A DNA stretch of 64,000 nucleotides, from the NCBI RefSeq assembly GCF_017349295.1, contig NZ_JAFMPK010000009.1, positions 1 to 64,000 on the forward strand. Direction: 5' to 3'. The stretch is from Myceligenerans salitolerans. GTDB taxonomy: Bacteria; Actinomycetota; Actinomycetes; Actinomycetales; Cellulomonadaceae. The notes beneath the pieces are model-generated. The model was not told the DNA's origin, ran no database searches, and worked only from the letters and a program-made list of their open reading frames with translations. Numbering within the stretch: the first letter of the stretch is position 1; each line of letters starts with the position of its first letter. Below, in pieces: positions 1 through 64,000 of this stretch. A program made the position numbers and the translations under genes.

Positions 1-32
1 GGAGAGTAGGACGCCGCCGGACCCCTCTTCAT

Positions 33-68
33 GAAGGCCCCCACTCACACACGTGAGCGGGGGCCTTC
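33..68. terminator. Hairpin terminator of the gene left of the window
   Basis: A 16-bp inverted repeat with one mismatch (arms 33-48 and 53-68, ACAC loop) lies just before gatC. No T-run follows on either strand. It most likely ends transcription of whatever lies to the left, which cannot be seen. Confidence 0.6.
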
Positions 69-133
69 AACACACCCACAGACCAACCCCCCCCACACGC
101 CCAGCCACGAACACCCCCGCGCCCTGTCGCCAC

Positions 134-139
134 TAGACT
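134..139 (+). promoter_or_regulatory. gatC -10 element, leaderless promoter
   Basis: TAGACT sits so that the predicted transcription start, seven bases after its last T, is the A of the gatC ATG at 146. No Shine-Dalgarno sequence is visible before that ATG. Both points favour a leaderless transcript and fix the start codon. Confidence 0.6.
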
Positions 140-145
140 TGCGGC

Positions 146-442
146 ATGTCCACCATCTCCCGAGACGAGGTCGCGCGCGTCGCGGGCCTGGCCCGGATCG
201 ACCTGCGTTCCGACGAGGTCGACCGTCTCGCGGGTGAGCTCGACGTCATCGTCGAGTCCATCGCGCGGGTCAGCCAGGTTGCCACCGCCGACGTCCCCGC
301 GACGAGCCACCCGATCCCGCTCACGAACGTGTTCCGCGACGACGTGCCGCAGCAGCCGCTCCCGCAGCAGGACGTCCTGGCGGCAGCCCCGGAGCAGGAG
401 GACGGCCGGTTCCTCGTCCCGCAGATCCTCGGCGAGGAGTGA
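146..442 (+). CDS. gatC: Aspartyl/glutamyl-tRNA amidotransferase subunit C
   Basis: GatC stabilises the GatA-GatB complex of the cytoplasmic amidotransferase that converts Glu-tRNA(Gln) or Asp-tRNA(Asn) to the amidated form. The 98-residue product has the family's usual length and features: an N-terminal helical part opening SRDEVARVAGLARIDL and a C-terminal 'VPQ' region that wraps round GatA. It starts at a leaderless ATG and is followed after 3 bp by gatA, so the three subunits are co-transcribed. Identification rests on the conserved N-terminus and the gatCAB order. Confidence 0.95.
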   Translation: MSTISRDEVARVAGLARIDLRSDEVDRLAGELDVIVESIARVSQVATADVPATSHPIPLTNVFRDDVPQQPLPQQDVLAAAPEQEDGRFLVPQILGEE

Positions 443-445
443 GAG

Positions 446-1969
446 ATGACCAGTGACATCACGCGCCTGAGCGCGTCAGAGCTCGCCGCGGCGATCGCCG
501 GCGGCACCGTGTCCAGCGTGGAGGCCACGCAGGCCCACCTGGACCGCATCGCGCACGTCGACGGCGACCTGAACGCCTTCCTGCACGTGAGCTCCGAGGA
601 GGCGCTGGCGACCGCGGCCGACGTCGACTCCCGGCGTGCGGCAGGTGAGGAGCTCGGTCCGCTCGCGGGCGTCCCGATCGCCGTGAAGGACGTCGTCGTC
701 ACGAAGGGCCTGCCCACGACGGCGGGCTCGAAGATCCTCGAGGGCTGGATCCCGCCGTACGACGCCACGCTCGTCGAGCGCATCAAGGCCGCCGGACTCC
801 CGATCCTCGGCAAGACCAACATGGACGAGTTCGCGATGGGCTCCTCCACGGAACACTCCGCCTACGGCAACACGAAGAACCCGTGGGACCTCGAGCGCAT
901 CCCGGGCGGTTCCGGCGGCGGTTCCGCCGCCGCCGTCGCCGCACACGAGGCACCGCTCGCCATCGGCACCGACACCGGCGGCTCGATCCGTCAGCCGGGC
1001 GCCGTGACCGGCACGGTCGGCGTCAAGCCCACCTACGGCGGCGTCTCCCGGTACGGCCTCATCGCCATGGCGAGCAGCCTCGACCAGGCGGGCCCGGTGA
1101 CGCGCACGGTTCTCGACGCCGCCCTGCTGCACGAGCTCATCGGCGGCCACGACCCCCACGACTCGACCTCGATCGCCGAGCCGCTGCCCGCTCTCGCGGA
1201 GGCCGCGCGCCAGGGAGCCACGGGTGACCTGAGCGGCCTGCGTGTCGGCGTGGTGAAGGAACTTTCCGGTGAGGGCTACCAGGACGGCGTCAGCGCGCGG
1301 TTCACGGAGTCGCTCGACACGCTGCGCTCGCTCGGCGCCCAGGTGGTCGAGGTCTCGTGCCCCCACTTCACCTACGCGCTCGACGCGTACTACCTGATCA
1401 TGCCGGCGGAGGCGTCCAGCAACCTCGCCAAGTTCGACGGCATGCGCTTCGGTCTGCGGATCGAGCCGGCCGACGGCCCCGTCACGGCGGAACGCGTCAT
1501 GGCGGCGACCCGTGGCACCGGCTTCGGCGACGAGGTCAAGCGCCGCGTCATCCTCGGCACCTATGCCCTGAGCGCCGGCTACTACGACGCGTACTACGGC
1601 AGCGCGCAGAAGGTGCGCACGCTCGTGCAGCGCGACTTCGCCGCCGCGTTCGCGCAGGCGGACGTCCTCGTGTCGCCGACCGCGCCCACCACGGCGTTCA
1701 AGTTCGGCGAGAAGCTCGACGACCCGCTCGCGATGTACCTCAACGACGTGGCGACGATCCCGGCCAACCTCGCCGGCGTCCCCGGCATGTCCGTGCCGAA
1801 CGGACTGTCCGACGGCCTCCCGGTCGGCTTCCAGATCCTCGCCCCGGCGAAGGCCGACGACCGTATGTACCGAGTCGGTGCCGCCCTCGAGGCGGCGCTC
1901 GAGAAGACCTGGGGCGGGCCGCTGCTGGCCCAGGCCCCCGAGCTGAAGACCACGGAGCTGACCCGATGA
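446..1969 (+). CDS. gatA: Aspartyl/glutamyl-tRNA amidotransferase subunit A
   Basis: GatA is the amidase that releases ammonia from glutamine and feeds it to GatB. The 507-residue protein shows the amidase-signature triad: Lys in [10 protein letters not shown] (about residue 80), the cis-Ser region [13 protein letters not shown] (about 153-165) and the nucleophilic Ser in [11 protein letters not shown] (about 176). Length is normal for the family. The gene follows gatC by 3 bp and its stop overlaps the gatB start, as expected for translational coupling of a stoichiometric complex. Confidence 0.97.
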
Positions 1970-3477
1970 CCGCCGCACCGACCACCGATCTCGTGGCCTA
2001 CGACGACGCCGTGCGCCGCTACGACCCGGTCCTCGGCATCGAGGTGCACGTCGAGCTCGGCACACGGACCAAGATGTTCTGCGCGGCCGAGGTCGAGTTC
2101 GGCGGCGAGCCGAACACGCAGACCACGCCCGTGTCCCTCGGACTGCCCGGGGCGCTGCCCGTGGTCAACGGCACCGCCGTCGAGTACGCGATCCGCATCG
2201 GCCTCGCGCTCAACTGCCAGATCGCGGAGTCCTGCCGGTTCGCGCGGAAGAACTACTTCTACCCGGACGTCCCGAAGAACTTCCAGACGTCGCAGTACGA
2301 CGAGCCCATCGCGTACGACGGCTGGATCGACGTCGAGCTCGAGGACGGCGAGACGTTCCGCGTCGAGATCGAGCGCGCACACATGGAGGAGGACGCCGGC
2401 AAGAACACGCACGTGGGCGGTACGACCGGCCGCATCCACGGCGCGGAGTACAGCCTCGTCGACTACAACCGCGCGGGGATCCCCCTCGTGGAGATCGTCA
2501 CCAAGCCCATCGAGGGTGCGGGTGAGCGGGCGCCGGAGGTGGCGCGCGCCTACGTGCAGACGCTGCGCGACATCTTCCGCGCACTCGGCGTGTCCGAGGC
2601 CCGGATGGAGCGCGGCAACGTGCGCGCGGACGTCAACGTCTCCCTGCGTCCCAGCCCGGACCTGCCGTTGGGTACCCGCACCGAGACGAAGAACGTCAAC
2701 TCCTTCCGCTCCGTCGAGCGCACGGTGCGGCACGAGATCTCCCGGCAGGCGGCCGTCCTCGACGCGGGTGGCGTCGTGATCCAGGAGACGCGCCACTGGC
2801 ACGAGGACACCGGCATCACGACGTCGGGCCGTGTGAAGTCCGACGCGGAGGACTACCGCTACTTCCCCGAGCCGGACCTCGTCCCCGTCGCGCCGAGCCG
2901 CGAGTGGGTCGAGGAGATCCGGGCCAGCCTGCCGGAGATGCCCGCGGCACGCCGTCGTCGGCTCCAGCAGGAGTGGGGGTATGCCGACGCGGAGATGCGC
3001 GACGTCGTCAACGCCGGCGCCATCGACCTCATCGAGGCGACCGTGGCCGGGGGAACCTCGCCCGCCGGCGCCCGCAAGTGGTGGATGGGCGAGCTCGCCC
3101 GGCGCGCCAAGCAGGCCGACGTCGCGCTCGCGAGCATGGCGGTCACCCCGGCTCAGATCGCCGAGCTCGAGCAGCTCATCGCGGCCGGCACGATCAACGA
3201 CAAGCTGGCCCGCCAGGTGCTCGACGGCGTGCTCGCGGGCGAGGGCGACCCGGCCGCGGTCGTACGGTCGCGCGGACTCGAGGTCGTGTCGGACGACGGC
3301 GCGCTGCTGGCGGCCATCGACGAGGCGCTCGCCGCGCAGCCCGACATCGTGGAGAAGGTGCGCGGCGGCAACCAGGGTCCCGTCGGCGCGATCATCGGTG
3401 CGGTGATGAAGGCCACCAAGGGGCAGGCGGACGCGAAGCGCGTGCGTGAACTCGTGCTGGAGCGGATCGGACAGTGA
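1966..3477 (+). CDS. gatB: Aspartyl/glutamyl-tRNA amidotransferase subunit B
   Basis: GatB binds the misacylated tRNA and phosphorylates its side chain before amide transfer. The 503-residue product contains the signature start [13 protein letters not shown] and the tRNA-binding YqeY-like C-terminal part (about residues 350-503). The ATG at 1966 overlaps the gatA TGA as ATGA. A longer reading frame extends far upstream inside gatA but begins with low-complexity sequence antisense in character, so it is rejected. gltX at 57.9 kb supplies the glutamylation partner. Confidence 0.96.
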
Positions 3478-4058
3478 CCAGAGGGCCGGTGCTGCACGGC
3501 GAGCTGGTGCGCCTGCGGCCGATCGAACCGCGCGACGCCGACCGTCTCTGGGAGGCGGTCCAGGACCCGGAGGGCATGCGCCTGACGGGGACGACGGAGA
3601 CGTTCACGCGGGAGCAGATCGACAAGTGGGCGGCGGTCGTCTCGGACCGCCCCGGCAGGTTCGACTGGGCCGTCGTCCCGGCGGCCGTGCGCGACGGCGT
3701 CCCGGTCAGCGACGAGCTGATCGGCGAGATCGTGCTGAACGACATCGACCCGCAGAGGCGGTCCGCGAACCTGCGGTTGCAGATGCTGCCGAACTATCGC
3801 GGCCGCGGATACGGGCGCGAGGCGATCGAGGAGGTGCTCCGGTTCGCCTTCGTCGGTGACCCGGAGCACCCCGGCCCCCGGCTGCACCGGGTCGGGCTCG
3901 ACGTCCTGAGCATCAACCCGCGGGCGAAGGCCCTGTACGAGTCGCTGGGCTTCCGTGAGGAGGGGCGCCTGCGTGACGTCTACCCGGATGGTGACGGCTG
4001 GTCGGACGCGTACGTGATGAGTGTCCTGGAGGACGAGTACCGGACCGCGAACGACTGA
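3474..4058 (+). CDS. GNAT family N-acetyltransferase (RimJ/RimL type)
   Basis: A 194-residue acetyl-CoA-dependent N-acetyltransferase of the Acetyltransf_3 (RimJ-like) type. It opens with the family's [16 protein letters not shown] pattern. The acetyl-CoA pyrophosphate loop is [15 protein letters not shown] (about residues 103-117) and the late motif is ALYESLGF. The GTG start overlaps the gatB stop as GTGA, so it is translationally coupled to gatCAB, although no functional link is known. The acceptor is unknown; small molecules and ribosomal protein N-termini are both possible for this subfamily. Confidence 0.85.
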
Positions 4059-4059
4059 C

Positions 4060-4093
4060 CGCGGACGACCGGCCGCGATGTCGGTCGTCCGCG
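4060..4093. terminator. Bidirectional hairpin between convergent genes
   Basis: A perfect 12-bp inverted repeat (4060-4071 and 4082-4093, 10-base loop) lies in the 40-bp gap between the GNAT gene and the converging DoxX gene. It has no T-run, as is common in very GC-rich actinobacteria. Confidence 0.65.
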
Positions 4094-4098
4094 TGGCG

Positions 4099-4635
4099 TC
4101 AGCGGAGCCAGGTCCGGCTTCCCGGGATGCCGGAGGCGGCCCAGGCGCGGCCGAATCCCCACACGTCGCCGGCTCGCGCGACGGCGACGGTGACGGCGAG
4201 AGCCCCGTAGATCACGTGGGTGTCGACGATCGGGTTGTTCGAGCCGGGCGCGAAGGTCCACGCGGAGAGCCACAGCAGGGTCATGATGAGCGCCCCTGAC
4301 GCCGCGGCGATCCGCAGCCCGATACCGAGCAGCAGGGCGATGCCCGTGCCGGCCATTCCGGCGATGAACAGCACGTCCGAGACAGGGTTCGCGAGGCCGC
4401 CGAAGAAGCCGCCGAGGGGCCCCTCGATGTGCCCCAGGTAGCCCGCGGTGGGCGAACTGCCCGTGGTGAGCCATGCCGCATCCGCGGGGGTGGCGTAACC
4501 GAGGCCGAACGACTTGTCGAGTGCGGGCCAGAGGAACACGAAACCCAGGAGGATGCGGCACAGGGCGAGCATCCGGGCGGTGGGGGACTCGGAGGCGGTT
4601 TGGGGAGTCGCTGGCGCGATCTTGGTGGAAGTCAT
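4099..4635 (-). CDS. DoxX family integral membrane protein
   Basis: A 178-residue membrane protein with four hydrophobic segments (about residues 23-40, 85-105, 108-128 and 140-156) and DoxX-like sequence in the first helix (LCRILLGFVFLWPALDK). DoxX proteins are membrane subunits of quinone-linked or redox-stress systems, and the exact role of this branch is unknown. It is transcribed away from ilvD. The start ATG at 4635 directly precedes the hydrophobic core after a polar 20-residue N-terminus. No partner oxidoreductase lies beside it. Confidence 0.75.
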   Translation of the reverse strand: MTSTKIAPATPQTASESPTARMLALCRILLGFVFLWPALDKSFGLGYATPADAAWLTTGSSPTAGYLGHIEGPLGGFFGGLANPVSDVLFIAGMAGTGIALLLGIGLRIAAASGALIMTLLWLSAWTFAPGSNNPIVDTHVIYGALAVTVAVARAGDVWGFGRAWAASGIPGSRTWLR

Positions 4636-4675
4636 GCGCCGAATCGTGCGGCGGTGCGGGGAGTGTGCGGCAGCC

Positions 4676-4690
4676 CATAAAACGTTTATG
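4676..4690. promoter_or_regulatory. Inverted repeat upstream of doxX-like gene, possible operator
   Basis: CATAAA-ACG-TTTATG is a 6+3+6 palindrome and one of the most AT-rich spots in the area. It lies 41 bp upstream of the DoxX start. Position and symmetry suggest a repressor or promoter element; the binding protein is unknown. Confidence 0.35.
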
Positions 4691-4806
4691 CGAGGATATC
4701 GGATCTGTGGTGGCGCCGTCGGCGCCGCAGGTCTGAGCCCGTCGGCGCCGCCCCTGCCGGGTGTCCGTAGTGTGACCCGTGCGTGTCAGGTGCCGGACAG
4801 CGCGAC

Positions 4807-4812
4807 TATCGT
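4807..4812 (+). promoter_or_regulatory. ilvD -10 element, leaderless promoter
   Basis: TATCGT ends seven bases before the A of the ATG at 4819, placing transcription start exactly on that codon. This argues against an upstream in-frame GTG at 4783, which would put the promoter inside the gene. Confidence 0.55.
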
Positions 4813-4818
4813 GACCGC

Positions 4819-6681
4819 ATGAGTCGTCCGCTGCGATCCCGCACCTCCACGCACGGCCGGAACATGGCCGGTGCCCGCGCCCTCTGGCGTGCCACCGGCA
4901 TGGGTTCGGAGGACTTCGGCAAGCCGATCATCGCGATCGCGAACTCGTACACGCAGTTCGTCCCGGGCCACGTGCACCTCAAGGACATGGGTGACCTCGT
5001 GGCGGGTGCCGTCCGGGAGGCCGGCGGCGTGGCCAAGGAGTTCAACACGATCGCCGTCGACGACGGCATCGCGATGGGGCACGGCGGCATGCTGTACTCG
5101 CTCCCGAGCCGCGACCTCATCGCCGACTCGGTGGAGTACATGGTCAACGCACACACCGCCGACGCGCTCGTGTGCATCTCCAACTGCGACAAGATCACGC
5201 CCGGAATGCTCAACGCGGCGCTCCGGCTGAACATCCCCGCGATCTTCGTCTCCGGCGGGCCCATGGAGGCCGGAAAGGCGATCGTCGCCGACGGCGTCGC
5301 CAGGACCCCCCTCAACCTCATCAACGCGATCAACTACTCGGCCGACGAGAACGTCGACGACAAGGCCCTCGGGATGGTCGAGGAGAACGCCTGCCCGACG
5401 TGCGGGTCGTGCTCGGGAATGTTCACCGCGAACTCGATGAACTGCCTCACCGAGGCGCTCGGGCTCTCCCTGCCGGGCAACGGCTCCACGCTCGCCACGC
5501 ACGCCGCACGCAAGGAACTCTTCCTGAACGCCGGCCGCACCATCGTGGACCTCACGCGCCGCTATTACGAGAACGAGGACGACACGGCCGCGCCCCGCGG
5601 GATCGCCACGAAGGATGCCTTCACGAACGCCATGGCGCTGGACGTCGCGATGGGTGGCTCCACGAACACCGTGCTGCACATCCTCGCGGCGGCGCAGGAG
5701 GCCGAGGTCGACTTCACGCTCGCGGACATCGAGGAGCTCAGCCGGCGTGTGCCCTGCCTGAGCAAGGTGGCGCCCAACCACCCGAGCTTCCACATGGAGG
5801 ACGTGCACCGGGCGGGCGGCATCCCGGCGCTGCTCGGTGAGCTGGACCGCGCCGGCCTGCTGGCCCGTGAGGTCACCACCGTGCACACCCCGACGATGCG
5901 TGAGTGGCTCGACGACTGGGACATCCGCGGTGGGAAGGCGACCGACGAGGCGCTCGAACTGTTCCACGCCGCGCCCGGCGGCGTGCGCACCACGCAGGCG
6001 TTCTCGACCTCGAACCGCTGGGAGTCGCTCGACACGGACGCCGCCGAGGGCTGCATCCGCGACATCGAGCACGCGTACACCGTCGAGGGCGGCCTCGCCG
6101 TGCTGCGCGGGAACCTCGCCGAGGACGGCGCCGTCTTCAAGACGGCCGGCGTCGACCCGGACGTGTTCCGGTTCCGCGGCCGGGCGCTCGTCTGCGAGTC
6201 GCAGGACGAGGCCGTCGAGAAGATCCTGACCAAGCAGGTCGAGCCCGGCCACGTCGTCGTCGTGCGGTACGAGGGGCCGGCCGGCGGGCCGGGCATGCAG
6301 GAGATGCTGTACCCGACGTCCTTCATCAAGGGCCGCGGCCTGGGCAAGCAGGTCGCGCTCATCACCGACGGGCGCTTCTCGGGCGGGTCGAGCGGGATCT
6401 CCGTCGGGCACGTCTCCCCGGAGGCCGCCGCCGGTGGCACGATCGGGCTGGTCGAGGACGGGGACGAGATCTCGATCGATGTCGAGGCGCGATCCATCGT
6501 GCTGCACGTGCCCGACGACGTGCTGGCGGAGCGGCGCCAGAAGATGGAGTCGTCCGAGCGTCCGTGGCAGCCTGCCGCGCGCGACCGGTACGTGTCGCCC
6601 GCGCTGCGTGCCTACGCCGCGCTCGCCACCAGCGCCGACAAGGGCGCGGTGCGAGACCTGTCGCGGCTCCCGGCACGCTGA
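4819..6681 (+). CDS. ilvD: Dihydroxy-acid dehydratase
   Basis: IlvD dehydrates 2,3-dihydroxy-isovalerate and 2,3-dihydroxy-3-methylvalerate to the 2-oxo acids of valine and isoleucine. The 620-residue protein has normal length. The iron-sulfur cysteines appear in [10 protein letters not shown] and [19 protein letters not shown] (about residues 121 and 193-212), and the C-terminal swivel part carries [12 protein letters not shown]. It stands alone, away from ilvBNC, which is common in actinobacteria. The start is set by the leaderless -10 element. Confidence 0.97.
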
Positions 6682-6768
6682 GAGGTCGCGAGCAGGCAGC
6701 GTCGTCGCTCCGGACACCGCGAAATGGCGTTGCCCCCTGAGCCGACGGACGACTAGGGTCTCGCGCTT

Positions 6769-7563
6769 GTGCGCGTCTACGCCCGGATCCTCGCCGCGGG
6801 TTTCCGCACCCAGTCCCGCTACCTCCCCGCCGCGTTCGCCGGCCTGCTCGCCAACGCCACGTTCGGCCTGCTCAAGTCCGGAATCCTGCTGACCCTCGTC
6901 GACGACGGCGGGGGCGAGCTCGACGGGTACACCGCCGGGACGATGGCCGCCTACGTGTGGCTGAGCCAGGGCCTGCTCGGATCGGTGAACATCTGGTCCC
7001 TGCCGAGCTCGGCGGAGCGGATCAAGTCCGGAGACATCGCGGTGGACTTCCTGCGTCCGGCCGACGTGCAACTCGCGAGCATCGCCGACGACGTCGGCCG
7101 CGGCCTGTTCGCGCTGATCCCGCGCGGTCTCCCGAGCGTGGGCGTGGGCGTGCTCCTGGTGGGCATGGCGATGCCGGCTCAGGTGCTCCCGTACGCGCTC
7201 GGCGCGGTGAGCCTCGCGCTGGGCATCACGCTCTCGCACGCCCTGGCCTACCTGCTCGGCACGGCCGGGTTCTGGCTCGTGGAGGTACGCGGCCTGCAGG
7301 TGCTGTACATGGGCGTGGCGGGCCTGCTGACGGGCCTGATCACGCCGGTCTGGCTGTTCCCCGGCTGGCTGGAGGCGATCGCCGTCGCCACCCCGTTCCC
7401 CGCCGTGATGATGTACCCGATCGACGTGCTCAGCGGCCGGACCACCGGCACCGACGCGCTGTGGCTGCTCGCCGTGCAGGCGGGCTGGCTGGCGCTCGCG
7501 CTCGCCGCGGGCCAGGTCGCGACCCGGCTGGGGAGGCGCACGCTGGAGGTGCAGGGTGGGTGA
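6769..7563 (+). CDS. ABC-2 type exporter permease, first subunit
   Basis: A 264-residue polytopic membrane protein with about six hydrophobic spans, resembling the ABC-2 permeases formerly called DUF990. Members typically begin with a short basic segment followed by a long first span, as in VRVYARILAAGFRTQSRY here. It starts with GTG; TAGGGT at 6754-6759 could drive it. Its 3' end overlaps the next permease by 8 bp. The pair probably forms a heterodimeric channel with the downstream ATPase. The substrate is unknown, and the ole-like island begins immediately beyond. Confidence 0.8.
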   Translation: MRVYARILAAGFRTQSRYLPAAFAGLLANATFGLLKSGILLTLVDDGGGELDGYTAGTMAAYVWLSQGLLGSVNIWSLPSSAERIKSGDIAVDFLRPADVQLASIADDVGRGLFALIPRGLPSVGVGVLLVGMAMPAQVLPYALGAVSLALGITLSHALAYLLGTAGFWLVEVRGLQVLYMGVAGLLTGLITPVWLFPGWLEAIAVATPFPAVMMYPIDVLSGRTTGTDALWLLAVQAGWLALALAAGQVATRLGRRTLEVQGG

Positions 7564-8386
7564 CGGCCTCGCCGGCAGGGCGAGCGAGTTGGTGCGTCCC
7601 TACCGCGCCGTGCTCGCGTCGCGGGTCCGCGCGCAGCGCGCGTACCGGGCGAGCTTCCGGGCGGACCTGTTCGGCACCGCGGTCGTCGGGCTGACGGAGC
7701 TGGCCGAGGTGGTCGTGCTCTTCTCGGCCGCGAACGGGACCCTGGGCGGACTCGACCTCATGCAGGCGCTCCTCGTCTTCGGGCTCGCCGAGCTGGCGTT
7801 CTCGAACGCCGACATGCTGTTCGGGCACGTCGACAGCCTCGCGCGGCAGGTACGGTCCGGGACCGTCGACATCCTGTACCTGCGGCCCCAGCCGTTGCTC
7901 GCCCAGCTCGTCACCAGCGACATCAGCCTACGGCGCGTCGGACGCTCCGCGCTGGCCGTCGTCGTCCTCGTCGTCGCGCTCGTCGTGAACGACGTCGACT
8001 GGGGACCGCGGGCCGTAGCGCTGCTGGCGATGTCACTGGTGTGCGGGTTCGCGATCTTCTGCGCCAACTTCGTCACGGCGGGCGGGCTGCAGTTCTTCCT
8101 GCTCAACGCGCAGGAGGTGACCAACGCGTTCGTGTACGGCGGGCGACACGCGTCCACCCAGCCCGCCACCGTGTGGGTGCGCAGCATCACGGTGATCTTC
8201 GGGTTCGTGTTCCCCATGGCGTTCTGTGCCTACCTGCCGGCGATGCTGCTGCTCGGCGAGCCCGGCGCGGAATGGCTGCCCGCCTGGCTCGGGTGGTACG
8301 CGCCGGCCGCCGCGGCGTGGGCATGGACGGTCGCGCTGCTCGCGTGGCGGGCCGGAGTACGGCACTACCAGGGAGGCGGAGGATGA
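7556..8386 (+). CDS. ABC-2 type exporter permease, second subunit
   Basis: The 276-residue second permease has six predicted spans and the family's basic N-terminus (RPYRAVLASRVRAQRAYR). It starts with GTG inside the end of the first permease and ends in an ATGA overlap with the ATPase gene, so the three proteins are translationally coupled. This trio (two DUF990-like permeases plus NatA-like ATPase) is a recurrent actinobacterial exporter arrangement with no firmly known substrate. Confidence 0.8.
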   Translation: MGDGLAGRASELVRPYRAVLASRVRAQRAYRASFRADLFGTAVVGLTELAEVVVLFSAANGTLGGLDLMQALLVFGLAELAFSNADMLFGHVDSLARQVRSGTVDILYLRPQPLLAQLVTSDISLRRVGRSALAVVVLVVALVVNDVDWGPRAVALLAMSLVCGFAIFCANFVTAGGLQFFLLNAQEVTNAFVYGGRHASTQPATVWVRSITVIFGFVFPMAFCAYLPAMLLLGEPGAEWLPAWLGWYAPAAAAWAWTVALLAWRAGVRHYQGGGG

Positions 8387-9360
8387 GCGGGACGACGTCG
8401 GACACGATCGTGGAGGTGCGCGGCCTGAGCCGCGACTTCCGGGTGCGCGACGGGCTGAAGGTCCGGCGGCTGACCGCCGTCGACCGGATGACCTGGAGCA
8501 TCGCCGCGGGCGAGGCGGTCGGGTACATCGGCGCCAACGGCGCCGGGAAGTCCACCACGATCAAGATGCTCGCCGGCATCCTCGTGCCGACCGCCGGCGA
8601 CGTGCATACCTGCGGGCTGAGACCGGTCAAGGACCGCAAGAAGCTCGCGCGACGGATCGGGGTCGTGTTCGGGCAGCGGTCGCAGCTGTGGTGGGACCTG
8701 CCCGTGCGGGAGTCCTTCGGCATCCTCGCCGCGATCCACTCGCTGTCCCGCGCCCGGGAACGGGCCCGCACCGACGAACTCGTCGAGACCCTCGACATGG
8801 GCGACTACCTCGGCACGCCCGTGCGGCAGCTGTCGCTCGGGCAACGGATGCGCGCCGAGGTCGCGGCCGCGCTGCTGCACCGGCCGCAGCTGCTGATCCT
8901 CGACGAGCCGACCATCGGGCTCGACGTGCTCTCCAAGCAGCGGCTGCGCGAGTTCCTGGTCCGCGAGCGGGCGGAGCACGGCACCACCCTGCTCCTCACC
9001 ACGCACGACATGGGCGACGTCGAGCGGCTGTGCGACCGCGTCCTCGTGGTGGACCACGGACGGCTCGCCTACGACGGGAGCCTCGACGGGCTCGGCCGGA
9101 CAGTCGGGGCGGAGCGCGTGCTGGTCGTGGACCTCGCCGAACCGTGCGCCGAGCTCGCCGTGCCCGGCGCGCGGCACCTGCGCAGCGAGGGCGGCGGCCT
9201 GCGGCAGCACCTCGCGTTCGACCCGGCCGCGACGACGGCCGCCCGCGTGCTCGCCGCCGTCTCCGAACAGGCCGACGTCCTGGACCTGACGATCGCCGAG
9301 CCCGCCGTCGAGGACGTGGTGCGCCGGATCTACGAACGCGCCACCACCAGCTCCTCGTAA
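8383..9360 (+). CDS. ABC exporter ATP-binding protein
   Basis: A 325-residue ATPase powering the two preceding permeases. All catalytic motifs are intact: Walker A GANGAGKSTT (about residues 51-60), Q-loop region VFGQRSQLWWDLPV, signature LSLGQRMR (about 150), Walker B LLILDEPTIGLD and H-loop LLTTHD. The C-terminal 80 residues form the regulatory extension usual in drug and antibiotic exporters. Its 3' end overlaps the converging P450 gene by 31 bp. It contrasts sharply with the degenerate ATPase at 19.8 kb. Confidence 0.9.
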   Translation: MSGTTSDTIVEVRGLSRDFRVRDGLKVRRLTAVDRMTWSIAAGEAVGYIGANGAGKSTTIKMLAGILVPTAGDVHTCGLRPVKDRKKLARRIGVVFGQRSQLWWDLPVRESFGILAAIHSLSRARERARTDELVETLDMGDYLGTPVRQLSLGQRMRAEVAAALLHRPQLLILDEPTIGLDVLSKQRLREFLVRERAEHGTTLLLTTHDMGDVERLCDRVLVVDHGRLAYDGSLDGLGRTVGAERVLVVDLAEPCAELAVPGARHLRSEGGGLRQHLAFDPAATTAARVLAAVSEQADVLDLTIAEPAVEDVVRRIYERATTSSS

Positions 9361-10649
9361 CCCGGCACGATCACCCGCCGGGCGGCGCGGCGCCGGACCA
9401 CGCGGAGCGGGACGGCGCCGTCCGCGGGCCACAGCACGCGCAGCAGCGCGGAGATCTCCGCACGCGCGAGCGCCGCGCCGAGACAGAGATGGCGGCCCGC
9501 TCCGAACCAGAGCTGGCGGGTCTCCCGGACGTACTCCCGGTCCGCGCGGAACGGTCCCGCGGCCGCGTTCGCCGACCAGACCAGCAGCATGATCCGGTCA
9601 CCCGCGCGCAGGCGGGCACCGCCGATCTCGACGTCGCGGGAGACGCCGCGTCCGATGACCGACGCAGGGCTCGTCACCCGTAGCCCTTCGCGGACCACCG
9701 GCTCCCAGGGGTCCGTGCCCGGTGGAGTCGTGGCGGACGACGAGGTGTCCGCACCGGCGGGTCCGGTGCCGGCCGCACCGGCAGCCAGTGCGGCGAGCAG
9801 GCGGTGCTGTTCGCCGGTGTCGACCAGGAGCGCCGTCGTGCGCATCATGGCGCTCGCGGACGTCTCCGTCCCGGCGACCATGAGCAGGCCCGCCAGGCCG
9901 GTGGTCTCCTCGAGGCCCAGCCCGAGCTCACGGGCACGGCCCAGGAGGCGCGTCGGGGGTGCGGTACGGAAGGCCTCGGGCACGCCCGCGGTCAGCTCGT
10001 CGGTGATGAGCTTCGCCTCGGCGATCGCGGTGGGGGACAGCGTGGTGGACGTGGCGGTGCCCAGGGCGAGCTTCGCGAGCCGCTCGCCGGTGCGGAAGGC
10101 GGCGAGCGCCCCGTTGTCGTCGGGCCACGCGGGGGCGGTGCCGGGGCTGGTGTCGGCGTCGGGGCCGGGGCCGGCGGGCGCCGGGATGCCGAGGAGCTCG
10201 ATCATCATGCGGCCGACGAGCACGCGTGCGGTGTGGGCGATGTCGACGGGCTCGCCGGCGGACAGCCGCGTGCCGACGTCGCTCAGGACCGGTCCCCAGG
10301 CCTCCGCCACGAGTTCGGCGGCAGATCTCTCGGTGAACAGGTCGCGGGCGCGCGTGCGCAGGTCGTGGTGGCCCGGACCGTCGAACAGGTCGCGCACCCA
10401 CTCGCCGAGGATCTGTGCCCAGAGGTCGCCGACGCCGCCCTCGCCCACCATCGTGAAGGATCGGTGGTCCTTGAGGACCTCGCGCGCGACGACGGGGTCA
10501 CCGGTCACCCAGCCGATACCGGGGACACTGCGGATCGCGGGCCCTGGCAGACGTGCGAGGCCTTGTCCGGCGAGGAGGAGTCCGGCCATCGCGGGGCGCG
10601 CTCGCCAGAGCAGCCCGAGCTCGTGCCGGGTGGTGGGCAGCGGAGTCAT
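9330..10649 (-). CDS. Cytochrome P450 (first of two paralogues)
   Basis: A 439-residue soluble bacterial P450. Visible landmarks are the I-helix oxygen-activation motif MVAGTETSAS, the K-helix ExxR in EGLRVTSP and the heme-thiolate loop FGAGRHLCLG near residue 393. Two Pro/Gly/Ser-rich inserts (about residues 171-190 and 290-308) are unusual for the fold. It is divergent from the OleA-like gene across 71 bp and related to the P450 at 12750, sharing the patterns VxDLW-x-x-IL and RRxxVPxYxELV. It probably hydroxylates or desaturates the island's product. The redox partner is not in the window. Confidence 0.88.
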   Translation of the reverse strand: MTPLPTTRHELGLLWRARPAMAGLLLAGQGLARLPGPAIRSVPGIGWVTGDPVVAREVLKDHRSFTMVGEGGVGDLWAQILGEWVRDLFDGPGHHDLRTRARDLFTERSAAELVAEAWGPVLSDVGTRLSAGEPVDIAHTARVLVGRMMIELLGIPAPAGPGPDADTSPGTAPAWPDDNGALAAFRTGERLAKLALGTATSTTLSPTAIAEAKLITDELTAGVPEAFRTAPPTRLLGRARELGLGLEETTGLAGLLMVAGTETSASAMMRTTALLVDTGEQHRLLAALAAGAAGTGPAGADTSSSATTPPGTDPWEPVVREGLRVTSPASVIGRGVSRDVEIGGARLRAGDRIMLLVWSANAAAGPFRADREYVRETRQLWFGAGRHLCLGAALARAEISALLRVLWPADGAVPLRVVRRRAARRVIVPGYEELVVARS

Positions 10650-10720
10650 GGGGAGAGTGTGCCGTGCCGTGCGGCGGACTTGTGTCGGAGGTGTCGGCCA
10701 GGGTCGCTACCGTGTGCCAG

Positions 10721-11941
10721 GTGTCGATAGAAACCACGGCCGCCGTCGAACCTCCGACCGCGGTCGAGCCATCGGCCGCCGTCGTACCGGGGCCGACGCC
10801 TCCTGTCGCCTGGATCGCGGGGGTCGCCGTCCATCTACCTGCGGAGACGCGGGACGTCGCTGCGGTCGAGCGGGAGCTGCACCGACGGAACCCGAAAGTG
10901 GTGCCGCGGATCCCCATGGTCTCCCGGCTGACAGGTGCGCGGCGGGTCCATGTCGCGGAGGACGACGAGCAGGCGTCCGATCTCGCGGTGGCGGCCGCTC
11001 GGAAGGTGCTCGCCGGAGCCGGGCTGGCGCCGTCGGACGTCGACCTGCTGATCTTCGCGTCGGCGTCGCAGGACATGGTCGAACCTGCCACCGCGCACAT
11101 CACCGCCGCGAAGCTGGGCGCGTCGTGCCCGGTGATGGACGTGAAGAACGCCTGCAACTCGGTGCTGAACGGGATCGAGGTGGCCGAGGCGCTGATCGGT
11201 ACGGGTCGCTACCAGCGGGTGCTGATCGCCTGTGGTGAGATGCCGAGCCGCGCCGTGCGGCGGGACGTGCCGGACCGGGCGACGTACGCGTTGTCGGCGC
11301 CGGGGTACACGATGTCCGACGCCGGTGCGGCGGTGCTCGTCGAGGCGGCGCGCGGCGCTGGTGGGCCGGAGACGCCGGGCTTGCAGGGAGTGGGCTTGCA
11401 GGGGACGGGGCTGGACGGGGCCGCTTTGGACACGGCGGGCTTGGGCGGGGCCGCCCTCGACGCGGAGCTCGCCGGCCTGGCGGGGGCGATGCCGTCGGGC
11501 ATCCTGGCGTCGGCGTTCACGGCGGCGTCCCGGCACTGGGACGTCGGGATGCTGCCGGGTGGTGGCACGTTCAACCCGCGTGATCCCGAACGCAGCTACT
11601 TCGAGATCGACGGGTCTCGGCTGCGGGAGGCGTTCGACGAACTCGGACCCGAGGTGGTCGTCGAGGCGATGTCGAAGGCAGGTGTGACGTGGGAGGAGAT
11701 CGGATTCGTCGCGGTGCACCAGGTGGCCGTGGCCTATCTGGACGACGTGTTCGCAAGCCTGGGAGTGCCCCGGGAGCGCGCGATCGTGACGATCGGCGAC
11801 CACGGGAACGTGGCCTCGGCGAGCCTGCCGCTGCAGCTCAGCCTGGCGGAGCAGACGGGGCGGCTCCGGCGTGGGGACGTGGCCCTGCTGGTCGGCCTCG
11901 CCGGCGGGATCAGCATGGGGGCGATGGTGGTGCGGTGGTGA
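10721..11941 (+). CDS. OleA-like thiolase / 3-oxoacyl-ACP synthase III family enzyme
   Basis: A 406-residue ketosynthase-III-fold protein. The catalytic triad is readable: Cys145 in KNACNS, His333 in AVHQVA and Asn363 in DHGNVA. DMVEPATA (Glu121) matches the (L/V)EP(A/S)TA motif whose Glu is the base in OleA, which condenses two acyl-CoAs head to head. GTG 10721 is preferred because TACCGT ends seven bases before it. The first 28 residues are Pro/Ala/Val-rich, and residues about 220-249 are a pentapeptide-like insert absent from normal KAS III. It overlaps the glycosyltransferase as GTGA. OleC- and OleD-like genes follow in the island, supporting the OleA reading over fatty-acid FabH. Confidence 0.78.
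   Translation: MSIETTAAVEPPTAVEPSAAVVPGPTPPVAWIAGVAVHLPAETRDVAAVERELHRRNPKVVPRIPMVSRLTGARRVHVAEDDEQASDLAVAAARKVLAGAGLAPSDVDLLIFASASQDMVEPATAHITAAKLGASCPVMDVKNACNSVLNGIEVAEALIGTGRYQRVLIACGEMPSRAVRRDVPDRATYALSAPGYTMSDAGAAVLVEAARGAGGPETPGLQGVGLQGTGLDGAALDTAGLGGAALDAELAGLAGAMPSGILASAFTAASRHWDVGMLPGGGTFNPRDPERSYFEIDGSRLREAFDELGPEVVVEAMSKAGVTWEEIGFVAVHQVAVAYLDDVFASLGVPRERAIVTIGDHGNVASASLPLQLSLAEQTGRLRRGDVALLVGLAGGISMGAMVVRW
11378..11467 (+). repeat. Six 15-bp units inside the OleA-like gene
   Basis: Six degenerate in-frame units encode GLQGV, GLQGT, GLDGA, ALDTA, GLGGA and ALDAE. Leucine recurs every fifth residue, as in pentapeptide-repeat solenoids, but the block is short. It lies between the strand containing DAGAAVLVEAA and the ASAFTAASRHWD helix. 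Confidence 0.75.
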
Positions 11942-12753
11942 GCGGGGGTCCGCGGCGGGATGGTGACGCGGGCGGGCAAGGTGACGCCGGGGTGCGGCTG
12001 GCCGTCGTCGTCCCGGCGTTGAACGAGGCGCACGAGCACGGGATCGCGCGCACGCTCGAGGCACTGCACGCGCAGGAGGACGACGACTTCGACCTGGTCG
12101 TGGTGGACAACGGTTCCACGGACGGGACCGCGGAACTGGTGCACGCGACGATCGCCCGGCTCGGGCGCGGACGGCGGTGGCAGGTGGTGCACGAGCCCCA
12201 GAAGGGGACGGGGGCCGCCGCCGACACGGGCATGCGGGTCGCGATCGCCCGCGGGGCGCAGCTTCTGGCCCGCACCGACGCCGACTGCCTGCCACCCCCG
12301 GGATGGACGCGAGCCGTCCGGGACGCGTTCCGCACGGGGGACGAGCTGATCGCGGGTCGGCTCGTCCCGCGGACGGACGACCGTCCCGTGTCGCGCGTGC
12401 AGCAGTCGGTGCTGGCGGGCGTCGTATGGCTGGCCGGCACGTTCGGCAAGGTGCGCCCCGGGAACCGTGGTGAGGGATACCTGGGCCCCTACGTGATGGC
12501 TCCGGGCTGCAACATGGCGATCACGGCGAACCTGTACGAGCGGGCGGGTGGGTTCCCGCGCACCAGGATCGAGGACGTGCACGAGGACCGGGCGCTGGTC
12601 AACGCGGTGCGCCGGCTGACGACCGCCTACGGGGAGCATCGCGGGGTGTGGGTACGCGCTTCCACCCGGCGGGTCCACGCGTGGGGTGTGGTGCGGACAC
12701 TGGGCTGGTACGCGGACCATCGGTACCGGCCCGAGATGGTGGACATCCGGTGA
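11938..12753 (+). CDS. Family 2 glycosyltransferase
   Basis: A 271-residue GT-A fold enzyme that would move a sugar from a nucleotide sugar to an unknown acceptor. It opens with VRLAVVVPALNEA, then DLVVVDNGSTDGT. The metal-binding DxD is RTDADC near residue 116 and the acceptor-loop region is EDVHEDRALV. There is no transmembrane segment. Its GTG start overlaps the OleA-like stop and its stop overlaps the following P450 start, both as GTGA, so it belongs to the same operon. A glycosyltransferase is not a standard part of ole clusters, so a glycosylated lipid product is plausible. Confidence 0.82.
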   Translation: MSGGPRRDGDAGGQGDAGVRLAVVVPALNEAHEHGIARTLEALHAQEDDDFDLVVVDNGSTDGTAELVHATIARLGRGRRWQVVHEPQKGTGAAADTGMRVAIARGAQLLARTDADCLPPPGWTRAVRDAFRTGDELIAGRLVPRTDDRPVSRVQQSVLAGVVWLAGTFGKVRPGNRGEGYLGPYVMAPGCNMAITANLYERAGGFPRTRIEDVHEDRALVNAVRRLTTAYGEHRGVWVRASTRRVHAWGVVRTLGWYADHRYRPEMVDIR

Positions 12754-14039
12754 CGGGCGGGGGCCGTGGCGCGGGGAGTTCGATGGTGGCACGTCCGTCG
12801 GAGGTTCGCCCGGCCGAGGCCCGATGGGAGGAACGCGTCCAGCGCGCCGCACATCCCGTCGCCTATCCCGCGGTGAGGGCGCTTCGGCATCGGCCGGTGG
12901 TGCGGATCCCCCGGGTCGGGCTGGTGGTGAACGACGCCACGCTCGCGCGAGAGGTGCTCCTCGACGTCGACCGCTACTCGAAGGTGGGCCCGGGAGCTCC
13001 GTCGGACCTGTGGACACCGATCCTCGGGCCGTCCGTGCTGCTGAACATGGAGGGTGCGGAACACGCCGCGATGCGCCGGGCGCTCGGCCCGATCTTCTCG
13101 CCACGCGCGGTGCGGGAGCTGGTCAGAGCGCCAGGGCAGGAGCAGGACTCGCGGGAGTCGGGTGCTACGGGACCGCTCGCCGGGATGGTGGCACGCCTCG
13201 GTGCGGGTGAGACCGTGGACCTCGCGCGTGTGGTCGCCGACCAGGCCGGAGCGGTGATCTGCGGGCTCGTGGGCCTCCCGCCCACCGATACGGCGGTACG
13301 GGAGTCGATGGCCGCGGCGCGGGCGGTGACGGGGATGGTCCGGCTGCATCGGCGTCGGCTCACGACGACACAGGTGGCGTACGCCCGGCGGGTGCTGGGC
13401 GAGCTGACGGCGTCCGCGCGCGACGCATACCGCCGGGGCGACGAGTCGACCGTTCCCGGGCGGATGCGCGGACTCGGGCTGTCGGAGCGCGAGGCGATGG
13501 GTGCGGTCGGGGCGTTCGTGCTGACGGGCACCGAGACGATCCAGTCGTTCGTGCCGAGGCTGCTCGCGATCGCGCACGACACCGGATGGATGGACCGGCT
13601 CCTGGGTTCGGCAGGAGACGGAGATCTGCGCCGCCGCGTCGTCGAGGAGGCGCTGCGGGTGACGGTCCCCACCCCGGCGATGCTGCGGTCGGTGCGCACC
13701 GCCGCCGTTCTGGGCGGTGAGCCGGTGCGCGACGGCGACCGGATCGTGATCGCGACGGTGAACTGCTGTCGTGCCGCTGGCGGCTTCGATCCGGAACGAC
13801 CCGTCGACCCCGACGTGCGGCACCTGTGGTTCGGGGCGGGGCCGCACTTCTGCCTCGGGATGCCGCTGGCCATGGCGCAGGTTGAGGCGGTGCTCGACGC
13901 CCTCGCGTCGCTGGCTGCGCACGGTCGGCAACTCGTGGTGGGACGACGACGGCCCGCGCGTGGGGTGCTCGTACCGGCGTACCAGGAACTCGTGCTCGCC
14001 GCACCGACGCCAGACCGGAGCCGGAGGGCCGGGACGTGA
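12750..14039 (+). CDS. Cytochrome P450 (second of two paralogues)
   Basis: A 429-residue P450 with I-helix VLTGTETIQS, K-helix EEALRVTVPTPAMLRS and heme loop FGAGPHFCLGMPLA. GTG 12750 overlaps the glycosyltransferase stop as GTGA and is preferred for that reason; ATG 12783, 11 codons later, is the alternative. The sequence aligns over its whole length with the P450 at 9330-10649 but lacks the Pro/Gly-rich inserts of that one. It is the last coupled gene before the antisense HNH gene interrupts the operon. Confidence 0.88.
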   Translation: MTGGGRGAGSSMVARPSEVRPAEARWEERVQRAAHPVAYPAVRALRHRPVVRIPRVGLVVNDATLAREVLLDVDRYSKVGPGAPSDLWTPILGPSVLLNMEGAEHAAMRRALGPIFSPRAVRELVRAPGQEQDSRESGATGPLAGMVARLGAGETVDLARVVADQAGAVICGLVGLPPTDTAVRESMAAARAVTGMVRLHRRRLTTTQVAYARRVLGELTASARDAYRRGDESTVPGRMRGLGLSEREAMGAVGAFVLTGTETIQSFVPRLLAIAHDTGWMDRLLGSAGDGDLRRRVVEEALRVTVPTPAMLRSVRTAAVLGGEPVRDGDRIVIATVNCCRAAGGFDPERPVDPDVRHLWFGAGPHFCLGMPLAMAQVEAVLDALASLAAHGRQLVVGRRRPARGVLVPAYQELVLAAPTPDRSRRAGT

Positions 14040-14095
14040 CGAGCGCCCGGAGGGCGGGCTGCCGATGAACGGGGCCCGTCGGGCGGGGCGAGTGC

Positions 14096-16312
14096 TCAGA
14101 ACGGCGGCGCTCCCGGATGGCGTCCACGGGGCTGATCGGCCTCCTCGTCTCCGGGTGCAGCGCTTGCCGTGGCGGGTGGTGTCGCGAGTGTCATGCCGTG
14201 AGCGAGCGCGTACCGGATGGTGGGATCGGTAATGGTGGGCTCGACGACGGCGGGCACGCCGCTGGGTGGGGACCAGTGTGTGATCCCGGTGTCCGCATCC
14301 CGGCTGACCGACCAGTCCGCATGCGTTTTCAGGTTGTGGTGTCTGCGGCATAGAGCATGAAGGTTCGTCGCGCGTGTCTGGCCTGGCTCGCTCGGCGCGT
14401 AGTCGTGATCGTGGTCGAACGCGTCGATGTGATCCAGGTCCAGGACCGTGCGGCCCGCGGCCAGAGCCGGCCGGTCACAGCCCGGGAACCGGCAGGTGCG
14501 GTCACGGGCGCCCACGGCGGCTCGTAGCGTGGCTCCGGGGGCGTAGGTGCGGGTGGAGTAGTCGGTGAGAACACCGGTGACCGGGTCGGTCAGGAGCCGC
14601 CGCCACGTGCTGTCGGCGGCGATGCGCGCAGCCGTGTCGGCCGGGATGGGGCCGATGCCCTCCAGGATGCCGGGAGTGATGTCCCCGGGGTCCAGGAGCA
14701 TGGTGGCGGGCACGGTCACGTTCACGACGGTGGTCACGTCCACCACGCGGATCCGTGTGCCGAGTGCCGCCGTATCGCCGCCTGTATTCGGGCGTCCGAT
14801 GTACTGGTTTCCTATGCTCTGTTCTCCCACGTTCTGGCTTCCAGTATTCCGGCTGCTCGTCCTGTCGGTGCTGCCCTGTGCGGAGCCGGTGAGCGTGCTG
14901 CCGTGCGGGTCGTGCGACCGGTCGTGCGGGACGGGGATCAGGTCGGTGTCCAGCACGGGCTCGACCAGTCGTGGCGGCTCGACGACCTCGCCGTCACGAC
15001 CACCGTTGTCACCATGGTTGCGACCACCTTTGTCGTGGTCGGCGTCGCGGTTGTCAGCGGCGTCATCGCAGCCGTTGTGCGACTCGTTGATGGTGCCGTC
15101 GAGGTTGTCGTCCGTCTCGTCGGCGGGACACGGCAGGACGAGGCGACCGGTGACCAGCGCGGCCAGTGCTGCGGCACGGAGGGTGCCCAGAGGGCGCGCC
15201 TCCCCGGGGACATCCTTGAGTGCCTTGGCGGCGGCCTGGACGGTGTTGAACGTACGAGCCGCGTCCACCACGGGCATGTCGGCGACGATGCGCCCCATGC
15301 CGGGACCCGCCGGCTCGGCCCACACGTTGCACCGCTCCACGACGTCCCGCTGACGCGCTCTCCTGCCGTGCAGCACCGCGGCACGTGCGTTCAGCTGCTC
15401 ACTGACCCAGCGCCACGTGCGGGTGCGGGCGCTCGGCAGCAGATCCTCGATGGCCTCGCCACGTTCCTGAGGCGTCAGGTCGGTGCCAGCACGCAGGAAC
15501 GTGTCGACCTTCTTCGCATCGATGTGTCCGGCGGCCAGTGCTTCGGCAAGCCGCGGGTAGCGGGACGTACCCTCACCCCGCATCGCGATCTGCCATCCCT
15601 CACCGGAAGTCACGTGCAGTCCGGCGGCGATCTCGCCAGCGGCCGAGTCTCGTCCCAACGGGCCGTCCGTGCGGGTCATCAACTCCGCCGCAACCCGCGC
15701 CTGAGCGGCACGCACCCAGGAGGCGACCCGCTCCCAGCCTGCGATCACGCGTCGCAGGTCGCCATCATCCAGGCTCGCCGGTGCACGCTCGCCGGTGTCG
15801 GTCACGTGCGTCACGCCGCCCGACCCGTCGCCGGTGCCGAACCGCGTCTCCAGGCCGGTCAGGTTCTGCAACGTGCTGACCAGCGCCACACCCGGGGGCA
15901 GGTGGTCCACGTCCTCGAGCAGCAGCCCCGTGACGTCCACAACCACGACCCCGCCGCACGCACCCGAAACGCCCCGGCTCGTGCCGCCATCAGCGCGCCT
16001 CACGCCACCATGCGGACCGGCAGGTCCGGGGCCGATGTTCTCCTCCTCCTGGTGGATGTACGGGTTCGTCGCCAGAATCGCGGCGAGCTCCTGCTCGCTG
16101 TGGTCCGGCGGCAACAGCAGTTTCCCGAACGCGTCCACCAGTCCCGCGTCGTCCGAGGAGCAACCATCCGGCCCCCGGCCATCGAGTGCTGGCGCGAACT
16201 CTGCGGCGGACCGGTACCCGACCTCGCCGGTGGGACCGACCCACTCCACCTCGCCACGTCGCACGTCGATCTCGGGAGCGCGACTCGCGTCGTCGAAGGT
16301 TGAACCGGTCAT
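14096..16312 (-). CDS. DUF222 / HNH endonuclease domain protein (13E12 repeat family)
   Basis: A 738-residue protein with an N-terminal DUF222-like helical region (about residues 130-350) and a C-terminal HNH domain. The HNH part is CRFPGCDRPALAAG, then LDLDHIDAFDHD and NLHALCRRHHNLKTH, with the conserved Cys and His residues present. The middle (about residues 390-510) is Asp/Asn/Gly-rich and holds five-residue repeats. Such genes are multi-copy in many actinobacteria and behave as mobile or selfish genes; their nuclease role is mostly inferred. It lies antisense between the second P450 and the OleC-like gene, and is longer and less GC-biased than its neighbours. Confidence 0.88.
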   Translation of the reverse strand: MTGSTFDDASRAPEIDVRRGEVEWVGPTGEVGYRSAAEFAPALDGRGPDGCSSDDAGLVDAFGKLLLPPDHSEQELAAILATNPYIHQEEENIGPGPAGPHGGVRRADGGTSRGVSGACGGVVVVDVTGLLLEDVDHLPPGVALVSTLQNLTGLETRFGTGDGSGGVTHVTDTGERAPASLDDGDLRRVIAGWERVASWVRAAQARVAAELMTRTDGPLGRDSAAGEIAAGLHVTSGEGWQIAMRGEGTSRYPRLAEALAAGHIDAKKVDTFLRAGTDLTPQERGEAIEDLLPSARTRTWRWVSEQLNARAAVLHGRRARQRDVVERCNVWAEPAGPGMGRIVADMPVVDAARTFNTVQAAAKALKDVPGEARPLGTLRAAALAALVTGRLVLPCPADETDDNLDGTINESHNGCDDAADNRDADHDKGGRNHGDNGGRDGEVVEPPRLVEPVLDTDLIPVPHDRSHDPHGSTLTGSAQGSTDRTSSRNTGSQNVGEQSIGNQYIGRPNTGGDTAALGTRIRVVDVTTVVNVTVPATMLLDPGDITPGILEGIGPIPADTAARIAADSTWRRLLTDPVTGVLTDYSTRTYAPGATLRAAVGARDRTCRFPGCDRPALAAGRTVLDLDHIDAFDHDHDYAPSEPGQTRATNLHALCRRHHNLKTHADWSVSRDADTGITHWSPPSGVPAVVEPTITDPTIRYALAHGMTLATPPATASAAPGDEEADQPRGRHPGAPPF
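14785..14859 (-). repeat. Five 15-bp units inside the HNH gene
   Basis: On the minus strand the block encodes the five-residue series NTGSQ, NVGEQ, SIGNQ, YIGRP and NTGGD. Gly recurs at each third position of the unit. It lies in the low-complexity linker between DUF222 and HNH. Confidence 0.6.
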
Positions 16313-16477
16313 CAGCCGCCGCCTCCGTCCCCTGCTGGTTCTTCGCTGTTGTGTTCGATCCTATGTGTGCCACACGGGTTTCGCCATCAGAAAGTGGGAT
16401 CTGTGGATAACTTGTCACATCGGCGATGAGAGTGTTCTGATGGAGCCGGCACAACGGCACGGCGAAGGAGACGTTAG

Positions 16478-16564
16478 ATGTACGCACCGACACGCGGCCG
16501 GCTCACGGAACGTCGGAGTCTGGGCCACGCACCGCCGATGCTCGGTTACGTTCGGGTCCCGTGA
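16478..16564 (+). CDS. Possible 28-residue ORF coupled to the OleC-like gene
   Basis: ATG 16478 follows a strong ribosome-binding sequence, GAAGGAG, by 7 bases. The frame runs 28 codons (MYAPTRGRLTERRS...) and its stop overlaps the GTG of the next gene as GTGA, the same junction type seen at the other joints of this island. Third-position GC is lower than in neighbouring genes. It could be a translational-coupling leader, the remnant of a gene cut by the HNH element, or chance. The product resembles nothing known to me. Confidence 0.35.
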   Translation: MYAPTRGRLTERRSLGHAPPMLGYVRVP

Positions 16565-18558
16565 GCACTGGAGAGACGTTCGTCGACGAACTGCTGACTT
16601 CGGTCGCCGAAGGGGGTATCGACCGTGGAGGTGTCGCGCTGCGCTGGTTCGGCGACGCCTATCCCGGAGCGCATGGCGCTCGTCGCGGATGCCGGGTCCG
16701 CGAGGAGGTCACGTTCGTGGAGCTGGCGCGCCGCGTCGAGGACACCGCCGCCGGCCTGCGCGCAGCCGGGATGCAGCCCGGTGAGCGCGTGCTGTTCAGC
16801 ATCCGGCCGCGCCCGGAAGGCATCATCCTCTGCCTCGCGGTGATCCACGCGGGCGGCTCGATCGTGTTCGTCGACCCGGGTTCGACGCCCGAGCTCTTCG
16901 AGGCTCGCCTCACGGCCGCCGATCCGCGCTGGGCGGCGACCGAGGCGCTGTTGTACGCGGTGTCCTCGGGTCCGCTCACCCGGGTGGCACGCGCGCGTGG
17001 ACTGCTCCTTCCGCACTACGCGCGGCTGCCGGTCCGGCATCTGTACTCGGGGGCGTGGCTTCCGGGAGTGCCGCGCGGAGCACGGCGTGCGGCACGGCTG
17101 GCCCTCGGGCAGGCGGACCGTCGTACATCGGCCGACGGCCCTGTGGCTGATGGTCCTGTGGCTGATGGTTCGGTGGCCGGTGGTTCGGTGGTCGGCCGAG
17201 AACCGAGCGGGGCGGGCGCGGGCCGGGAAGCTCTTGTCGTGTTCACATCGGGCACGACGTCGGATCCGCGGGCCGTCGTGCACACCACCTCCTCCCTTGG
17301 CGGCATGCTTGACCTGTTTGCCCAGGTGGGAGACCTGCGGGCCGGGCAGCGTGCGCATACCGACCAGATGTTCCTCGGTCTACCCGCGCTCCTGGCCGGC
17401 GGCACCTGGGAGATCCCGGCACGCACACCTGCTGCGGACCCAGGCGCGTTCGCCCGGGGGCTGGCGGGTGCGGACTCGTCATTCGCGGTGCCTGCGGACA
17501 TCACGGCCCTCCTCGACGTGATCGAGGAGGATCGCCGTCGCGGTGTGACTACGGCCCGCTCGTCCGGCCGTGCACGACGCCGATCTGGTCGTGCGAACCG
17601 TGCATCCATCGGTAGGGCTCGGACGCCGGTAGGGCCACGGGTGATGGCTGTCGGAGCCGCGCCGGTGACCCCTGCGCTGATGGAGCGTGCGACTCGTCTC
17701 CTGCCGGAGACACGCTGGGTCTGCGTGTACGGGGCCACGGAGATGCTTCCCGTCGCCGTCGCCGATGGTATCGACAAGGCGGCCTTCTCCGCCGCGGCCG
17801 CAACCGAACGTCTCCCGCCGTCCACCGCCTCGGCCGGTCTGTCTCCGCCTGCCGGTGACCTCATCGGCACCCCGCTCGACGGCGTCACGGCACGCATCGA
17901 CGCCCCGGATCACGACGGCGTCGGCGAGCTCGTGATCTCGGGTCCGTCCCTCATGGCCGGCTATCTCGCCGACCTCGATGCGGGCCGGCCCGCCGCGACG
18001 GAGCACCGAACCGGCGACCTGGCGCGGGTTGACGACGCCGGCCGACTCACTCTCGTCGGCCGTACCCGCGACATGATCATCCGGGGCACGGTGAACATCT
18101 ATCCGGGCCTGTTCGAGCCGCGCCTGCGGGCGTTGCCGGGCGTGGGCGACGCCCTGATGGTCGGCGTCCCGATGGACGACGGCGACGAGCGGGTGGTTCT
18201 CGTCGTCGTGGCAGATCGTGACCACCCGCGGGCCCGCGGCGCACGGCAGCAAGGCCGGCCATCTCCCGCGGCCGGCTCGCCCGTCGCCGGCTCGCCTGTC
18301 GCCGGCTCGGAGTCAGCCGGCGTGGCCCCTACCGGTGCAGCCTTCGGCGGTGCGGCCTCCGGCGGTGTGACACTCGCCGAGACCGCCCTCTCCCGAGCGG
18401 TCGAGTCCCGGTTACCCGGGATCCTGGACCACGGGGCCCTGCCCGACCTGGTCGTCGAGACGCCGTTCGTGCCGTTGGCGGGCCGGTCCCGTAAGCCGGA
18501 CCGGGGGGCTCTCGCCGCCGCGGCCGCGGCATTCGTACGACGGTCCGTACCGAGCTGA
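16561..18558 (+). CDS. OleC-like AMP-dependent ligase (beta-lactone synthetase type)
   Basis: A 665-residue member of the acyl-adenylating superfamily. The phosphate loop is VFTSGTTSDP (residues 227-236), the adenine motif YGATEMLPVA (390-399) resembles the YGATExLPV of OleC, and TGDLARVDDAGRL and GRTRDMII follow. The C-terminal lysine region is GRSRKPDRGAL. OleC enzymes use ATP to turn beta-hydroxy acids into beta-lactones. Two low-complexity inserts made of 15-bp repeats (residues about 191-210 and 571-605) account for its length over the usual 550 or so. GTG 16561 may be leaderless (TACGTT at 16547) or coupled to the small ORF before it. Confidence 0.75.
   Translation: MSTGETFVDELLTSVAEGGIDRGGVALRWFGDAYPGAHGARRGCRVREEVTFVELARRVEDTAAGLRAAGMQPGERVLFSIRPRPEGIILCLAVIHAGGSIVFVDPGSTPELFEARLTAADPRWAATEALLYAVSSGPLTRVARARGLLLPHYARLPVRHLYSGAWLPGVPRGARRAARLALGQADRRTSADGPVADGPVADGSVAGGSVVGREPSGAGAGREALVVFTSGTTSDPRAVVHTTSSLGGMLDLFAQVGDLRAGQRAHTDQMFLGLPALLAGGTWEIPARTPAADPGAFARGLAGADSSFAVPADITALLDVIEEDRRRGVTTARSSGRARRRSGRANRASIGRARTPVGPRVMAVGAAPVTPALMERATRLLPETRWVCVYGATEMLPVAVADGIDKAAFSAAAATERLPPSTASAGLSPPAGDLIGTPLDGVTARIDAPDHDGVGELVISGPSLMAGYLADLDAGRPAATEHRTGDLARVDDAGRLTLVGRTRDMIIRGTVNIYPGLFEPRLRALPGVGDALMVGVPMDDGDERVVLVVVADRDHPRARGARQQGRPSPAAGSPVAGSPVAGSESAGVAPTGAAFGGAASGGVTLAETALSRAVESRLPGILDHGALPDLVVETPFVPLAGRSRKPDRGALAAAAAAFVRRSVPS
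17131..17190 (+). repeat. Four 15-bp units in the OleC-like gene, first block
   Basis: Four in-frame units encode ADGPV, ADGPV, ADGSV and AGGSV. They lie just before the phosphate-binding loop, in a region that is a surface loop in this superfamily. Confidence 0.75.
18271..18375 (+). repeat. Seven degenerate 15-bp units in the OleC-like gene, second block
   Basis: Units encode AGSPV, AGSPV, AGSES, AGVAP, TGAAF, GGAAS and GGVTL. The first two differ by one base and later units are more diverged. The block interrupts the small C-terminal domain before the catalytic lysine region. Confidence 0.65.
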
Positions 18559-18568
18559 AGGACGAAGC

Positions 18569-18604
18569 CCGTACGTCTGGGAGGGTCCGTACGTCTGGGA
18601 AGGC
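18569..18604. repeat. Two 18-bp tandem units between oleC-like and oleD-like genes
   Basis: CCGTACGTCTGGGAGGGT is followed by a near-identical copy and then a partial third copy beginning CCGTAC. The core contains the palindrome CGTACG. It fills part of the 128-bp spacer upstream of the reductase. Confidence 0.65.
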
Positions 18605-18686
18605 CCGTACACATTCGACCGGTACGGTTCGGTCTGTCCCGGGAACGTGGCCGAGGGACGTGCGGCCGGAGAAGGTGAGGGAGCGC

Positions 18687-19676
18687 ATGCGTGTGGCGGT
18701 GACCGGGGCGTCCGGCTTCGTCGGCGGCGCCGTCGTGAAGGAACTCGCGGCACACGGGCACGACGTGCTCGCCAGTTCACGCCGCATGCCCGCCGACCTC
18801 CCTGAAGGAGTTCGCCATCTCGCCTGGGACCTGCGCGACGGCCCCCTCGAAGGGAATGCGCACCCGGGCGATGTCGATGCCGTCGTGCACTGCGCCGCCG
18901 TCGTCGGCGACGGTGGCTCGCGAGCCGCGGCGTGGGTGGTGAACGTGGAGGGCACGCGCGCCGTGCGCACGACCTTCGGCAAGGCGCGATTCGTGCACGT
19001 GTCGTCCGGCAGCGTGTACGACCCGACGACGCCGAGCGTCCGCATCCGTGAGGACGAGGGGCCGACGGCGGACCGGGGACGACGGCCCTTCCGCTACCTC
19101 AACGCGTACGGTGCCACGAAAGCGGCCGCCGAACACTGGCTCGCACTCGACGCGGCCGAGCCCGACCGCGGTCCCGTCGTCGTCCTGCGTCCGCACGCCG
19201 TGTACGGGCCGGGAGACACGACCCTGCTCCCGCGCCTCGAAGGAGCGCTGATCGGGGGCCGGTGGCTGCCCCTGCCCGGCGGCGGCACGACGCTGCACCA
19301 TCTCACGCACGTCGCTACGCTGGCCGCGTCCGTCCGGGCGGCCCTGACGGCGGACCTGTCGCGCGAGATCGCGGGCGGTCTGCCACTGGTCGTGAACGTC
19401 GCCGACGCCGCACCGGTGGTGCTGCGCGAGATCCTCGAACTGCTGATGCTCGCGCGTGGCAGGCACGTGCGCGTGGTTGCCGTGCCCGAGCAGGCGGCCC
19501 TCCGCGCCGCGGTGGTCGCCGAACGGGCCGCGGCACTGACGGGCACGGAGCCCCGGGTGTCCCGCTACGCGCTGAGCCACCTCGCGATGGAGCGCACGTA
19601 CGACCTCACCGTGCTGCGCGATCGGCTCGGCGTCGATCCGCCAGCCACCTCGATCCTGGGCGCCGGATTCTGGTGA
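18687..19676 (+). CDS. OleD-like NAD(P)-dependent reductase (extended SDR)
   Basis: A 329-residue extended short-chain dehydrogenase. The nucleotide-binding GASGFVGG is at residues 7-14 and the catalytic YGATK at 141-145, with a VSSGSVYDP strand before it. The later PGGGTTLHHLTHV pattern is typical of OleD/3-beta-HSD relatives. OleD reduces the 2-alkyl-3-oxo acid made by OleA to the 3-hydroxy acid used by OleC. ATG 18687 has GGTGAGGGAG upstream; the GTG nine codons earlier has no such site. It follows the OleC-like gene on the same strand. Confidence 0.75.
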   Translation: MRVAVTGASGFVGGAVVKELAAHGHDVLASSRRMPADLPEGVRHLAWDLRDGPLEGNAHPGDVDAVVHCAAVVGDGGSRAAAWVVNVEGTRAVRTTFGKARFVHVSSGSVYDPTTPSVRIREDEGPTADRGRRPFRYLNAYGATKAAAEHWLALDAAEPDRGPVVVLRPHAVYGPGDTTLLPRLEGALIGGRWLPLPGGGTTLHHLTHVATLAASVRAALTADLSREIAGGLPLVVNVADAAPVVLREILELLMLARGRHVRVVAVPEQAALRAAVVAERAAALTGTEPRVSRYALSHLAMERTYDLTVLRDRLGVDPPATSILGAGFW

Positions 19677-19682
19677 CCGGCT

Positions 19683-19772
19683 CGGACCGTCGACCATCGG
19701 ACCGCCGACCACCGGACCGCCGACCACCGGACCGCCGACCATCGGACCGCCGACCACCGGACCGCCGACCAT
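19683..19772. repeat. Six 15-bp tandem units after the oleD-like gene
   Basis: Six nearly perfect units of CGGACCGCCGACCAC, with C/T changes at one or two sites, plus a partial seventh, fill the spacer between the reductase and the ABC ATPase. Nothing in it looks coding. Low unit divergence suggests recent expansion. Confidence 0.85.
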
Positions 19773-19847
19773 CGGACCGGATCCATCGGCCGGCAACGGT
19801 GACCGACGGACCACCGAGGCCTATCCGGAATGCCCTACCCTGTCCGG

Positions 19848-21029
19848 GTGAGCCCGGACGATCGCCCGCCCTCTGTCGCGGCCGCCGTCGAGACCCTGGG
19901 CCTGCGGAAGACCTACTCCGGCGTCCGCGGCCGGACGATCGCCGTCGACCGCCTCGACCTTCTCGTACCCGCCCGCGGCGTGCACGTGCTGCTCGGTCCC
20001 GCCAAGGCCGGGAAGTCGACCGTCCTGCGCCTTCTCCTCGGGCTCGCCCGTGCGGACGGCGGAGCGGCACGGTTGCTGGGCGTGGCGGTGCCCGACGTCG
20101 GGCGTGAGCTCGCCGGGCGCGTCGGCGCCGTCGTCGGCGAACCGGGGTTCCTCGACCGGCTGACCGGCCGGCGCAACCTGCTGATGCACCCGGCGGCCAC
20201 CAGCGCGGAACAGGTCGACCTCGCGCTCCGGCGGACCGGCCTCGCGGACGCCGCCCTCGACGCCGTGGGTACCTATCCGCCGGGTGACCGCCGCCGGCTC
20301 GCCTTCGCCGCTGCGCTTCTTGCCGGCCCCGACCTCCTGATCGCCGACGACCCGACCCGTGGACTGGACTCCACGGGAGCGCGCCAGGTGCGCACCCTCG
20401 TGCGCAAGATCGCCGATCGCGGCATCGGCGTTCTCCTGACGACCGACGACCTCGTCGAGGCCCAGCAACTCGCCGACACCGTCACCGTCCTGGCCGGCGG
20501 ACGCGTGGTCGGCGACGGACCCGCGACCGACGTGATCGGCGACCTCGCCACGACCGTACGGCTGCGTGTGGACGACGGCGACCGCGCCGTCGCCGAGCTG
20601 CGCGCCGCCAAGTTCCGGGCCGACCGCGACGGGGACGCGATCCTCGTCGACGGCGTCGAGGAACCCGCCGACGTGACCAGGGCGCTCGCCCGGAAGAAGC
20701 TGTACGTCACGGAGATGAGCACGCGGCGGGAGTCGCTGGACTCGCTCGTGCGACGGCTCGCGCCGGAACCGGAGCCCGCAGAGCAGCCTTCGCCGCGTCG
20801 GCAACGGCGCGCGGCGTTCGAGGCGAAGGTGGCCGAGAAGCAAGCCGCGTACGACGCCCGGGCCGCAGCACGCGAAAAGGCTGCAGCCGCCAAGGAGGCC
20901 GCACGACAGGACAGAGCCGAGACGGCCCTGCTCGGCCGACGACGGGCAGCCGAGACGGCCGGAGGATCGGGCGTGACCCCCACACGGGACGGCCGCACGA
21001 AGAACGGCACGACCGAGGAGTCCGCGTAG
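19848..21029 (+). CDS. ABC transporter ATP-binding protein with degenerate catalytic motifs
   Basis: A 393-residue ABC-type ATPase. Walker A GPAKAGKST (residues 50-58) is intact. The LSGGQ signature reads YPPGD (143-147), the Walker B glutamate is Asp168 (LLIADDPT), and the H-loop histidine is Asp200 (LLTTDD). The C-terminal 80 residues or so are Ala/Arg/Lys/Glu-rich and probably coiled coil. GTG 19848 is preferred because TACCCT ends seven bases earlier; ATG 19830 is the alternative. It abuts the permease gene. It may bind ATP without efficient hydrolysis, or pair with an intact subunit. Confidence 0.85.
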   Translation: MSPDDRPPSVAAAVETLGLRKTYSGVRGRTIAVDRLDLLVPARGVHVLLGPAKAGKSTVLRLLLGLARADGGAARLLGVAVPDVGRELAGRVGAVVGEPGFLDRLTGRRNLLMHPAATSAEQVDLALRRTGLADAALDAVGTYPPGDRRRLAFAAALLAGPDLLIADDPTRGLDSTGARQVRTLVRKIADRGIGVLLTTDDLVEAQQLADTVTVLAGGRVVGDGPATDVIGDLATTVRLRVDDGDRAVAELRAAKFRADRDGDAILVDGVEEPADVTRALARKKLYVTEMSTRRESLDSLVRRLAPEPEPAEQPSPRRQRRAAFEAKVAEKQAAYDARAAAREKAAAAKEAARQDRAETALLGRRRAAETAGGSGVTPTRDGRTKNGTTEESA

Positions 21030-21794
21030 ATGCGTCTGCTGGCCAAGGAACTGCGGCGGTTCGCACTCCGCCCGGTCGCACGGTGGGTGGCGGCGGGCAC
21101 GTTCGTGTACGTCGTCACGGTGGTCCTCCTGGCCGCGTTCACCGGCGACGGTCGCCCCCTCTCCCGGACCGTCGCCGACGGCGATCTCGCCGGGTACGCC
21201 CTCGTCCCGGTGCTTCTCGCGTGTGTGGCCGGGGCTCTCCTGGCCACCGGGCCGAACGGGGGAACCCGCGCACTCCTCACCGTCGAGCCCCGCCGGGACC
21301 GTGTGTACTGGATACGGGCGGCAGCGGCCGTAGCCGCGGTGCTCCCCGCCGTCGCGGTCGCCTACCTGCTCATCGCGGCCGGTCTGTGGGGCGTCACCGT
21401 CGTCGCCGGCCCGCCGGACGACCCGGGAACGACGGCGGACGAAGCCGGGCTGCTCCGCCAGCTCGCCTGGTCCGGCGCACGGGTCCTGGCGCTCGCGGTG
21501 TGCGCGGCGGTCGCCGGGTCCGCCGTCGGCGCGGCCGTCGGGCGCTGGTGGGCGGCGGTGCCGTTGGTCGTCCTGGTACCGGTCGGCGTCGAGGCCGTCC
21601 TGGCCGCGCTGGACGCCGAACCCTGGTCGCCGCTCGCGCATGCCCGGGCCTGGGCCGCGGGGCCGACGGGAGCTGACGCCGGAGCGGGTGGGCCGGTGGG
21701 GTCCTGGTGGGCGAGCGGCCTGCTCCTGCTCACCGCCGCGGCGGTGGTGACGATGCTCGGCATGCTCACGTTCCGGCGCCGGGAGCTTCGCTGA
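21030..21794 (+). CDS. ABC transporter permease
   Basis: A 254-residue membrane protein with about six hydrophobic spans (near residues 20-40, 58-75, 92-112, 145-165, 170-190 and 225-245) and a short basic N-terminus (LLAKELRRFALRP). Its ATG directly follows the ATPase stop. It resembles ABC-2 type permeases only in layout; no diagnostic motif was recognised. It closes the island. The next gene unit is ilvB, after a new promoter. Confidence 0.7.
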   Translation: MRLLAKELRRFALRPVARWVAAGTFVYVVTVVLLAAFTGDGRPLSRTVADGDLAGYALVPVLLACVAGALLATGPNGGTRALLTVEPRRDRVYWIRAAAAVAAVLPAVAVAYLLIAAGLWGVTVVAGPPDDPGTTADEAGLLRQLAWSGARVLALAVCAAVAGSAVGAAVGRWWAAVPLVVLVPVGVEAVLAALDAEPWSPLAHARAWAAGPTGADAGAGGPVGSWWASGLLLLTAAAVVTMLGMLTFRRRELR

Positions 21795-21882
21795 CCTGCG
21801 TGCCCGCCGTCGCGCATCTCGGATCGTGGGATCTTCGGCCCGGCAGGTGACACGGGCGTCATTTCGGCGTAACGTGCGTCAC

Positions 21883-21927
21883 GTGCAGACGAACCTTGTA
21901 GTACTTATTCCTGAGCGCGCCGACTGA
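21883..21927 (+). CDS. ilvB operon leader peptide
   Basis: GTG 21883 opens a 14-residue peptide, [14 protein letters not shown], with Leu-Val-Val-Leu-Ile in tandem: all three end products of the pathway. TAACGT at 21870-21875 places transcription start at 21882-21883, so the leader is probably translated from a leaderless mRNA. A terminator follows 30 bases later. It is too short for ordinary ORF calling. Function as a transcription-attenuation sensor is inferred from layout. Confidence 0.8.
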
Positions 21928-21957
21928 GGCCACTCGCAGGCTTCGTCAGCGCGCTCG

Positions 21958-21999
21958 CCCCTCGCCTGTCGTCCACGGACGACCGAGGGGTTTCTTGTT
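21958..21999 (+). terminator. ilvB attenuator terminator
   Basis: CCCCTCG-CCT-GTCGTCC and GGACGAC-C-GAGGGG form a long stem (21958-21990), followed by TTTCTTGTT. Upstream, GAGCGCGC (21913-21920, overlapping the end of the leader peptide) can pair with GCGCGCTC (21949-21956) as a pause hairpin. This gives the classical attenuation layout. Confidence 0.8.
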
Positions 22000-22051
22000 G
22001 TCCGAAACATCCGCAGCCACCCCTCCGGGGGCGCGACGGCAGGAGACCGAC

Positions 22052-23893
22052 ATGACCGCCACACCGACACCGGCCCAGCTCGCGGCGCGCGCCGAGGCGC
22101 GTGAGCAGGTACGCGCGGACCTTCGCGCCAAGGCTGTCACCGCCGAGGAGGTGACCGGGGCGGAGTCGCTCGTCCGGTCCCTCGAGGAGGTCGGTGCGGA
22201 CACGGTCTTCGGGATCCCGGGCGGAGCCATCCTTCCGGCCTACGACCCGCTCATGGACAGCAAGCGGCTACGACACGTCCTCGTGCGGCACGAGCAGGGC
22301 GGCGGGCACGCGGCGTCGGGCTACGCCCACGCGACGGGCAAGGTCGGGGTGACGATGGCGACGTCGGGCCCGGGCGCGACGAACCTCGTGACGCCGCTGG
22401 CCGACGCCCACATGGACTCGATCCCGATGGTCGCGATCACCGGACAGGTGGCAGCGGGCGCGATCGGGACCGACGCGTTCCAGGAGGCGGACATCGTGGG
22501 CATCACGATGCCCATCACCAAGCACTCCTTCCTCGTCACGGACCCGGCCGAGATCCCGCGGACGATCGCCGAGGCGTTCCACATCGCGTCGACCGGCCGG
22601 CCCGGCCCGGTGCTGGTCGACATCGCCAAGTCCGCGATGCAGATGAACACCACGTTCTCCTGGCCGCAGGACCTCGCTCTGCCCGGCTACCACCCCGTGA
22701 CGAAACCGCACGCGAAGCAGATCCGTGAGGCGGCGAAGCTGCTGGCCACGGCCCGGCGGCCGGTGCTGTACGTGGGTGGCGGGGTGGTCCGGGCGGGGGC
22801 CTCGGAGCTGCTCCGCAAGCTGGTGGACCTGTCCGGCGCACCTGTGGTGACCACGCTCATGGCCCGCGGTGCCGTGCCCGACTCCCATCCGCAGAACCTC
22901 GGCATGCCGGGTATGCACGGCACGGTCCCGGCGGTCGCGGCACTGCAGAAGGCCGACCTGATCTTCGCGCTCGGTGCCCGGTTCGACGACCGCGTCACGG
23001 GCAAGCTGTCCTCGTTCGCGCCGCGTGCGGCCATCATCCACGCCGACATCGACCCCGCGGAGATCGGCAAGAACCGGGCGGTCGACGTGCCGATCGTGGG
23101 GGACCTGCGCGAGGTGATCGGCGACCTGCTGCCGGAGCTCGCCAAGGAGCACGAGGCGGTCGGCAGGCCGGACCTCGAGGGCTGGTGGCGGCAGGTCGAC
23201 GGCTGGCGCGAGACCTACCCGCTCGGATTCACGGAGACGGCCGACGGGCACCTCGCCCCGCAGCACGTCATCCAGCGGCTCGGCGAGCTGGCCGGGCCCG
23301 ACGCGATCTACGCGGGCGGCGTGGGCCAGCACCAGATGTGGGCGGCGCAGTTCATCAGGTACGAGAAGCCGCGCACCTGGATCAACTCCGGCGGTCTGGG
23401 CACCATGGGTTACTCCGTCCCGGCCGCGATGGGCGCGAAGGTGGGCCAGCCTGACGCCGAGGTGTGGGCCATCGACGGCGACGGCTGCTTCCAGATGACC
23501 AACCAGGAACTCGCGACCTGCACGATCAACGACATCCCGATCAAGGTGGCGGTCATCAACAACTCGTCGCTCGGCATGGTGCGGCAGTGGCAGACGCTCT
23601 TCTACAACGAGCGCTACTCCAACACCGACCTGCACACCGGCCACGGCACCGCCCGCGTGCCCGACTTCGTCAAGCTGGCGGAGGCCTACGGCTGCGAGGG
23701 GATCCGCGTGGAGAGCCCGTCCGAGGTGGACACGGCGATCAAGCGGGCCCGGGAGATCGACGACCGGCCCGTGGTCGTGGACTTCACCGTCTCGCGTGAC
23801 GCGATGGTGTGGCCCATGGTCGCCGCCGGCGTGAGCAACGACGACATCCAGTACGCGCGCGGTATCTCGCCGTCGTGGGAACGCGAAGACTGA
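22052..23893 (+). CDS. ilvB: Acetolactate synthase large subunit
   Basis: This ThDP- and FAD-dependent enzyme makes acetolactate or aceto-hydroxybutyrate, the first common step to valine, leucine and isoleucine. The 613-residue product shows the ThDP-site Glu in [14 protein letters not shown] and the metal-binding [19 protein letters not shown] 22052 is preceded by AGGAG at 22041-22045; TTG codons at 21995 lie in the terminator tail and are rejected. The regulatory subunit ilvN follows after 22 bp. Expression is probably set by the attenuator upstream. Confidence 0.97.
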
Positions 23894-25561
<1,668 letters not shown>

Positions 25562-25592
25562 GCTGTGGGGAGGCGGCCGAGCCCGCTCTCGT

Positions 25593-26555
25593 TCAGCGCC
25601 GGTCGGGGCGGCGCTCGAACAGGAGCGGGATCGCCACCGCCACCAGCGTGAGAGCCGCACCGGCGTAGGTGAGCGGCCCCGGCGCAGCGGCGTCCGGGGC
25701 CGCCACGTCGAGCACGAGCGCTCCCACGATCTGCCCCGCGATCAGGCTCAGGCTCAGCAGCAGCACGCCCACGCGGTGCACCACCGCGGCCCCGAGCGCG
25801 ATGAACACGATGCCGATCGCGCCGCCGGTGTAGAGCAGGGGGTCGGCGGGCAGCATGCCGTCGGGCGCACCGTCGAACAGGACCGAGAGACCGAGCGCGA
25901 CGAGCAGTGCGGTTGTCCCGACCGCGAAGTTGACGAAGGTGGCGGCCAGGACGTCGTCGGCGGCCGCTCGGACGCGGCCGTTCATGGCCTGCTGCCAGGC
26001 GACCCCGACACCTGCCAGGAGCGGCAGCGCGGCCAGCGCGAGGGCCGACGTCGACTCGATCCCGCCGGACATCGCGATCGCGACGGCGACCACGGTCAGG
26101 GCCGGACCGATGGCGCGCGGCAGTGTCACGAGCCGCACCCCGCCGGGGCCGATCCCGAGCCGGTCCACGACGATCGACCCGACCGACTGGCCCGTCACGA
26201 ACGCCACGATGAACACGGCGACGCCGAGCGACCCGACGGCGAGCCCCTGCGAGGCCACGAAGAACGCGCCCGCCGCGCCCCCGAGACAGTGCCAGGGCCG
26301 CAGGCCGCCGTCGCGCAGCGCCCCCGCGATCCGGCGCAGGCCCGCCCGGCCGCGGCGGGAGGCGAGGAGGGCGGCGCACAGCAGCACCAGGCCGGAGCCG
26401 AACGAGATGACGGCGGCGAGGTAGCCGCTGCCGACGTGTTCGGCGAGCGTACCGTTGACGCGGCTCTGCACGGCGACCGCGGCTCCGCCGACGACGGCGA
26501 GCGCGACCGCGGCGACGAACGCGGGATCGCGACGGCGGGTGGAGGAGTGGGACAC
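25593..26555 (-). CDS. DMT superfamily transporter (YdcZ/DUF606 type, duplicated)
   Basis: A 320-residue protein with about ten hydrophobic spans in two similar halves. Each half starts with the DUF606 pattern of a small span, then Gln and Asn-Gly (VQSRVNGTLA near residue 30; WQQAMNGRVR near 185). These are uncharacterised small-molecule exporters. The GTG start has TACGCT upstream on the minus strand, fitting a leaderless message. It converges on ilvC across 31 bp and occupies the place where many actinobacteria carry serA between ilvC and leuB. Confidence 0.78.
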   Translation of the reverse strand: MSHSSTRRRDPAFVAAVALAVVGGAAVAVQSRVNGTLAEHVGSGYLAAVISFGSGLVLLCAALLASRRGRAGLRRIAGALRDGGLRPWHCLGGAAGAFFVASQGLAVGSLGVAVFIVAFVTGQSVGSIVVDRLGIGPGGVRLVTLPRAIGPALTVVAVAIAMSGGIESTSALALAALPLLAGVGVAWQQAMNGRVRAAADDVLAATFVNFAVGTTALLVALGLSVLFDGAPDGMLPADPLLYTGGAIGIVFIALGAAVVHRVGVLLLSLSLIAGQIVGALVLDVAAPDAAAPGPLTYAGAALTLVAVAIPLLFERRPDRR

Positions 26556-26663
26556 GGTACCGAGCGTATGTTCCGGGGTGGACGCATGGTGTGCCCGGGC
26601 GGGTCGGGTGGGTCACACGTAGCGTGGGTCACAATGTTCCCGCGATACGGCAGGATGGGCGGC

Positions 26664-27437
26664 GTGAGCGACGAGACGCGTGAACCCGAGCAGAACGACG
26701 AGGCCACCACGGCGCCCGAGGGCGACCCCGAGGAGTTCGAGCCGGAAGACCTCGATCCCGAGGAGTTCGAGCCGGAGGACCTGGACCCCGAGAACCTTCA
26801 CGGGGAGGAGCTCGTCCCCGACGACGCCGAGGCCGACGACGTCGAGGCGGTCGACGCCGCCCCCGGCGACCTCGACCCCGAGCCCTTCGACCCCGCGACC
26901 TTCGACCCCGAGGACTTCGCGAGTGCCGAGCCGGGTGACGAGGAGGTCGCCGTCGCGGTCCAGTCCTTCTGGGAGGCGGTGCGGCCGTACGCCGGGATGG
27001 CCAAGACAGGCGTGGTGACGGGCGTGCTGGCGTCGGAGACGGTGCCGCCACCGGCGTGGTCGTTCGGCGACAAGCCGGAGATCGCCGACGAGCTGCTGGA
27101 CCTGGTGCTGGCGGGCACCAAGACGGCGACGACGTCGCCGGCGTGGGAGTACGAGGACGCGGGCGAGCCGGTGCCGCAGGTCGGCGAGCTGTCCATCCTG
27201 CTCGACGGCGAGCGGCAGCCGCGGGCGCTGATCCGCACCACCAGCGTGGAGACGGTCCCGTTCGACGAGGTCGACGAGGAGACGGCCGCCGCCGAGGGCG
27301 AGGACGACCGGACGCTGGACAGCTGGCGGACCGAGCACGAGAAGTACTTCCGCCGCAACCTCCCCGAAGGCCGCGAGTTCGCGGACGACATGCCGCTGGT
27401 GGTCGAGCGTTTCGAGCTCCTGTACCCCAGGAGCTGA
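26664..27437 (+). CDS. ASCH domain protein with acidic repetitive N-terminus
   Basis: A 257-residue protein. Residues about 95-257 form an ASCH domain, a small beta-barrel thought to bind RNA or nucleosides (landmarks: VLAGTKTATTSPAWEYED, PQVGELSILLDGE, KYFRRNLPEGREFADDMPLV). The first 90 residues are almost all Asp, Glu and Pro in five-residue units such as DPEEF and EPEDL. GTG 26664 is chosen because CAGGAT ends seven bases earlier; an in-frame ATG at 26655 is possible. It is a single gene between divergent and downstream promoters. Confidence 0.75.
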   Translation: MSDETREPEQNDEATTAPEGDPEEFEPEDLDPEEFEPEDLDPENLHGEELVPDDAEADDVEAVDAAPGDLDPEPFDPATFDPEDFASAEPGDEEVAVAVQSFWEAVRPYAGMAKTGVVTGVLASETVPPPAWSFGDKPEIADELLDLVLAGTKTATTSPAWEYEDAGEPVPQVGELSILLDGERQPRALIRTTSVETVPFDEVDEETAAAEGEDDRTLDSWRTEHEKYFRRNLPEGREFADDMPLVVERFELLYPRS

Positions 27438-27451
27438 GCCCGTCCCAGAGC

Positions 27452-27469
27452 ATGAGACCCGTGTCTCAT
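27452..27469. promoter_or_regulatory. Palindrome over the leuB -35 region, likely operator
   Basis: ATGAGAC-CCGT-GTCTCAT is a perfect 7+4+7 palindrome centred about 40 bp upstream of the leuB transcription start. It would overlap the -35 element, as expected for a repressor. The GTCTCA/TGAGA words recur in the palindrome between ndgR and leuC. Confidence 0.6.
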
Positions 27470-27487
27470 TTTCGCGGTCGTTCACGC

Positions 27488-27493
27488 TAGGCT
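27488..27493 (+). promoter_or_regulatory. leuB -10 element, leaderless promoter
   Basis: TAGGCT ends exactly seven bases before the A of ATG 27500. No ribosome-binding site is visible, so the transcript is probably leaderless. Confidence 0.6.
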
Positions 27494-27499
27494 CCGTGC

Positions 27500-28564
27500 A
27501 TGGCGCAGAACGTGACGGACCAGCAGATCGACCTCGCGGTGGTGGCCGGCGACGGCATCGGCACCGAGGTCGTGGAACAGGGGCTGCGGGCCCTCGAGGC
27601 GGCGCTCGCGCCGAGCGGGACGAAGGTCGTGACCACCGAGTTCGACCTGGGTGCCCGTCGCTGGCACGCCACGGGGGAGACCCTCACCGACGCGGACCTC
27701 GAGCGGATCAGGCAGCACGACGCGATCCTGCTCGGCGCGATCGGTGACCCCACCGTCCCGTCCGGCGTGCTGGAGCGCGGCCTGCTGCTCAAGCTGCGCT
27801 TCACGCTCGACCACTACGTCAACCTGCGCCCGTCCAAGCTCTTCGAGGGCGTGACCAGCCCGCTGGCCGACCCGGGCGAGGTCGACTTCGTCGTGGTCCG
27901 CGAAGGTACCGAGGGCCCGTACACGGGCAACGGTGGTGCGCTGCGCGTGGGCACGCCCGCCGAGATCGCCACCGAGGTCAGCGTCAACACCGCCTTCGGC
28001 GTCGAGCGCGTGGTGCGCGACGCGTTCGCCCGGGCCACGAAGCGCGAGCGCAAGCACCTCACCCTGGTGCACAAGCACAACGTGCTGGTGCACGCGGGGC
28101 ACCTCTGGCGCCGCACCGTCGAGGCCGTGAACGCCGAGTTCCCCGACGTCACGACCGACTACCTGCACGTGGACGCCGCGACCATCTTCCTCACGACGAA
28201 CCCGAGCCGGTTCGACGTGATCGTCACCGACAACCTGTTCGGTGACATCCTCACGGACCAGGCGGCGGCCATCACCGGTGGGATCGGGCTCGCGGCGTCG
28301 GCCAACATCAACCCCGACCGCACCGCGCCGAGCATGTTCGAGCCGGTGCACGGCTCGGCCCCCGACATCGCGGGGACCGGCAAGGCCGACCCGACCGCGA
28401 CGATCCTGTCGGTCGGTCTGCTCCTGGACCACCTGGGCCACGCCGACGAGGCCGCCGTCGTCCAGGCGGCGGTCGCCGCGGACATCGCGGAGCGGGCGAC
28501 GTCGTCGTCCGTACGCACCACGGCGCAGATCGGCGCCGACATCGCGGCTCGGATCGCGGGGTAG
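27500..28564 (+). CDS. leuB: 3-isopropylmalate dehydrogenase
   Basis: LeuB oxidises and decarboxylates 3-isopropylmalate to the 2-oxo acid of leucine using NAD. The 354-residue protein shows [11 protein letters not shown] near the N-terminus, substrate-binding [32 protein letters not shown], and the metal and NAD motifs [21 protein letters not shown] and [17 protein letters not shown]. It is the shorter actinobacterial form. The start is the leaderless ATG, and ilvE follows on the same strand after 114 bp. Confidence 0.95.
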
Positions 28565-28678
28565 CACATCCCCACGGCCGGGTACGCCGCCCGGCCGCAG
28601 GGGAGTATCCCCACAGGACAGGTCCCCTTCACCGGCCGGACATGGAACACTGACCTCATCCGGTGAAAGGCTTTGATC

Positions 28679-29809
28679 ATGACCACTATGTCCCATCACA
28701 TCCTCCCCGCCGAGCTCGAAGACCTCGTCGCCCGGTTCGAGGTGCGGCGCACCGGTGCGCCCACGACGGAGGACGAGCGCACATCCCTGCTCGCGAAGCC
28801 CAAGTTCGGCACGGTCTTCACCGACCACATGGCACGCGTCTCCTGGCGTGCCGCCGACGGCTGGACCGACCGCCGCGTCGAGCCGTACGGCCCGTTGCAG
28901 CTCGACCCGGCCACGGCCGTGCTGCACTACGCCCAGGAGATCTTCGAGGGCATGAAGGCGTACAAGCACGCCGACGGCTCGGTCTGGACCTTCCGTCCCG
29001 AGCAGAACGCGCGGCGGTACGCCCGCAGCGCGCACCGCCTCGCCCTCCCGGAACTCAGCGAGGACGACTTCCTCGCGTCGATCGCCGCGCTGGTGCGGAC
29101 CGACGTCGAGTGGGTCCCGGGCGGTGAGGACTCGTCCCTGTACCTGCGTCCGTTCATGTTCGCCAGCGAGTCGTTCCTCGGTGTGCGACCCGCGCTCGAG
29201 GTGGAGCACCTCGTCATCGCCTCACCCGTGGGCCCGTACTTCGCGGGCGGGGTGCGGCCGGTGTCGATCTTCCTGTCGGAGAAGTACCACCGGGCCGGCC
29301 CGCCCGGGGGGACGGGCGACGCGAAGTTCGGCGGCAACTACGCGGCCAGCCTGCTCCCTCAGCTGGAGGCCCAGCAGCGCGGCTTCGACCAGGTGTGCTT
29401 CCTCGACGGGGCCGAGAGCACCTACCTGGAGGAACTCGGCGGCATGAACGTCTTCCTCGTGATGGCCGACGGGACGATCCACACACCGGAGCTGGGGTCC
29501 ATCCTGGAGGGGATCACCCGCAGGTCGATCATCCAGCTGGCCCGCGACCGGGGCCACGAGGTCGTGGAGCGCCGGATCCCGGCGCGCGAGCTCGTGTCAG
29601 GTCTCGAGTCGGGCCAGGTGAAGGAGTTCTTCGCGTGCGGCACGGCGGCCGTGGTCACGCCCATCGGCCGGCTGGCGTCGTCGGACTTCGACGTGGAGGT
29701 GGGCGGTGGCGAACCCGGTGAGCTGACGATGGCGCTGCGGGCCGAGCTGACGGACATCCAGTACGGGCGCGCCGAGGACCGGCACGGCTGGATGCGCCGC
29801 CTGGCCTGA
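28679..29809 (+). CDS. ilvE: Branched-chain amino acid aminotransferase
   Basis: IlvE performs the last, PLP-dependent step to valine, leucine and isoleucine. The 376-residue product is class IV: the PLP lysine is in GDAKFGGNYAAS (about residue 217), with YLRPFMFASE before it and FACGTAAVVTPIG near the C-terminus. GAAAGG lies nine bases before ATG 28679; a TTG two codons earlier and an ATG three codons later are less likely. It sits downstream of leuB, separated by a spacer that may hold its own promoter. Confidence 0.95.
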   Translation: MTTMSHHILPAELEDLVARFEVRRTGAPTTEDERTSLLAKPKFGTVFTDHMARVSWRAADGWTDRRVEPYGPLQLDPATAVLHYAQEIFEGMKAYKHADGSVWTFRPEQNARRYARSAHRLALPELSEDDFLASIAALVRTDVEWVPGGEDSSLYLRPFMFASESFLGVRPALEVEHLVIASPVGPYFAGGVRPVSIFLSEKYHRAGPPGGTGDAKFGGNYAASLLPQLEAQQRGFDQVCFLDGAESTYLEELGGMNVFLVMADGTIHTPELGSILEGITRRSIIQLARDRGHEVVERRIPARELVSGLESGQVKEFFACGTAAVVTPIGRLASSDFDVEVGGGEPGELTMALRAELTDIQYGRAEDRHGWMRRLA

Positions 29810-29831
29810 GCCGGCGGAAAGGCAACGCGGG

Positions 29832-29868
29832 TGCGCCCGGCGGGACCCGGTGGGTCCGGCCGGGCGCA
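29832..29868. terminator. Hairpin between convergent ilvE and the ebo-like operon
   Basis: TGCGCCCGGC (29832-29841) pairs with GCCGGGCGCA (29859-29868), and GGACCC/GGGTCC inside extend the structure. There is no T-run. It lies in the 89-bp gap where two converging transcripts end. Confidence 0.6.
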
Positions 29869-29898
29869 TCGTCGTCGGTGGCGGGCTCCGGTGACCGG

Positions 29899-31314
29899 TC
29901 ACCGGAGCGGACGCACGTCGACCCCCTGGAGTTCGAGCACCAGGTCGCGCACGGACGCCGCAGGCACCAGCCCGGCGTCGTCGTCCACCTGCCGCGCCAC
30001 CACGCCCGGCACCCGCGGGTCGGAGCACAGCACGAGCGGCGTGTCCGCGGCGGAGTCCGGCAGCCGCCCGTGGGAGCCCCGCACCCACGTCGCGTCCAGC
30101 GGCGTGGTGCTCATCGCGTACCGCAGGCCGAGCTTCTTGCGCACCAGGTTCAGCCCCGCGCGCGCCTTCGAGAGCCGGTCCGCCGGGTCGAAGAACAGCT
30201 CGGCCGGGTCGTAGCCCGGCTTGCGGTGGATGTCCACGCCCCGGGCGAACTCGGGCGCGCGGTCGTCCCGCAGCCAGTAGTAGTACGTGAACCAGGAATC
30301 CGGTTCGGCCACCACCACGAGCTCGCCCGACCGTTCGTGGTCCAGGCCGTAGGCCGCCTGCGCCTCGCGGTCCAGGACCTCGTCCACGCCGGGTTCCGCG
30401 CGCAGCATCGCGGCCACCCGCGGCACGTCCGCCGGATCGGCCACGTACACGTGCGCCACCTGGTGGTCCGCGACGGCGAACGCGCGCGAGGTCCACGGGT
30501 CCAGCAGTTCACGGCCCTGCTGGGTGTACACCTCGAGCAGGCCCTCCCGCCGCAGCAGCCGGTTCAGGTGCACCGGGCGGGACACCGGCCCGATCCCGTA
30601 CTCCGAGACCGCGACCACGGTCACGCCGTCGGCCTCCGCCTGGTCGAGGAGCGGTGCCAGTGCCGCGTCGAGGTCGGCCGCGGCCCGGTCCGCCTCGGGG
30701 GAGAGCGGGCCGAACCGCTGCAGGTCGTAGTCCAGGTGCGGCACGTACGCCATGGTGAGGTCGGCGGCGCGGGTGGTCAGCAGGTGCCGGGTGGCCGCGA
30801 CGATCCACCGGGTCGAGTCGATCGACGCGGTCGGGCCCCAGTACCGGAACAACGGGAAGTCGCCGAACGCCTCCGTCAGCTCGTCGTGCAGTGCCGGCGG
30901 GCGGACGTACGCGTCCGGGGACTTGCGGCCGTCCGCGTGGTACACCGGCCGGGGCGTCACCGTGACCTGCGTGGTCATCCCCATCGCGTACCACCAGCAC
31001 ACGTTCACCGCGTGATAGCCGGGCTCGGCCCGGCGAGCCGTCTCCCACAGCTTCTCACCGCCGACGAGCCGGTTGTGCTGCCGCCAGAGGTGGACCTCGC
31101 CCAGGTCGCGGAAGTACCAGCCGTTCCCGACGATGCCGTGGTCGCGCGGCGCCAGCCCGGTCAGCATCGTCGACTGCACGGAGCAGGTCACCGCGGGGAG
31201 CACCGTGGCCAGTCGCGAGGACCAGCCGGCGCGGGCCAGGCGTCCGAGCCGCGGCATGTGCGCCAGGGCGCGCTCGGTCAGCCCGACGACGTCGAGCAGC
31301 AGGACGGGCCTCAT
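29899..31314 (-). CDS. Alkaline-phosphatase-superfamily phosphodiesterase, EboF-like
   Basis: A 471-residue metal-dependent phosphodiesterase/nucleotide pyrophosphatase. The first-metal Asp is in VLLLDVVGL (residue 8), the nucleophile region is LPAVTCSVQSTMLTG, and later metal ligands are in YVPHLDYDLQ, VSEYGI and VADHQVAHVY. It is the last gene of a seven-gene minus-strand operon and overlaps the preceding gene as ATGA. In ebo clusters the EboF member is of this superfamily and probably removes or transfers a phosphate ester. There is no signal peptide, so it acts in the cytoplasm. The longer frame upstream is a shadow of the neighbour. Confidence 0.8.
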   Translation of the reverse strand: MRPVLLLDVVGLTERALAHMPRLGRLARAGWSSRLATVLPAVTCSVQSTMLTGLAPRDHGIVGNGWYFRDLGEVHLWRQHNRLVGGEKLWETARRAEPGYHAVNVCWWYAMGMTTQVTVTPRPVYHADGRKSPDAYVRPPALHDELTEAFGDFPLFRYWGPTASIDSTRWIVAATRHLLTTRAADLTMAYVPHLDYDLQRFGPLSPEADRAAADLDAALAPLLDQAEADGVTVVAVSEYGIGPVSRPVHLNRLLRREGLLEVYTQQGRELLDPWTSRAFAVADHQVAHVYVADPADVPRVAAMLRAEPGVDEVLDREAQAAYGLDHERSGELVVVAEPDSWFTYYYWLRDDRAPEFARGVDIHRKPGYDPAELFFDPADRLSKARAGLNLVRKKLGLRYAMSTTPLDATWVRGSHGRLPDSAADTPLVLCSDPRVPGVVARQVDDDAGLVPAASVRDLVLELQGVDVRPLR

Positions 31315-32525
31315 GCGGCGTCCTCCTCGCGGGTCCGTGCCGCCCGCGGCGCGGGATCCTCCAGGAGGTTCTCGCGCGCCCACCGCAGCTCCGCCGCGAT
31401 GCCCGCCACGAGGCCGTCGTCGTCCCCGCCGAGGCCAGCGACGCCGGTGGGCAGCACCGACCACGTGTACGTCTCCACGTCCAGGTGCGCCTCGTCGCCG
31501 TGCGGGGTCGCGCGCACCGCGGCGACCGCCTCGCGCAGCACGCCGGTGGTCGAGGTCAGCGGCGGTTCGGGCCGCGCGTGCAGCGGCACGTGGAAGTGCA
31601 CGCGCCACGGGCCCTCGCCCGGCAGGCCGGGCCGCCCCCGGGCGGCGCCCAGCGCCTCGTCCAGGTCGTCGGCCGCGAGCACGGTGCCCGACGACGTCCG
31701 TTCCCGCACCTGGTGCAGGTACCGCGGCTCCGCGAACCTCCCGACGGCGGCACGTGACACCGCCTGGCCCGGCGCCTCCACGTGCAGCGCGGCGGAGGCT
31801 TGGACCTTCACCACCCGGAGCCCGGCGTCCGCGATCTGCCGCACCGCGCCGGCCGGGTCGGCGAAGGACACGGCCAGATGGCACGTGTCGAGGCAGACAC
31901 CGACGTGTTCCGGATCGATCCGCCGTTCCGCCGGGAGCCCGGCATCGGTCCGGGCGGCGAGCCAGCGTACGACGTCGTCCACGGTGTCCAGGACGCAGCC
32001 GGGCTCCGGCTCCACCGCGAGGCGGACGACGTGACCCGTCCGGTCCGCCAGCACGCGCAGGTCCCCCGACAGGTCGGCCAGCGCCCGCGTCGACTCGTCG
32101 TCGTCGGCCGGTGTCCAGGGCGCGCGCCAGGCGAGCGGCAGGGTGGAGATCGACCCGGCCGCGCCGTCCGGCAGCAGTCCGGCGAGTACGCGCGCACACG
32201 CCTGCGTGTACTGCAGACGCGCGCGCTCCGCCCAGGTCGGGCGGTAGACGGAGCGGCCCACGACCTCGCTGTGGAAGCCGCCGTACGGGAACGCGTTGAG
32301 GGTGCGGACCTCCAGCCCGTGGTCCGCGAGCGCCCCGCGCAGCCGTGCGACGTCGTCGGTGGATCGGTCGAGCTGGTGCGCGACCCGTGCGGGCAGCCAG
32401 AGGCCGACCCCGAGCAGGTCGTGCCCGGTCGCCTCGCGGATCGGGCCGGCGTAGGCGGTGAGCTGGGCGATCATGCCGTCCAGGTCCTCGGCGGGGTGCA
32501 CGTTGGTGCAGTAGGAGAGATGCAT
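31311..32525 (-). CDS. eboE: EboE-like metabolite traffic protein (xylose-isomerase-like TIM barrel)
   Basis: A 404-residue TIM-barrel protein. The start MHLSYCTNVHPAEDL is characteristic of EboE, with LNAFPYGGFHSEVV near residue 80 and metal-binding AVEPEPGCVLDT and VGVCLDTCHLAV in the barrel. EboE belongs to an isomerase-like family needed for export of a scytonemin precursor in cyanobacteria; its reaction is unknown. ATG 32525 is preferred over the frame start nine codons upstream, because conservation begins there. It overlaps the phosphodiesterase gene by 4 bp and follows the TatD-like gene by 10 bp. Confidence 0.8.
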   Translation of the reverse strand: MHLSYCTNVHPAEDLDGMIAQLTAYAGPIREATGHDLLGVGLWLPARVAHQLDRSTDDVARLRGALADHGLEVRTLNAFPYGGFHSEVVGRSVYRPTWAERARLQYTQACARVLAGLLPDGAAGSISTLPLAWRAPWTPADDDESTRALADLSGDLRVLADRTGHVVRLAVEPEPGCVLDTVDDVVRWLAARTDAGLPAERRIDPEHVGVCLDTCHLAVSFADPAGAVRQIADAGLRVVKVQASAALHVEAPGQAVSRAAVGRFAEPRYLHQVRERTSSGTVLAADDLDEALGAARGRPGLPGEGPWRVHFHVPLHARPEPPLTSTTGVLREAVAAVRATPHGDEAHLDVETYTWSVLPTGVAGLGGDDDGLVAGIAAELRWARENLLEDPAPRAARTREEDAA

Positions 32526-32535
32526 GGCCGCCCCC

Positions 32536-33414
32536 TTACGCCCGTACGCCACGGAGGACGGAGGAGCCCTCGAACTCCACGCCGGGCGCTGGTGGCTCGC
32601 CCGCCACGAAGCCGGGTACGGGGTCCAGGACCAGGTTGCCCGACTGGCCGTAGAACTCCACCGGGTTGCGCCAGAGCACCTGGTCGACGTCGTCGTCCGT
32701 GAATCCGGCGGCGAGCATCTCGTGGCCGGTGCGGGCCGTCTTGAGCGGGTCGGAGCGTCCCCAGTCGGCGGCGGAGTTCACGATCATCCGTGCGGTGCCG
32801 TACTCGCGCAGCAGTGCCACGGTGCGGCGTTCGTCCATCTTCGTGTCGGGGTAGACGGAGAACCCGGCCCACATGCCGGCGTCGTGCACGAGGGCGACGG
32901 TGGTCTCGTTGAGGTGGTCGACGAGCACGCGTTCGGGTGGCAGCCCGGACTCGCGGACGACGTCGAGGGTGCGGCGGGTGCCGGCGAGCTTGTCGCGGTG
33001 GGGTGTGTGGACGAGGACGGGCAGGTCCGCGTCACGGGCCAGTTCGAGCTGGGCGGCGAACACGTCGTCCTCGGCGGGCGTCATGGAGTCGAAGCCGACC
33101 TCGCCGACCGCCACCACGCCGTCCTTCAGCAGGTAGCGCGGGATCTCCGTGAGCACCTCGCGGCAGCGCGGGTCGTTCGCCTCCTTGGGGTTGAGCGCGA
33201 TGGCGGCGTGGTGCCGGATCCCGAACTGGGCGGCGCGGAACCTCTCCCAGCCGACGAGCGAGTCGAAGTAGTCGGTGAACGAGCCGGCCGAGGTGCGCGG
33301 CTGTCCCAGCCAGAAGGCGGGCTCGACGACGGCGCGTACCCCGGCGGCGTACATCGCCTCGTAGTCGTCGGTGGTGCGGCTGGTCATGTGGATGTGCGGG
33401 TCCAGGATGCGCAT
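32536..33414 (-). CDS. TatD family metal-dependent hydrolase, EboB-like
   Basis: A 292-residue amidohydrolase-fold enzyme. The metal ligands are visible: DPHIHM at residues 5-10, EVGFDS, LVHTPHRDK, LVDHLNE and a late Asp in NSAADWG. TatD relatives hydrolyse phosphodiester, amide or lactone bonds, and the EboB substrate is unknown. It lies 2 bp after the EboA gene and 10 bp before the EboE gene. Much of the longer ORF that includes it is antisense-like Arg/His-rich sequence, so the ATG at 33414 is used. Confidence 0.82.
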   Translation of the reverse strand: MRILDPHIHMTSRTTDDYEAMYAAGVRAVVEPAFWLGQPRTSAGSFTDYFDSLVGWERFRAAQFGIRHHAAIALNPKEANDPRCREVLTEIPRYLLKDGVVAVGEVGFDSMTPAEDDVFAAQLELARDADLPVLVHTPHRDKLAGTRRTLDVVRESGLPPERVLVDHLNETTVALVHDAGMWAGFSVYPDTKMDERRTVALLREYGTARMIVNSAADWGRSDPLKTARTGHEMLAAGFTDDDVDQVLWRNPVEFYGQSGNLVLDPVPGFVAGEPPAPGVEFEGSSVLRGVRA

Positions 33415-33416
33415 GC

Positions 33417-34142
33417 TCACTCCTTCGTGGTTCTCAGCAGCCGGGTGAGGTCGGGTGGGATGTCCCGTCCCGCGGCCTGGCGTTCCGCGGCGAGGTCGTG
33501 GGCCATCCGGGACAGCTCGGCGTCGGCCCGTTCGTCGAGGCCGGCGACCGCTTGCAGCGGGACGCCCAGGAACACGAGCTTCAGGACGGCGTGCCGCCAG
33601 GTGTGGTCGTCCAGGTGCCGGCCGCCGAACGGTCCCACGGCCGCGGCGACGAGGCTGGTGTCGTTCGCCCGGAGCGCGTCCTCGGCGAGGGGGACTGCGG
33701 CGGTGGGCGCTGGTCCGCGGACGGTGAGCGCGTCGAGGGCGCGCAGGACGCCGCGCCGTTCGGCGGTGTCGCCCTGGTGGTAGAGCGTGGTGAGCGTGTT
33801 CGCCAGGCCGGGTGCGCCGGGTCCGGCGGCGTCGGCGCGGGCGACGACGAGTGCGGCGCGGGCGGCGTCGTCCACGGTGCCGTGCGTGACGCCGGTCGGG
33901 TCGACGGAGGGATGGAGCGGACCGCGCCCCGCGCGGCGCCCGGCGAGCGCGAAGAGGCGGGGCAGGGTCGCCGGGTCGGTCGCGACGGCGGTACGTGCGG
34001 TGTCGAGCCACTCCGGGTCGCGCAGGAGCGGGCGGAGGACGTCCGTGGCCAGGGCGAGGTCGCCCGCGCCGGGCAGGGCGGTGCCGGGCCGGACGGTCGG
34101 GACGGCCCGCTCGGCGTCGGGGCTTCTTGGCGCGTCGGTCAT
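33417..34142 (-). CDS. eboA: EboA-domain protein
   Basis: A 241-residue, mostly alpha-helical protein with no catalytic motif. Helical landmarks typical of EboA proteins are DDAARAALVV, TLYHQGDTAERRGVLRALDAL, LAEDALRANDTSLVAAAVGPF and HTWRHAVLKLVFLGVPLQAVAGLD. EboA is the defining, uncharacterised member of ebo clusters. Its start overlaps the stop of the upstream isomerase gene as ATGA. The first 40 residues are a Pro/Ala-rich tail. Identification rests on these segments plus context. Confidence 0.75.
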   Translation of the reverse strand: MTDAPRSPDAERAVPTVRPGTALPGAGDLALATDVLRPLLRDPEWLDTARTAVATDPATLPRLFALAGRRAGRGPLHPSVDPTGVTHGTVDDAARAALVVARADAAGPGAPGLANTLTTLYHQGDTAERRGVLRALDALTVRGPAPTAAVPLAEDALRANDTSLVAAAVGPFGGRHLDDHTWRHAVLKLVFLGVPLQAVAGLDERADAELSRMAHDLAAERQAAGRDIPPDLTRLLRTTKE

Positions 34143-34996
34143 GCGGTGACCTCCTTCCAGGCCCTGGTCAGGGTCGTGATCGACGCGGTGACGAGGTCGG
34201 GTGCGGCGTGGGAGTGGCGGGGCAGCTCGACGGCGGCGACGCCCCGGTAGCCGATGTCGGCCAGTGTCGCGAGGGTGGCCGGCAGGTCGAGATCGCCCTC
34301 GCCGAACGGGCGGTGCTCGTGGTGGGTGCGGGGCATGTCGTCGAGCTGGACGTTGCGCAGCACGGGCGCGGCGGCGCGCAGGGCTCCGTCGACACCACCG
34401 GGCTCCACGACGAGGCAGTGCCCGACGTCGACCGTGAGGCCGAGACCGGGCGGATCGCCCAGGTCGCGGAGCAGCCGGAGCCCGTCCTCCACCGTCTCGA
34501 CGTGCATCCCGGGCTCGGGTTCGAGCGCCAGCGCCACGCCGCGCGCGGCCGCGTGCTCCAGCAGGGCCGGGAGCCGGCCGAGCAGCCGGGCGCGGCCCTC
34601 GGCGGGCCGGTCGCCCGCGGGCAGGACGCCGGAGAAGAAGGACACGCACGTGGCGCCGAGCTCGGCGGCCACGTCGACGGCCCGCGCCAGGTAGCGCATC
34701 CGGGCCTCGGCGTCCGGGTCGACCAGGGTGGGCCGGTGCTTGCGTGCCGGGTCGAGCAGGTAGCGGGTGCCGGTCTCGACGACGACGGCGGCGCCGGCAC
34801 CGTCCCGCATCGCGGCCAGGCGGGTGCCCACCGCCTCCACGTCGCCGGGGGGCGCCGACAGCGGGTCGAGGTGGGGGAACCCGAGCGTGAGCGCGACGGC
34901 GTCGTAGCCGGCGTCGTCGAGCAGGTCGAGCGCGGCGGGCAGCGGGTGGTCCGCGAGCCCGTTCGTGCCGTAGCCGAGGAGGAACGGCGGCCTCAT
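34139..34996 (-). CDS. Sugar phosphate isomerase/epimerase-type TIM barrel
   Basis: A 285-residue AP-endonuclease-2/xylose-isomerase-like protein. It starts LLGYGTNGLADHPL. Metal ligands appear in VVVETGTRYLL, ALEPEPGMHVET and LTVDVGHCLVV, and the last strand is VAAVELPRHSHAAPD. It is a second barrel enzyme in the operon beside EboE and may isomerise or epimerise the cyclitol or its sugar precursor. It is coupled by ATGA overlaps to the prenyltransferase before it and to eboA after it. Confidence 0.78.
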   Translation of the reverse strand: MRPPFLLGYGTNGLADHPLPAALDLLDDAGYDAVALTLGFPHLDPLSAPPGDVEAVGTRLAAMRDGAGAAVVVETGTRYLLDPARKHRPTLVDPDAEARMRYLARAVDVAAELGATCVSFFSGVLPAGDRPAEGRARLLGRLPALLEHAAARGVALALEPEPGMHVETVEDGLRLLRDLGDPPGLGLTVDVGHCLVVEPGGVDGALRAAAPVLRNVQLDDMPRTHHEHRPFGEGDLDLPATLATLADIGYRGVAAVELPRHSHAAPDLVTASITTLTRAWKEVTA

Positions 34997-35901
34997 GTGA
35001 TGCTCACCTGCCGGCGGCCGCGGGCTCGTGCACGACGCCGCAGGGCGTACCCCGCGGCGGCCACACCGCCGAGCACGAGGGCCGTGACCGGCCGGCCGGC
35101 GCGGGCCGCCCACGTCGCCTGGAGGGGGATCATCGCGTGGAGGCCGGAGCGGGTGGCGTCGCGGACGGCGCTCGCCGTCGGGTCCGCCGCCGCACGGAGC
35201 TGGCCGGGCAGGCACGTGGCGGCGTAGGCGAGGGCGGCGGCCGCGGTGGCCCGGCGGGCGGACCCGTGGGGCTCGGCTCTCGCGGTGAGCACGGGAGCGA
35301 GCGCACCCGCGACCGTGGCGCCCGCGACCGACGACGCCACGGCCGGCGTCGTGCCCCGGACCTCGCCGCGGGAGAGCGTCGTGACGGCCGCCGTGTGCGC
35401 GGCGAGCCCGGCCGCGGCGGGGACGGCGGCGCGGAGGCTGCCCGTGGTGGCGCCCAGCAGCACGTCCAGGCCGCGGCAGGCGGCCATCGTGGCCGGGCCG
35501 AGCACGGGATGGTGCTTGAGCACCGTGTCGTACGCCCAGACGCCGGCCGCGATGCCGGACGCGACGGCGACGCCGCGGCGCCCGGTCGCGGCGCCGGCCG
35601 CGGTGATACCCGCCAGGGTCAGGGCGGCTCCGGTCGCGAGAGCCGTCCCCGGGGTGACCCGTCCGGACGGGATCGGCCGCTCGGGGCGCTCCACGGCGTC
35701 GAGGTCGCGGTCCGCCCAGTCGTTGAGCGCCATGCCCGCCAGGTAGAGACCGGCCGACGCGGCCGGCAGCAGGAGCCGGCGTGCCGTGGTGGGCCCGCCG
35801 CCCGCGGCGTGCCCGGCGAGCGTGTCGCCGACGACGGTGAGGGCCGCGGGCAGCCGGACCAGCTCGGCCAGGGACGACGCCGTCGGGGCCGGGGCCGTCA
35901 T
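34993..35901 (-). CDS. UbiA family prenyltransferase (SCO3242/EboC type)
   Basis: A 302-residue membrane prenyltransferase with about eight spans. The first Asp-rich motif is NDWADRDLD (about residues 60-68), followed by ERPERPIPSGRV, the usual loop of this family. The second motif region is YDTVLKHHP...CRGLDVLLG. UbiA enzymes move an isoprenoid chain to an aromatic ring or sugar-alcohol phosphate. Beside an inositol-phosphate-synthase-like gene, a prenylated cyclitol is the simplest guess. Both ends overlap neighbours as ATGA. Confidence 0.85.
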   Translation of the reverse strand: MTAPAPTASSLAELVRLPAALTVVGDTLAGHAAGGGPTTARRLLLPAASAGLYLAGMALNDWADRDLDAVERPERPIPSGRVTPGTALATGAALTLAGITAAGAATGRRGVAVASGIAAGVWAYDTVLKHHPVLGPATMAACRGLDVLLGATTGSLRAAVPAAAGLAAHTAAVTTLSRGEVRGTTPAVASSVAGATVAGALAPVLTARAEPHGSARRATAAAALAYAATCLPGQLRAAADPTASAVRDATRSGLHAMIPLQATWAARAGRPVTALVLGGVAAAGYALRRRARARGRRQVSIT

Positions 35902-37109
35902 CGGGCGTCCACGCGGGCGGCGGTCCTGCGGACCCAGTCGCTCAGCATCCGTTCCTGGGCGGCGGCGTCGTGGACGTCCGATCCCCACGGGTCCTTGAAG
36001 AAGAAGCCCAGCTCGGGGACGGGCCCGGACAGCCCTGCCGCGTGCGCGAGCGCGAGCAGCCGCGCCAGGTCGAGGACGAGGGGGGCGGCGAGCATGGAGT
36101 CGTACGCGCTCCACGTGGTCTGCAGGGTCAGGCGGGAGCCGAGGAACCCCTCGACGTGGACGTGGTCCCACGCGACCTTCACGTCGCCGAGGTCGGGGAC
36201 GTAGTCGATGTGCAGCGGCGTGGTGCCGGCCCCGGTGACGGCCCGTAGCCCGCGTGACTTGCTGCTCAGCTTGGAGCCGACGGCGTCGGGGTCGGCGAGC
36301 GTGGCGCCGTCCCCGCCGCCCAGCAGGTTGGTGCCCGACCACGACAGGACCCGCAGGTTTCGTGCGGCCATCGCGGGCGCGAGGACGGTGCGCAGCCAGG
36401 TCTGGCCCGTCTTGCCGTCCTGGCCCGCGAACGGGATGCCGCGTTCGGTGGCCAGCTGGGCCAGTGCGGGCAGTGCGATGCACGCGCTCGGTGTGAAGGC
36501 GGCGTACGGCGCTCCCGCGAGGATCGCCGCGTACGCGTACAGCGACGACGGCGGCAGCGGCGCGCGGTCCGGGTCGGCGAGCGCGGCGGTGAGCAGGGAG
36601 ACGTCGTCGTGCTCCGGCAGGGGGTCGGGCAACGGCTCGGTCGAGGCGACGTCCACCACGACCACGCGGTCCAGGCCGTGGCGCTCGCGGAACGCGACGA
36701 TGTCGGACGCGAGCCGTTCGGCCGTGGCCTGGCCGCTGCCCTCGGGACGGGCGGGGTCGTGGCCGGGCCGGACCTCCGCGTCGGCGGCCTCGAGGGCGTC
36801 GCGGGTGAGGGTGACCAGACGCGAGGGCAGCATCCCGGCGTCGGCCAGGGCTTCCGCGCGCTTGGGCAGGGGACAGGCGGACAGGTCGTGCCCGCCGATG
36901 ACGAGGTCCTCGAAGTCCGGCATGGGGGCCGTCGCGAGGCCGGGGCGCGCGGTGACACAGCCGGTGGGTGCGGCGTGGCCACCCGCGAGGGCGGCGAGTC
37001 CCAGGGCCGCGGTCGTGGCCACCGAACCCCGTGCTCCGACCAGCCAGAGGCCGGTGGCCGGGCGGCCGGTACGGGCGGAGGTGTTCGCGCGGGCGTGAAT
37101 ATGAGGCAT
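35898..37109 (-). CDS. Inositol-3-phosphate synthase-like protein, first gene of ebo-like operon
   Basis: A 403-residue member of the myo-inositol-1-phosphate synthase family, which cyclises glucose 6-phosphate with bound NAD. The NAD loop VGARGSVATT is at residues 24-33, the active-site GQDGKTGQTWL and SWSGTNLLGGGDG follow, and DHVHVEGFLG and LVLDLARLLALA are in the C-terminal half. It is longer than the usual actinobacterial Ino1, so a different sugar phosphate may be used. ATG 37109 has GGGGAGC upstream. It heads the operon and is divergent from cimA. Confidence 0.82.
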   Translation of the reverse strand: MPHIHARANTSARTGRPATGLWLVGARGSVATTAALGLAALAGGHAAPTGCVTARPGLATAPMPDFEDLVIGGHDLSACPLPKRAEALADAGMLPSRLVTLTRDALEAADAEVRPGHDPARPEGSGQATAERLASDIVAFRERHGLDRVVVVDVASTEPLPDPLPEHDDVSLLTAALADPDRAPLPPSSLYAYAAILAGAPYAAFTPSACIALPALAQLATERGIPFAGQDGKTGQTWLRTVLAPAMAARNLRVLSWSGTNLLGGGDGATLADPDAVGSKLSSKSRGLRAVTGAGTTPLHIDYVPDLGDVKVAWDHVHVEGFLGSRLTLQTTWSAYDSMLAAPLVLDLARLLALAHAAGLSGPVPELGFFFKDPWGSDVHDAAAQERMLSDWVRRTAARVDAR

Positions 37110-37287
37110 CGGTGCTCCCCGTTCGTCACTCACCGGAGCAGCGCTGCCCCGGGCAGCCTTCACGCTAGCCCGGCTTATGCCGAGAATCAATCAAAAGTGC
37201 CGACCGGATTCGCACAAGGGTGGCGGCGGGTACCGGATCGCGGCGGACACCTACCGCACCGGCCGGACCTGTGGCACCATGGCCCGC

Positions 37288-37332
37288 ATGACCCTGCGCA
37301 TCACCCCGCGTCCGGCGATCATCATTCGTTAG
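37288..37332 (+). CDS. cimA leader peptide rich in isoleucine
   Basis: ATG 37288 gives MTLRITPRPAIIIR; ATG 37279 three codons earlier gives MARMTLRITPRPAIIIR. Three consecutive Ile codons (37318-37326) come just before the stop. CACCAT at 37275-37280 would put transcription start one base before ATG 37288. The stop overlaps the first arm of a hairpin and a terminator follows. A peptide sensing isoleucine fits a citramalate synthase gene. Confidence 0.75.
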   Translation: MTLRITPRPAIIIR

Positions 37333-37361
37333 CGCGTCCGGCCCCGCCTTGCCGGACGCGC
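37332..37361 (+). promoter_or_regulatory. Pause hairpin at the end of the cimA leader peptide
   Basis: GCGCGTCCGG (37332-37341) pairs with CCGGACGCGC (37352-37361). A second copy of GCGTCCGG inside the leader peptide (37308-37315) could compete for the same partner, so ribosome position could decide which pairing forms. Confidence 0.65.
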
Positions 37362-37395
37362 AGACCTTCCGTACCCCGGAGGGTCTTTTTCTTTG
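37362..37395 (+). terminator. cimA attenuator terminator
   Basis: AGACCTTCCG (37362-37371) and CGGAGGGTCT (37377-37386) form a 10-bp stem with a 5-base loop, followed by TTTTTCTTT. It is one of the few terminators in the window with a clear T-run, and it lies between a leader peptide and the gene it controls. Confidence 0.8.
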
Positions 37396-37485
37396 CCCGC
37401 AGAGCCACAAGCTCCTCCGCACGTTCTCGCACGCCAGTCCCGGCCCGGTGCGGCCGCGGCTCCTCGCACGGAAGAGACCCGACGC

Positions 37486-39174
37486 ATGCGTACACCGTTC
37501 CACGTCTACGACACCACCCTGCGCGACGGTGCCCAGCAGGAGGGCATGAACCTGTCGGTCACCGACAAGCTCGCCATCGCGGCCCAGCTGGACGAGCTCG
37601 GGGTCGGCTTCATCGAGGGCGGCTGGCCCGGTGCCGTACCGAAGGACACGGACTTCTTCGCCCGCGCCGCCAAGGAGCTCACCCTGCACCACGCCGTGCT
37701 GGCCGCGTTCGGCGCGACGCGCCGGGCCGGCACGCGCGCCGGTGACGACCCCCAGGTCCGAGCCCTGCTCGACGCCGAGACGCCCGTCGTCACGCTCGTG
37801 GCCAAGTCCGACGTCCGGCACGTCGAGCGCGCGCTGCGCACCACGCGCGAGGAGAACCTCGCGATGATCCGCGACACCGTCGCCTTCCTGGCCGGCGAGG
37901 GCCGCCGGGTCGTGCTCGACGCCGAGCACTTCTTCGACGGCTACCGGTACGACGCCGGCTACGCGCTCGCCGCCGCGCGCACCGCGTTCGAGGCCGGGGC
38001 CGAGGTGGTCTGCCTCTGCGACACCAACGGCGGGATGATCCCCACATGGGTGTCGGGGATCGTCGCCGAGGTGCTCGACGCCGTCGGCGGCCCCGCCGTC
38101 GTCGGACGGGTCGACGACGACGGGCGCCCGGCCGGACCCGTGCTCGGCATGCACGCGCACAACGACTCCGGTTGCGCCGTCGCGAACACGCTGGCCGCCG
38201 TCGAGGCCGGCGCGACGCACGTGCAGGGCACCGTCAACGGCTACGGTGAGCGCACCGGGAACGCGGACCTCGTCGCGGTGACCGCGAACCTGCAGCTCAA
38301 GCTCGGCATGGAGCTCGTGCCGGAGGCGGGCCTGCGGGAGGCCACCCGGATCGCCCACGCGATCAGCGAGATCACGAACCTGTCGCCCTTCGCCCGGCAG
38401 CCGTACGTGGGACAGAGCGCGTTCACGCACAAGGCCGGTCTGCACGCCAGCGCGATCCGCGTGGACCCCGACCTGTACCAGCACATGGATCCGAAGGACG
38501 TCGGGAACGACATGCGCATGCTGGTCAGCGACATGGCCGGGCGCGCGTCGGTCGAGCTGAAGGGTCGCGAGCTCGGGTTCGACCTGTCCGACCGGAAGGA
38601 CGTCCTCGCCCGGGTGACCGACCGGGTCAAGCACGACGAGGCACGCGGCTACACCTACGAGGCCGCCGACGCGTCGTTCGAACTCGTCCTGCGGGACGAA
38701 CTGGGGGAGCTGCCGCGCTACTTCGAGACCCAGTCCTGGCGCACCATCGTGGAGACCGTCCCGGACGGGCACACCCCGGCCGACGTGTACGGGCCGGAGG
38801 CCGAGGCGTTCGCCGAGGCCACCGTGAAGATCACCGTCGGCGGCGGGCGCATCGTGGCGACCGGGGAGGGCAACGGGCCCGTGGACGCGCTGGACCGAGC
38901 GGTGCGCCAGGCCCTGACGTCGGTCTACCCGGAGCTGCGGCGGTTCGAGCTGATCGACTTCAAGGTCCGCATCCTCGACACCGACCAGGGCACCGACGCG
39001 CGCACGCGTGTGCTCGTCGAGACCGCGGACGGCGAACGCTCGTGGTCCACCGTCGGCGTGGGACCCAACGTGATCGAGGCGGCCTGGGAGGCGGTCACCG
39101 GAGCGTACGTCTACGGCCTGATCAAGGCGGGCGTCTCGCCCGCGGACCCGGTGCCGGGCAGCCCGGCGGAGTGA
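37486..39174 (+). CDS. cimA: Citramalate synthase
   Basis: CimA condenses acetyl-CoA and pyruvate to (R)-citramalate, feeding isoleucine synthesis through 2-oxobutyrate without threonine. The 562-residue protein has the LeuA/CimA lyase barrel: YDTTLRDGAQQEGMN near the N-terminus, EGGWPGAVPKD (typical of CimA rather than LeuA), and metal-binding HAHNDSGCAVANT. The C-terminal LeuA-dimer domain (about residues 440-560) binds the feedback inhibitor. ATG 37486 has GGAAGAG upstream. The Ile-rich leader and terminator precede it. Confidence 0.92.
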   Translation: MRTPFHVYDTTLRDGAQQEGMNLSVTDKLAIAAQLDELGVGFIEGGWPGAVPKDTDFFARAAKELTLHHAVLAAFGATRRAGTRAGDDPQVRALLDAETPVVTLVAKSDVRHVERALRTTREENLAMIRDTVAFLAGEGRRVVLDAEHFFDGYRYDAGYALAAARTAFEAGAEVVCLCDTNGGMIPTWVSGIVAEVLDAVGGPAVVGRVDDDGRPAGPVLGMHAHNDSGCAVANTLAAVEAGATHVQGTVNGYGERTGNADLVAVTANLQLKLGMELVPEAGLREATRIAHAISEITNLSPFARQPYVGQSAFTHKAGLHASAIRVDPDLYQHMDPKDVGNDMRMLVSDMAGRASVELKGRELGFDLSDRKDVLARVTDRVKHDEARGYTYEAADASFELVLRDELGELPRYFETQSWRTIVETVPDGHTPADVYGPEAEAFAEATVKITVGGGRIVATGEGNGPVDALDRAVRQALTSVYPELRRFELIDFKVRILDTDQGTDARTRVLVETADGERSWSTVGVGPNVIEAAWEAVTGAYVYGLIKAGVSPADPVPGSPAE

Positions 39175-39185
39175 GGGACCGGGCC

Positions 39186-39223
39186 GGGGCGCCGGCGGCT
39201 CCCGCGGGGGACGCCGGCGCCCC
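39186..39223. terminator. Bidirectional terminator between cimA and rpiR-type gene
   Basis: GGGGCGCCGGCG (39186-39197) pairs perfectly with CGCCGGCGCCCC (39212-39223). It lies in the 60-bp gap between converging genes and lacks a T-run. Confidence 0.75.
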
Positions 39224-39234
39224 GCCCCGCCCCG

Positions 39235-40125
39235 TCAGTCGTTGCGCGACGGGCGGTTGAACTCCATGCGCTGGTCCGCGACCGCGTCGGCCGTGAGCCG
39301 GATGGCCTCCTGCGACTTGTCGTAGCTGCGCTGAGCCACCCGGACGAACAGGAAGTCCACGATGGTCAGCTGGGCGATGCGGCTCGCCATCGCGCCGGCG
39401 CGGAACTTGGTCTCCCGGGCGGTGGTGGCCAGCACCAGATCGGCGACCTTGCCGATCGGCGCGTCCGGGTAGTTCGTGATCGCGGCCGTGATGGCTCCCC
39501 GGCGGTGGGCCAGCTCCAGAGCCGTGTTGGTGGCCCGCGTCTGGCCGCTGTGCGAGATGCCGATCGCGACGGCGCCCGGGTCGAGCACCGCGGCGGACGA
39601 CTGCTGGAGATCGGCGTCGGGCGAGCAGAAGGCGATACGTCCGATGCGCTGCAGCTTGATCGCGAGGTCCTGCGCCGCGATGTGGGACGCGCCGACGCCG
39701 TACACGGCCAGCTGAGGGGCCGTGGAGATGGCCTCCGCGAGCTTGTCGAGGACCTCCCGGTCCACGTCACGAGCGGTGTCCTCGATGGTGCGGGCCTCGT
39801 GGAACGCGATCTTGTTCACGACGTCGTCGACGCCGTCGGTCTGCGTGAGCTCGCCCTGGGCGATGCCCGAGCGCTCGAGCTCCAGGTCGCGCCGGCTGGT
39901 GGCCTGCGCGAGGTCGATCCGGAACTCCGGGTAGCCCGCGTAGCCGATCGCGCGGCAGAAGCGCACGACCGTGGCCTGCGAGGTGTCGGCCTCGCCGGCG
40001 AGCTCGGTGATCGTGGAGGCGACGACCAGGCTCGGGTTCTCCAGCACCGTCTCGGCGACGCGCGCCTCGGCGGGGCGCAGGGTCGGAAGCGAGCGGCGGA
40101 GTTTGACGAGCACGTCACCGGTCAT
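39235..40125 (-). CDS. MurR/RpiR family transcriptional regulator
   Basis: A 296-residue regulator with an N-terminal HTH_6 domain (residues about 1-80; recognition part ADTSQATVVRFCRAIGYAGYPEFR) and a C-terminal SIS sugar-phosphate-binding domain (about 125-260; VYGVGASHIAAQ, GISHSGQTRATN). It lies 33 bp downstream of the BadF-type kinase on the same strand and opposite murQ. This context suggests it senses MurNAc 6-phosphate or a related amino-sugar phosphate and controls the divergent promoters. TGGAGAT provides the ribosome site. Confidence 0.87.
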   Translation of the reverse strand: MTGDVLVKLRRSLPTLRPAEARVAETVLENPSLVVASTITELAGEADTSQATVVRFCRAIGYAGYPEFRIDLAQATSRRDLELERSGIAQGELTQTDGVDDVVNKIAFHEARTIEDTARDVDREVLDKLAEAISTAPQLAVYGVGASHIAAQDLAIKLQRIGRIAFCSPDADLQQSSAAVLDPGAVAIGISHSGQTRATNTALELAHRRGAITAAITNYPDAPIGKVADLVLATTARETKFRAGAMASRIAQLTIVDFLFVRVAQRSYDKSQEAIRLTADAVADQRMEFNRPSRND

Positions 40126-40158
40126 CGGCGGGATCTCCAGTCATCGGGCCCGGGTACG

Positions 40159-41316
40159 TCAAGAGATCCCCGGGGTGTCGGGCAGTACGTTCGGCAGCTC
40201 CGTCGCGGAGAACTGCGCGGTGGACATGGAGCTGAACATATCCGCCCCGGTGTCCGTGTGCTCACCCGTGGTGTGACGCCCGTCGACGCGCACCGTCAGC
40301 CACGGGCGGTAGCCCACCACGCTGGTCGGATCCACCGCGAGCCGCCGCGCCAGCAGCTTGGCGCCGTCGAGCGGCGTGCCCTCGCACGGCACGAGCCGCA
40401 CGCCCGGGCGCTCCTGCATCAGGTTCTCGTGCAGCGACTCGGTCAGCGGGGACGGCCGGTGCGCGAGCCGTCCGGTGATCGACGCGAGCTGCGGGATGTC
40501 CGGGGTGAGCGCGGTGGCGAGCGTCGCCGCGAGGTGACGCCCCGCCTCGACGAGGATTCCGTGGGCCGTCGTGTCACCCGCGGCCGCGGCGCTCATCACC
40601 GCCGGGGCGAACGAGGCCAGCTTCGCCGCACGGTCGTTGCTCATGTACAGCTGGGCGGGCCAGCTCGCGACCGGGCCGAGCTTCTGGGTGGCGACCTCCA
40701 GCAGGCGCTCGGACCTGCCGCGCGTCCGCCCGTCGTGTGCCGCGGTGGCCGCGCGCAGCGCCTCGGTGCCGACCCAGACGCCCGCTCCGAGGTCGCCGAG
40801 CAGATGGCCCCAGCCGTCGGCGCGATGCCAGCGGCCCTTCTGGTCGAACGAGAAGGCGACCGCACCCGTGCCGACGGAGAGCACCGCTCCCGCCCGGCCC
40901 CGCAGGGCGCCCATGTGGGCGGTCAGCGCATCGCCCGCGACGGCCGTCCGGTTCGTCTGGAGCATCGCGCCCATGATGTCGTGGATCTCGGCCGCGCTCG
41001 GCACGACCGTGGTGAGGCCCGTCGTTCCGACGGCGGCGGCGAGGACGTACGGGGGCTGCTGAAAGTGGTACTCCGCGTTCTTGACCCAGTACAGGAAGGT
41101 CTCGCACAGTCCGCGGACGACCTGGGCGGCGTTGCTGCCCTCGGACAGCATCTTGACCGGCTCGCCCTCGAGGGTGATGGTGATGCCCTCGTTCTGCCGA
41201 CCGCCGTCCCTGAACTCGGCGGTCAGGCGTGAGCCGCTACCGCCCACGTCCATCGCGACGATCCAGCCGGCGGTGTCGCCGACGGCTGCCCCGTCCCCGT
41301 CTGTGTCAGTCTGCAC
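40159..41316 (-). CDS. BadF/BadG-type kinase, probable N-acetylmuramic acid or GlcNAc kinase
   Basis: A 385-residue ASKHA-fold kinase. The phosphate-1 loop is MDVGGSGSRLTAE, the phosphate-2 region is LSVGTGAVAFSF, and the GWGHLLGDLGAGVWVG motif is typical of N-acetylglucosamine/MurNAc kinases of the BadF family. GTG 41316 is fixed by CAGAAT, which ends exactly seven bases earlier; the longer frame runs into AT-rich promoter DNA. It is divergent from murQ and followed by the RpiR regulator, so phosphorylation of recycled MurNAc before MurQ is the likely role. Confidence 0.8.
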   Translation of the reverse strand: MQTDTDGDGAAVGDTAGWIVAMDVGGSGSRLTAEFRDGGRQNEGITITLEGEPVKMLSEGSNAAQVVRGLCETFLYWVKNAEYHFQQPPYVLAAAVGTTGLTTVVPSAAEIHDIMGAMLQTNRTAVAGDALTAHMGALRGRAGAVLSVGTGAVAFSFDQKGRWHRADGWGHLLGDLGAGVWVGTEALRAATAAHDGRTRGRSERLLEVATQKLGPVASWPAQLYMSNDRAAKLASFAPAVMSAAAAGDTTAHGILVEAGRHLAATLATALTPDIPQLASITGRLAHRPSPLTESLHENLMQERPGVRLVPCEGTPLDGAKLLARRLAVDPTSVVGYRPWLTVRVDGRHTTGEHTDTGADMFSSMSTAQFSATELPNVLPDTPGIS

Positions 41317-41681
41317 CAATCCATTCTGCCATGATTTCCCCCCAAGATTGCGTAAAGAGTCGTGGAAATTCGCGCATATTACTCGCGAAATATCCGGCAT
41401 GCCATGGCGTGCTAATGGCGTGGGGTGAACCCGTCGGCGCGCCTCGTTGGCGTCGCCGTGTGACGGGTCTATCATCACGTTTTGATAACGGTCGGGTGCG
41501 ATGGTTTTCGCCCGCTTGGCGTGGAGGTAATCTCCGCGAGTGGTGGTAAGTCGGGTAACTGCATTTCACGCGGTCCGATGCCGGGTATGACAGGAGAGGG
41601 ACCAGCGTGAGCGACATGGTGCGTGCCGTGGCCAGATCCACCCGGTACGGTCGAGCTGCCGGTCGGGAAGGAGAACCACGG
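41317..41681. promoter_or_regulatory. Divergent control region between kinase and murQ
   Basis: This 365-bp gap is markedly richer in A and T than the surroundings. It holds the leaderless kinase promoter (CAGAAT, minus strand 41328-41323) and an imperfect inverted repeat, AAATTCGCG-N9-CGCGAAATA (about 41366-41392), suitable for the RpiR regulator. A short in-frame extension of murQ (from GTG 41607, with AGGAGAGG before it) has about 60% GC at third positions, against nearly all G/C in real genes, so it is probably not coding. Confidence 0.55.
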
Positions 41682-42620
41682 ATGATCACCGACACGGGGT
41701 ACGGGAGGGCGGGATCCGTCCCGCCGGTGCGGGTGTCGTCGCCGACCGAGGAGCGCAACCCCCGCACACGCGACATCGACATCGTTCCCACGGCAGAGCT
41801 CGTGGCCATGATCTCGGACGAGGACGCGCGCGTCGTCGACGCCGTCCGCGCCCAGCACCCGCAGATCGTCGCCGCGGTCGACGTCGCCGTCGACGCGATC
41901 CTCGCCGGCGGGCGTGTGCACTACGTCGGGTCCGGCACGTCGGGCCGCATGGCGTTCATGGACGCGGCCGAGCTGCTTCCGACGTTCGGCGTCGGGGAGG
42001 AGATGTTCGTCGCACACATCGCGGGCGGCCCCGGCGCGTTCGCCCGCGCCGTCGAAGGTGCCGAGGACGACGCCGAGGCGGGCCGCGCCCTGCTCGACGG
42101 CGCCTCGCCGCACGACGTCGTCGTCGGGATCGCCGCCAGCGGCCGCACGCCCTACGTGCGCGGTGCGCTCGAGGCGGCCCGTGAACTCGGCGCGTCGACC
42201 GTGCTGCTGGCGTCCAACCCCCTGGCCCCGCTCGCTCCGCTGGCCGACGTCCCCATCCTGGTCGACACCGGGGCCGAGGCGATCACCGGATCCACCCGGA
42301 TGAAGGCCGGCACCGCGCAGAAGCTGGTGCTGAACACGATCTCGACCGCCGTGATGGTGCGTCTGGGCAAGACCTACTCGAACTTCATGGTCGAGGTCGT
42401 CGCCACCAACGAGAAGCTGCGCGGGCGGCTCGTGCGCCTGCTGGAACAGGCGACCGGGCATCCGACCGAGGCCTGCGAGAAGGCGCTGCGCGACGTCGGG
42501 GGAGACCTGCGGGTGGCGCTCGTGACCCTGCTGGTCGGCGTCGACGAGGCGGCCGCCCGGGCCGCTCTCGCGGCGCCCGGCGTCCGCGGGGTGCGCGCCG
42601 CGCTCGACCGTCTGCGCTGA
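41682..42620 (+). CDS. murQ: N-acetylmuramic acid 6-phosphate etherase
   Basis: MurQ cleaves the lactyl ether of MurNAc 6-phosphate to give GlcNAc 6-phosphate in cell-wall recycling. The 312-residue protein opens with the family pattern PTEERNPRTRDIDIVP. It has the SIS core VGSGTSGRMAFMDAAELLPTF and IAASGRTPYVRGAL, and the signature NPLAPL...GAEAITGSTRMKAGTAQK. ATG 41682 has GAAGGAG eight bases upstream. GTG 41607 is rejected on codon composition, though it also has a ribosome site. Confidence 0.93.
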   Translation: MITDTGYGRAGSVPPVRVSSPTEERNPRTRDIDIVPTAELVAMISDEDARVVDAVRAQHPQIVAAVDVAVDAILAGGRVHYVGSGTSGRMAFMDAAELLPTFGVGEEMFVAHIAGGPGAFARAVEGAEDDAEAGRALLDGASPHDVVVGIAASGRTPYVRGALEAARELGASTVLLASNPLAPLAPLADVPILVDTGAEAITGSTRMKAGTAQKLVLNTISTAVMVRLGKTYSNFMVEVVATNEKLRGRLVRLLEQATGHPTEACEKALRDVGGDLRVALVTLLVGVDEAAARAALAAPGVRGVRAALDRLR

Positions 42621-42648
42621 GCGGTGTCCGGCGCGCCCGGCCGAGCCG

Positions 42649-43176
42649 TCAGACCCGTTCGGGGACCTGGGCCGCCATCTTGGCGACCAGGACCTCACCG
42701 CCCTTGGTGAGCTGCTCGCCGGTCTGCTCGAAGCCGAGGCGGCCGTGGAAGCGCATCGACCCCGGGTTCGGCGGGTCGAGGTTGATCTCGCACGTGACGA
42801 CGTCGCGCTCGGCCTCGCGCGCGGCGTCGAACACGGCGTCGTACAGCCGGCGGCCGATGCCGCGGTTCCGGGCGCGCTCACCGAGCACGATGCGGTCCAC
42901 GTACAGGTGGTCCAGGCCGCGGTTCTCGAACCAGTCGTAGTTCTCCGACGAGTACTCGGAGCCAGGGTCCAGCGCCAGCAGGAACCCGAGGGGATCGGAG
43001 TCCGCGGGATCGGTGGCGACCAGCGCCAGGGAGGAGATGTCGAGGAGGTCTCGCATCTCGTCCGCGGGGGTGACCGGGACCGCCGGGATGGCGGCGTTGT
43101 TGAGCTCGACCAGGGCCGGGACGTCTGACGCGGTCGCGGGCCGCAGCGTGGGGCTCGCGGGGGCGACGACGGGCAT
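42649..43176 (-). CDS. GNAT family N-acetyltransferase
   Basis: A 175-residue acetyltransferase. The N-terminal TLRPATASDVPALVELNNAAIPAV is the usual first strand and helix. The acetyl-CoA loop is ARNRGIGRRLYDAVF (about residues 104-118) and the late strand is RFHGRLGFEQTGEQ. AAGGAGAGG precedes ATG 43176 by ten bases; the frame's earlier ATG lacks a site. It converges on murQ across 28 bp. The substrate is unknown. Confidence 0.83.
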   Translation of the reverse strand: MPVVAPASPTLRPATASDVPALVELNNAAIPAVPVTPADEMRDLLDISSLALVATDPADSDPLGFLLALDPGSEYSSENYDWFENRGLDHLYVDRIVLGERARNRGIGRRLYDAVFDAAREAERDVVTCEINLDPPNPGSMRFHGRLGFEQTGEQLTKGGEVLVAKMAAQVPERV

Positions 43177-43317
43177 GGGAGCATCCTCTCCTTGAGGAAA
43201 TGGGATCGCTCCGACAATACCGGGCACCGGTGATCCGGTTCAGTGGTGTGTCCCACATCGTGAGAGGCCTCACGGCGTCCAGGCAGCTCGCGGGCCCGCG
43301 GTCCCGGCCCGCCGAGG

Positions 43318-44073
43318 TCAGGCCAGCAGGTGCACGAGGCCTCTCGCGAGCGTGGCGACGCCGCCCGCGTACGCCAGGACGATCAGGACGCGCCGGGTGG
43401 CCTCGCGGGAGAGGTGCGGGGCCAGGAGCTCACCCAGACCGATGCTGCCGACCAGGGCGACGGCGATCACCAGCCACTCCCAGAGCGCGAACGCGGGAAA
43501 GGACGCGTCGGCGAACACGAGCTTGGCCGTCATCGCGGCGAGCGCGTTGGTCATGAAGAAGGGCTGCGCCGTGGCGGCGAAGGACCTCGGGTCCCACCGG
43601 TCCAGGACCGCGTACACCGCGAGCGGCGGTCCGCCGATCCCCGCGGCGACACTGCCGAACCCGGACGCGACGCCGGTCACGAGGAGCGGGCGCGGATCGC
43701 GTGCGGCGAACCGGCGCCGCTCGCCGCGGAGCCGGGACGTGACCAGGGCCAGCGTCATCGCCCCGACGACGAGCACCCCGATGCCGACCTCCAGGGCCGC
43801 GGAACTGGCGCCGCGCAGCAGCAGGGCCGCCGGCACGCTCACGGCGACCGAGGCGGCGGCGAGCCACGCGTAGCGCCGCCAGTCCACCCCGCGCAGCACG
43901 CGGCCGATGATCAGCAGGGCCATCACGGCACCCACCACGTTGACCAGCAGGACGCCCTGCAGCGGGCCGACCAGCAGCACGATGAACGGTCCCGCGACCA
44001 GCCCGAACCCCATGCCCGTCACGCGTTGGAGGGACCCGCCCACCAGGATGGCCAGGACGAGGAGAGCGAGCAC
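43318..44073 (-). CDS. TauE/SafE family membrane transporter
   Basis: A 251-residue polytopic protein with about eight hydrophobic spans in two halves, and the TauE/SafE patterns GGSLQRVTGMGFGLVAGP in the first helix and ASGFGSVAAGIGGPPLAVY in the second half. The family moves sulfite, sulfonates or other organic anions across the membrane. GTG 44073 is placed exactly by TACAGT (minus strand) seven bases upstream, indicating a leaderless message. It is divergent from the ybaK-like gene. Confidence 0.8.
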   Translation of the reverse strand: MLALLVLAILVGGSLQRVTGMGFGLVAGPFIVLLVGPLQGVLLVNVVGAVMALLIIGRVLRGVDWRRYAWLAAASVAVSVPAALLLRGASSAALEVGIGVLVVGAMTLALVTSRLRGERRRFAARDPRPLLVTGVASGFGSVAAGIGGPPLAVYAVLDRWDPRSFAATAQPFFMTNALAAMTAKLVFADASFPAFALWEWLVIAVALVGSIGLGELLAPHLSREATRRVLIVLAYAGGVATLARGLVHLLA

Positions 44074-44158
44074 CCGACAACTGTACGCCCGGGCAACGCG
44101 ACCGCCGTCGCGCCGGATCCGGGGGACACGTCCCTGCGGGTCGGTGACAATGGCGCCC

Positions 44159-44656
44159 GTGGTGAAGAAGAAGCGGGCCGCGGCGAGCGGCGGGACGCCG
44201 GCGGTCGCCGTGCTGGAGAAGGCGGGCGTGGACCATGTCCTGCGGGCCTACGAGCACGACGGGTCACGGGACGACTTCGGCGCCGAAGCGGCCGACGCGC
44301 TCGGCCTGCCGCCCGGGCAGGTGTTCAAGACGCTCCTGGCCGACGTCGACGGCGCGCTCACCGTCGGCATCGTGCCCGTGGACCGCAAGCTGGACCTCAA
44401 GGCGCTGGCCCGAGCGGTCGGCGGCAAGAAGGCCGCGATGGCCGAGGTGGCGCGGGCGGAGCGGGCGACGGGCTACGTGGCGGGCGGCATCTCGCCGCTC
44501 GGTCAGAAACAGCGACACGTCACGGTCCTCGACGAGTCCGCCGAGGTGTTCGACGTCGTCTACGTGTCCGGCGGCCGCCGCGGCCTCGACGTCGGCCTGG
44601 CACCGGAGGACCTGCTGGCCTTGACGCACGGCACGACGGCGCCGATCGCGCGCTAG
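44159..44656 (+). CDS. ybaK: YbaK/EbsC-type Cys-tRNA(Pro) deacylase
   Basis: A 165-residue YbaK-like editing protein that hydrolyses Cys-tRNA(Pro) in trans. Conserved segments are GGTPAVAVLEKAGVDH, GLPPGQVFKTLLADVDG with the catalytic Lys region, and YVAGGISPLGQKQRHVTVLDESA. Start choice is uncertain: GTG 44159 matches a leaderless start with GACAAT upstream, while ATG 44150 is in frame but without promoter or ribosome site. Conservation begins after either. Confidence 0.87.
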   Translation: MVKKKRAAASGGTPAVAVLEKAGVDHVLRAYEHDGSRDDFGAEAADALGLPPGQVFKTLLADVDGALTVGIVPVDRKLDLKALARAVGGKKAAMAEVARAERATGYVAGGISPLGQKQRHVTVLDESAEVFDVVYVSGGRRGLDVGLAPEDLLALTHGTTAPIAR

Positions 44657-44673
44657 GCGCCCGCCGGCCGGGC

Positions 44674-45408
44674 TCAGGGCCGGCGGGGCCCGAAGACCGC
44701 CGTGCCCACGCGGACGATCGTGGCGCCCTCCGCGACCGCGAGCTCCAGATCGGTCGTCATGCCCATCGACAGCTCCCGGGCGCCGGCGGTACCCGGCGCG
44801 CCGGACGCCAGCACCTCGTCACGGATGTCCCGGAGGCGGGCGAACCCGCCGCGCACCGTGGCCTCGTCGGCGGGCTCGCCGCGGGCGTCCAGGCGCGCGC
44901 CGATCGTCATGAACCCCGTCAGCCGCAGGCCGGGCAGCGCGGCGACGTCCTGGGCGAGCGGTGCGGCGTCGGCGGGCCCGACGCCGGACTTGGTCTCCTC
45001 GCCCGACACGTTCACCTGCACCATCACGTCCAGCGTGCGGCCGTCACGGACGCACCGTGCCGACAGGGCGTGGGCGAGCGTCGTCCCGTCGACCGTCTCG
45101 ACCCCCGTCGCCGTGGCCAGCACCTGGTTGATCTTGTTGCGCTGCAGGTGTCCGATCATGTGCACCTCGAGCGTGCCCGACGCGACGCGGTCGGCGAGGG
45201 CGGGCGCCTTCGCCACGAGTTCCTGGACGCGGTTCTCGCCGATCAGGTCGACGCCGGCGTCGACCGCGGCGAGCACGGCGCCGGCCTCCTGGGTCTTGGT
45301 CGCGACCAGGAGGCGGACGTCCCCGGGGTCACGCCCTGCGGCGCGGGCGGCGTCGGCGACGCGGGAACGGACAGCGGCGAGACGGTCGGCGATGGGGGAG
45401 GTCGGCAC
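44674..45408 (-). CDS. YggS family pyridoxal phosphate homeostasis protein
   Basis: A 244-residue PLP-binding TIM-barrel protein that buffers PLP. The PLP lysine is in LLVATKTQEAG (about residue 38). Other landmarks are DLIGENRVQEL, MIGHLQRNKINQV and LSMGMTTDLELAVAEGATIVRVGTAVFG. GTG 45408 has TACACT upstream on the minus strand, again a leaderless pattern. It converges on the ybaK-like gene across 17 bp. In other actinobacteria this family sits near ftsZ/sepF; here it is isolated. Confidence 0.92.
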   Translation of the reverse strand: MPTSPIADRLAAVRSRVADAARAAGRDPGDVRLLVATKTQEAGAVLAAVDAGVDLIGENRVQELVAKAPALADRVASGTLEVHMIGHLQRNKINQVLATATGVETVDGTTLAHALSARCVRDGRTLDVMVQVNVSGEETKSGVGPADAAPLAQDVAALPGLRLTGFMTIGARLDARGEPADEATVRGGFARLRDIRDEVLASGAPGTAGARELSMGMTTDLELAVAEGATIVRVGTAVFGPRRP

Positions 45409-45524
45409 AGACCCGAGTGTATGGAAACCCCGGTGATCCCCGGCGGCCCGGGAGATCACCGTCAGGGGCGGATCAGGGTGATACCCGGTGATGCGACTGC
45501 CGCGGCATGCGGCAGAATCGCCAC

Positions 45525-45941
45525 ATGCTTCGGACGCTGCTGAACATCATCTGGTTGATCTTCGCGGGCCTCGGCCTGTTTCTCGGGTACATGCTGGCGG
45601 GCATCATCTGCTGCCTGCTGATCGTCACCATCCCGTTCGGCATCGCGTCCTTCCGGATCGGCGTCTACTCGCTGTGGCCGTTCGGCCGGGCCGTGGTGGA
45701 CAAGCAGCAGTCCGGGGTCGGTGAGGTGATGTCGCTCGTGGGCAACGTCATCTGGGTGGTCGTGGCCGGCTGGTGGCTCGCGATCGGTCACATTGTCACC
45801 GCGATCCCGCTGTTCATCTCGATCATCGGCATCCCGATGGGCTGGGCGAACCTCAAGCTGATCCCGGTGTCGCTGATGCCGCTCGGCAAGGAGATCGTCC
45901 CGAGCGACACGCTCCTGCCCACCTACCAGCGGTCGGCCTGA
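45525..45941 (+). CDS. YccF domain membrane protein
   Basis: A 138-residue protein with four hydrophobic spans arranged as two similar halves, each containing the YccF pattern (VTIPFGIASFRIGVYSLWPFG; ISIIGIPMGWANLKLIPVSLMPLG). The function of YccF proteins is unknown. ATG 45525 is placed exactly by CAGAAT (45513-45518), so the ATG six codons earlier is less likely. A strong bidirectional terminator follows. Confidence 0.88.
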   Translation: MLRTLLNIIWLIFAGLGLFLGYMLAGIICCLLIVTIPFGIASFRIGVYSLWPFGRAVVDKQQSGVGEVMSLVGNVIWVVVAGWWLAIGHIVTAIPLFISIIGIPMGWANLKLIPVSLMPLGKEIVPSDTLLPTYQRSA

Positions 45942-45955
45942 CCGGCGCCGCGCGC

Positions 45956-45997
45956 GAGCCGAGCGGTCGGCCCGGCCAGGGACCGACCGCTCGGCTC
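45956..45997. terminator. Strong bidirectional terminator
   Basis: GAGCCGAGCGGTCGG (45956-45970) and CCGACCGCTCGGCTC (45983-45997) form a perfect 15-bp stem with a 12-base loop between the yccF-like gene and the converging SGNH hydrolase gene. Confidence 0.8.
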
Positions 45998-46006
45998 ACA
46001 GCCGGG

Positions 46007-47347
46007 TCACTCGTCGGCGAGTGACATGACCTCCTGGTCGAGCGGGCCCAGGGTCATCCGGGGCTCACCCGTCGCCGTGAGGGTCGCCGCGCCGAGCCCG
46101 CCGACCACGCAGCTTCCGCTGACCGGGTTCCCGCCGTTCCACACCTGGCGGAGGCAGTTGCGCTGGGCGAGCTGCCCCCAGTAGTTCGGGTGGAGGGACT
46201 CCTGGATCTCGTAGGGCGAGTCGCCGATCGTCGACACGGTGCGGATCTGGTTGATCCACTCCGTCCGGTCCACCGCTCCCGGCGACTGCCAGTTCGCCAG
46301 GCCGACCTCCTCGTAGAGGCCCACACCCTCCTCGCACAAGCGCTGTCCGTCGAAGGCGTGCGTCATGTCCAGGGTGCGGACGTTCGGCAGGCCGACGTCG
46401 GCCGCCGCACCCAGCAGCGCCCCGTTGATGACGGGCAGAGCCGTGGAGTTCGCCCAGTTCGCGTCGGCGTTCCAGATGCCGCAGCCTCCGGTGAACTGCC
46501 GGCTGTACCCCGACTGGGAGTACCGGATCCCGGAGCCGTTCGGCAGCGGGGACGGGTAGGTCTGCACGACGAGCGTCCACTGGTCGTCGGTGTAGCCCGC
46601 GTTCCGCATCGCCGTGGCCACGTTGCCGAGCGACTGGGCGACGTCGGCCCTCACGGCGGCGACGTTGGCGGCGGTGAAGTTCTCCTCGACCGAGTCGTCG
46701 TCGTGGCAGTAGTTCTTCCACCACGTGGGAGAGGTGAGGAAGTTGACCACGCACTGCTGGACGATGCCCGCGAAGTCGAAGTCGTTGCCGCCGATCGAGA
46801 CGACGACCATCCGGACGTTGCGCGTCGCGGCGGCCTCCTGCAGGGCGAGGGCCTGCCCCTGGCCCGCGGATCCGTCGAAGAAGTCGATGCCCGGCTTGAA
46901 CCCGGACCCGGTGAAGGTCGCGGTCCGTGCGCCGCTGCACGCGAGGTTGAGCCCCTGGGTGCCGGCGCCGAAGTACGCCTCGGCCGAGGACGCCCGGTGG
47001 CACCCCGCGATGGTCTCGCCGGTGCCGTCGGCGTTGTCGTGGTAGGCGTGGGGGCCCAGTGCGTCGGCGCGGCGGTGGTCGGCGTTGGAGCTGCCCGCCC
47101 AGCGGCCGGCCTCCCCGGAGATGTACGAGTCGCCGAGCGTGACGACCCAGGGTTCTCCGACACCGGGCCCGTCGGCGGCCGCGGGCGGCGCGGTGGCGAC
47201 GGAGGTGGCGACGAGGGCTGCGGCGGCGAGCGCGACGGCCGGCCCGGTCAGGGCGGCGCGGAAACGGGCGCGGACCGAGCGGGGGTGGGTCGGTCCGGAA
47301 CCGGTGGATCTGACACGGGACGATCTGACGCGAGGCGAGGTGTGCAT
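46007..47347 (-). CDS. Secreted SGNH/GDSL-type esterase
   Basis: A 446-residue secreted hydrolase. The first 65 residues or so form a long Arg-rich signal peptide with a hydrophobic core and an AxA site near APPAAADG. Catalytic blocks are GDSYISGEAG (Ser), GGND in VSIGGNDFDF and the C-terminal SLHPNYWGQ (Asp/His region). Eight or more Cys in the mature part suggest disulfides. Such enzymes de-esterify lipids or polysaccharides outside the cell. ATG 47347 has CAGGAG upstream; a palindrome lies further 5'. Confidence 0.87.
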   Translation of the reverse strand: MHTSPRVRSSRVRSTGSGPTHPRSVRARFRAALTGPAVALAAAALVATSVATAPPAAADGPGVGEPWVVTLGDSYISGEAGRWAGSSNADHRRADALGPHAYHDNADGTGETIAGCHRASSAEAYFGAGTQGLNLACSGARTATFTGSGFKPGIDFFDGSAGQGQALALQEAAATRNVRMVVVSIGGNDFDFAGIVQQCVVNFLTSPTWWKNYCHDDDSVEENFTAANVAAVRADVAQSLGNVATAMRNAGYTDDQWTLVVQTYPSPLPNGSGIRYSQSGYSRQFTGGCGIWNADANWANSTALPVINGALLGAAADVGLPNVRTLDMTHAFDGQRLCEEGVGLYEEVGLANWQSPGAVDRTEWINQIRTVSTIGDSPYEIQESLHPNYWGQLAQRNCLRQVWNGGNPVSGSCVVGGLGAATLTATGEPRMTLGPLDQEVMSLADE

Positions 47348-47383
47348 TGACCAGACTCCTGTTGTCGGATGAGGCAGCACCGT

Positions 47384-47396
47384 TACTGACTCAGTA
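47384..47396. promoter_or_regulatory. Palindrome upstream of the SGNH hydrolase gene
   Basis: TACTGA-C-TCAGTA is a perfect 6+1+6 palindrome 37 bp upstream of the start codon, in an AT-rich promoter stretch (about 47380-47450). Size and spacing suit a dimeric HTH repressor. No regulator gene is adjacent. Confidence 0.45.
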
Positions 47397-47487
47397 GGCA
47401 ATAGTAGAGTCTAAGAAGCACTCATTAAAGAGCAAATGGTGGGCAAAATATGACGCGCGGCCGTCGGCGGGGTACGGCGGCCGGCCG

Positions 47488-50151
47488 TCAGATCGGGCCT
47501 ACCCGCAGCGCCCGGAGCATGACCTGCCCCGCCTCGTCGCTCGCCGCGAGGTCGACGCCCGCGGTGATCGCCCAGTCGCGGTTCCCGTCCGCGTCGTCCA
47601 GCACCTGACGGACCCACCACGTGCCCTCCGGCACCCGGCTGCCGTCCGGCAGTTCCGCCCCCGGCTCCAGGACCGTGACCAGGCTCGCCGCGCGCGCCTC
47701 CGGGCCGATGCCGATCGCGTCGTCGCCCTGCTCCTCGAACAGGGGGTCGAGGGCGTCGGCCCAGGCGTCGGCGTCCATGCCGAGTGCCCCGTCCAGGGAG
47801 CCGAGCGCCTCGTACGCCTCGCGTGCGGCGAGCTCGACGCGCCGGAACATCGCGTTGCGCACGAGCCGGCGGAACGCACGGGGGTTGCCGGTGACCGGTC
47901 GCGCGGGAGCCTCCGCCCCCGCGTCCGCGAGCTCTCCCTCCACGACCAGGTCGGCGTCGTCGTCCACCGGGTTCTGGAGGCGCTCCCACTCGTCGAGCAG
48001 CGACGAGTCGACGTTCCGCACCAGTTCGCCCAGCCACTCGATGACCTCGTGGACGTCCTCCGTGCGGTGCTCCTCCGGTACCACCTGACGCACGGCGCGG
48101 AACGCGTCCGCGAGGTACCGCAGCACCACGCCCTCGGTGCGTTCCAGCCCGTAGGCGCTGACCAGCTCCCCGAACGTCATCGCCTTCTCGAGCATGTCGC
48201 GCACCACCGACTTGCACGACAGCTCCGCGTCCGCCACCCACGGGTTCGTCTGCTTGTACGTGGCGAAGGCCGGCTCCAGCAGGTCCCGCAGCGGCTTGGG
48301 CCAGGTGACCTCCTCCAGCAGCTCCATGCGCTCGTCGTACTCGATGCCCTCGGCCTTCATCGCCGCGACCGCCTCGCCGCGCGCCGTCTTCTGCTGGCCG
48401 AACAGGACCTGCCGCGGGTCGTCGAGCGTGGCCTCGATGACGGAGACGACGTCGAGCGCGTGGGTGGGGCTGTCGACGTCGAGCAGGTCCATGGCCGCGA
48501 GCGCGAACGGGGAGAGCGTCTGGTTGAGCGCGAAGTCACGGGGGAGGTCCACCACGAGCCGTGCGCTGGGGCGGTAGCCCTCGGGGCGCGTGGGGTCCGG
48601 GACGCGAACCCGTTCGACGACGCCCGACTGGCGCAGGCTGCGGTAGATGCGGAAGGCCTGCCGGACGTGCTTGGCCTTGAGGGCGTCGGTGTCGTGGTTG
48701 GCGGTGAGCAGGTGCCGCATCGCGGCGACCGGGTCACCGTCGGGACGTGCCAGCACGTTCAGCACCATCGCGTGGGAGACGGTGAAGTTGCTGCTCAGCG
48801 GCTCCGGGTCGGCGTCACGCAGGCGTTCGAACGTGGAGTCGGTCCAGTTCACGGCGCCGGACGGAGCCTTCTTGCGGACGATCTTCTTCTTTTTCTTCGG
48901 GTCGTCCCCGGCCTTGAGCAGTGCCTTGCGGTTCTCGATGACGTGCTCGGGCGCCATGACGAGCACCTCGCCGAGCGTGTCGAAGCCCGCGCGCCCGGCG
49001 CGCCCGGCGATCTGGTGGAACTCGCGCGCCGTGAGGTGGCGCATCCGCTCGCCGTCGAACTTCACCAGGCTGGTCAGCAGGACCGTGCGGATGGGCACGT
49101 TGATGCCGACGCCGAGGGTGTCGGTCCCGCACACCACCTTGAGCAGGCCCTTCTGGGTGAGGCGCTCCACCAGGCGGCGGTACTTGGGCAGCATGCCCGC
49201 GTGGTGCACGCCGATGCCCGCGCGCAGGAACTTGCTCAGCGTCTTGCCGAAGCCCGTGCCGAACCGGAACGCGCCGATCTCCGCGGTGACGGCCTCCTTC
49301 TCGTCCTTCGAGGCCAGCTTGGTCGAGAGCAGCGCCTGGGCGCGGTCGACGGCGTCCTTCTGCGTGAAGTGGACGACGTACACCGGGGCGCGGTGCGTCT
49401 CGACGAGTTCCTGGATCGTGTCCGTGAGCGGCTCGACGACGTAGGCGAACTCCAGCGGGACGGGACGTTCGGCACCCGTCACCTCGGCGACCTCGCGGCC
49501 CGTGCGGGCCTCCAGGTCCTCGCGCAGCCGCGTGGTGTCGCCCAGCGTGGCCGACATGAGCAGGAACTGCGTGTCCGGCAGCTCCAGCAGCGGCACCTGC
49601 CACGCCCAGCCGCGCTGCGGGTCGCCGTAGTAGTGGAACTCGTCCATGACGACCTGGGCGATCGCGTCGTCCCCGGTGAGCGGGCCGCCGTCGTTGCGTG
49701 CCTGCCGCAGGGCGAGGTTCGCCAGGATCTCCGCCGTGCAGCAGATGATCGGGGCGTCCGGGTTGACCGCGGAGTCGCCCGTCATCATGCCGACGTTCTT
49801 CGAGCCGAACGCCGCCACGAGATCGAAGAACTTCTCGCTGACCAGAGCCTTCAGCGGTGCCGTGTAGTAGGTGCGCCCGCCGCGGCCGGACCGGTTCGCC
49901 GCCAGCGCCGCGAACTGCGCGCCCATCGCGACCATGGACTTCCCCGACCCGGTGGGTGTCGCGAGGATGACGTGCGAGCCCGTCATGAGCTCCAGCAGCG
50001 CCTCCTCCTGGTGCGGGTAGAGCGGACGGCCGCCGTCGGACGCCCACGTCCCGAAGTTCTCGAACAGCACGTCCGGGTCCGGGGCCTTGCCGGTCGGAGC
50101 GGGGATGTGGGGGAGCAGGGTTCCGGCGGGGCGAGGCGTCGTGGTCGTCAT
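47488..50151 (-). CDS. DEAD/DEAH-box helicase with DUF3516 domain
   Basis: An 887-residue superfamily 2 helicase of the Ski2-like kind. Motif I is TPTGSGKS (about residues 64-71), motif II is DEFH (in VVMDEFHYYG), motif III is SAT and motif VI is HQIAGRAGRAGFD. The C-terminal 400 residues match the DUF3516 type found in actinobacteria, with a Lys-rich run (DPKKKKKIVRKK) joining the halves. It probably remodels RNA or DNA; its exact role is unknown. It is a single gene, with the start ATG at 50151. Confidence 0.9.
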   Translation of the reverse strand: MTTTTPRPAGTLLPHIPAPTGKAPDPDVLFENFGTWASDGGRPLYPHQEEALLELMTGSHVILATPTGSGKSMVAMGAQFAALAANRSGRGGRTYYTAPLKALVSEKFFDLVAAFGSKNVGMMTGDSAVNPDAPIICCTAEILANLALRQARNDGGPLTGDDAIAQVVMDEFHYYGDPQRGWAWQVPLLELPDTQFLLMSATLGDTTRLREDLEARTGREVAEVTGAERPVPLEFAYVVEPLTDTIQELVETHRAPVYVVHFTQKDAVDRAQALLSTKLASKDEKEAVTAEIGAFRFGTGFGKTLSKFLRAGIGVHHAGMLPKYRRLVERLTQKGLLKVVCGTDTLGVGINVPIRTVLLTSLVKFDGERMRHLTAREFHQIAGRAGRAGFDTLGEVLVMAPEHVIENRKALLKAGDDPKKKKKIVRKKAPSGAVNWTDSTFERLRDADPEPLSSNFTVSHAMVLNVLARPDGDPVAAMRHLLTANHDTDALKAKHVRQAFRIYRSLRQSGVVERVRVPDPTRPEGYRPSARLVVDLPRDFALNQTLSPFALAAMDLLDVDSPTHALDVVSVIEATLDDPRQVLFGQQKTARGEAVAAMKAEGIEYDERMELLEEVTWPKPLRDLLEPAFATYKQTNPWVADAELSCKSVVRDMLEKAMTFGELVSAYGLERTEGVVLRYLADAFRAVRQVVPEEHRTEDVHEVIEWLGELVRNVDSSLLDEWERLQNPVDDDADLVVEGELADAGAEAPARPVTGNPRAFRRLVRNAMFRRVELAAREAYEALGSLDGALGMDADAWADALDPLFEEQGDDAIGIGPEARAASLVTVLEPGAELPDGSRVPEGTWWVRQVLDDADGNRDWAITAGVDLAASDEAGQVMLRALRVGPI

Positions 50152-50210
50152 GGTGCGGTCATTGTCTCAGCCCTGCTGAGGGGCGCGACCGGCGCCCGTG
50201 CGGGGCGGGC

Positions 50211-51086
50211 TCAGGGCCGCAGCGCGTCGCAGGCCGTGAGCAGGCGGTCGCGGAGCGCGGCGGACCGGTCGGCGAAGCCGCGCTGGCGGCGGACGTACTC
50301 CGCCTTGCCCTCGGGCGTCTCGATCGCGACCGGTTCGACGCCGTACGCGGACACGTCGTAGGGGGAGGCCGCCATGTCCGTGTACCGGATGTCGCGGGCC
50401 AGCTCGAACGTGTCCAGCAGCAGCTCTCCCGGCACGGCCGGGCCGAGCTTGAGGCACCACTTGTACAGGTCCATGTTCGCGTGGAGGCAGCCCGGCTGCT
50501 CCAGCGCGGGCTGTGTGGCGCGGGTGGGGCGCAGGGCGTTGCGGTCGCGGGCCTCGGGGGTGAAGAACCGGTAGGCGTCGAAGTGCGAGCAACGCACCGG
50601 GTGCGACTCCACGACCGCGTCCGTCCCCGTGTGGCCCAGCCGCAGGGGCAGCGGGTGCCGATGGTCGCGCCCCGCCTCCTTGTCGCGGTAGACCATCGCC
50701 CATTCGTGCAGCCCGAAGCAGCCGAAGGTTCCCGGGCGCGACGCGGTGGCGGCGACCAGCGTGCGCACGTACCGCACGGTGTCGCCACGCTCGGCGAGGA
50801 AGGCCTCCACGTCGAGGGTGACGCCGCCGAGCACCCGCGTGTACCAGCGGCCCGCGGCGGCACCGGCCAGGACCACCCCGGCCCCGGGATGCCAGCGACG
50901 CAGGTGGGAGATCCGGGTGGGGTAGTAGGTGAACAGGAAGTCCTCGATCGCGTGCTTCCGTCCGGCGGCCCGCGCCTCGCGGCGGACCGCCGTCAGCGCG
51001 TCGGCACGTGCGCGGTGCGCGGCGGCCGCCGCCCGCCACGTGGCGGACGGGAGCAGGCCGGTACGCTCACCGAGGGTCGAGGTCAC
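50211..51086 (-). CDS. Uncharacterised actinobacterial protein annotated elsewhere as 3-methyladenine DNA glycosylase
   Basis: A 291-residue soluble protein. AHRARADALTAVRREAR, then IEDFLFTYYPTRISHLRRWHPG, and GCLHANMDLYKWCLKLGP are strongly reminiscent of an actinobacterial family labelled 3-methyladenine DNA glycosylase in databases. I see no helix-hairpin-helix or TagI motif, so the enzymatic label should be treated with care. GTG 51086 is placed exactly by TAGAGT on the minus strand. It is divergent from the phzF-like gene across 45 bp with overlapping promoters. Confidence 0.65.
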   Translation of the reverse strand: MTSTLGERTGLLPSATWRAAAAAHRARADALTAVRREARAAGRKHAIEDFLFTYYPTRISHLRRWHPGAGVVLAGAAAGRWYTRVLGGVTLDVEAFLAERGDTVRYVRTLVAATASRPGTFGCFGLHEWAMVYRDKEAGRDHRHPLPLRLGHTGTDAVVESHPVRCSHFDAYRFFTPEARDRNALRPTRATQPALEQPGCLHANMDLYKWCLKLGPAVPGELLLDTFELARDIRYTDMAASPYDVSAYGVEPVAIETPEGKAEYVRRQRGFADRSAALRDRLLTACDALRP

Positions 51087-51092
51087 CCACCA

Positions 51093-51124
51093 ACTCTAGG
51101 GCCGCATCCGCCGCACCCTAGGCT
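51093..51124. promoter_or_regulatory. Back-to-back leaderless promoters
   Basis: TAGAGT on the minus strand (51098-51093) and TAGGCT on the plus strand (51119-51124) each lie about seven bases from the start codons of the divergent genes at 51086 and 51132. The -35 region of each must overlap the other gene's promoter, so the two may interfere. Confidence 0.55.
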
Positions 51125-51131
51125 GACCCGC

Positions 51132-52010
51132 ATGGTTCTTCCCTTCCGGCAGGTCAATGTCTTCTCCGCGGCGCCCACGGGCGGCAATCCCGTCGCCGTC
51201 GTCCACGACGCGGGCGCCCTCACGGACGAGCAGCTGGCCGCCTTCGCGCGATGGACGAACCTGTCCGAGACCACGTTCCTTCTCCCGCCCACGGATCCCG
51301 CCGCCGACTACCGCGTGCGGATCTTCACGCCGACGCACGAGCTCCCGTTCGCGGGACACCCGACGCTCGGCACGGCCCACGCGTGGCTCGAGGCCGGTGG
51401 CGTGCCCGCCGGCGACGACGTGGTCCAGGAGTGCGGGGTCGGCCTGGTGACGGTGCGTAGGGAGGTGTCCGTGGCCGGCGCCGAACCGTCGCGCACCGGG
51501 TCGGCCGCCCTGGCGTTCGCCGCCCCGCCGCTCCTGCGCTCGGGCCCCGTCACCGAGGAGGACCGGGCCCGTATCGCCGGTGCGCTGGGGATCCACGTGA
51601 CCGACATCGCCCGCGCCGCCTGGGTCGACAACGGTCCCGGCTGGGTGGCCGCGCAACTGCGGGACGCCGAGGCCGTGCTCGCCCTGCGGGTCGACGCCGC
51701 ACGGTTCGGGGAGCTCACCATCGGCGTCATCGGCCCGCACTCGCCCGCCGACCGCCGCCGCCTCGGCGCGGACGTCGAGGTGAGGGCGTTCGTGCCGTCG
51801 CTCGGTGCGGCCGAGGACCCGGTGACCGGGAGTCTCAACGCGGGCCTGGGCCAGTGGCTCGCCGGGGACGTCCTGCCGTCGTCGTACGTGGCGGCGCAGG
51901 GCACCGTGCTCGGCCGCGAGGGCCGCGTCCGCGTCACGAAGGGCGACGACGGCGAGGTGTGGGTCGCGGGCGAGACGATCACGACCGTCGTGGGCGAGGT
52001 ACGCCTCTGA
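51132..52010 (+). CDS. PhzF family isomerase-like protein
   Basis: A 292-residue protein of the diaminopimelate-epimerase-like fold. Family landmarks are FRQVNVFSAAPTGGNPVAVV at the N-terminus with Gly-Asn-Pro, the general base in LSETTFLLPP (Glu near residue 45), FAGHPTLGTAHAWLE, and AAEDPVTGSLNAGLGQWL. PhzF isomerises a phenazine precursor, but most homologues act on unknown substrates and no phenazine genes are nearby. Its end overlaps the converging DUF418-like gene by 32 bp. Confidence 0.88.
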   Translation: MVLPFRQVNVFSAAPTGGNPVAVVHDAGALTDEQLAAFARWTNLSETTFLLPPTDPAADYRVRIFTPTHELPFAGHPTLGTAHAWLEAGGVPAGDDVVQECGVGLVTVRREVSVAGAEPSRTGSAALAFAAPPLLRSGPVTEEDRARIAGALGIHVTDIARAAWVDNGPGWVAAQLRDAEAVLALRVDAARFGELTIGVIGPHSPADRRRLGADVEVRAFVPSLGAAEDPVTGSLNAGLGQWLAGDVLPSSYVAAQGTVLGREGRVRVTKGDDGEVWVAGETITTVVGEVRL

Positions 52011-53235
52011 CGGGCGACGGCGGCGTCGCACCGGTGGGCGGCGTCGCCCGGCCCGGCCCCACGCGTCCGGTCACCCACCGGACCCAGGCGGCGAACACCC
52101 GCTCCAGCGGGCCCTGGCCGAACAAGGCCCGCCACAGCGTCGCCGCCGCCAGGGTGATCAGCACCATCCAGCCCAGCGGGCCGTTCGTCGGCGGGTCGAG
52201 CAGATCGAAGCCACTCTCGGTCACCGCCCAGATCGCGACGATCTGCGCCGAGTAGACCGTCAGCGCCATCGAGCCCACGGCGGCCAGCGGTGCCAGCACG
52301 CGCGCACCGGCACCGCCCGCGAACAGGCACAGCCCGATCAGCCCGAGAGCGAACCCGCCGGACCCGAACACCTCCAGCATCGTGTCGTCATGGGGCCCGT
52401 CGAGCCAGAGGTAGTGCGGTGTCGGCCAGGGATCGCCGAGGCCGAGCGTGCCCGGCCCGGCCCAGGCGGTGGTCGTCCCCTGAAGGTTCGCCTCGACGGC
52501 CGCCCGCCCGCCGCCCGCCGCCGTCATGCCGGCCGAGACGAGGGCGCAGACGAACGCCACACCGAACCCCCCGCCGACCAGGCCGAGCCGCAGCCCGGCG
52601 CGGCGCAGGTCACTGCGACCCACCGCCAGGCCCGCGAGCACGAAGGCCATCCACACGACCGCCGGGTAGTGGCCGGTGAGCAGGAAGTCCGTGAAGGCGC
52701 CCGACCCGTCACGCGGCAGCCGCAGTCCCAGCCGGGCCAGGGCCTCGGGCCCGTAGTACGCGATCGGGGGCCCCGCCACGCCGATCACCACCGCGCACGA
52801 CGCGAGCTGCGCGGGCCGCAGCCGCAGGAAGGGCAACGCCAGCACGAAGTACGCCGCGTAGAAGCCGAGGATGAGCGCGACGCGCGTGCCCAGCAGGTCG
52901 AGCACCGCGACCAGGCCCAGCAGCGCGACCGCCCGCGCCAGGATCGCCACCCGGGCGGCGGCGAGCCCCGCACCGGACGGCGGCTCCTGACGTCCCGTGG
53001 CCAGCCCCAGCGACACGCCCGCCACGGTGGCGAACAGGATGGAGGAACGACCGTGCGAGAAGCCCAGCCAGCCCTCCAGCGTGGCGAGGTCCGCCGACGT
53101 CACGCCGACGTGCGCCGTGAACATGCCGAGCACGGCCAGACCCCGGGCGATGTCGACCCCGGGCACCCGGCCCTCGTGCGGCGCCTGCGCCGTGCCCGGT
53201 CCCGGGGCGGGCGGTCTCGCTGACGACGTGGGCAT
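51979..53235 (-). CDS. DUF418/heparan-alpha-glucosaminide-acetyltransferase-like membrane protein
   Basis: A 418-residue membrane protein with about ten spans. The N-terminal RVPGVDIARGLAVLGMFTAHVG is the hallmark of the DUF1624/DUF418 acyltransferase group, and a C-terminal DUF418-like part runs LAPLAAVGSMALTVYSAQIV...NGPLGWMVLI. Members may acetylate exported sugars or envelope lipids. ATG 53235 has GGGAGG upstream. It is divergent from the methyltransferase gene and its end overlaps the phzF-like gene. Confidence 0.75.
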   Translation of the reverse strand: MPTSSARPPAPGPGTAQAPHEGRVPGVDIARGLAVLGMFTAHVGVTSADLATLEGWLGFSHGRSSILFATVAGVSLGLATGRQEPPSGAGLAAARVAILARAVALLGLVAVLDLLGTRVALILGFYAAYFVLALPFLRLRPAQLASCAVVIGVAGPPIAYYGPEALARLGLRLPRDGSGAFTDFLLTGHYPAVVWMAFVLAGLAVGRSDLRRAGLRLGLVGGGFGVAFVCALVSAGMTAAGGGRAAVEANLQGTTTAWAGPGTLGLGDPWPTPHYLWLDGPHDDTMLEVFGSGGFALGLIGLCLFAGGAGARVLAPLAAVGSMALTVYSAQIVAIWAVTESGFDLLDPPTNGPLGWMVLITLAAATLWRALFGQGPLERVFAAWVRWVTGRVGPGRATPPTGATPPSPVRGVPRPRRS

Positions 53236-53323
53236 GACGGCATCCTCCCAGGTCTCCCCGAGGCTTGTCCCGACCAGTGAGAACCCCTGTGTGACGCCCG
53301 CCTCACCTCGGTAGCGTGAAAAC

Positions 53324-54238
53324 ATGAGACCCAGTACCGAACCTGCGGTGCCCCCACACGACGTGCCCGCAGGGACCGATCCCGTCGACGCGATCGATGC
53401 CCCCGGTCACCACCGCAGCGACCTGACGAAGGAGTCGGAGTCGTACACGCACGGCCACCACGAATCCGTGCTGCGATCGCATCGCGCCCGCACCGCCGCG
53501 AACTCCGCCGCGTTCCTGCTGCCCCGTCTCGGCGCCGGCATGCGCGTGCTGGACGTCGGGTGCGGCCCCGGCACCGTGACCGTCGACCTGGCGGAGAAGC
53601 TCGACGGCGGCCAGGTGGTCGGCGTCGACGCCGCCGCCGACGTGCTCGCCTCGGCCCGCGAGCTGGCCGCGCAGCACCCCTCCGCCGACGTGCGGTTCGA
53701 GCACGCGAACGCCTACGAGCTGCCGTTCGAGGACGACACGTTCGACGTCGTGTACGCCCACCAGCTCCTGCAGCACCTGTCGGAACCGGTCGTGGCGCTG
53801 CGCGAGATGAGACGCGTCGCACGGCCCGGCGGCCTCGTCGCCGTCCGCGACGCCGACTACGCCGCCATGGCCTGGTACCCGGCGTCCGCCGAGCTGACCG
53901 AGTGGAACACCCTCTACCACGAGGTCACGCACGCCTACGGCTTCGAGCCCGACGCCGGCCGGCACCTGCTCTCCTGGGTCCGGGAGGCAGGCTTCGACCC
54001 GTCCGGGATCGTGCCCACCGCCAGCTCGTGGTGCTACGCCACCCCGGAGGACCGGCGCTGGTGGGGCGAGCTGTGGGCGCAACGGTGCACCGAGTCGAAC
54101 TTCGCCGTGCAGGCGAAGGAGTCGGCGCTCGCGGACGAGGTCGGCCTGGAACAGCTCGCGCAGGGCTGGCAGGAGTGGGCGGCCGCCGACGACGGCTGGT
54201 TCGCCGTGCTGCACGGTGAGGTGCTGGCCCGGGCCTGA
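53324..54238 (+). CDS. SAM-dependent class I methyltransferase
   Basis: A 304-residue methyltransferase of the UbiE/Methyltransf_11 type. SAM motif I is VLDVGCGPGTVTVDLA (about residues 74-89), with acidic Asp in VVGVDAA, then FDVVYAHQLLQHL and VARPGGLVAVRD. The substrate is unknown. The ATG at 53324 coincides exactly with the start predicted from TAGCGT (53312-53317). It stands alone, 152 bp before the LPMO gene; that spacer holds an AT-richer stretch near 54290-54330 suitable for the next promoter. Confidence 0.88.
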   Translation: MRPSTEPAVPPHDVPAGTDPVDAIDAPGHHRSDLTKESESYTHGHHESVLRSHRARTAANSAAFLLPRLGAGMRVLDVGCGPGTVTVDLAEKLDGGQVVGVDAAADVLASARELAAQHPSADVRFEHANAYELPFEDDTFDVVYAHQLLQHLSEPVVALREMRRVARPGGLVAVRDADYAAMAWYPASAELTEWNTLYHEVTHAYGFEPDAGRHLLSWVREAGFDPSGIVPTASSWCYATPEDRRWWGELWAQRCTESNFAVQAKESALADEVGLEQLAQGWQEWAAADDGWFAVLHGEVLARA

Positions 54239-54390
54239 CGGACGGCCCGGCGGCCGGCGCCGGGGGATACGGGGTTCCCCGGCTACGTGGTTGCCCCAAT
54301 TGTCAGGCGAGTGGCGTATTCCTACGGTCAAGTGGACCGAACGCGACGCGGAGGCCTTCCCCGCGCATCCACTGACCGAGGTGATCCGAC

Positions 54391-55161
54391 ATGAAAGGCA
54401 CCGCACTCTCCCCAGCACTTCCCCGCACCCGGCTCACGCCGGGCCGCCTGGCGCTGGCCGTCCTGGCCGTGCTCGCGCTGGCCGTCACGGCGCTCGTCGC
54501 CGCTCCCGTCTCCATGACCCCGTCCGCCCAGGCCCACGGCTGGGTCTCCGACCCGCCCAGCCGGCAGGACCACTGCGCCAGCGGCACGGTGAGCCACGAC
54601 TGCCAGGGCATCCAGTACGAGCCCCAGAGCGTCGAGGCCCCCAAGGGCTCGATGCAGTGCTCCGGCGGCTCGCGCTTCACCAACCTCGACAACGACTCGC
54701 TCGCGTGGCCGCGCACCAGCATCGGCAGCACGCACACGTTCACGTGGACGATCACGGCCAACCACCGGACCTCCACGTGGGAGTACTTCGTGGACGGACA
54801 GCTGTTCCGCACGTTCGACGACGGCGGTGCCCAGCCGCCCTCGACCGTGCACCACACGCTGTCCGGCCTGCCGTCGGGCAACCACAAGATCCTCGCGCGA
54901 TGGAACGTCCACGACACCGCGATGGCGTTCTACGCCTGCATCGACGTGAACGTCGGCGGTGGCGGCGGCGACCCGACCGACCCGCCGGACCCCGACCCCG
55001 GTGAGTGCTCCGCCGAGCCGTGGTCCGCCGGTGTGGCCTACCTGGGCGGCGCCCAGGTCTCCTACCAGGGCAACCACTACCGCGCCAAGTGGTGGACCCA
55101 GGGTGAGGTGCCCAGCGACTCCGGCCAGTGGGGCGTCTGGGAGGACCTCGGTCCCTGCTGA
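54391..55161 (+). CDS. Lytic polysaccharide monooxygenase AA10 with CBM5/12
   Basis: A 256-residue secreted copper enzyme that oxidatively cleaves chitin or cellulose. A signal peptide of 48 residues ends AQA, exposing His49 (HGWVSDPPSR), the first ligand of the copper histidine brace; a second His is in ITANHRTSTW. The catalytic domain is only about 145 residues, like the small chitin-active AA10 domain of Jonesia. After a Gly/Pro/Asp linker, residues about 206-256 form a CBM5/12 chitin-binding module (CSAEPWSAGVAYLGG ... YRAKWWTQGEVP). Chitin is the likely substrate. Confidence 0.88.
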   Translation: MKGTALSPALPRTRLTPGRLALAVLAVLALAVTALVAAPVSMTPSAQAHGWVSDPPSRQDHCASGTVSHDCQGIQYEPQSVEAPKGSMQCSGGSRFTNLDNDSLAWPRTSIGSTHTFTWTITANHRTSTWEYFVDGQLFRTFDDGGAQPPSTVHHTLSGLPSGNHKILARWNVHDTAMAFYACIDVNVGGGGGDPTDPPDPDPGECSAEPWSAGVAYLGGAQVSYQGNHYRAKWWTQGEVPSDSGQWGVWEDLGPC

Positions 55162-55179
55162 CCGACACCGGTTCCAGCC

Positions 55180-55209
55180 CGTCGACGCCGGCACCGGCCG
55201 GCGTCGACG
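55180..55209 (+). terminator. Hairpin after the LPMO gene
   Basis: CGTCGACGCCGGC (55180-55192) and GCCGGCGTCGACG (55197-55209) form a perfect 13-bp stem with a 4-base loop 19 bp after the stop codon. There is no T-run. Confidence 0.65.
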
Positions 55210-55342
55210 GCGCCGTTCGGCGCCGGGGCCGGGCGTCGCACGCCATGGCGGGGACCTTCGTCGCCCGCCGGTGGTCGGTGCCTACCCGCCACGCTGGAGA
55301 ACTGGAATCCATTTTTCACCCGTTCCATGGCAGCATGATCGC

Positions 55343-56161
55343 GTGCCGACCATGGTCGTGCGGGGTGTCCACCCCGCCCCTGTCGAGATCCCGGACGCGG
55401 TGCACGCGCTCGCCGGCTGGTACGTGGGCTGGGGGAGCGTCACCCCCGTCTGGCGCAACGACCTGGGCGGACTCACGTTCCGCCTGGAGGGCGCGCCGCT
55501 GCTGCCCGGCCCGGACACAGGATCCCGGCCCGCCCGCTACCTCAAGTGGGTGCCCGCCGGCGCACCCTGCCCCGACCCCTTCGCCGAGGCCGGCCGGCTG
55601 TCCTGGGCCCGCCGGTTCGCCGTCGTCCCGAAGGTGATCGACGTCGGACGGGGCGACGACGGCGCGTGGCTGCTCACCGAGGAACTGCGGGGCACGTCCG
55701 CCATCGAGCCGCGCTGGCGGGGGCGGCCGCGAGCCGCGGCGCACGCGATCGGCGAGGGCCTGCGCCTGCTGCACGACACCGCACCCGTGGCCGACTGCCC
55801 GTTCACCTGGACACCCGCCGCCCGGACCGCCGCCCTTCCCGCCGAGGCGCGGGCCGCCGTCGGACGGCCCCCGGCCGTCGACCGGCTCGTGGTCTGCCAC
55901 GGCGACGCGTGCGTCCCCAACACCCTCCTGCACGACGACGGGACGTTCGCCGCGCACGTCGACCTCGGCGAGCTCGGCGTCGCCGACCGCTGGAGCGACC
56001 TCGCCGTCGCGTCACGGTCGGTCGCCCGGCGGTTCCAGGACCCGCAGCTCGTCACCGAGTTCTTCGCCGCCTACGGGATCGCGCCCGACCCGGACCGCAT
56101 CGAGTACTACCGCCGCCTGTGGGACGTCGTCGAACGGCACCGCACCCGGCTGTGGCGATAG
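55343..56161 (+). CDS. Aminoglycoside phosphotransferase (APH)-like kinase, first of tandem pair
   Basis: A 272-residue kinase-fold protein of the APH(3') group. The catalytic loop is VVCHGDACVPNTLL (Asp near residue 187) and the metal-binding Asp is in AHVDLGELGVADRWSDLA. The N-lobe reads VWRNDLGGLTFRLEG. GTG 55343 is placed exactly by CAGCAT (55331-55336). It is followed after 40 bp by a close paralogue with its own leaderless promoter. Environmental relatives phosphorylate many substrates, so antibiotic resistance is only one option. Confidence 0.83.
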   Translation: MPTMVVRGVHPAPVEIPDAVHALAGWYVGWGSVTPVWRNDLGGLTFRLEGAPLLPGPDTGSRPARYLKWVPAGAPCPDPFAEAGRLSWARRFAVVPKVIDVGRGDDGAWLLTEELRGTSAIEPRWRGRPRAAAHAIGEGLRLLHDTAPVADCPFTWTPAARTAALPAEARAAVGRPPAVDRLVVCHGDACVPNTLLHDDGTFAAHVDLGELGVADRWSDLAVASRSVARRFQDPQLVTEFFAAYGIAPDPDRIEYYRRLWDVVERHRTRLWR

Positions 56162-56201
56162 GCGGCGACACCGCCCGCCCCAGGGCTCGTATCCTTCCTC
56201 C

Positions 56202-57014
56202 GTGTCCGTCCCGGCCGAACCCGTCGTCGTGCCCGATGTCGTGCGCCGTCTCGCGAGGGGCGAACGTGTCGTCCCGGTCTGGGCCAACGAGCTGGGCGGT
56301 CTCACCTTCCGGCTCGGTCCGCCGTCCGGTGGCGGGCGTCCGGCGGGCCGGTCACCGGCCGACGAGAAGCCCGGCGACCGGCCCGCCGGACGCCTGCGCT
56401 ACGTCAAGTGGCATCCCCGCGACATCGGGCCGGGCGTCGCGACCGTGTCCGAGGAGGCGGAACGGCTCCGCTGGGCGGCGGCCCGGACCCCCGTACCTCG
56501 CGTCCTGGAGCACGGACGCGACGACGACGGCGAATGGCTCGTGACCGAGGCGATCGGCGCGCGCAGCGCCGTCGACCCGCGATGGCTCGCGGCACCGGAG
56601 ACCGCCGTCCGCGCGATCGGCCTCGCCCTGCGGGCGCTGCACGACGCCCTGCCCGTCGCCGACTGCCCCTGGACCTGGTCGGTCGAGGAGCGCGTCGCGC
56701 GCGTCGTCCCCGCGAAGGCCGGCCCGGACATGCTCGCGCGGCTGGCCGACGCGCCCGACGTCGTCGGCCCCGTCGTGTGCCACGGTGACGCCTGCGCCCC
56801 CAACACCCTCCTGCACGACGACGGCACCTGGGCCGCCCACGTCGACCTCGGGCGGCTCGGCGTCGCCGACCCGTGGGCCGACCTGTCGATCGCCGCGCTC
56901 AGCACCGTGTGGAACTACGGACCCGGTCACGAGCACCTGGTGTACGAGGCGTACGGCATCGACCCCGACCCCGACCGCATCGCCTACTACCGGCTGCTGT
57001 GGGACGCGACGTAG
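56202..57014 (+). CDS. APH-like kinase, second of tandem pair
   Basis: A 270-residue paralogue of the preceding gene, sharing VVCHGDACxPNTLLHDDG and AHVDLGxLGVADxWxDL. It has intact catalytic Asp and metal Asp, and an extra 20-residue Gly/Pro-rich loop after the first strand pair. GTG 56202 is placed exactly by TATCCT (56190-56195). The tandem arrangement with separate promoters points to duplication followed by divergence. Confidence 0.83.
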   Translation: MSVPAEPVVVPDVVRRLARGERVVPVWANELGGLTFRLGPPSGGGRPAGRSPADEKPGDRPAGRLRYVKWHPRDIGPGVATVSEEAERLRWAAARTPVPRVLEHGRDDDGEWLVTEAIGARSAVDPRWLAAPETAVRAIGLALRALHDALPVADCPWTWSVEERVARVVPAKAGPDMLARLADAPDVVGPVVCHGDACAPNTLLHDDGTWAAHVDLGRLGVADPWADLSIAALSTVWNYGPGHEHLVYEAYGIDPDPDRIAYYRLLWDAT

Positions 57015-57081
57015 CCCGCGAGCCGGACCCCGCCGGCTCCGGCCACCACCACCTCCGCCGCCGGACACGTAGATTGGTCGC

Positions 57082-57864
57082 GTGCGCATCGCGAGATTCA
57101 CCACCGGAGACGACCCCAGGTTCGGCCTCGTGCAGACCGAGGGGGACAGGACCTTCCTCGCCGTGCTCGGCGGCGACCCGCTGTACATGCCGGCCATGCC
57201 CACGGGCGAGCGCGTCGAGCTGGGCGACGGCGTCCGGCTGCTCGCGCCGGTGATCCCCCGGTCCAAGATCGTGGCCGTCGGCAAGAACTACGCGGCCCAC
57301 GCCGCCGAGATGGGTGGCGAGGTGCCGGCCAGCCCGCTGCTCTTCCTCAAGCCGAACACCTCCGTGATCGGGCCCGACGACCCGATCGTGCTGCCCGACT
57401 TCTCCGACGAGATCAGCTACGAGGCCGAGCTCGCCGTCGTGATCGGCAAGCTGTGCAAGGACGTGACCGAGGAGGCGGCGCCGTCCTACGTCCTCGGCTA
57501 CACCGTCGCCAACGACGTCACCGCCCGCGACGCCCAGCGCACCGACGGCCAGTGGGCCCGCGCCAAGGGCTTCGACGGGTCCTGCCCGCTCGGGCCCTGG
57601 ATCGACACCGACCTCGACCCCGAGGACGTCGGCGTCATGTCCCGCGTGAACGGCGAGACCAAGCAGGACGGCCGCACCCGCGACCTGGTGTTCGACGTAC
57701 CGTTCCTCGTCTCCTACATCTCGCAGGCCATGACCCTGCTGCCCGGCGACGTCATCCTGACCGGTACGCCCGCCGGCGTCGGGCTCGTGGACCACGGCGA
57801 CCGCGTCGAGTGCGAGGTCGAAGGACTCGGCGTCCTCGCGAACCCGGTCCTGCGCCGCGACTGA
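57082..57864 (+). CDS. Fumarylacetoacetate hydrolase family protein
   Basis: A 260-residue FAH-fold metal-dependent hydrolase or decarboxylase. The catalytic domain starts at [18 protein letters not shown], with metal ligands in [11 protein letters not shown] and [11 protein letters not shown], and [11 protein letters not shown] at the end. The family acts on acylpyruvates, oxaloacetate or 2-oxo-hept-ene-dioate. Beside gltX it is a conserved housekeeping pair in actinobacteria, so oxaloacetate or acylpyruvate clean-up is likely. GTG 57082 coincides exactly with the start predicted from TAGATT. Confidence 0.88.
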
Positions 57865-57911
57865 GGACACGCGGACCGGCGGTGTCGGCCACGCCGACTA
57901 CGCTGGTCCGC

Positions 57912-59327
57912 GTGAACTCCTCGACCCCCGTACGCGTCCGATTCGCCCCCTCGCCCACCGGCATGTTCCACGTCGGCGGCGCCCGCTCCGCCCTGTTCAA
58001 CTGGGCCGTGGCCAAGCAACAGGGCGGCATCTTCGTGCTGCGCATCGAGGACACCGACGCCTCCCGCAACAAGCCCGAATGGGTGGACGGCATCCTGTCC
58101 GCGATGGCGTCGCTCGGCATCACGTCCGACGACCCCGCCTTCGAGGGGCCCTACTACCAGTCCGCCAACGCCGGCATCCAGCGCGAGGCCGCCGCGCGGC
58201 TGCACGCCGACGGCAAGGCCTACTACTGCGACTGCACCCGTGAGGACGTCCTCGCCCGCACCGGCAACCAGCAGACCGGCTACGACGGCCACTGCCGCGA
58301 CCGCGGCCTCGACCACGCCGCCGGCCGTGCCCTGCGCTTCCGCACGCCCGACGACGGCGAGACGCACGTCGTCGACCTCATCCGCGGCAACCCCGTCTTC
58401 GCGAACGACACCCTCGAGGACTTCGTCATCGCCCGCGGCGACGGCTCACCCGTGTTCCTCCTCGCGAACGTCGTCGACGACCTGGACGAGCACATCACGC
58501 ACGTCATCCGCGGCGAGGAGCACCTGCCCAACACCCCCAAGCAGCAGCTCCTGTGGGAGGCGCTCGGCGCCACCCCGCCCGTCTGGGCGCACCTGCCCGT
58601 CATCGTCAACGAGAAGCGGCAGAAGCTGTCCAAGCGCCGCGACAAGGTCGCCCTCGAGGACTACCTCGCCGACGGCGTGCTCCCCGCCGCCATGGTCAAC
58701 TACCTCATGCTGCTCGGCTGGGCCCCCGGCAACGACGAGGAGATCCTCCCGTTCGACGAACTCGTGCGCCGGTTCCGCATCGAGGACGTCAACTCCTCCT
58801 CCGCGTTCTTCGACCTGAAGAAACTCACCGCCTTCAACGGCGAGTACATCCGCGCACTCCCGCCGGGCGAGTTCAAGGACGCCTGCGCCCCGTGGCTCAC
58901 CGCCCCGCACGCCCCCTGGACCCCCGAGCAGTTCGACCAGCAGGCGTTCGACGCCGTCGCACCCCTCGCCCAGACCCGCGTCGCCCTGCTCGCCGAGATC
59001 ACCGACAACGTCGACTTCCTGTTCCTCGACGAGCCCGCCATCGACGAGGACTCCTGGAACAAGGCCATGAAGGGTGACGCGGCCGGCCTGCTGGCCGACA
59101 TGCGGGCGGCGCTCGCGGACGCGGCCTGGCAGGCGGAGACCCTCAAGGAGACGGTGACGACCGTCGGCGAGAAGCACGGTCTGAAGCTCGGCAAGGCCCA
59201 GGCGCCGCTGCGCGTGGCGGTCACCGGCCGCCGGATCGGGCTGCCGTTGTTCGAGTCCCTCGAGGTGCTGGGGCGCGAGCGCACCCTGGCCCGGGTGGAC
59301 GCCGCGATCGAACGGCTCGCCGCATGA
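57912..59327 (+). CDS. gltX: Glutamyl-tRNA synthetase
   Basis: GltX charges tRNA-Glu, and probably also tRNA-Gln, given gatCAB at the start of the window. The 471-residue protein has the HIGH-equivalent [11 protein letters not shown] (residues about 13-23), [36 protein letters not shown] and the KMSKS-equivalent KLSKR. GTG 57912 has TACGCT upstream (leaderless). The frame continues 5' through the FAH gene, but that part is antisense-like. Its stop overlaps the CPBP gene as ATGA, and the tRNA genes it serves are 1.8 kb downstream. Confidence 0.97.
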
Positions 59328-60238
59328 CGGAGCTCCGGCCCTACCCGCAGGCATGGCGCGGCCCCGGGTACCGCTGGTGGCGGCCGCTGCTCACGATCGG
59401 CGTGATGGTCGCCGGAGCCGGGGTGTTCTTCCTCTGGTCCGCCTTCGCGCAGCTCGGAGCGATCCTCGCCCACGATCCGGGGGAGTTCCTCACCCGGTTC
59501 GAGGAGGCCGCCCTGGACACCGACTGGCTCGCCACACCGCTCGGGCTGCTCGCGACGAACATCTCGCTCGCCATCCCGATCCCGATCGCGCTGCTGGCGG
59601 CGCTCGTCGCCACCGGACGGCCCGGCCTGGTGTCCTCGGTGACCGGGCGCCTGCGCTGGGGGCTGCTGCTCGGGGCGGCCGGGGTGTCCGTCCTCGTGCT
59701 CGTGCCGCTCGGATTCGTGCTGGAGTGGTTCGCGCCCACGTCGTCGGGCGAACAGCTCACGATCGACCCTGCCGCGGGCTGGCCGCTGGTCGCGCTCGTG
59801 ATCCTGCTCACCACGCCCCTGCAGGCCACCGGCGAGGAGTACTTCTTCCGGGGCTGGCTCCAGCAGGTGATCGGGGCGTGGTGCCGGCCCGCGTGGCTCG
59901 CCGTCGTCCTGCCCATGCTGGTCTCGGCGACGCTGTTCGCGCTCGCCCACGGACTGCAGAACCCGTGGCTGTTCGCGGACCGGTTCTTCTTCGGCGTGGT
60001 GGCGAGCGTGCTCGTCTGGCGCACGGGCGGACTGGAGTGCGCCATCGCGTTGCACGTGGTGAACAACCTGTTCGCCTTCGGCGCCGCGATCGCGACCGGC
60101 ACCATGGCCGAGACCATGCTCATCACGGAGGTGAGCGCACTGTCCGGCGTGCTCAGCATGACCGGTACGGCCGTCTCCGGCGCCGCGCTGCTCGCCTTCG
60201 CCCGCTGGCGGCGTGCGCAGCGGCTGACGGCGGCCTGA
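59324..60238 (+). CDS. CPBP family intramembrane glutamic endopeptidase
   Basis: A 304-residue membrane protein with about eight spans and the Abi/CAAX-protease motifs: GEEYFFRGW (paired Glu plus Arg, about residue 167), FALAHG and HVVNNLF. Such proteins cleave membrane-bound substrates or confer bacteriocin immunity. It is translationally coupled to gltX by an ATGA overlap, although no functional connection is evident. A basic Pro/Trp-rich N-terminus precedes the first span. Confidence 0.87.
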
Positions 60239-60275
60239 GCCGGCGGGCACGACGAAGGGGAAGCGCCAAGTTCGC

Positions 60276-61052
60276 ATGACGACCAAGGAGTGGCTGGTGG
60301 ACGGTGTCCTGTTCGACGTCGACGACACGCTCGTCGACACCCGCAGGGCGTTCGCACACGCCCTGGACGCGGTACGGGGGCGGTACCTGCCGGCCACGAG
60401 CGCGGAGCACCTGGACGAGATGCTGCACCACTGGCGCTCGGACCCGGGCGGCTGGTACCGCCGGTACACGCGGGGCGAGACCGACCACCGCACGCAACGC
60501 CGCCACCGGGCCACGCTGCTGCACGAGACCTTCGGCGGGGAGCCCGTCACCGAGAAGCTCTTCGACGAGTGGGACGAACTGTTCTGGGGCACGTTCGAGG
60601 AGTCCTGGACACCGTTCGCCGACGCCGCGCCGGCGCTTGCCGCGGCCCGTGACGCCGGGCTGCGCCTCGGGGTCGTGACGAACGCGTCCGTGGAACTGCA
60701 GGAGCGCAAGCTGGCCGCCGTCGGGCTGTCCGGGCTGCCCGTGCTGGTGGGCGTGGACACGCTCGGGTTCGGGAAGCCGGACCCGCGCGTCTTCACCGAG
60801 GGCGCGCGGCTGCTGGGCACCGACCCGGGGCGGACCGCATACGTGGGCGACGAACCGGTCGTGGACGCGGCGGCCGCGCGGGACGCCGGCCTGCTCGGCG
60901 TGTGGCTGGCCCGGCGCGGGGTGCGCAAGCGGCTCGGTGAGACCGAGGATCACGACGCGATGCGAGCGTCCGGCATCGCCGTCATCAGCGGCCTGGACGA
61001 GTTGCCCGCAGCGCTGTCCGGCGGGCGTGACCACTCGCCCGTGACGGCGTGA
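60276..61052 (+). CDS. HAD family hydrolase
   Basis: A 258-residue phosphatase-like HAD protein. Motif I is VLFDVDDTLVDT (nucleophile Asp15, acid Asp17), motif II is VVTNAS, motif III is the Lys in GFGKPDPRVF, and motif IV is YVGDEPVVDAAAARDAG. A helical cap of class C1 lies between motifs I and II. ATG 60276 has GAAGGGGAAG upstream, 37 bp after the CPBP gene, so they share a transcript. The substrate is unknown. Confidence 0.88.
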   Translation: MTTKEWLVDGVLFDVDDTLVDTRRAFAHALDAVRGRYLPATSAEHLDEMLHHWRSDPGGWYRRYTRGETDHRTQRRHRATLLHETFGGEPVTEKLFDEWDELFWGTFEESWTPFADAAPALAAARDAGLRLGVVTNASVELQERKLAAVGLSGLPVLVGVDTLGFGKPDPRVFTEGARLLGTDPGRTAYVGDEPVVDAAAARDAGLLGVWLARRGVRKRLGETEDHDAMRASGIAVISGLDELPAALSGGRDHSPVTA

Positions 61053-61073
61053 TGCACCGCACCTCGATCCACT

Positions 61074-61102
61074 TTGGCAGGTCGGCGACTGTCGGGTAGT
61101 GT
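61074..61102 (+). promoter_or_regulatory. Sigma-70-type promoter of the tRNA cluster
   Basis: TTGGCA (61074-61079) and TAGTGT (61097-61102) are separated by 17 bp, the best -35/-10 pair seen in the window. The start would fall near 61109, about 38 bp before tRNA-Gln, as expected for a strong stable-RNA promoter. Confidence 0.65.
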
Positions 61103-61146
61103 TTTCCCTCGGTGACGCCCTCCCGGCGGAGGAGCAGACACCCCCT

Positions 61147-61218
61147 TGGGGTATGGTGTAATTGGCAGCACGAGTGGTTCTGGTCCACTTAGTCTAGGTT
61201 CGAGTCCTGGTACCCCAG
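61147..61218 (+). tRNA. tRNA-Gln (CUG anticodon)
   Basis: A 72-base cloverleaf. Acceptor TGGGGTA pairs with TACCCCA, the discriminator is G, anticodon stem AGTGG/CCACT encloses TTCTGGT with anticodon CTG at 61180-61182, and the T-loop GGTTCGAGTCC is normal. CCA is not encoded. Gln-tRNA is probably formed through GatCAB. Confidence 0.95.
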
Positions 61219-61240
61219 CGCAGTACAGCAGTAGTCTCAG

Positions 61241-61313
61241 GCCCCCATCGTCTAGCGGCCTAGGACGCCGCCCTCTCACGGCGGTAACGCGGGTTCAAAT
61301 CCCGCTGGGGGTA
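61241..61313 (+). tRNA. tRNA-Glu (CUC anticodon), copy 1
   Basis: A 73-base cloverleaf with acceptor GCCCCCA/TGGGGGT, discriminator A, and anticodon stem CCGCC/GGCGG enclosing CTCTCAC, anticodon CTC at 61275-61277. The T-arm is GCGGGTTCAAATCCCGC. CCA is not encoded. It is 22 bp after tRNA-Gln and probably in the same transcript. Confidence 0.96.
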
Positions 61314-61354
61314 CGCAGAACCATCGGCTCCGGCCGATGCTGCAGCAGTTCCTG

Positions 61355-61427
61355 GCCCCCATCGTCTAGCGGCCTAGGACGCCGCCCTCTCACGGCGGTA
61401 ACGCGGGTTCAAATCCCGCTGGGGGTA
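61355..61427 (+). tRNA. tRNA-Glu (CUC anticodon), copy 2
   Basis: Identical base for base to the copy at 61241-61313. The 41-bp spacer carries a small hairpin, CATCGGC/GCCGATG (about 61322-61339), that may guide processing. The identity points to recent duplication or gene conversion. Confidence 0.96.
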
Positions 61428-61430
61428 CGA

Positions 61431-61480
61431 GACGGACGGGCGGAGTGTGTTCGGCGGGGCCGAACGGGCTCCGTCTTTTT
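61431..61480 (+). terminator. Terminator of the tRNA cluster
   Basis: GTTCGG (61449-61454) pairs with CCGAAC (61460-61465). Outer GGAG/CTCC and GAC/GTC pairs extend the stem, and TTTTT follows at 61476-61480. It begins right after the last tRNA. Confidence 0.75.
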
Positions 61481-61490
61481 GTGTTCTGTG

Positions 61491-61820
61491 GGGGCGGAGC
61501 CCCCCCCGCCCCGCCCCGGGGGCACGCCCCCGGACCCCGTTTTGGGGCTTCGCCCCTTGCCCCGCCGTGGTGCCTTGGCTCGGGGTGTGGGCTGTCCGGA
61601 ACGGGGTTTCGTGAGTTGTTCCGGTGGGTTCGGGTTCTCTGTGGGTTGTGGCGAGCACACCATTTTGGGGGGTGGGACCACACCCGCGTGATGGCGTGGT
61701 CGTGCCGGGGGGTGAGGGAGATGGCTGGTCGTGCGGAGGGCCGGTGGCGGGGGCCGGGCGGGGTGGGGGCAAGGGCCGGGCAGGGCCGGGCCGGGCAGAG
61801 GGGCGGGCGGGGTGAGGTTG
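61491..61820. repeat. Non-coding GC-palindromic and G-rich spacer
   Basis: A 330-bp stretch without a credible gene. Between 61491 and 61572 it holds nested palindromes: CCGGGGGC-AC-GCCCCCGG (61516-61533), CCCC-GTTTT-GGGG and GGGGC-TTC-GCCCC (61544-61556). From about 61740 the plus strand is a run of G-tracts, with GGGGG, GGG, GGGG and GGGGG within 61749-61769, matching a G-quadruplex pattern. The palindromes resemble GC-rich intergenic repeats common in streptomycetes and relatives. Confidence 0.55.
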
Positions 61821-62489
61821 TTAGTGGTCGGGGTGGGACGGGCGGATCTTGATCTGCTGGGTCCGCGGGGTGGAGCGGGGCGGCGTGGTCGGGTCCTCGT
61901 CCGGGGTGGCGGTGTCCTCGGGTTCCTCCCGTTGCCGCGGGGGGATCGACGGGGGCAGCTTGGCCGGCTCCGGGGCCGCGTCGGGGTGGAACAGGCTCGT
62001 CATGAGGGTGCGGTACAGGGCGTCCGAGCTGGGAATGTAGTCCTCCGTGCTCAGCGCCTGGTCCTGGCCCGCGGACTCGAAGTGGAACGTGCCGTAGCCG
62101 AGGAGCTGACCCATGAAGTCCTGCTTGTAGCCCAGGTCCGTCACCTTGTCGCGCGGCATCGTCGCCACCGACTGCACCACGAGACCCTGCACCGTCATGA
62201 GCCGCAGGTTCGTCATCAGCAGCCATTCATGCCGCCACTCCAGGTACCTCCACCCCAGGCGCGCCACCACCAGCGCCCACGCCCAGAACAGCCAGACCAG
62301 GATCTCGCGCATCTCGTTGCTCGCGGCCAGGAACACCAGCACGAGCACCACGAACGAGCCCACGCTCGTGAGTACCGGCTCCCACAGGCGGACCCAGTGC
62401 CGATGTGTGGCGAAGACGATCTCCTCACCGCCCAGGATGTACTTGCGCAGCCTCCTGTGGCGGCGGAGGAAGTCGTCGGTCTCGGTCAC
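61821..62489 (-). CDS. PH-domain membrane protein
   Basis: A 222-residue protein with two hydrophobic spans (about residues 38-56 and 62-80) followed by a bacterial PH-like domain (HEWLLMTNLRLMTVQGLVVQSVATMPRDKVTDLGYKQ, written here only in part: the pattern runs about residues 86-150) and a Pro/Thr/Glu-rich C-terminal tail. Such proteins are membrane-anchored and of unknown function. It lies 7 bp downstream of a 60-residue membrane protein on the same strand, so the two are probably co-translated partners. Its 3' side is the G-rich spacer. Confidence 0.77.
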   Translation of the reverse strand: MTETDDFLRRHRRLRKYILGGEEIVFATHRHWVRLWEPVLTSVGSFVVLVLVFLAASNEMREILVWLFWAWALVVARLGWRYLEWRHEWLLMTNLRLMTVQGLVVQSVATMPRDKVTDLGYKQDFMGQLLGYGTFHFESAGQDQALSTEDYIPSSDALYRTLMTSLFHPDAAPEPAKLPPSIPPRQREEPEDTATPDEDPTTPPRSTPRTQQIKIRPSHPDH

Positions 62490-62496
62490 TCAGGGG

Positions 62497-62679
62497 TCAC
62501 CCGGCCAGGATCCCGGTGAACAGTTCCTGGAAGAACGTGGCGATCGCCAGGACGGCGCTCCAGATCATGTCCCAGATCGAGAGCACGAAATCCGCCGACC
62601 CGTTGGGGTCGCTGATGATCATCGACACGATGGCGATCACCGCCAGCCAGATGAGGACGAGCCTGAGTTTGGGCGACAT
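62497..62679 (-). CDS. Small two-span membrane protein
   Basis: A 60-residue protein with two hydrophobic helices (about residues 6-22 and 34-57) joined by a polar loop, SDPNGSADF. It begins MSPKLRLVLIW, and ACAGATGTC before it offers no clear ribosome site. It is unknown to me. Position 7 bp before the PH-domain gene and similar codon use support a real gene whose product may associate with that protein. Confidence 0.6.
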   Translation of the reverse strand: MSPKLRLVLIWLAVIAIVSMIISDPNGSADFVLSIWDMIWSAVLAIATFFQELFTGILAG

Positions 62680-62824
62680 CTGTGTTCCTCACGACGACGA
62701 CGCGCGTGCGGCCTGGTAGCACACGTCGAGTCAAAGCGTACTTTCCGGGTCCAGCCTGCAGGGTCACCGACCTCGGCGTGGCGCGAAGGTTTGGTAAAGA
62801 CTTCGCCGGAGCGACGCCCCGCGG

Positions 62825-63544
62825 TCACTCGCCCGAACGGTGCAGCACCTCCGTGAGCTTGTTCGCCGCCGCGACGACGGCGGCCGAGTGCAGCCGGCCC
62901 GGCTGCCGCGACAGCCGCTCCACCGGACCGGAGACGCTCACCGCCGCCACCACGCGACCCGACGGACCACGCACGGGGGCGGAGACGGACGCCACGCCCA
63001 GCTCCCGTTCCGAGACGGACTGCGCCCAGCCGCGCCGTCGGACACCCGAGAGGATGGTCGCCGTGAAGACCGCCTCCCGCAGGCCGCGGTGCAGGCGGTC
63101 CGGCTCCTCCCAGGCGAGCAGGATCTGCGCCGCCGAGCCGGCGTGCATCGTGAGCGTGGCCCCGACCGGGATCGAGTCGCGCAGCCCCACCGGGCGCTCG
63201 GCCGCCGCGACGCACACCCTCTGGTCCGCCTGCCGGCGGTAGAGCTGGGCGCTCTCGCCGGTGTGGTCGCGCAGGGCGATGAGCACCGGGTTCGCGGCCG
63301 CGAGCAGCCGGTCCTCGCCGGCGGCCGTGGCCAGTTCGTTCAGGCGCGGACCGAGCACGAAGCGGCCCTGCATGTCGCGTGCGACCATGCGGTGGTGCTC
63401 GAGCGCGACCGCCAGGCGGTGCGCGGTCGGACGGGCCAGACCCGTCGAGTTCACGAGCTGTGCCAGAGTGGCCGGACCGGCCTCGAGAGCCCCGAGGACG
63501 GACGCGGCCTTGTCCAGTACGCCGACTCCGCTAGTATCGTCCAT
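62825..63544 (-). CDS. ndgR: IclR family regulator of leucine genes (NdgR/LtbR type)
   Basis: A 239-residue IclR-type regulator. The N-terminal winged helix (residues about 8-60) contains TLAQLVNSTGLARPTAHRLAVALEHH, and the IclR ligand domain has RGWAQSVSERELGVASVSAPVRG. It is divergent from leuC, the defining context of NdgR (Streptomyces) and LtbR (Corynebacterium), which control leuCD and other amino acid genes. ATG 63544 coincides with the start predicted from CAATAT (minus strand), so it is leaderless, and the operator palindrome overlaps that element, suggesting autoregulation. Confidence 0.9.
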   Translation of the reverse strand: MDDTSGVGVLDKAASVLGALEAGPATLAQLVNSTGLARPTAHRLAVALEHHRMVARDMQGRFVLGPRLNELATAAGEDRLLAAANPVLIALRDHTGESAQLYRRQADQRVCVAAAERPVGLRDSIPVGATLTMHAGSAAQILLAWEEPDRLHRGLREAVFTATILSGVRRRGWAQSVSERELGVASVSAPVRGPSGRVVAAVSVSGPVERLSRQPGRLHSAAVVAAANKLTEVLHRSGE

Positions 63545-63553
63545 ACCTCGATA

Positions 63554-63580
63554 TTGCCGTCTCAGGGCGTGAGATGGCAA
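63554..63580. promoter_or_regulatory. Operator-like palindrome between ndgR and leuC
   Basis: TTGCCGTCTCA-GGGCG-TGAGATGGCAA is an 11+5+11 inverted repeat with one mismatch. It overlaps the ndgR -10 element and lies upstream of a possible leuC -10 (TAGATC, about 63591). The GTCTCA/TGAGA words recur in the leuB palindrome at 27452. Confidence 0.65.
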
Positions 63581-63644
63581 GTCGGCGACGTAGATCGAGC
63601 ACTGACGCAGGGCGAAACTGGAAGCGACGAGGAGGCGACCCGCA

Positions 63645-64000
63645 ATGGCCGGCACGCTGGCGGAGAAGGTCTGGGAGGCGCACCTGGTGCGACGTGGCAC
63701 CGGGGGCGAACCCGACCTGCTGTACATCGATCTGCACCTCGTCCACGAGGTGACGAGTCCGCAGGCGTTCGAGGGGCTCCGGCTCGCCGGGCGACCGGTC
63801 CGCCGTCCGGACCTCACCATCGCGACCGAGGACCACAACACCCCGACGCTGGACATCGACCGGCCGATCGCCGACGAGACCAGCCGCACCCAGATCGACA
63901 CGCTGCGCGCCAACGCGCGGGAGTTCGGCGTCCGGCTGCACAGCCTCGGCGACGCGGACCAGGGCATCGTCCACCAGGTGGGACCGCAGCTCGGGCTCAC
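63645..64000 (+). CDS. leuC: 3-isopropylmalate dehydratase large subunit, 5' part
   Basis: The first 118 codons of LeuC, cut by the window edge. LeuC with LeuD isomerises 2- to 3-isopropylmalate through an iron-sulfur cluster. The visible part matches the family: [35 protein letters not shown], and ATEDHNTPT, which carries active-site residues. GAGGAGG lies about ten bases before ATG 63645. The [4Fe-4S] cysteines would lie beyond the edge. Confidence 0.95.

Follow-up and report, generated by a model that had tools for sequence, protein, structure and literature searches.

The gene cluster between ilvD and ilvB

The window analyzed corresponds to the 64 kb at the start of contig C1 in the Myceligenerans salitolerans genome (4.58 Mb, 49 contigs), and the closest named relatives at the locus were Myceligenerans pegani and M. 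indicum. Positions 9330-21794 contain two P450 genes, both intact, OleA-type, GT2 glycosyltransferase, OleC-type and OleD-type genes, and an ABC exporter; all the genes that an earlier note on this DNA had named were found in this interval. The gene string, from an ABC-2 transporter to an ABC ATPase/permease pair, sits between ilvD (4783..6681, plus strand), which forms the left edge of a conserved insertion locus, and ilvB, encoding the acetolactate synthase large subunit (21995..23893, plus strand; NCBIfam NF005860 above cut-off), which forms the right edge.

The ABC-2 transporter (two permeases and an ATPase) occupies 6769-9360, between ilvD and P450a. The P450a gene (9330..10649, minus strand; Pfam p450) is divergent from the OleA-type thiolase gene (10691..11941, plus strand; Pfam ACP_syn_III/_C, KAS III), whose start is uncertain, the candidates being GTG 10691, 10712 or 10721. 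The GT2 gene (11938..12753, plus strand; Pfam Glycos_transf_2) and the P450b gene (12750..14039, plus strand; Pfam p450; start GTG 12750 or ATG 12783) follow. The GTGA overlaps described previously are real and were read from the sequence: the OleA stop TGA 11939-11941 overlaps the GT2 start GTG 11938-11940, and the GT2 stop TGA 12751-12753 overlaps the in-frame GTG 12750 of P450b. Further downstream on the plus strand are the genes for an OleC-type AMP-forming, beta-lactone synthetase-like ligase (16561..18558; Pfam AMP-binding), an OleD-type NAD(P)H-dependent reductase (18687..19676; Pfam Epimerase; alternative start GTG 18660), a DrrA-like ABC transporter ATPase (19830..21029; Pfam ABC_tran), which is a lineage-specific neighbor, and its partner, a putative ABC permease with no Pfam match (21030..21794). 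The gene content given in the earlier note was right, but a DUF222/HNH gene of the 13E12-repeat type (14096..16312, minus strand; Pfam DUF222) between P450b and oleC had been missed. This gene was found only in Myceligenerans, at the same spot only in loci L052 and L064, and lies outside the pathway.

Active sites, folds and phylogeny of the encoded enzymes

The thiolase contains Cys147, His335, Asn365 and Glu123-Pro124 (numbered from base 10715), and all were invariant in 81 of 81 family members. The catalytic triad had been given correctly as C145/H333/N363, counted from GTG 10721, and the Glu of the EPATA motif was confirmed as part of the invariant Glu-Pro pair. Glu123-Pro124 falls at the position of Glu117-Pro in Xanthomonas campestris OleA, where the Glu is the base that comes from the partner subunit, and Glu-Pro is a mark of OleA (PMC7064751).

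Sequence searches with phmmer and NCBIfam cannot tell OleA from FabH for this thiolase. A phmmer search of the PDB by sequence alone ranked a FabH first, the FabH-type NCBIfam models scored equal to or above the OleA-type model, and the score against the OleA equivalog NF006720 was 139.6 bits, below the cut-off of 285. On such grounds the thiolase might be a FabH-like KAS III providing a single-chain starter of polyketide or fatty acyl type, in which case the gene set would not be Ole-like. The FabH identity obtained from the sequence-only PDB search was reversed by the predicted fold. The best match of the AlphaFold2 model (pLDDT 84) was X. campestris OleA (Z 41.3, rmsd 2.3, 326 residues), and the X. 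campestris OleA entries scored Z 41.3-40.5 compared to 38.6 for the best FabH-type enzyme from outside Xanthomonas. Entry 3fk5, a FabH by title yet derived from Xanthomonas oryzae, scored Z 39.6. The invariant Glu-Pro at the OleA position, the fold nearest OleA and above the FabH enzymes, the OleC and OleD neighbors, and the OleB neighbors in sister loci make the FabH-like alternative unlikely. In a tree that included 14 canonical Micrococcales OleA proteins, X. campestris OleA and KAS III paralogs of the genus, the family formed one clade separate from canonical OleA. Taken together, the Glu-Pro pair, the fold, the tree placing and the equivalog score below cut-off show that the thiolase belongs to an OleA-like sister clade outside the canonical OleA equivalog.

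The OleC-type ligase carries the reported YGATEMLPVA stretch (YGATEMLP in the YGxTE motif), as well as the P-loop, Asp, Arg and A10 Lys (Lys645) motifs of OleC. Residues Y390/T393/E394, D486 and R501 were kept in 76 of 76 family ligases and K645 in 73 of 76. The ligase matched NF006754 and the olefin beta-lactone synthetase model NF045786, both below cut-off (79 bits against a cut-off of 900 for NF045786). When compared with eight ligases of the same genome, it was sister to canonical OleC with support of 87/89; the earlier note had considered that both the thiolase and the ligase might group elsewhere, and neither did so, the thiolase being nearer to OleA than to FabH and the ligase grouping with canonical OleC. 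The family ligases formed their own clade (100/100), apart from canonical OleC. The OleD-type reductase contains TGxxGFxG and Y150xxxK154 (numbered from 18660), and Y150/K154 were invariant in 73 of 73 members. Its top NCBIfam matches were two OleD models, at 104 and 86 bits, both below cut-off (580 for the 104-bit model). In the OleD tree, which has long branches, canonical OleD falls nearer to other SDRs than to the OleD-type reductase.

The glycosyltransferase has a GT-A fold with a DxD motif (D114/D116) and an ED catalytic pair (E216/D217), both invariant in 81 of 81 members. An ED pair is typical of inverting GT2 enzymes. The structure model (pLDDT 89) was nearest to chondroitin polymerase and WrtF among solved folds (Z 21); the fold search returned generic GT-A relatives only and did not indicate a sugar donor. 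The I-helix GTET, the ExxR motif and the heme Cys were intact in P450a (Cys389; all invariant in 42 of 42 members) and in P450b (Cys357; the heme Cys invariant in 79 of 79). A weak match to TIGR04515 had raised the possibility that P450a is a heme-less P450-derived glycosyltransferase activator, which was rejected since its heme Cys, ExxR and acid-alcohol pair are invariant. P450a and P450b formed one clade apart from the four other usable P450s of the genome, a comparison with few outgroups, and thus appear to be old paralogs belonging to the pathway.

Conservation of the cluster and absence of OleB

Every one of the four genomes available for the genus carried the thiolase, as did 48 of 200 genomes and 10 of 25 genera of the family, with the same neighbors in nearly all loci read; the cluster is missing from approximately three quarters of the family genomes. 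Among 84,980 species genomes scanned, 148 relatives were found, and the best 80 loci were read. GT2 was present in 80, P450b in 78, OleC in 75 and OleD in 72 of these loci, several of which are truncated at contig ends, and P450a adjoined or lay near the cluster in 41. The five-gene order OleA-GT2-P450-OleC-OleD recurred at 36-90% identity in eight actinobacterial families: Promicromonosporaceae, Cellulomonadaceae, Jonesiaceae, Microbacteriaceae, Micrococcaceae, Intrasporangiaceae, Pseudonocardiaceae and Streptosporangiaceae. The synteny search proposed in the earlier note therefore recovered a conserved core across eight families, with the P450a that precedes it there present in about half of the loci. 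The same five-gene order across eight families shows that the set is not due to chance. A degrading gene set or an accidental neighborhood without joint function could be suspected from the DUF222 gene that splits the set in the genus and from the patchy presence in the family, but this is already contradicted by the eight-family order, the invariant active sites, the translational overlaps and a gene fusion described below, and we consider it very improbable.

Among the matches listed, the flanks contained no further gene common to all clades and no P450 redox partner. The DrrA-like ABC exporter occurred only in the Promicromonosporaceae/Cellulosimicrobium group. The adjacent exporter that had been proposed is present in the window but does not belong to the conserved pathway, and the idea that the exporters on both sides are core pathway components was dropped because they are lineage-specific. 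The shared neighbor in Promicromonosporaceae, Cellulomonadaceae and Jonesiaceae is ilvD, and in the cluster-bearing genera of the window's family the island lies at the same ilvD-ilvB place. Among relatives of that family that lack the cluster, five of the loci read (L252, L253, L255, L256 and L262) are empty sites, with a distance of 0.3-0.5 kb between ilvB and the second ilvD-like gene. The empty sites and the shared island position support one old insertion followed by losses in the family. In the OleA tree, Micrococcaceae OleA grouped with Pseudonocardiaceae OleA, which suggests a transfer.

An OleB-domain search found no OleB in the 64-kb window or beside the 80 related clusters. The absence from the window, already stated in the earlier note, extended to the genome, in which no OleB ortholog was found and only generic alpha/beta hydrolases were recovered (28-31% identity, E >= 1e-10). 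The query was an OleB domain taken from an OleBC fusion, and as a positive control it found OleB in 14 of 14 canonical loci, at 42-59% identity besides itself. Canonical OleA was present in 115 of 297 genomes of the order and not in the M. salitolerans genome. Two family genomes (G011 and G023) contain the cluster plus a separate canonical OleA + OleBC + OleD cluster, indicating that the GT2/P450 cluster and the canonical Ole cluster are not redundant.

A class-wide search found the OleA clade in 33 of 395 genomes, and 32 loci, which are not phylogenetically independent, were read. Nine loci had the same gene order as the window and nine had the order OleA-GT2-OleC-P450-OleD described for Actinoplanes (OleD was unmatched in one). 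In two loci OleA was followed by a GT2-OleC fusion protein with no P450 nearby, one locus had OleA-P450b without GT2, and four had OleA alone, with no consistent context in a Pfam check of their neighbors. The remaining seven (L211, L223, L225, L226, L243, L244 and L246) contained OleA, OleC, OleD and OleB as a separate gene, without GT2 or P450b; those OleB-bearing loci that were placed in a tree fell in a nested subclade inside the same OleA clade. OleB and GT2 occurred together in none of the 32 loci, and GT2 without OleB in 20. The simplest reading of this exclusion is that OleB and GT2 (plus P450) look like alternative end modules on an OleA/OleC/OleD base. An oleB next to homologs in all relatives had been named as an observation that would speak against the earlier interpretation; oleB was never found beside direct orthologs, but it does occur in the nested subclade, where GT2 is lacking.

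The alternation of P450b and OleB within the clade would also fit a pathway ending in a hydrocarbon, with a P450 taking over decarboxylation from OleB, much as OleT decarboxylates fatty acids. However, the acid-alcohol pair found in the I-helix of ordinary monooxygenases is present in both P450s, whereas CYP152 peroxygenases lack it, and hydrocarbon synthesis has no use for a glycosyltransferase. We judge a hydrocarbon ending to be improbable.

Predicted product and relation to known systems

Going by the known reactions of their families, the OleA-type thiolase would join two acyl-CoAs head to head into a 2-alkyl-3-ketoacid, the OleD-type enzyme would reduce the keto group to give the 2-alkyl-3-hydroxyacid, and the OleC-type ligase would activate the carboxyl by adenylation and form a beta-lactone. 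With no OleB, the lactone would escape decarboxylation and no alkene would be formed. P450b, with P450a where present, may hydroxylate or otherwise oxidize a chain, and GT2 may place a sugar on a hydroxyl, so that the GT2 and P450 genes would fill the functional place held by OleB in the sister clusters. We somewhat favor the view that the operon makes a glycosylated, P450-oxidized long-chain lipid through this truncated Ole pathway. This reading draws on the five-gene core in eight families, the intact catalytic residues in all six enzymes, the OleA fold, the OleC tree, the absence of OleB and the exclusivity of OleB and GT2, the GT2-OleC fusion, the GTGA overlaps, the double clusters of two genomes and a published prediction (PMC7064751). 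With OleA, OleC and OleD types present, OleB absent, and P450 and GT2 added, the hydroxylated, possibly glycosylated beta-lactone or long-chain lipid suggested in the earlier note is still the best current guess, and the product is best read as an oxidized, glycosylated Ole lipid that is probably based on a beta-lactone. Against the truncated Ole reading, the NCBIfam OleA, OleC and OleD models score below their cut-offs and the OleD tree does not group the reductase with canonical OleD.

The GT2-OleC fusion loci that have no P450 also count against it, as they suggest that the sugar can be accepted by something other than a P450 product. Judging from these loci, the sugar may be attached to a hydroxyl that does not come from P450b, perhaps the beta-hydroxyl, in which case OleC could not form a beta-lactone from that molecule. 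In the main rival explanation the product is glycosylated and has no free beta-lactone: GT2 would glycosylate the beta-hydroxyl made by OleD and so prevent lactone closure, and the OleC-like enzyme would activate the carboxyl for an ester, for a macrolactone closed onto the sugar or onto a hydroxyl introduced by a P450, or for another transfer. Such an outcome agrees with the presence of GT2 in 80 of 80 loci, with its fusion to OleC in two genomes with no P450 nearby, which fits an acceptor hydroxyl needing no P450, and with the separate family OleC clade. The OleC catalytic motifs are kept, though, the canonical reaction is intramolecular and the P450-less arrangement is rare, and we therefore regard a product with no free beta-lactone as possible but with a minority of the probability. 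A more speculative proposal, which we put forward tentatively, is an ancient and widespread actinobacterial glycolipid pathway derived by an end-module swap in Ole clusters (OleB for GT2 plus P450s), in which OleC, rather than stopping at a free beta-lactone, would couple the condensed chain to a sugar or P450-made hydroxyl to give branched two-chain glycolipids. If true, these would be an unknown class.

As enzyme inhibitors, beta-lactones are of medical interest, and several of them share Ole enzymes as their entry point. Common genera that can be cultured carry the cluster, namely Arthrobacter, Cellulosimicrobium, Promicromonospora, Pseudonocardia and Saccharopolyspora; with these hosts, the empty sites and the OleB-bearing sister clusters, the product of an OleB-less Ole pathway is directly testable.

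Canonical oleABCD and oleA-oleBC-oleD clusters of Xanthomonas and Micrococcales share OleA, OleC and OleD homologs, catalytic residues and the OleA fold with the window. In contrast, they have OleB where the window cluster has P450 and GT2 instead, and their OleA is only approximately 25% identical and falls in a separate clade. The OleB-bearing clusters of the same clade share its OleA clade, OleC and OleD but carry OleB, without GT2 or P450b. The nocardiolactone (nlt) and lipstatin (lst) clusters, like the window, are actinobacterial OleA/C/D-type sets without OleB. They have two thiolase genes, for a heterodimer, and the lipstatin cluster adds an NRPS/formyltransferase. In gene content they differ from the window, which has one thiolase, GT2 and P450s.

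The earlier note did not recognize the gene set as a described pathway. For gene content this does not hold, as OleA, glycosyltransferase, OleC, P450 and OleD are clustered without oleB in Actinoplanes atraurantiacus, for which a hydroxylated, glycosylated beta-lactone was predicted (Robinson et al. 2020 mBio, PMC7064751). The two clusters, likened by the published gene list, agree in five protein types, the lack of oleB in the genome and the predicted product class; the order listed for A. atraurantiacus has OleC before a single P450, compared to OleA-GT2-P450-OleC-OleD plus a second P450 in the window. In the open-access literature no paper with a characterized product was found, only that prediction. 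The cluster is thus real and conserved, and its gene set is already known in kind, having been predicted once (2020). What is new is the eight-family spread, far wider than the single case, the ilv locus with its empty sites, the end-module swap and the GT2-OleC fusions. The Actinoplanes OleA acted on a p-nitrophenyl ester, but none of the acyl-CoAs tried gave a reaction with the protein that could be recovered (PMC7064751); that an OleA of the same gene context condensed none of them counts against the truncated Ole reading. In the nine genomes with the Actinoplanes-type order, GT2 was 47-51% and OleA 46-50% identical to the clade members.

Loci with OleB and other cluster variants

When OleA genes of the same clade were examined in other genomes, OleB, the alkene-forming enzyme, was found as a separate gene which, together with OleC and OleD, adjoined oleA in loci L211, L223, L225, L226, L243, L244 and L246. 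GT2 and P450b were absent from all of these OleB-bearing loci. In two genomes of the family, G023 and G011 (loci L174-L177), a canonical OleA-OleBC-OleD olefin cluster was present in addition to the P450/GT2 cluster. In genus g197 of family f35, GT2 and an OleC-type ligase formed one in-frame fusion immediately after oleA (L228:7740-10145, minus strand, and L247, about 10150-12510, plus strand), and the P450 heme signature was not found within the 19 kb read at these fusion loci. In the L224 cluster, oleC lay between two copies of GT2.

Genes adjoining and splitting the cluster

A second ABC-2 transporter, composed of two permeases and an ATPase, was present upstream of P450a (6769-9360), and the 3' end of P450a contained the end of the ATPase gene in a 31-base tail-to-tail overlap. 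This transporter was kept only in the Promicromonospora group, and the orientation of its counterpart was reversed in L065. Within the operon, an opposite-strand gene of the DUF222/HNH (13E12-repeat) type (14096-16312) separates P450b from oleC. M. indicum (L052) and M. pegani (L064) had orthologs (54-65%) at the same position; none was found between P450b and oleC outside Myceligenerans among the genera seen.

Irregular loci

In Promicromonospora kroppenstedtii (L062), P450b and oleD were present only as pieces in mixed order, and no oleC match was found at the locus; this cluster appears to be broken, through either decay or misassembly. The genome recorded as Sphaerisporangium cinnabarinum ATCC 31213 (L067, QAPD01000007.1) looks misnamed because its cluster and flanks show Cellulosimicrobium-like identity (89% for ilvD). 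In Antribacter gilvus, an additional stretch of approximately 3.2 kb (L058, 11140-14389) separates oleA from GT2.

What the first reader, a model, noticed from the sequence alone, without database searches (positions are those of the whole stretch)
29899..37109. Ebo-type operon with an inositol-phosphate-synthase relative as its cyclase
Seven tightly coupled genes encode an EboA protein, TatD-like hydrolase, UbiA prenyltransferase, two TIM-barrel isomerases, a phosphodiesterase and an Ino1-like cyclase. Cyanobacterial ebo clusters, linked to export of a scytonemin precursor, have a sugar-phosphate cyclase of the dehydroquinate-synthase type at the corresponding place. Here an Ino1-like enzyme takes it. 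The parts suggest a cyclitol phosphate is made, prenylated at the membrane, isomerised and dephosphorylated: an unknown prenyl-cyclitol lipid or carrier.
Basis: partly seen in the sequence, partly recalled or inferred. Interest (0 to 1): 0.8.

Follow-up and report, generated by a model that had tools for sequence, protein, structure and literature searches.

The report
Inositol-type variant of the ebo operon
A widespread but unexplained bacterial gene set (ebo), thought to build a fat-linked ring-shaped sugar alcohol, exists in actinobacteria in a second form in which an inositol-making enzyme replaces the usual ring-forming enzyme, which gives a concrete first step for a pathway whose product is still unknown.

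Summary
Seven genes with junctions of -4,-4,-4,+2,+10,-4 nt encode an archaeal-type inositol-phosphate synthase (Ino1), a SCO3242-family UbiA prenyltransferase, a TIM barrel, EboA, a TatD-like hydrolase, EboE and a phosphodiesterase. The genome has a separate canonical INO1 and no EboD-like gene. The pairing is lineage-wide: of 394 class genomes, 90 carry full-length EboE and 85 of these carry archaeal-type Ino1, against 4 of the other 304; the five exceptions are lone EboE paralogues. No EboD was found in 80 actinobacterial loci. In the tree 78 of 79 ebo Ino1s form one clade; all 78 keep the catalytic lysines. The UbiA resembles archaeal ether-lipid synthase, and 11 of 95 loci have a polyprenyl synthetase within 500 bp. 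Best reading: glucose-6-phosphate to inositol phosphate, remodelled by the Ino1-linked TIM barrel, then prenylated into a membrane cyclitol lipid. The lipid is undetected; its role is inferred. New variant of a known kind.

The parts
35898..37109 (-). Ino1-like cyclase, archaeal-type myo-inositol-phosphate synthase, first gene of the operon
   Evidence: PF07994 and PF01658; best PDB match A. fulgidus mIPS 1u1i, E 5.9e-63; catalytic Lys/Asp/Asn positions kept
34993..35901 (-). SCO3242-family UbiA prenyltransferase (EboC-related)
   Evidence: NF045897 311.5 bits over cut-off 260; AlphaFold model pLDDT 95; VIA-align Z 24.0, rmsd 3.9 over 264 residues, to digeranylgeranylglyceryl phosphate synthase 6m31
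34139..34996 (-). xylose-isomerase-like TIM barrel linked to Ino1
   Evidence: PF01261 127.9 bits; stays with Ino1 when the cluster is split; also beside Ino1 in Gemmatirosa
33417..34142 (-). EboA-domain protein, helical-repeat fold with invariant Arg/Lys
   Evidence: NF035938 156.4 bits over cut-off 50; model pLDDT 89.8; no PDB match at E <= 0.001
32536..33414 (-). TatD-like metal-dependent hydrolase (EboB)
   Evidence: PF01026 50 bits; 59% identical to the EboB of Azospirillum
31311..32525 (-). EboE TIM-barrel protein
   Evidence: NF035939 432.5 bits over cut-off 250
29899..31314 (-). type I phosphodiesterase / nucleotide pyrophosphatase (EboF)
   Evidence: PF01663 207 bits; 51-53% identical to the EboF of three EboD-type clusters

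Best explanation
This is an ebo-type biosynthetic operon in which a two-gene module (Ino1 plus its linked TIM barrel) replaces the dehydroquinate-synthase-like EboD. Shown: membership, gene order, co-occurrence, a separate Ino1 lineage, and an intact inositol-synthase active site. Inferred, with my likelihoods: (1) Ino1 turns glucose 6-phosphate into myo-inositol phosphate with bound NAD (0.85). (2) The TIM barrel converts that inositol phosphate, or a product of it, into the ring that the shared enzymes accept (0.55). (3) The UbiA protein moves a short prenyl chain (C10-C20 range) from a prenyl diphosphate to a hydroxyl of the cyclitol, as archaeal ether-lipid synthase does to a glycerol phosphate (0.55). 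(4) EboE, the TatD-like hydrolase and the phosphodiesterase finish the lipid, with EboA as a scaffold or binding protein (0.4). (5) The lipid works in or across the membrane, with secreted oxidative enzymes or exported metabolites (0.35).
For: Co-occurrence 85 of 90 EboE genomes against 4 of 304 without it. Same seven-gene order in 12 genome loci and in two Streptomyces plasmids. Ino1 in 54 of the 68 genome-contig loci with room to show it, EboD in 0 of 80. Of the 14 clusters without Ino1, 13 lie in genomes with an archaeal-type Ino1 elsewhere. One ebo Ino1 clade, 78 of 79 rows, SH-aLRT 95. K274, K278, K306, K367, D225, N255 and D332 (A. fulgidus numbering) are identical in 78 of 78. First Asp-rich motif NDxxDxxxD in 84 of 85 UbiA proteins; profile match to digeranylgeranylglyceryl phosphate synthase, E 1e-14. 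A polyprenyl synthetase within 500 bp in 11 of 95 loci, of the short-chain kind by best NCBIfam score. Large GSDH-type proteins, apparently secreted, beside the cluster in 33 of 95 loci.
Against: No product has been seen. The only enzyme assay on a relative that I found (Ubi-297, an EboC) shows farnesylation of quinoline acids, not cyclitols (PMC9235831, passages and section 5). The second Asp-rich motif of UbiA enzymes is not there: DxxD or DxxxD in the expected loop in only 2 of 85, one invariant Glu instead. EboD is thought to use a C7 sugar (PMC5133447), whereas Ino1 makes a C6 ring, so one shared product is not obvious. EboF also occurs where EboD should already have released the phosphate. 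14 of 80 clusters have no Ino1 beside them, though 13 of those 14 genomes have one elsewhere.
Confidence: 0.5

Rival explanations
1. The prenyl acceptor is an aromatic or other small molecule, and inositol phosphate enters as a head group or a second building block, so the product is not a prenyl ether of a cyclitol.
For: Ubi-297, an EboC from Maribacter, farnesylates 8-hydroxyquinoline-2-carboxylic acid in membranes. Clusters sit beside NRPS genes in one Streptomyces plasmid, and a lone eboE lies in a type II polyketide cluster.
Against: Those substrates came from a test panel of 14 aromatics, not from the pathway. The closest solved relatives of the UbiA act on a glycerol-phosphate ether.
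Confidence: 0.2
2. The UbiA enzyme works like decaprenyl-phosphate phosphoribosyltransferase and makes a polyprenyl-phosphate cyclitol carrier.
For: Profile match to that enzyme, 8j8j, E 0.001, VIA-align Z 16.7; a prenyl-phosphate donor for EboC was raised in PMC5133447 (passage).
Against: The match to the ether-lipid synthase is better in sequence (1e-14) and in fold (Z 24.0). The polyprenyl synthetases beside the operon look short-chain. No activated diphosphate of inositol is made by the operon.
Confidence: 0.1
3. Ino1 is only an extra inositol supply for mycothiol or phosphatidylinositol and sits next to the ebo genes without taking part.
For: Its active site is that of an ordinary inositol synthase; in one genome (G268) it is the only inositol synthase found.
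Against: 25 of 26 ebo genomes have another inositol synthase; within Actinomycetes the archaeal-type enzyme is nearly confined to ebo genomes; it forms its own clade with the operon.
Confidence: 0.07
4. The operon is chiefly an export device and its enzymes only build the carrier that ferries other metabolites out, as proposed for scytonemin. This overlaps with step 5 of the best explanation.
For: [quoted passage not shown] apparently secreted oxidative enzymes are frequent neighbours in actinobacteria.
Against: No transporter belongs to the seven genes; the neighbours differ between lineages, and the window has none of them beside the operon.
Confidence: 0.3

Closest known systems
ebo operon eboABCDEF of Bacteroidetes, Cyanobacteria and eustigmatophyte plastids (PMC5133447, PMC6282210)
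   Same: EboA-domain, TatD-like EboB, UbiA-family EboC relative, EboE and EboF in one operon
   Different: EboD is missing; Ino1 and a second TIM barrel stand in; the UbiA is a separate NCBI family; different gene order
SCO3242/SCO3243 pair in the CDA region of Streptomyces coelicolor (PMC3610822, passages)
   Same: an inositol-phosphate synthase and the founding member of the SCO3242 transferase family with consecutive locus tags
   Different: I did not read that locus itself; that the rest of the operon is there is recalled, not tested
Archaeal-type myo-inositol-1-phosphate synthase (A. fulgidus, PDB 1u1i)
   Same: both Pfam domains and all compared catalytic residues
   Different: separate clade tied to ebo genes; several fixed substitutions against the non-ebo actinobacterial enzymes
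Digeranylgeranylglyceryl phosphate synthase (PDB 6m31, 7bpu)
   Same: fold and first Asp-rich motif; best solved relative in sequence and fold
   Different: second Asp-rich motif not found in the window family; about 14% identity

Membership tests
ebo operon | EboE present | tested here: met
   NF035939 432.5 bits, cut-off 250
ebo operon | EboA domain present | tested here: met
   NF035938 156.4 bits, cut-off 50; but the fuller EboA family model NF035937 scores 69.1 against 320
ebo operon | EboC by NCBI's equivalog model | tested here: not met
   NF035940 156.2 bits against 250; the sister model SCO3242 is met at 311.5 against 260. The EboC proteins of three EboD-type plasmid clusters also miss the EboC cut-off.
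ebo operon | EboD, a dehydroquinate-synthase-like cyclase | tested here: not met
   the only PF01761 match of the genome is on another contig (C42), in a 674-codon frame containing AroB-like sequence; no EboD in 80 actinobacterial loci
ebo operon | TatD-like EboB and EboF phosphodiesterase | tested here: met
   PF01026 and PF01663; 40-59% and 51-53% identity to proteins of three EboD-type clusters
myo-inositol-phosphate synthase | both Pfam domains PF07994 and PF01658 | tested here: met
   182 and 101 bits
myo-inositol-phosphate synthase | catalytic Lys274, 278, 306, 367 with Asp225, Asn255, Asp332 (A. fulgidus numbering, roles recalled) | tested here: met
   identical in the window and in 78 of 78 ebo rows; PDB rows with Lys-to-Ala changes at two of these positions appear
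myo-inositol-phosphate synthase | makes inositol phosphate from glucose 6-phosphate | not testable with these tools
   needs an assay
mycothiol-type INO1 | TIGR03450 cut-off 638 | tested here: not met
   30.7 bits; the genome's other gene scores 704.1
UbiA superfamily | fold and first Asp-rich motif | tested here: met
   Z 24.0 to 6m31; motif in 84 of 85
UbiA superfamily | second Asp-rich motif (recalled) | tested here: not met
   DxxD or DxxxD in 2 of 85 in the expected loop, one Glu invariant in 85 of 85; the loop was placed by sequence order, not by a residue-level structural alignment

The most novel reading that the evidence does not exclude
EboD and the Ino1 plus TIM pair are interchangeable, unrelated entry modules to one class of prenylated C6 cyclitol lipid, which would mean that EboD itself starts from glucose 6-phosphate rather than a C7 sugar. 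In actinobacteria this lipid is a membrane redox or carrier cofactor for secreted sugar- and phenol-oxidising enzymes (sorbosone-dehydrogenase type, 3-keto-sugar hydrolases, multicopper oxidases), which would make ebo a third kind of bacterial membrane cofactor pathway beside quinones and undecaprenyl phosphate.
Probability: 0.13. Interest if true: 0.9.

Novelty: new variant of a known kind. Interest (0 to 1): 0.62.

Why it matters
The ebo product has been unknown since the operon was named in 2016, and the first enzyme, EboD, has no assigned substrate. In the actinobacterial form the first enzyme has a textbook active site, so the starting material and first intermediate can be predicted and traced with labelled inositol or glucose in tractable Streptomyces. 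The form is common: 85 of 394 sampled Actinomycetes genomes carry both EboE and the archaeal-type Ino1. A replaced cyclase with the rest of the set kept also limits what the ring can be.

Tried and rejected
Chance adjacency was rejected. The Fisher value (1e-74) is not corrected for relatedness.

Five class genomes with EboE but no Ino1 looked like counter-examples; they hold a lone EboE relative (31-35% identity), and no other window gene, EboD or EboC query matched within the 19 kb stretches read.

I first read the clusters without Ino1 as using inositol phosphate from primary metabolism; one search showed an archaeal-type Ino1 elsewhere in 13 of those 14 genomes, so that reading was dropped. 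I did not check whether those Ino1 genes lie in a second ebo cluster.

A fold search with EboA gave no PDB match at E <= 0.001 (best 0.093); its function stays open. The ORF search between Ino1 and TIM in L227 and L222 gave nothing readable. The Gemmatirosa Ino1 falls outside the ebo clade on a long branch; its place is unsure.

Papers: searches (ebo terms; SCO3240-3243) found no paper that reports an inositol synthase in an ebo cluster. The library holds open-licence PMC papers only, so print elsewhere is not excluded. PMC5133447: abstract, passages and the first part of section 3.2; PMC6282210: abstract and passages; PMC9235831: passages and section 5; PMC6092422 and PMC3610822: passages. 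The remaining papers were seen as search listings only.

Rows dropped: one search used EboE matches over the cut-off only (90 genomes of the 98 with any match) and left out PF07994 matches under the cut-off and second fragments of the same gene. In one search, 12 of 80 loci were cut by contig ends before the Ino1 position and were not counted. The neighbour families are single-linkage BLAST clusters and may be joined through shared PKD or CBM domains; of five large proteins from loci of the GSDH cluster that I gave to Pfam, four had GSDH (L164, L143, L065, L130) and one from L068 had no Pfam match and may not be the cluster's member.
Full report
The operon. Four of six junctions are 4-base overlaps, the other two gaps are 2 and 10 bases. 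Pfam and NCBIfam give, in order of transcription: inositol-phosphate synthase, SCO3242-family prenyltransferase, xylose-isomerase-like TIM barrel, EboA-domain protein, TatD-like hydrolase, EboE, and type I phosphodiesterase. The operon lies between ilvE and cimA, names that are read from sequence and recalled rather than tested; a relative in the same genus (L223) has the same arrangement, and another (L224) has it with a longer gap before cimA.

Other copies in the genome. The genome (4.58 Mb, 49 contigs, 99.97% complete) has a canonical mycothiol-type INO1 on another contig, 704 bits against a cut-off of 638. Its only dehydroquinate-synthase domain is on contig C42, in a 674-codon frame containing AroB-like sequence. 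It has five other UbiA-family genes.

How general it is. In 296 genomes sampled across the phylum, 14 have EboE, and in 13 of these an archaeal-type Ino1 lies within 4.3 kb of it; the fourteenth, G279, has the Ino1 on another contig together with the TIM barrel. Twelve loci from those genomes show all seven genes in the same order and direction. In 394 genomes of the class, 90 have full-length EboE and 89 have Ino1 over the cut-off; 85 have both, and 80 have the two within 8 kb. The five with EboE alone carry a lone, 31-35% identical relative without the other genes. In 37 genomes of the family, EboE is in 12 and this Ino1 in 11, never without EboE; the twelfth, G325, has its EboE at the start of a contig. 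Among 80 named genome loci, all actinobacterial, 54 show Ino1 in the cluster, 12 are cut by contig ends, 14 have room but no Ino1, and none has EboD. Of the 14, 13 genomes have an archaeal-type Ino1 elsewhere.

The contrast. Annotated ebo clusters of Deinococcus, Azospirillum, Ketogulonicigenium and Salipiger carry a dehydroquinate-synthase-like gene and no Ino1. In the plasmid collection, EboD relatives at 44-60% identity, besides the query's own record, occur in 15 further records, none actinobacterial, while the window UbiA finds 29 records, 28 actinobacterial and one Gemmatirosa. The Gemmatirosa cluster has Ino1, the TIM barrel, UbiA, EboE, TatD and the phosphodiesterase, so the Ino1 form is not strictly actinobacterial. 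The TIM barrel travels with Ino1: in G279 and G387 the pair lies apart from the rest of the cluster but in the same genome, and the TIM query finds no match in the three EboD-type clusters searched with it. I therefore read EboD as replaced by a module, Ino1 plus TIM. PMC5133447 mentions actinobacterial proteins in which EboA is fused to a xylose-isomerase-like domain, which fits the neighbouring position of TIM and EboA.

The enzyme. A tree of 133 proteins puts 78 of 79 ebo Ino1s in one clade (SH-aLRT 95), apart from 32 non-ebo archaeal-type proteins and 22 mycothiol-type ones; only the long-branched Gemmatirosa protein falls outside. Genomes that hold both kinds (G051, G075, G097) have one in each group. 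The catalytic positions of the A. fulgidus enzyme compared here are identical in 78 of 78. The plain inference is that it makes inositol phosphate. In 25 of 26 ebo genomes checked, another inositol synthase is present (20 over the mycothiol cut-off, two close below it, three with a non-ebo archaeal-type gene); G268 has none besides the ebo one.

The prenyltransferase. It passes NCBI's SCO3242 model and misses the EboC model. A profile of 44 relatives finds archaeal digeranylgeranylglyceryl phosphate synthase in the PDB at 1e-14, chlorophyll synthase at 5e-10 and decaprenyl-phosphate phosphoribosyltransferase at 0.001. The model (pLDDT 95) aligns best with the same archaeal enzyme, Z 24.0 over 264 residues at 3.9 A. 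The first Asp-rich motif is kept in 84 of 85; the second is not seen in the expected loop, where one Glu is invariant. That departs from known UbiA enzymes as I recall them and deserves a test of its own.

Prenyl supply and neighbours. Eleven of 95 loci have a polyprenyl synthetase within 500 bp of the operon, in several arrangements (downstream on the same strand, upstream on the same strand, convergent, divergent), against five at 3.9-6.1 kb in about 1160 kb of flank. By NCBIfam the five tested look like short-chain synthases, all below the curated cut-offs. Recurrent neighbours are large proteins with glucose/sorbosone dehydrogenase, PKD, carbohydrate-binding, ThuA or 3-keto-disaccharide hydrolase domains (cluster of 33 of 95 loci), a further TIM barrel (27), another TIM-barrel cluster whose representative appears to carry a Tat-type signal, read by eye (23), and Gfo/Idh/MocA oxidoreductases (14); a multicopper oxidase follows in L143 and in one Streptomyces plasmid. 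A PQQ-dependent dehydrogenase lies by the EboD-type cluster of Salipiger. [quoted passage not shown] The window's own neighbours do not show it.

What is known. The isoprenoid-cyclitol proposal is from PMC5133447 and the lipid-carrier idea from PMC6282210. Neither the passages I read nor the searches mention an inositol synthase in an ebo cluster, though public annotation shows the genes side by side and S. coelicolor SCO3242 and SCO3243 are listed as a transferase and an inositol-phosphate synthase in the CDA region.

Verdict. A real, widespread, apparently undescribed variant of the ebo operon. Its first step is predictable; prenylation of the cyclitol is plausible and supported by context; the product and its role remain unproven.

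Noticed in passing
L060 (second ebo cluster of G128), L160, L166, L169, L170, L171, L172, L178: Ebo clusters without Ino1 in streptomycete-type loci, preceded on the same strand by an FAD-dependent oxidoreductase (8 loci); in some an inositol-monophosphatase-like and a gamma-glutamyltransferase-like gene (by eye) lie further upstream.
   Followed up: partly
L052 (Streptomyces sp. NBC_01244 plasmid) 7971-9149; L216-L220: EboE occurs alone: once inside a type II polyketide cluster, and as 31-35% identical lone relatives in five small genomes.
   Followed up: partly
window 34993-35901 (UbiA protein), residues about 166-188: The second Asp-rich metal-binding motif expected of UbiA enzymes is not found; a single Glu is invariant in 85 of 85 relatives.
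   Followed up: partly
G268 (L058): A same-order genome with the ebo Ino1 but no other inositol synthase found.
   Followed up: no
L071, L072 (G279): A split, damaged-looking cluster: EboE lacks its middle part, and Ino1 plus TIM sit on another contig near genes that look like tRNA-modification genes.
   Followed up: partly
window about 26670-27437, + strand: A reading frame with an acidic N-terminal run of near-repeats (DPEEFEPEDL...) in front of what looks by eye like an ASCH-type domain.
   Followed up: no
L051 4177-5376: A ScyD/ScyE-family protein, a name known from scytonemin synthesis, is annotated directly upstream of the Ino1 gene in a Streptomyces plasmid.
   Followed up: no
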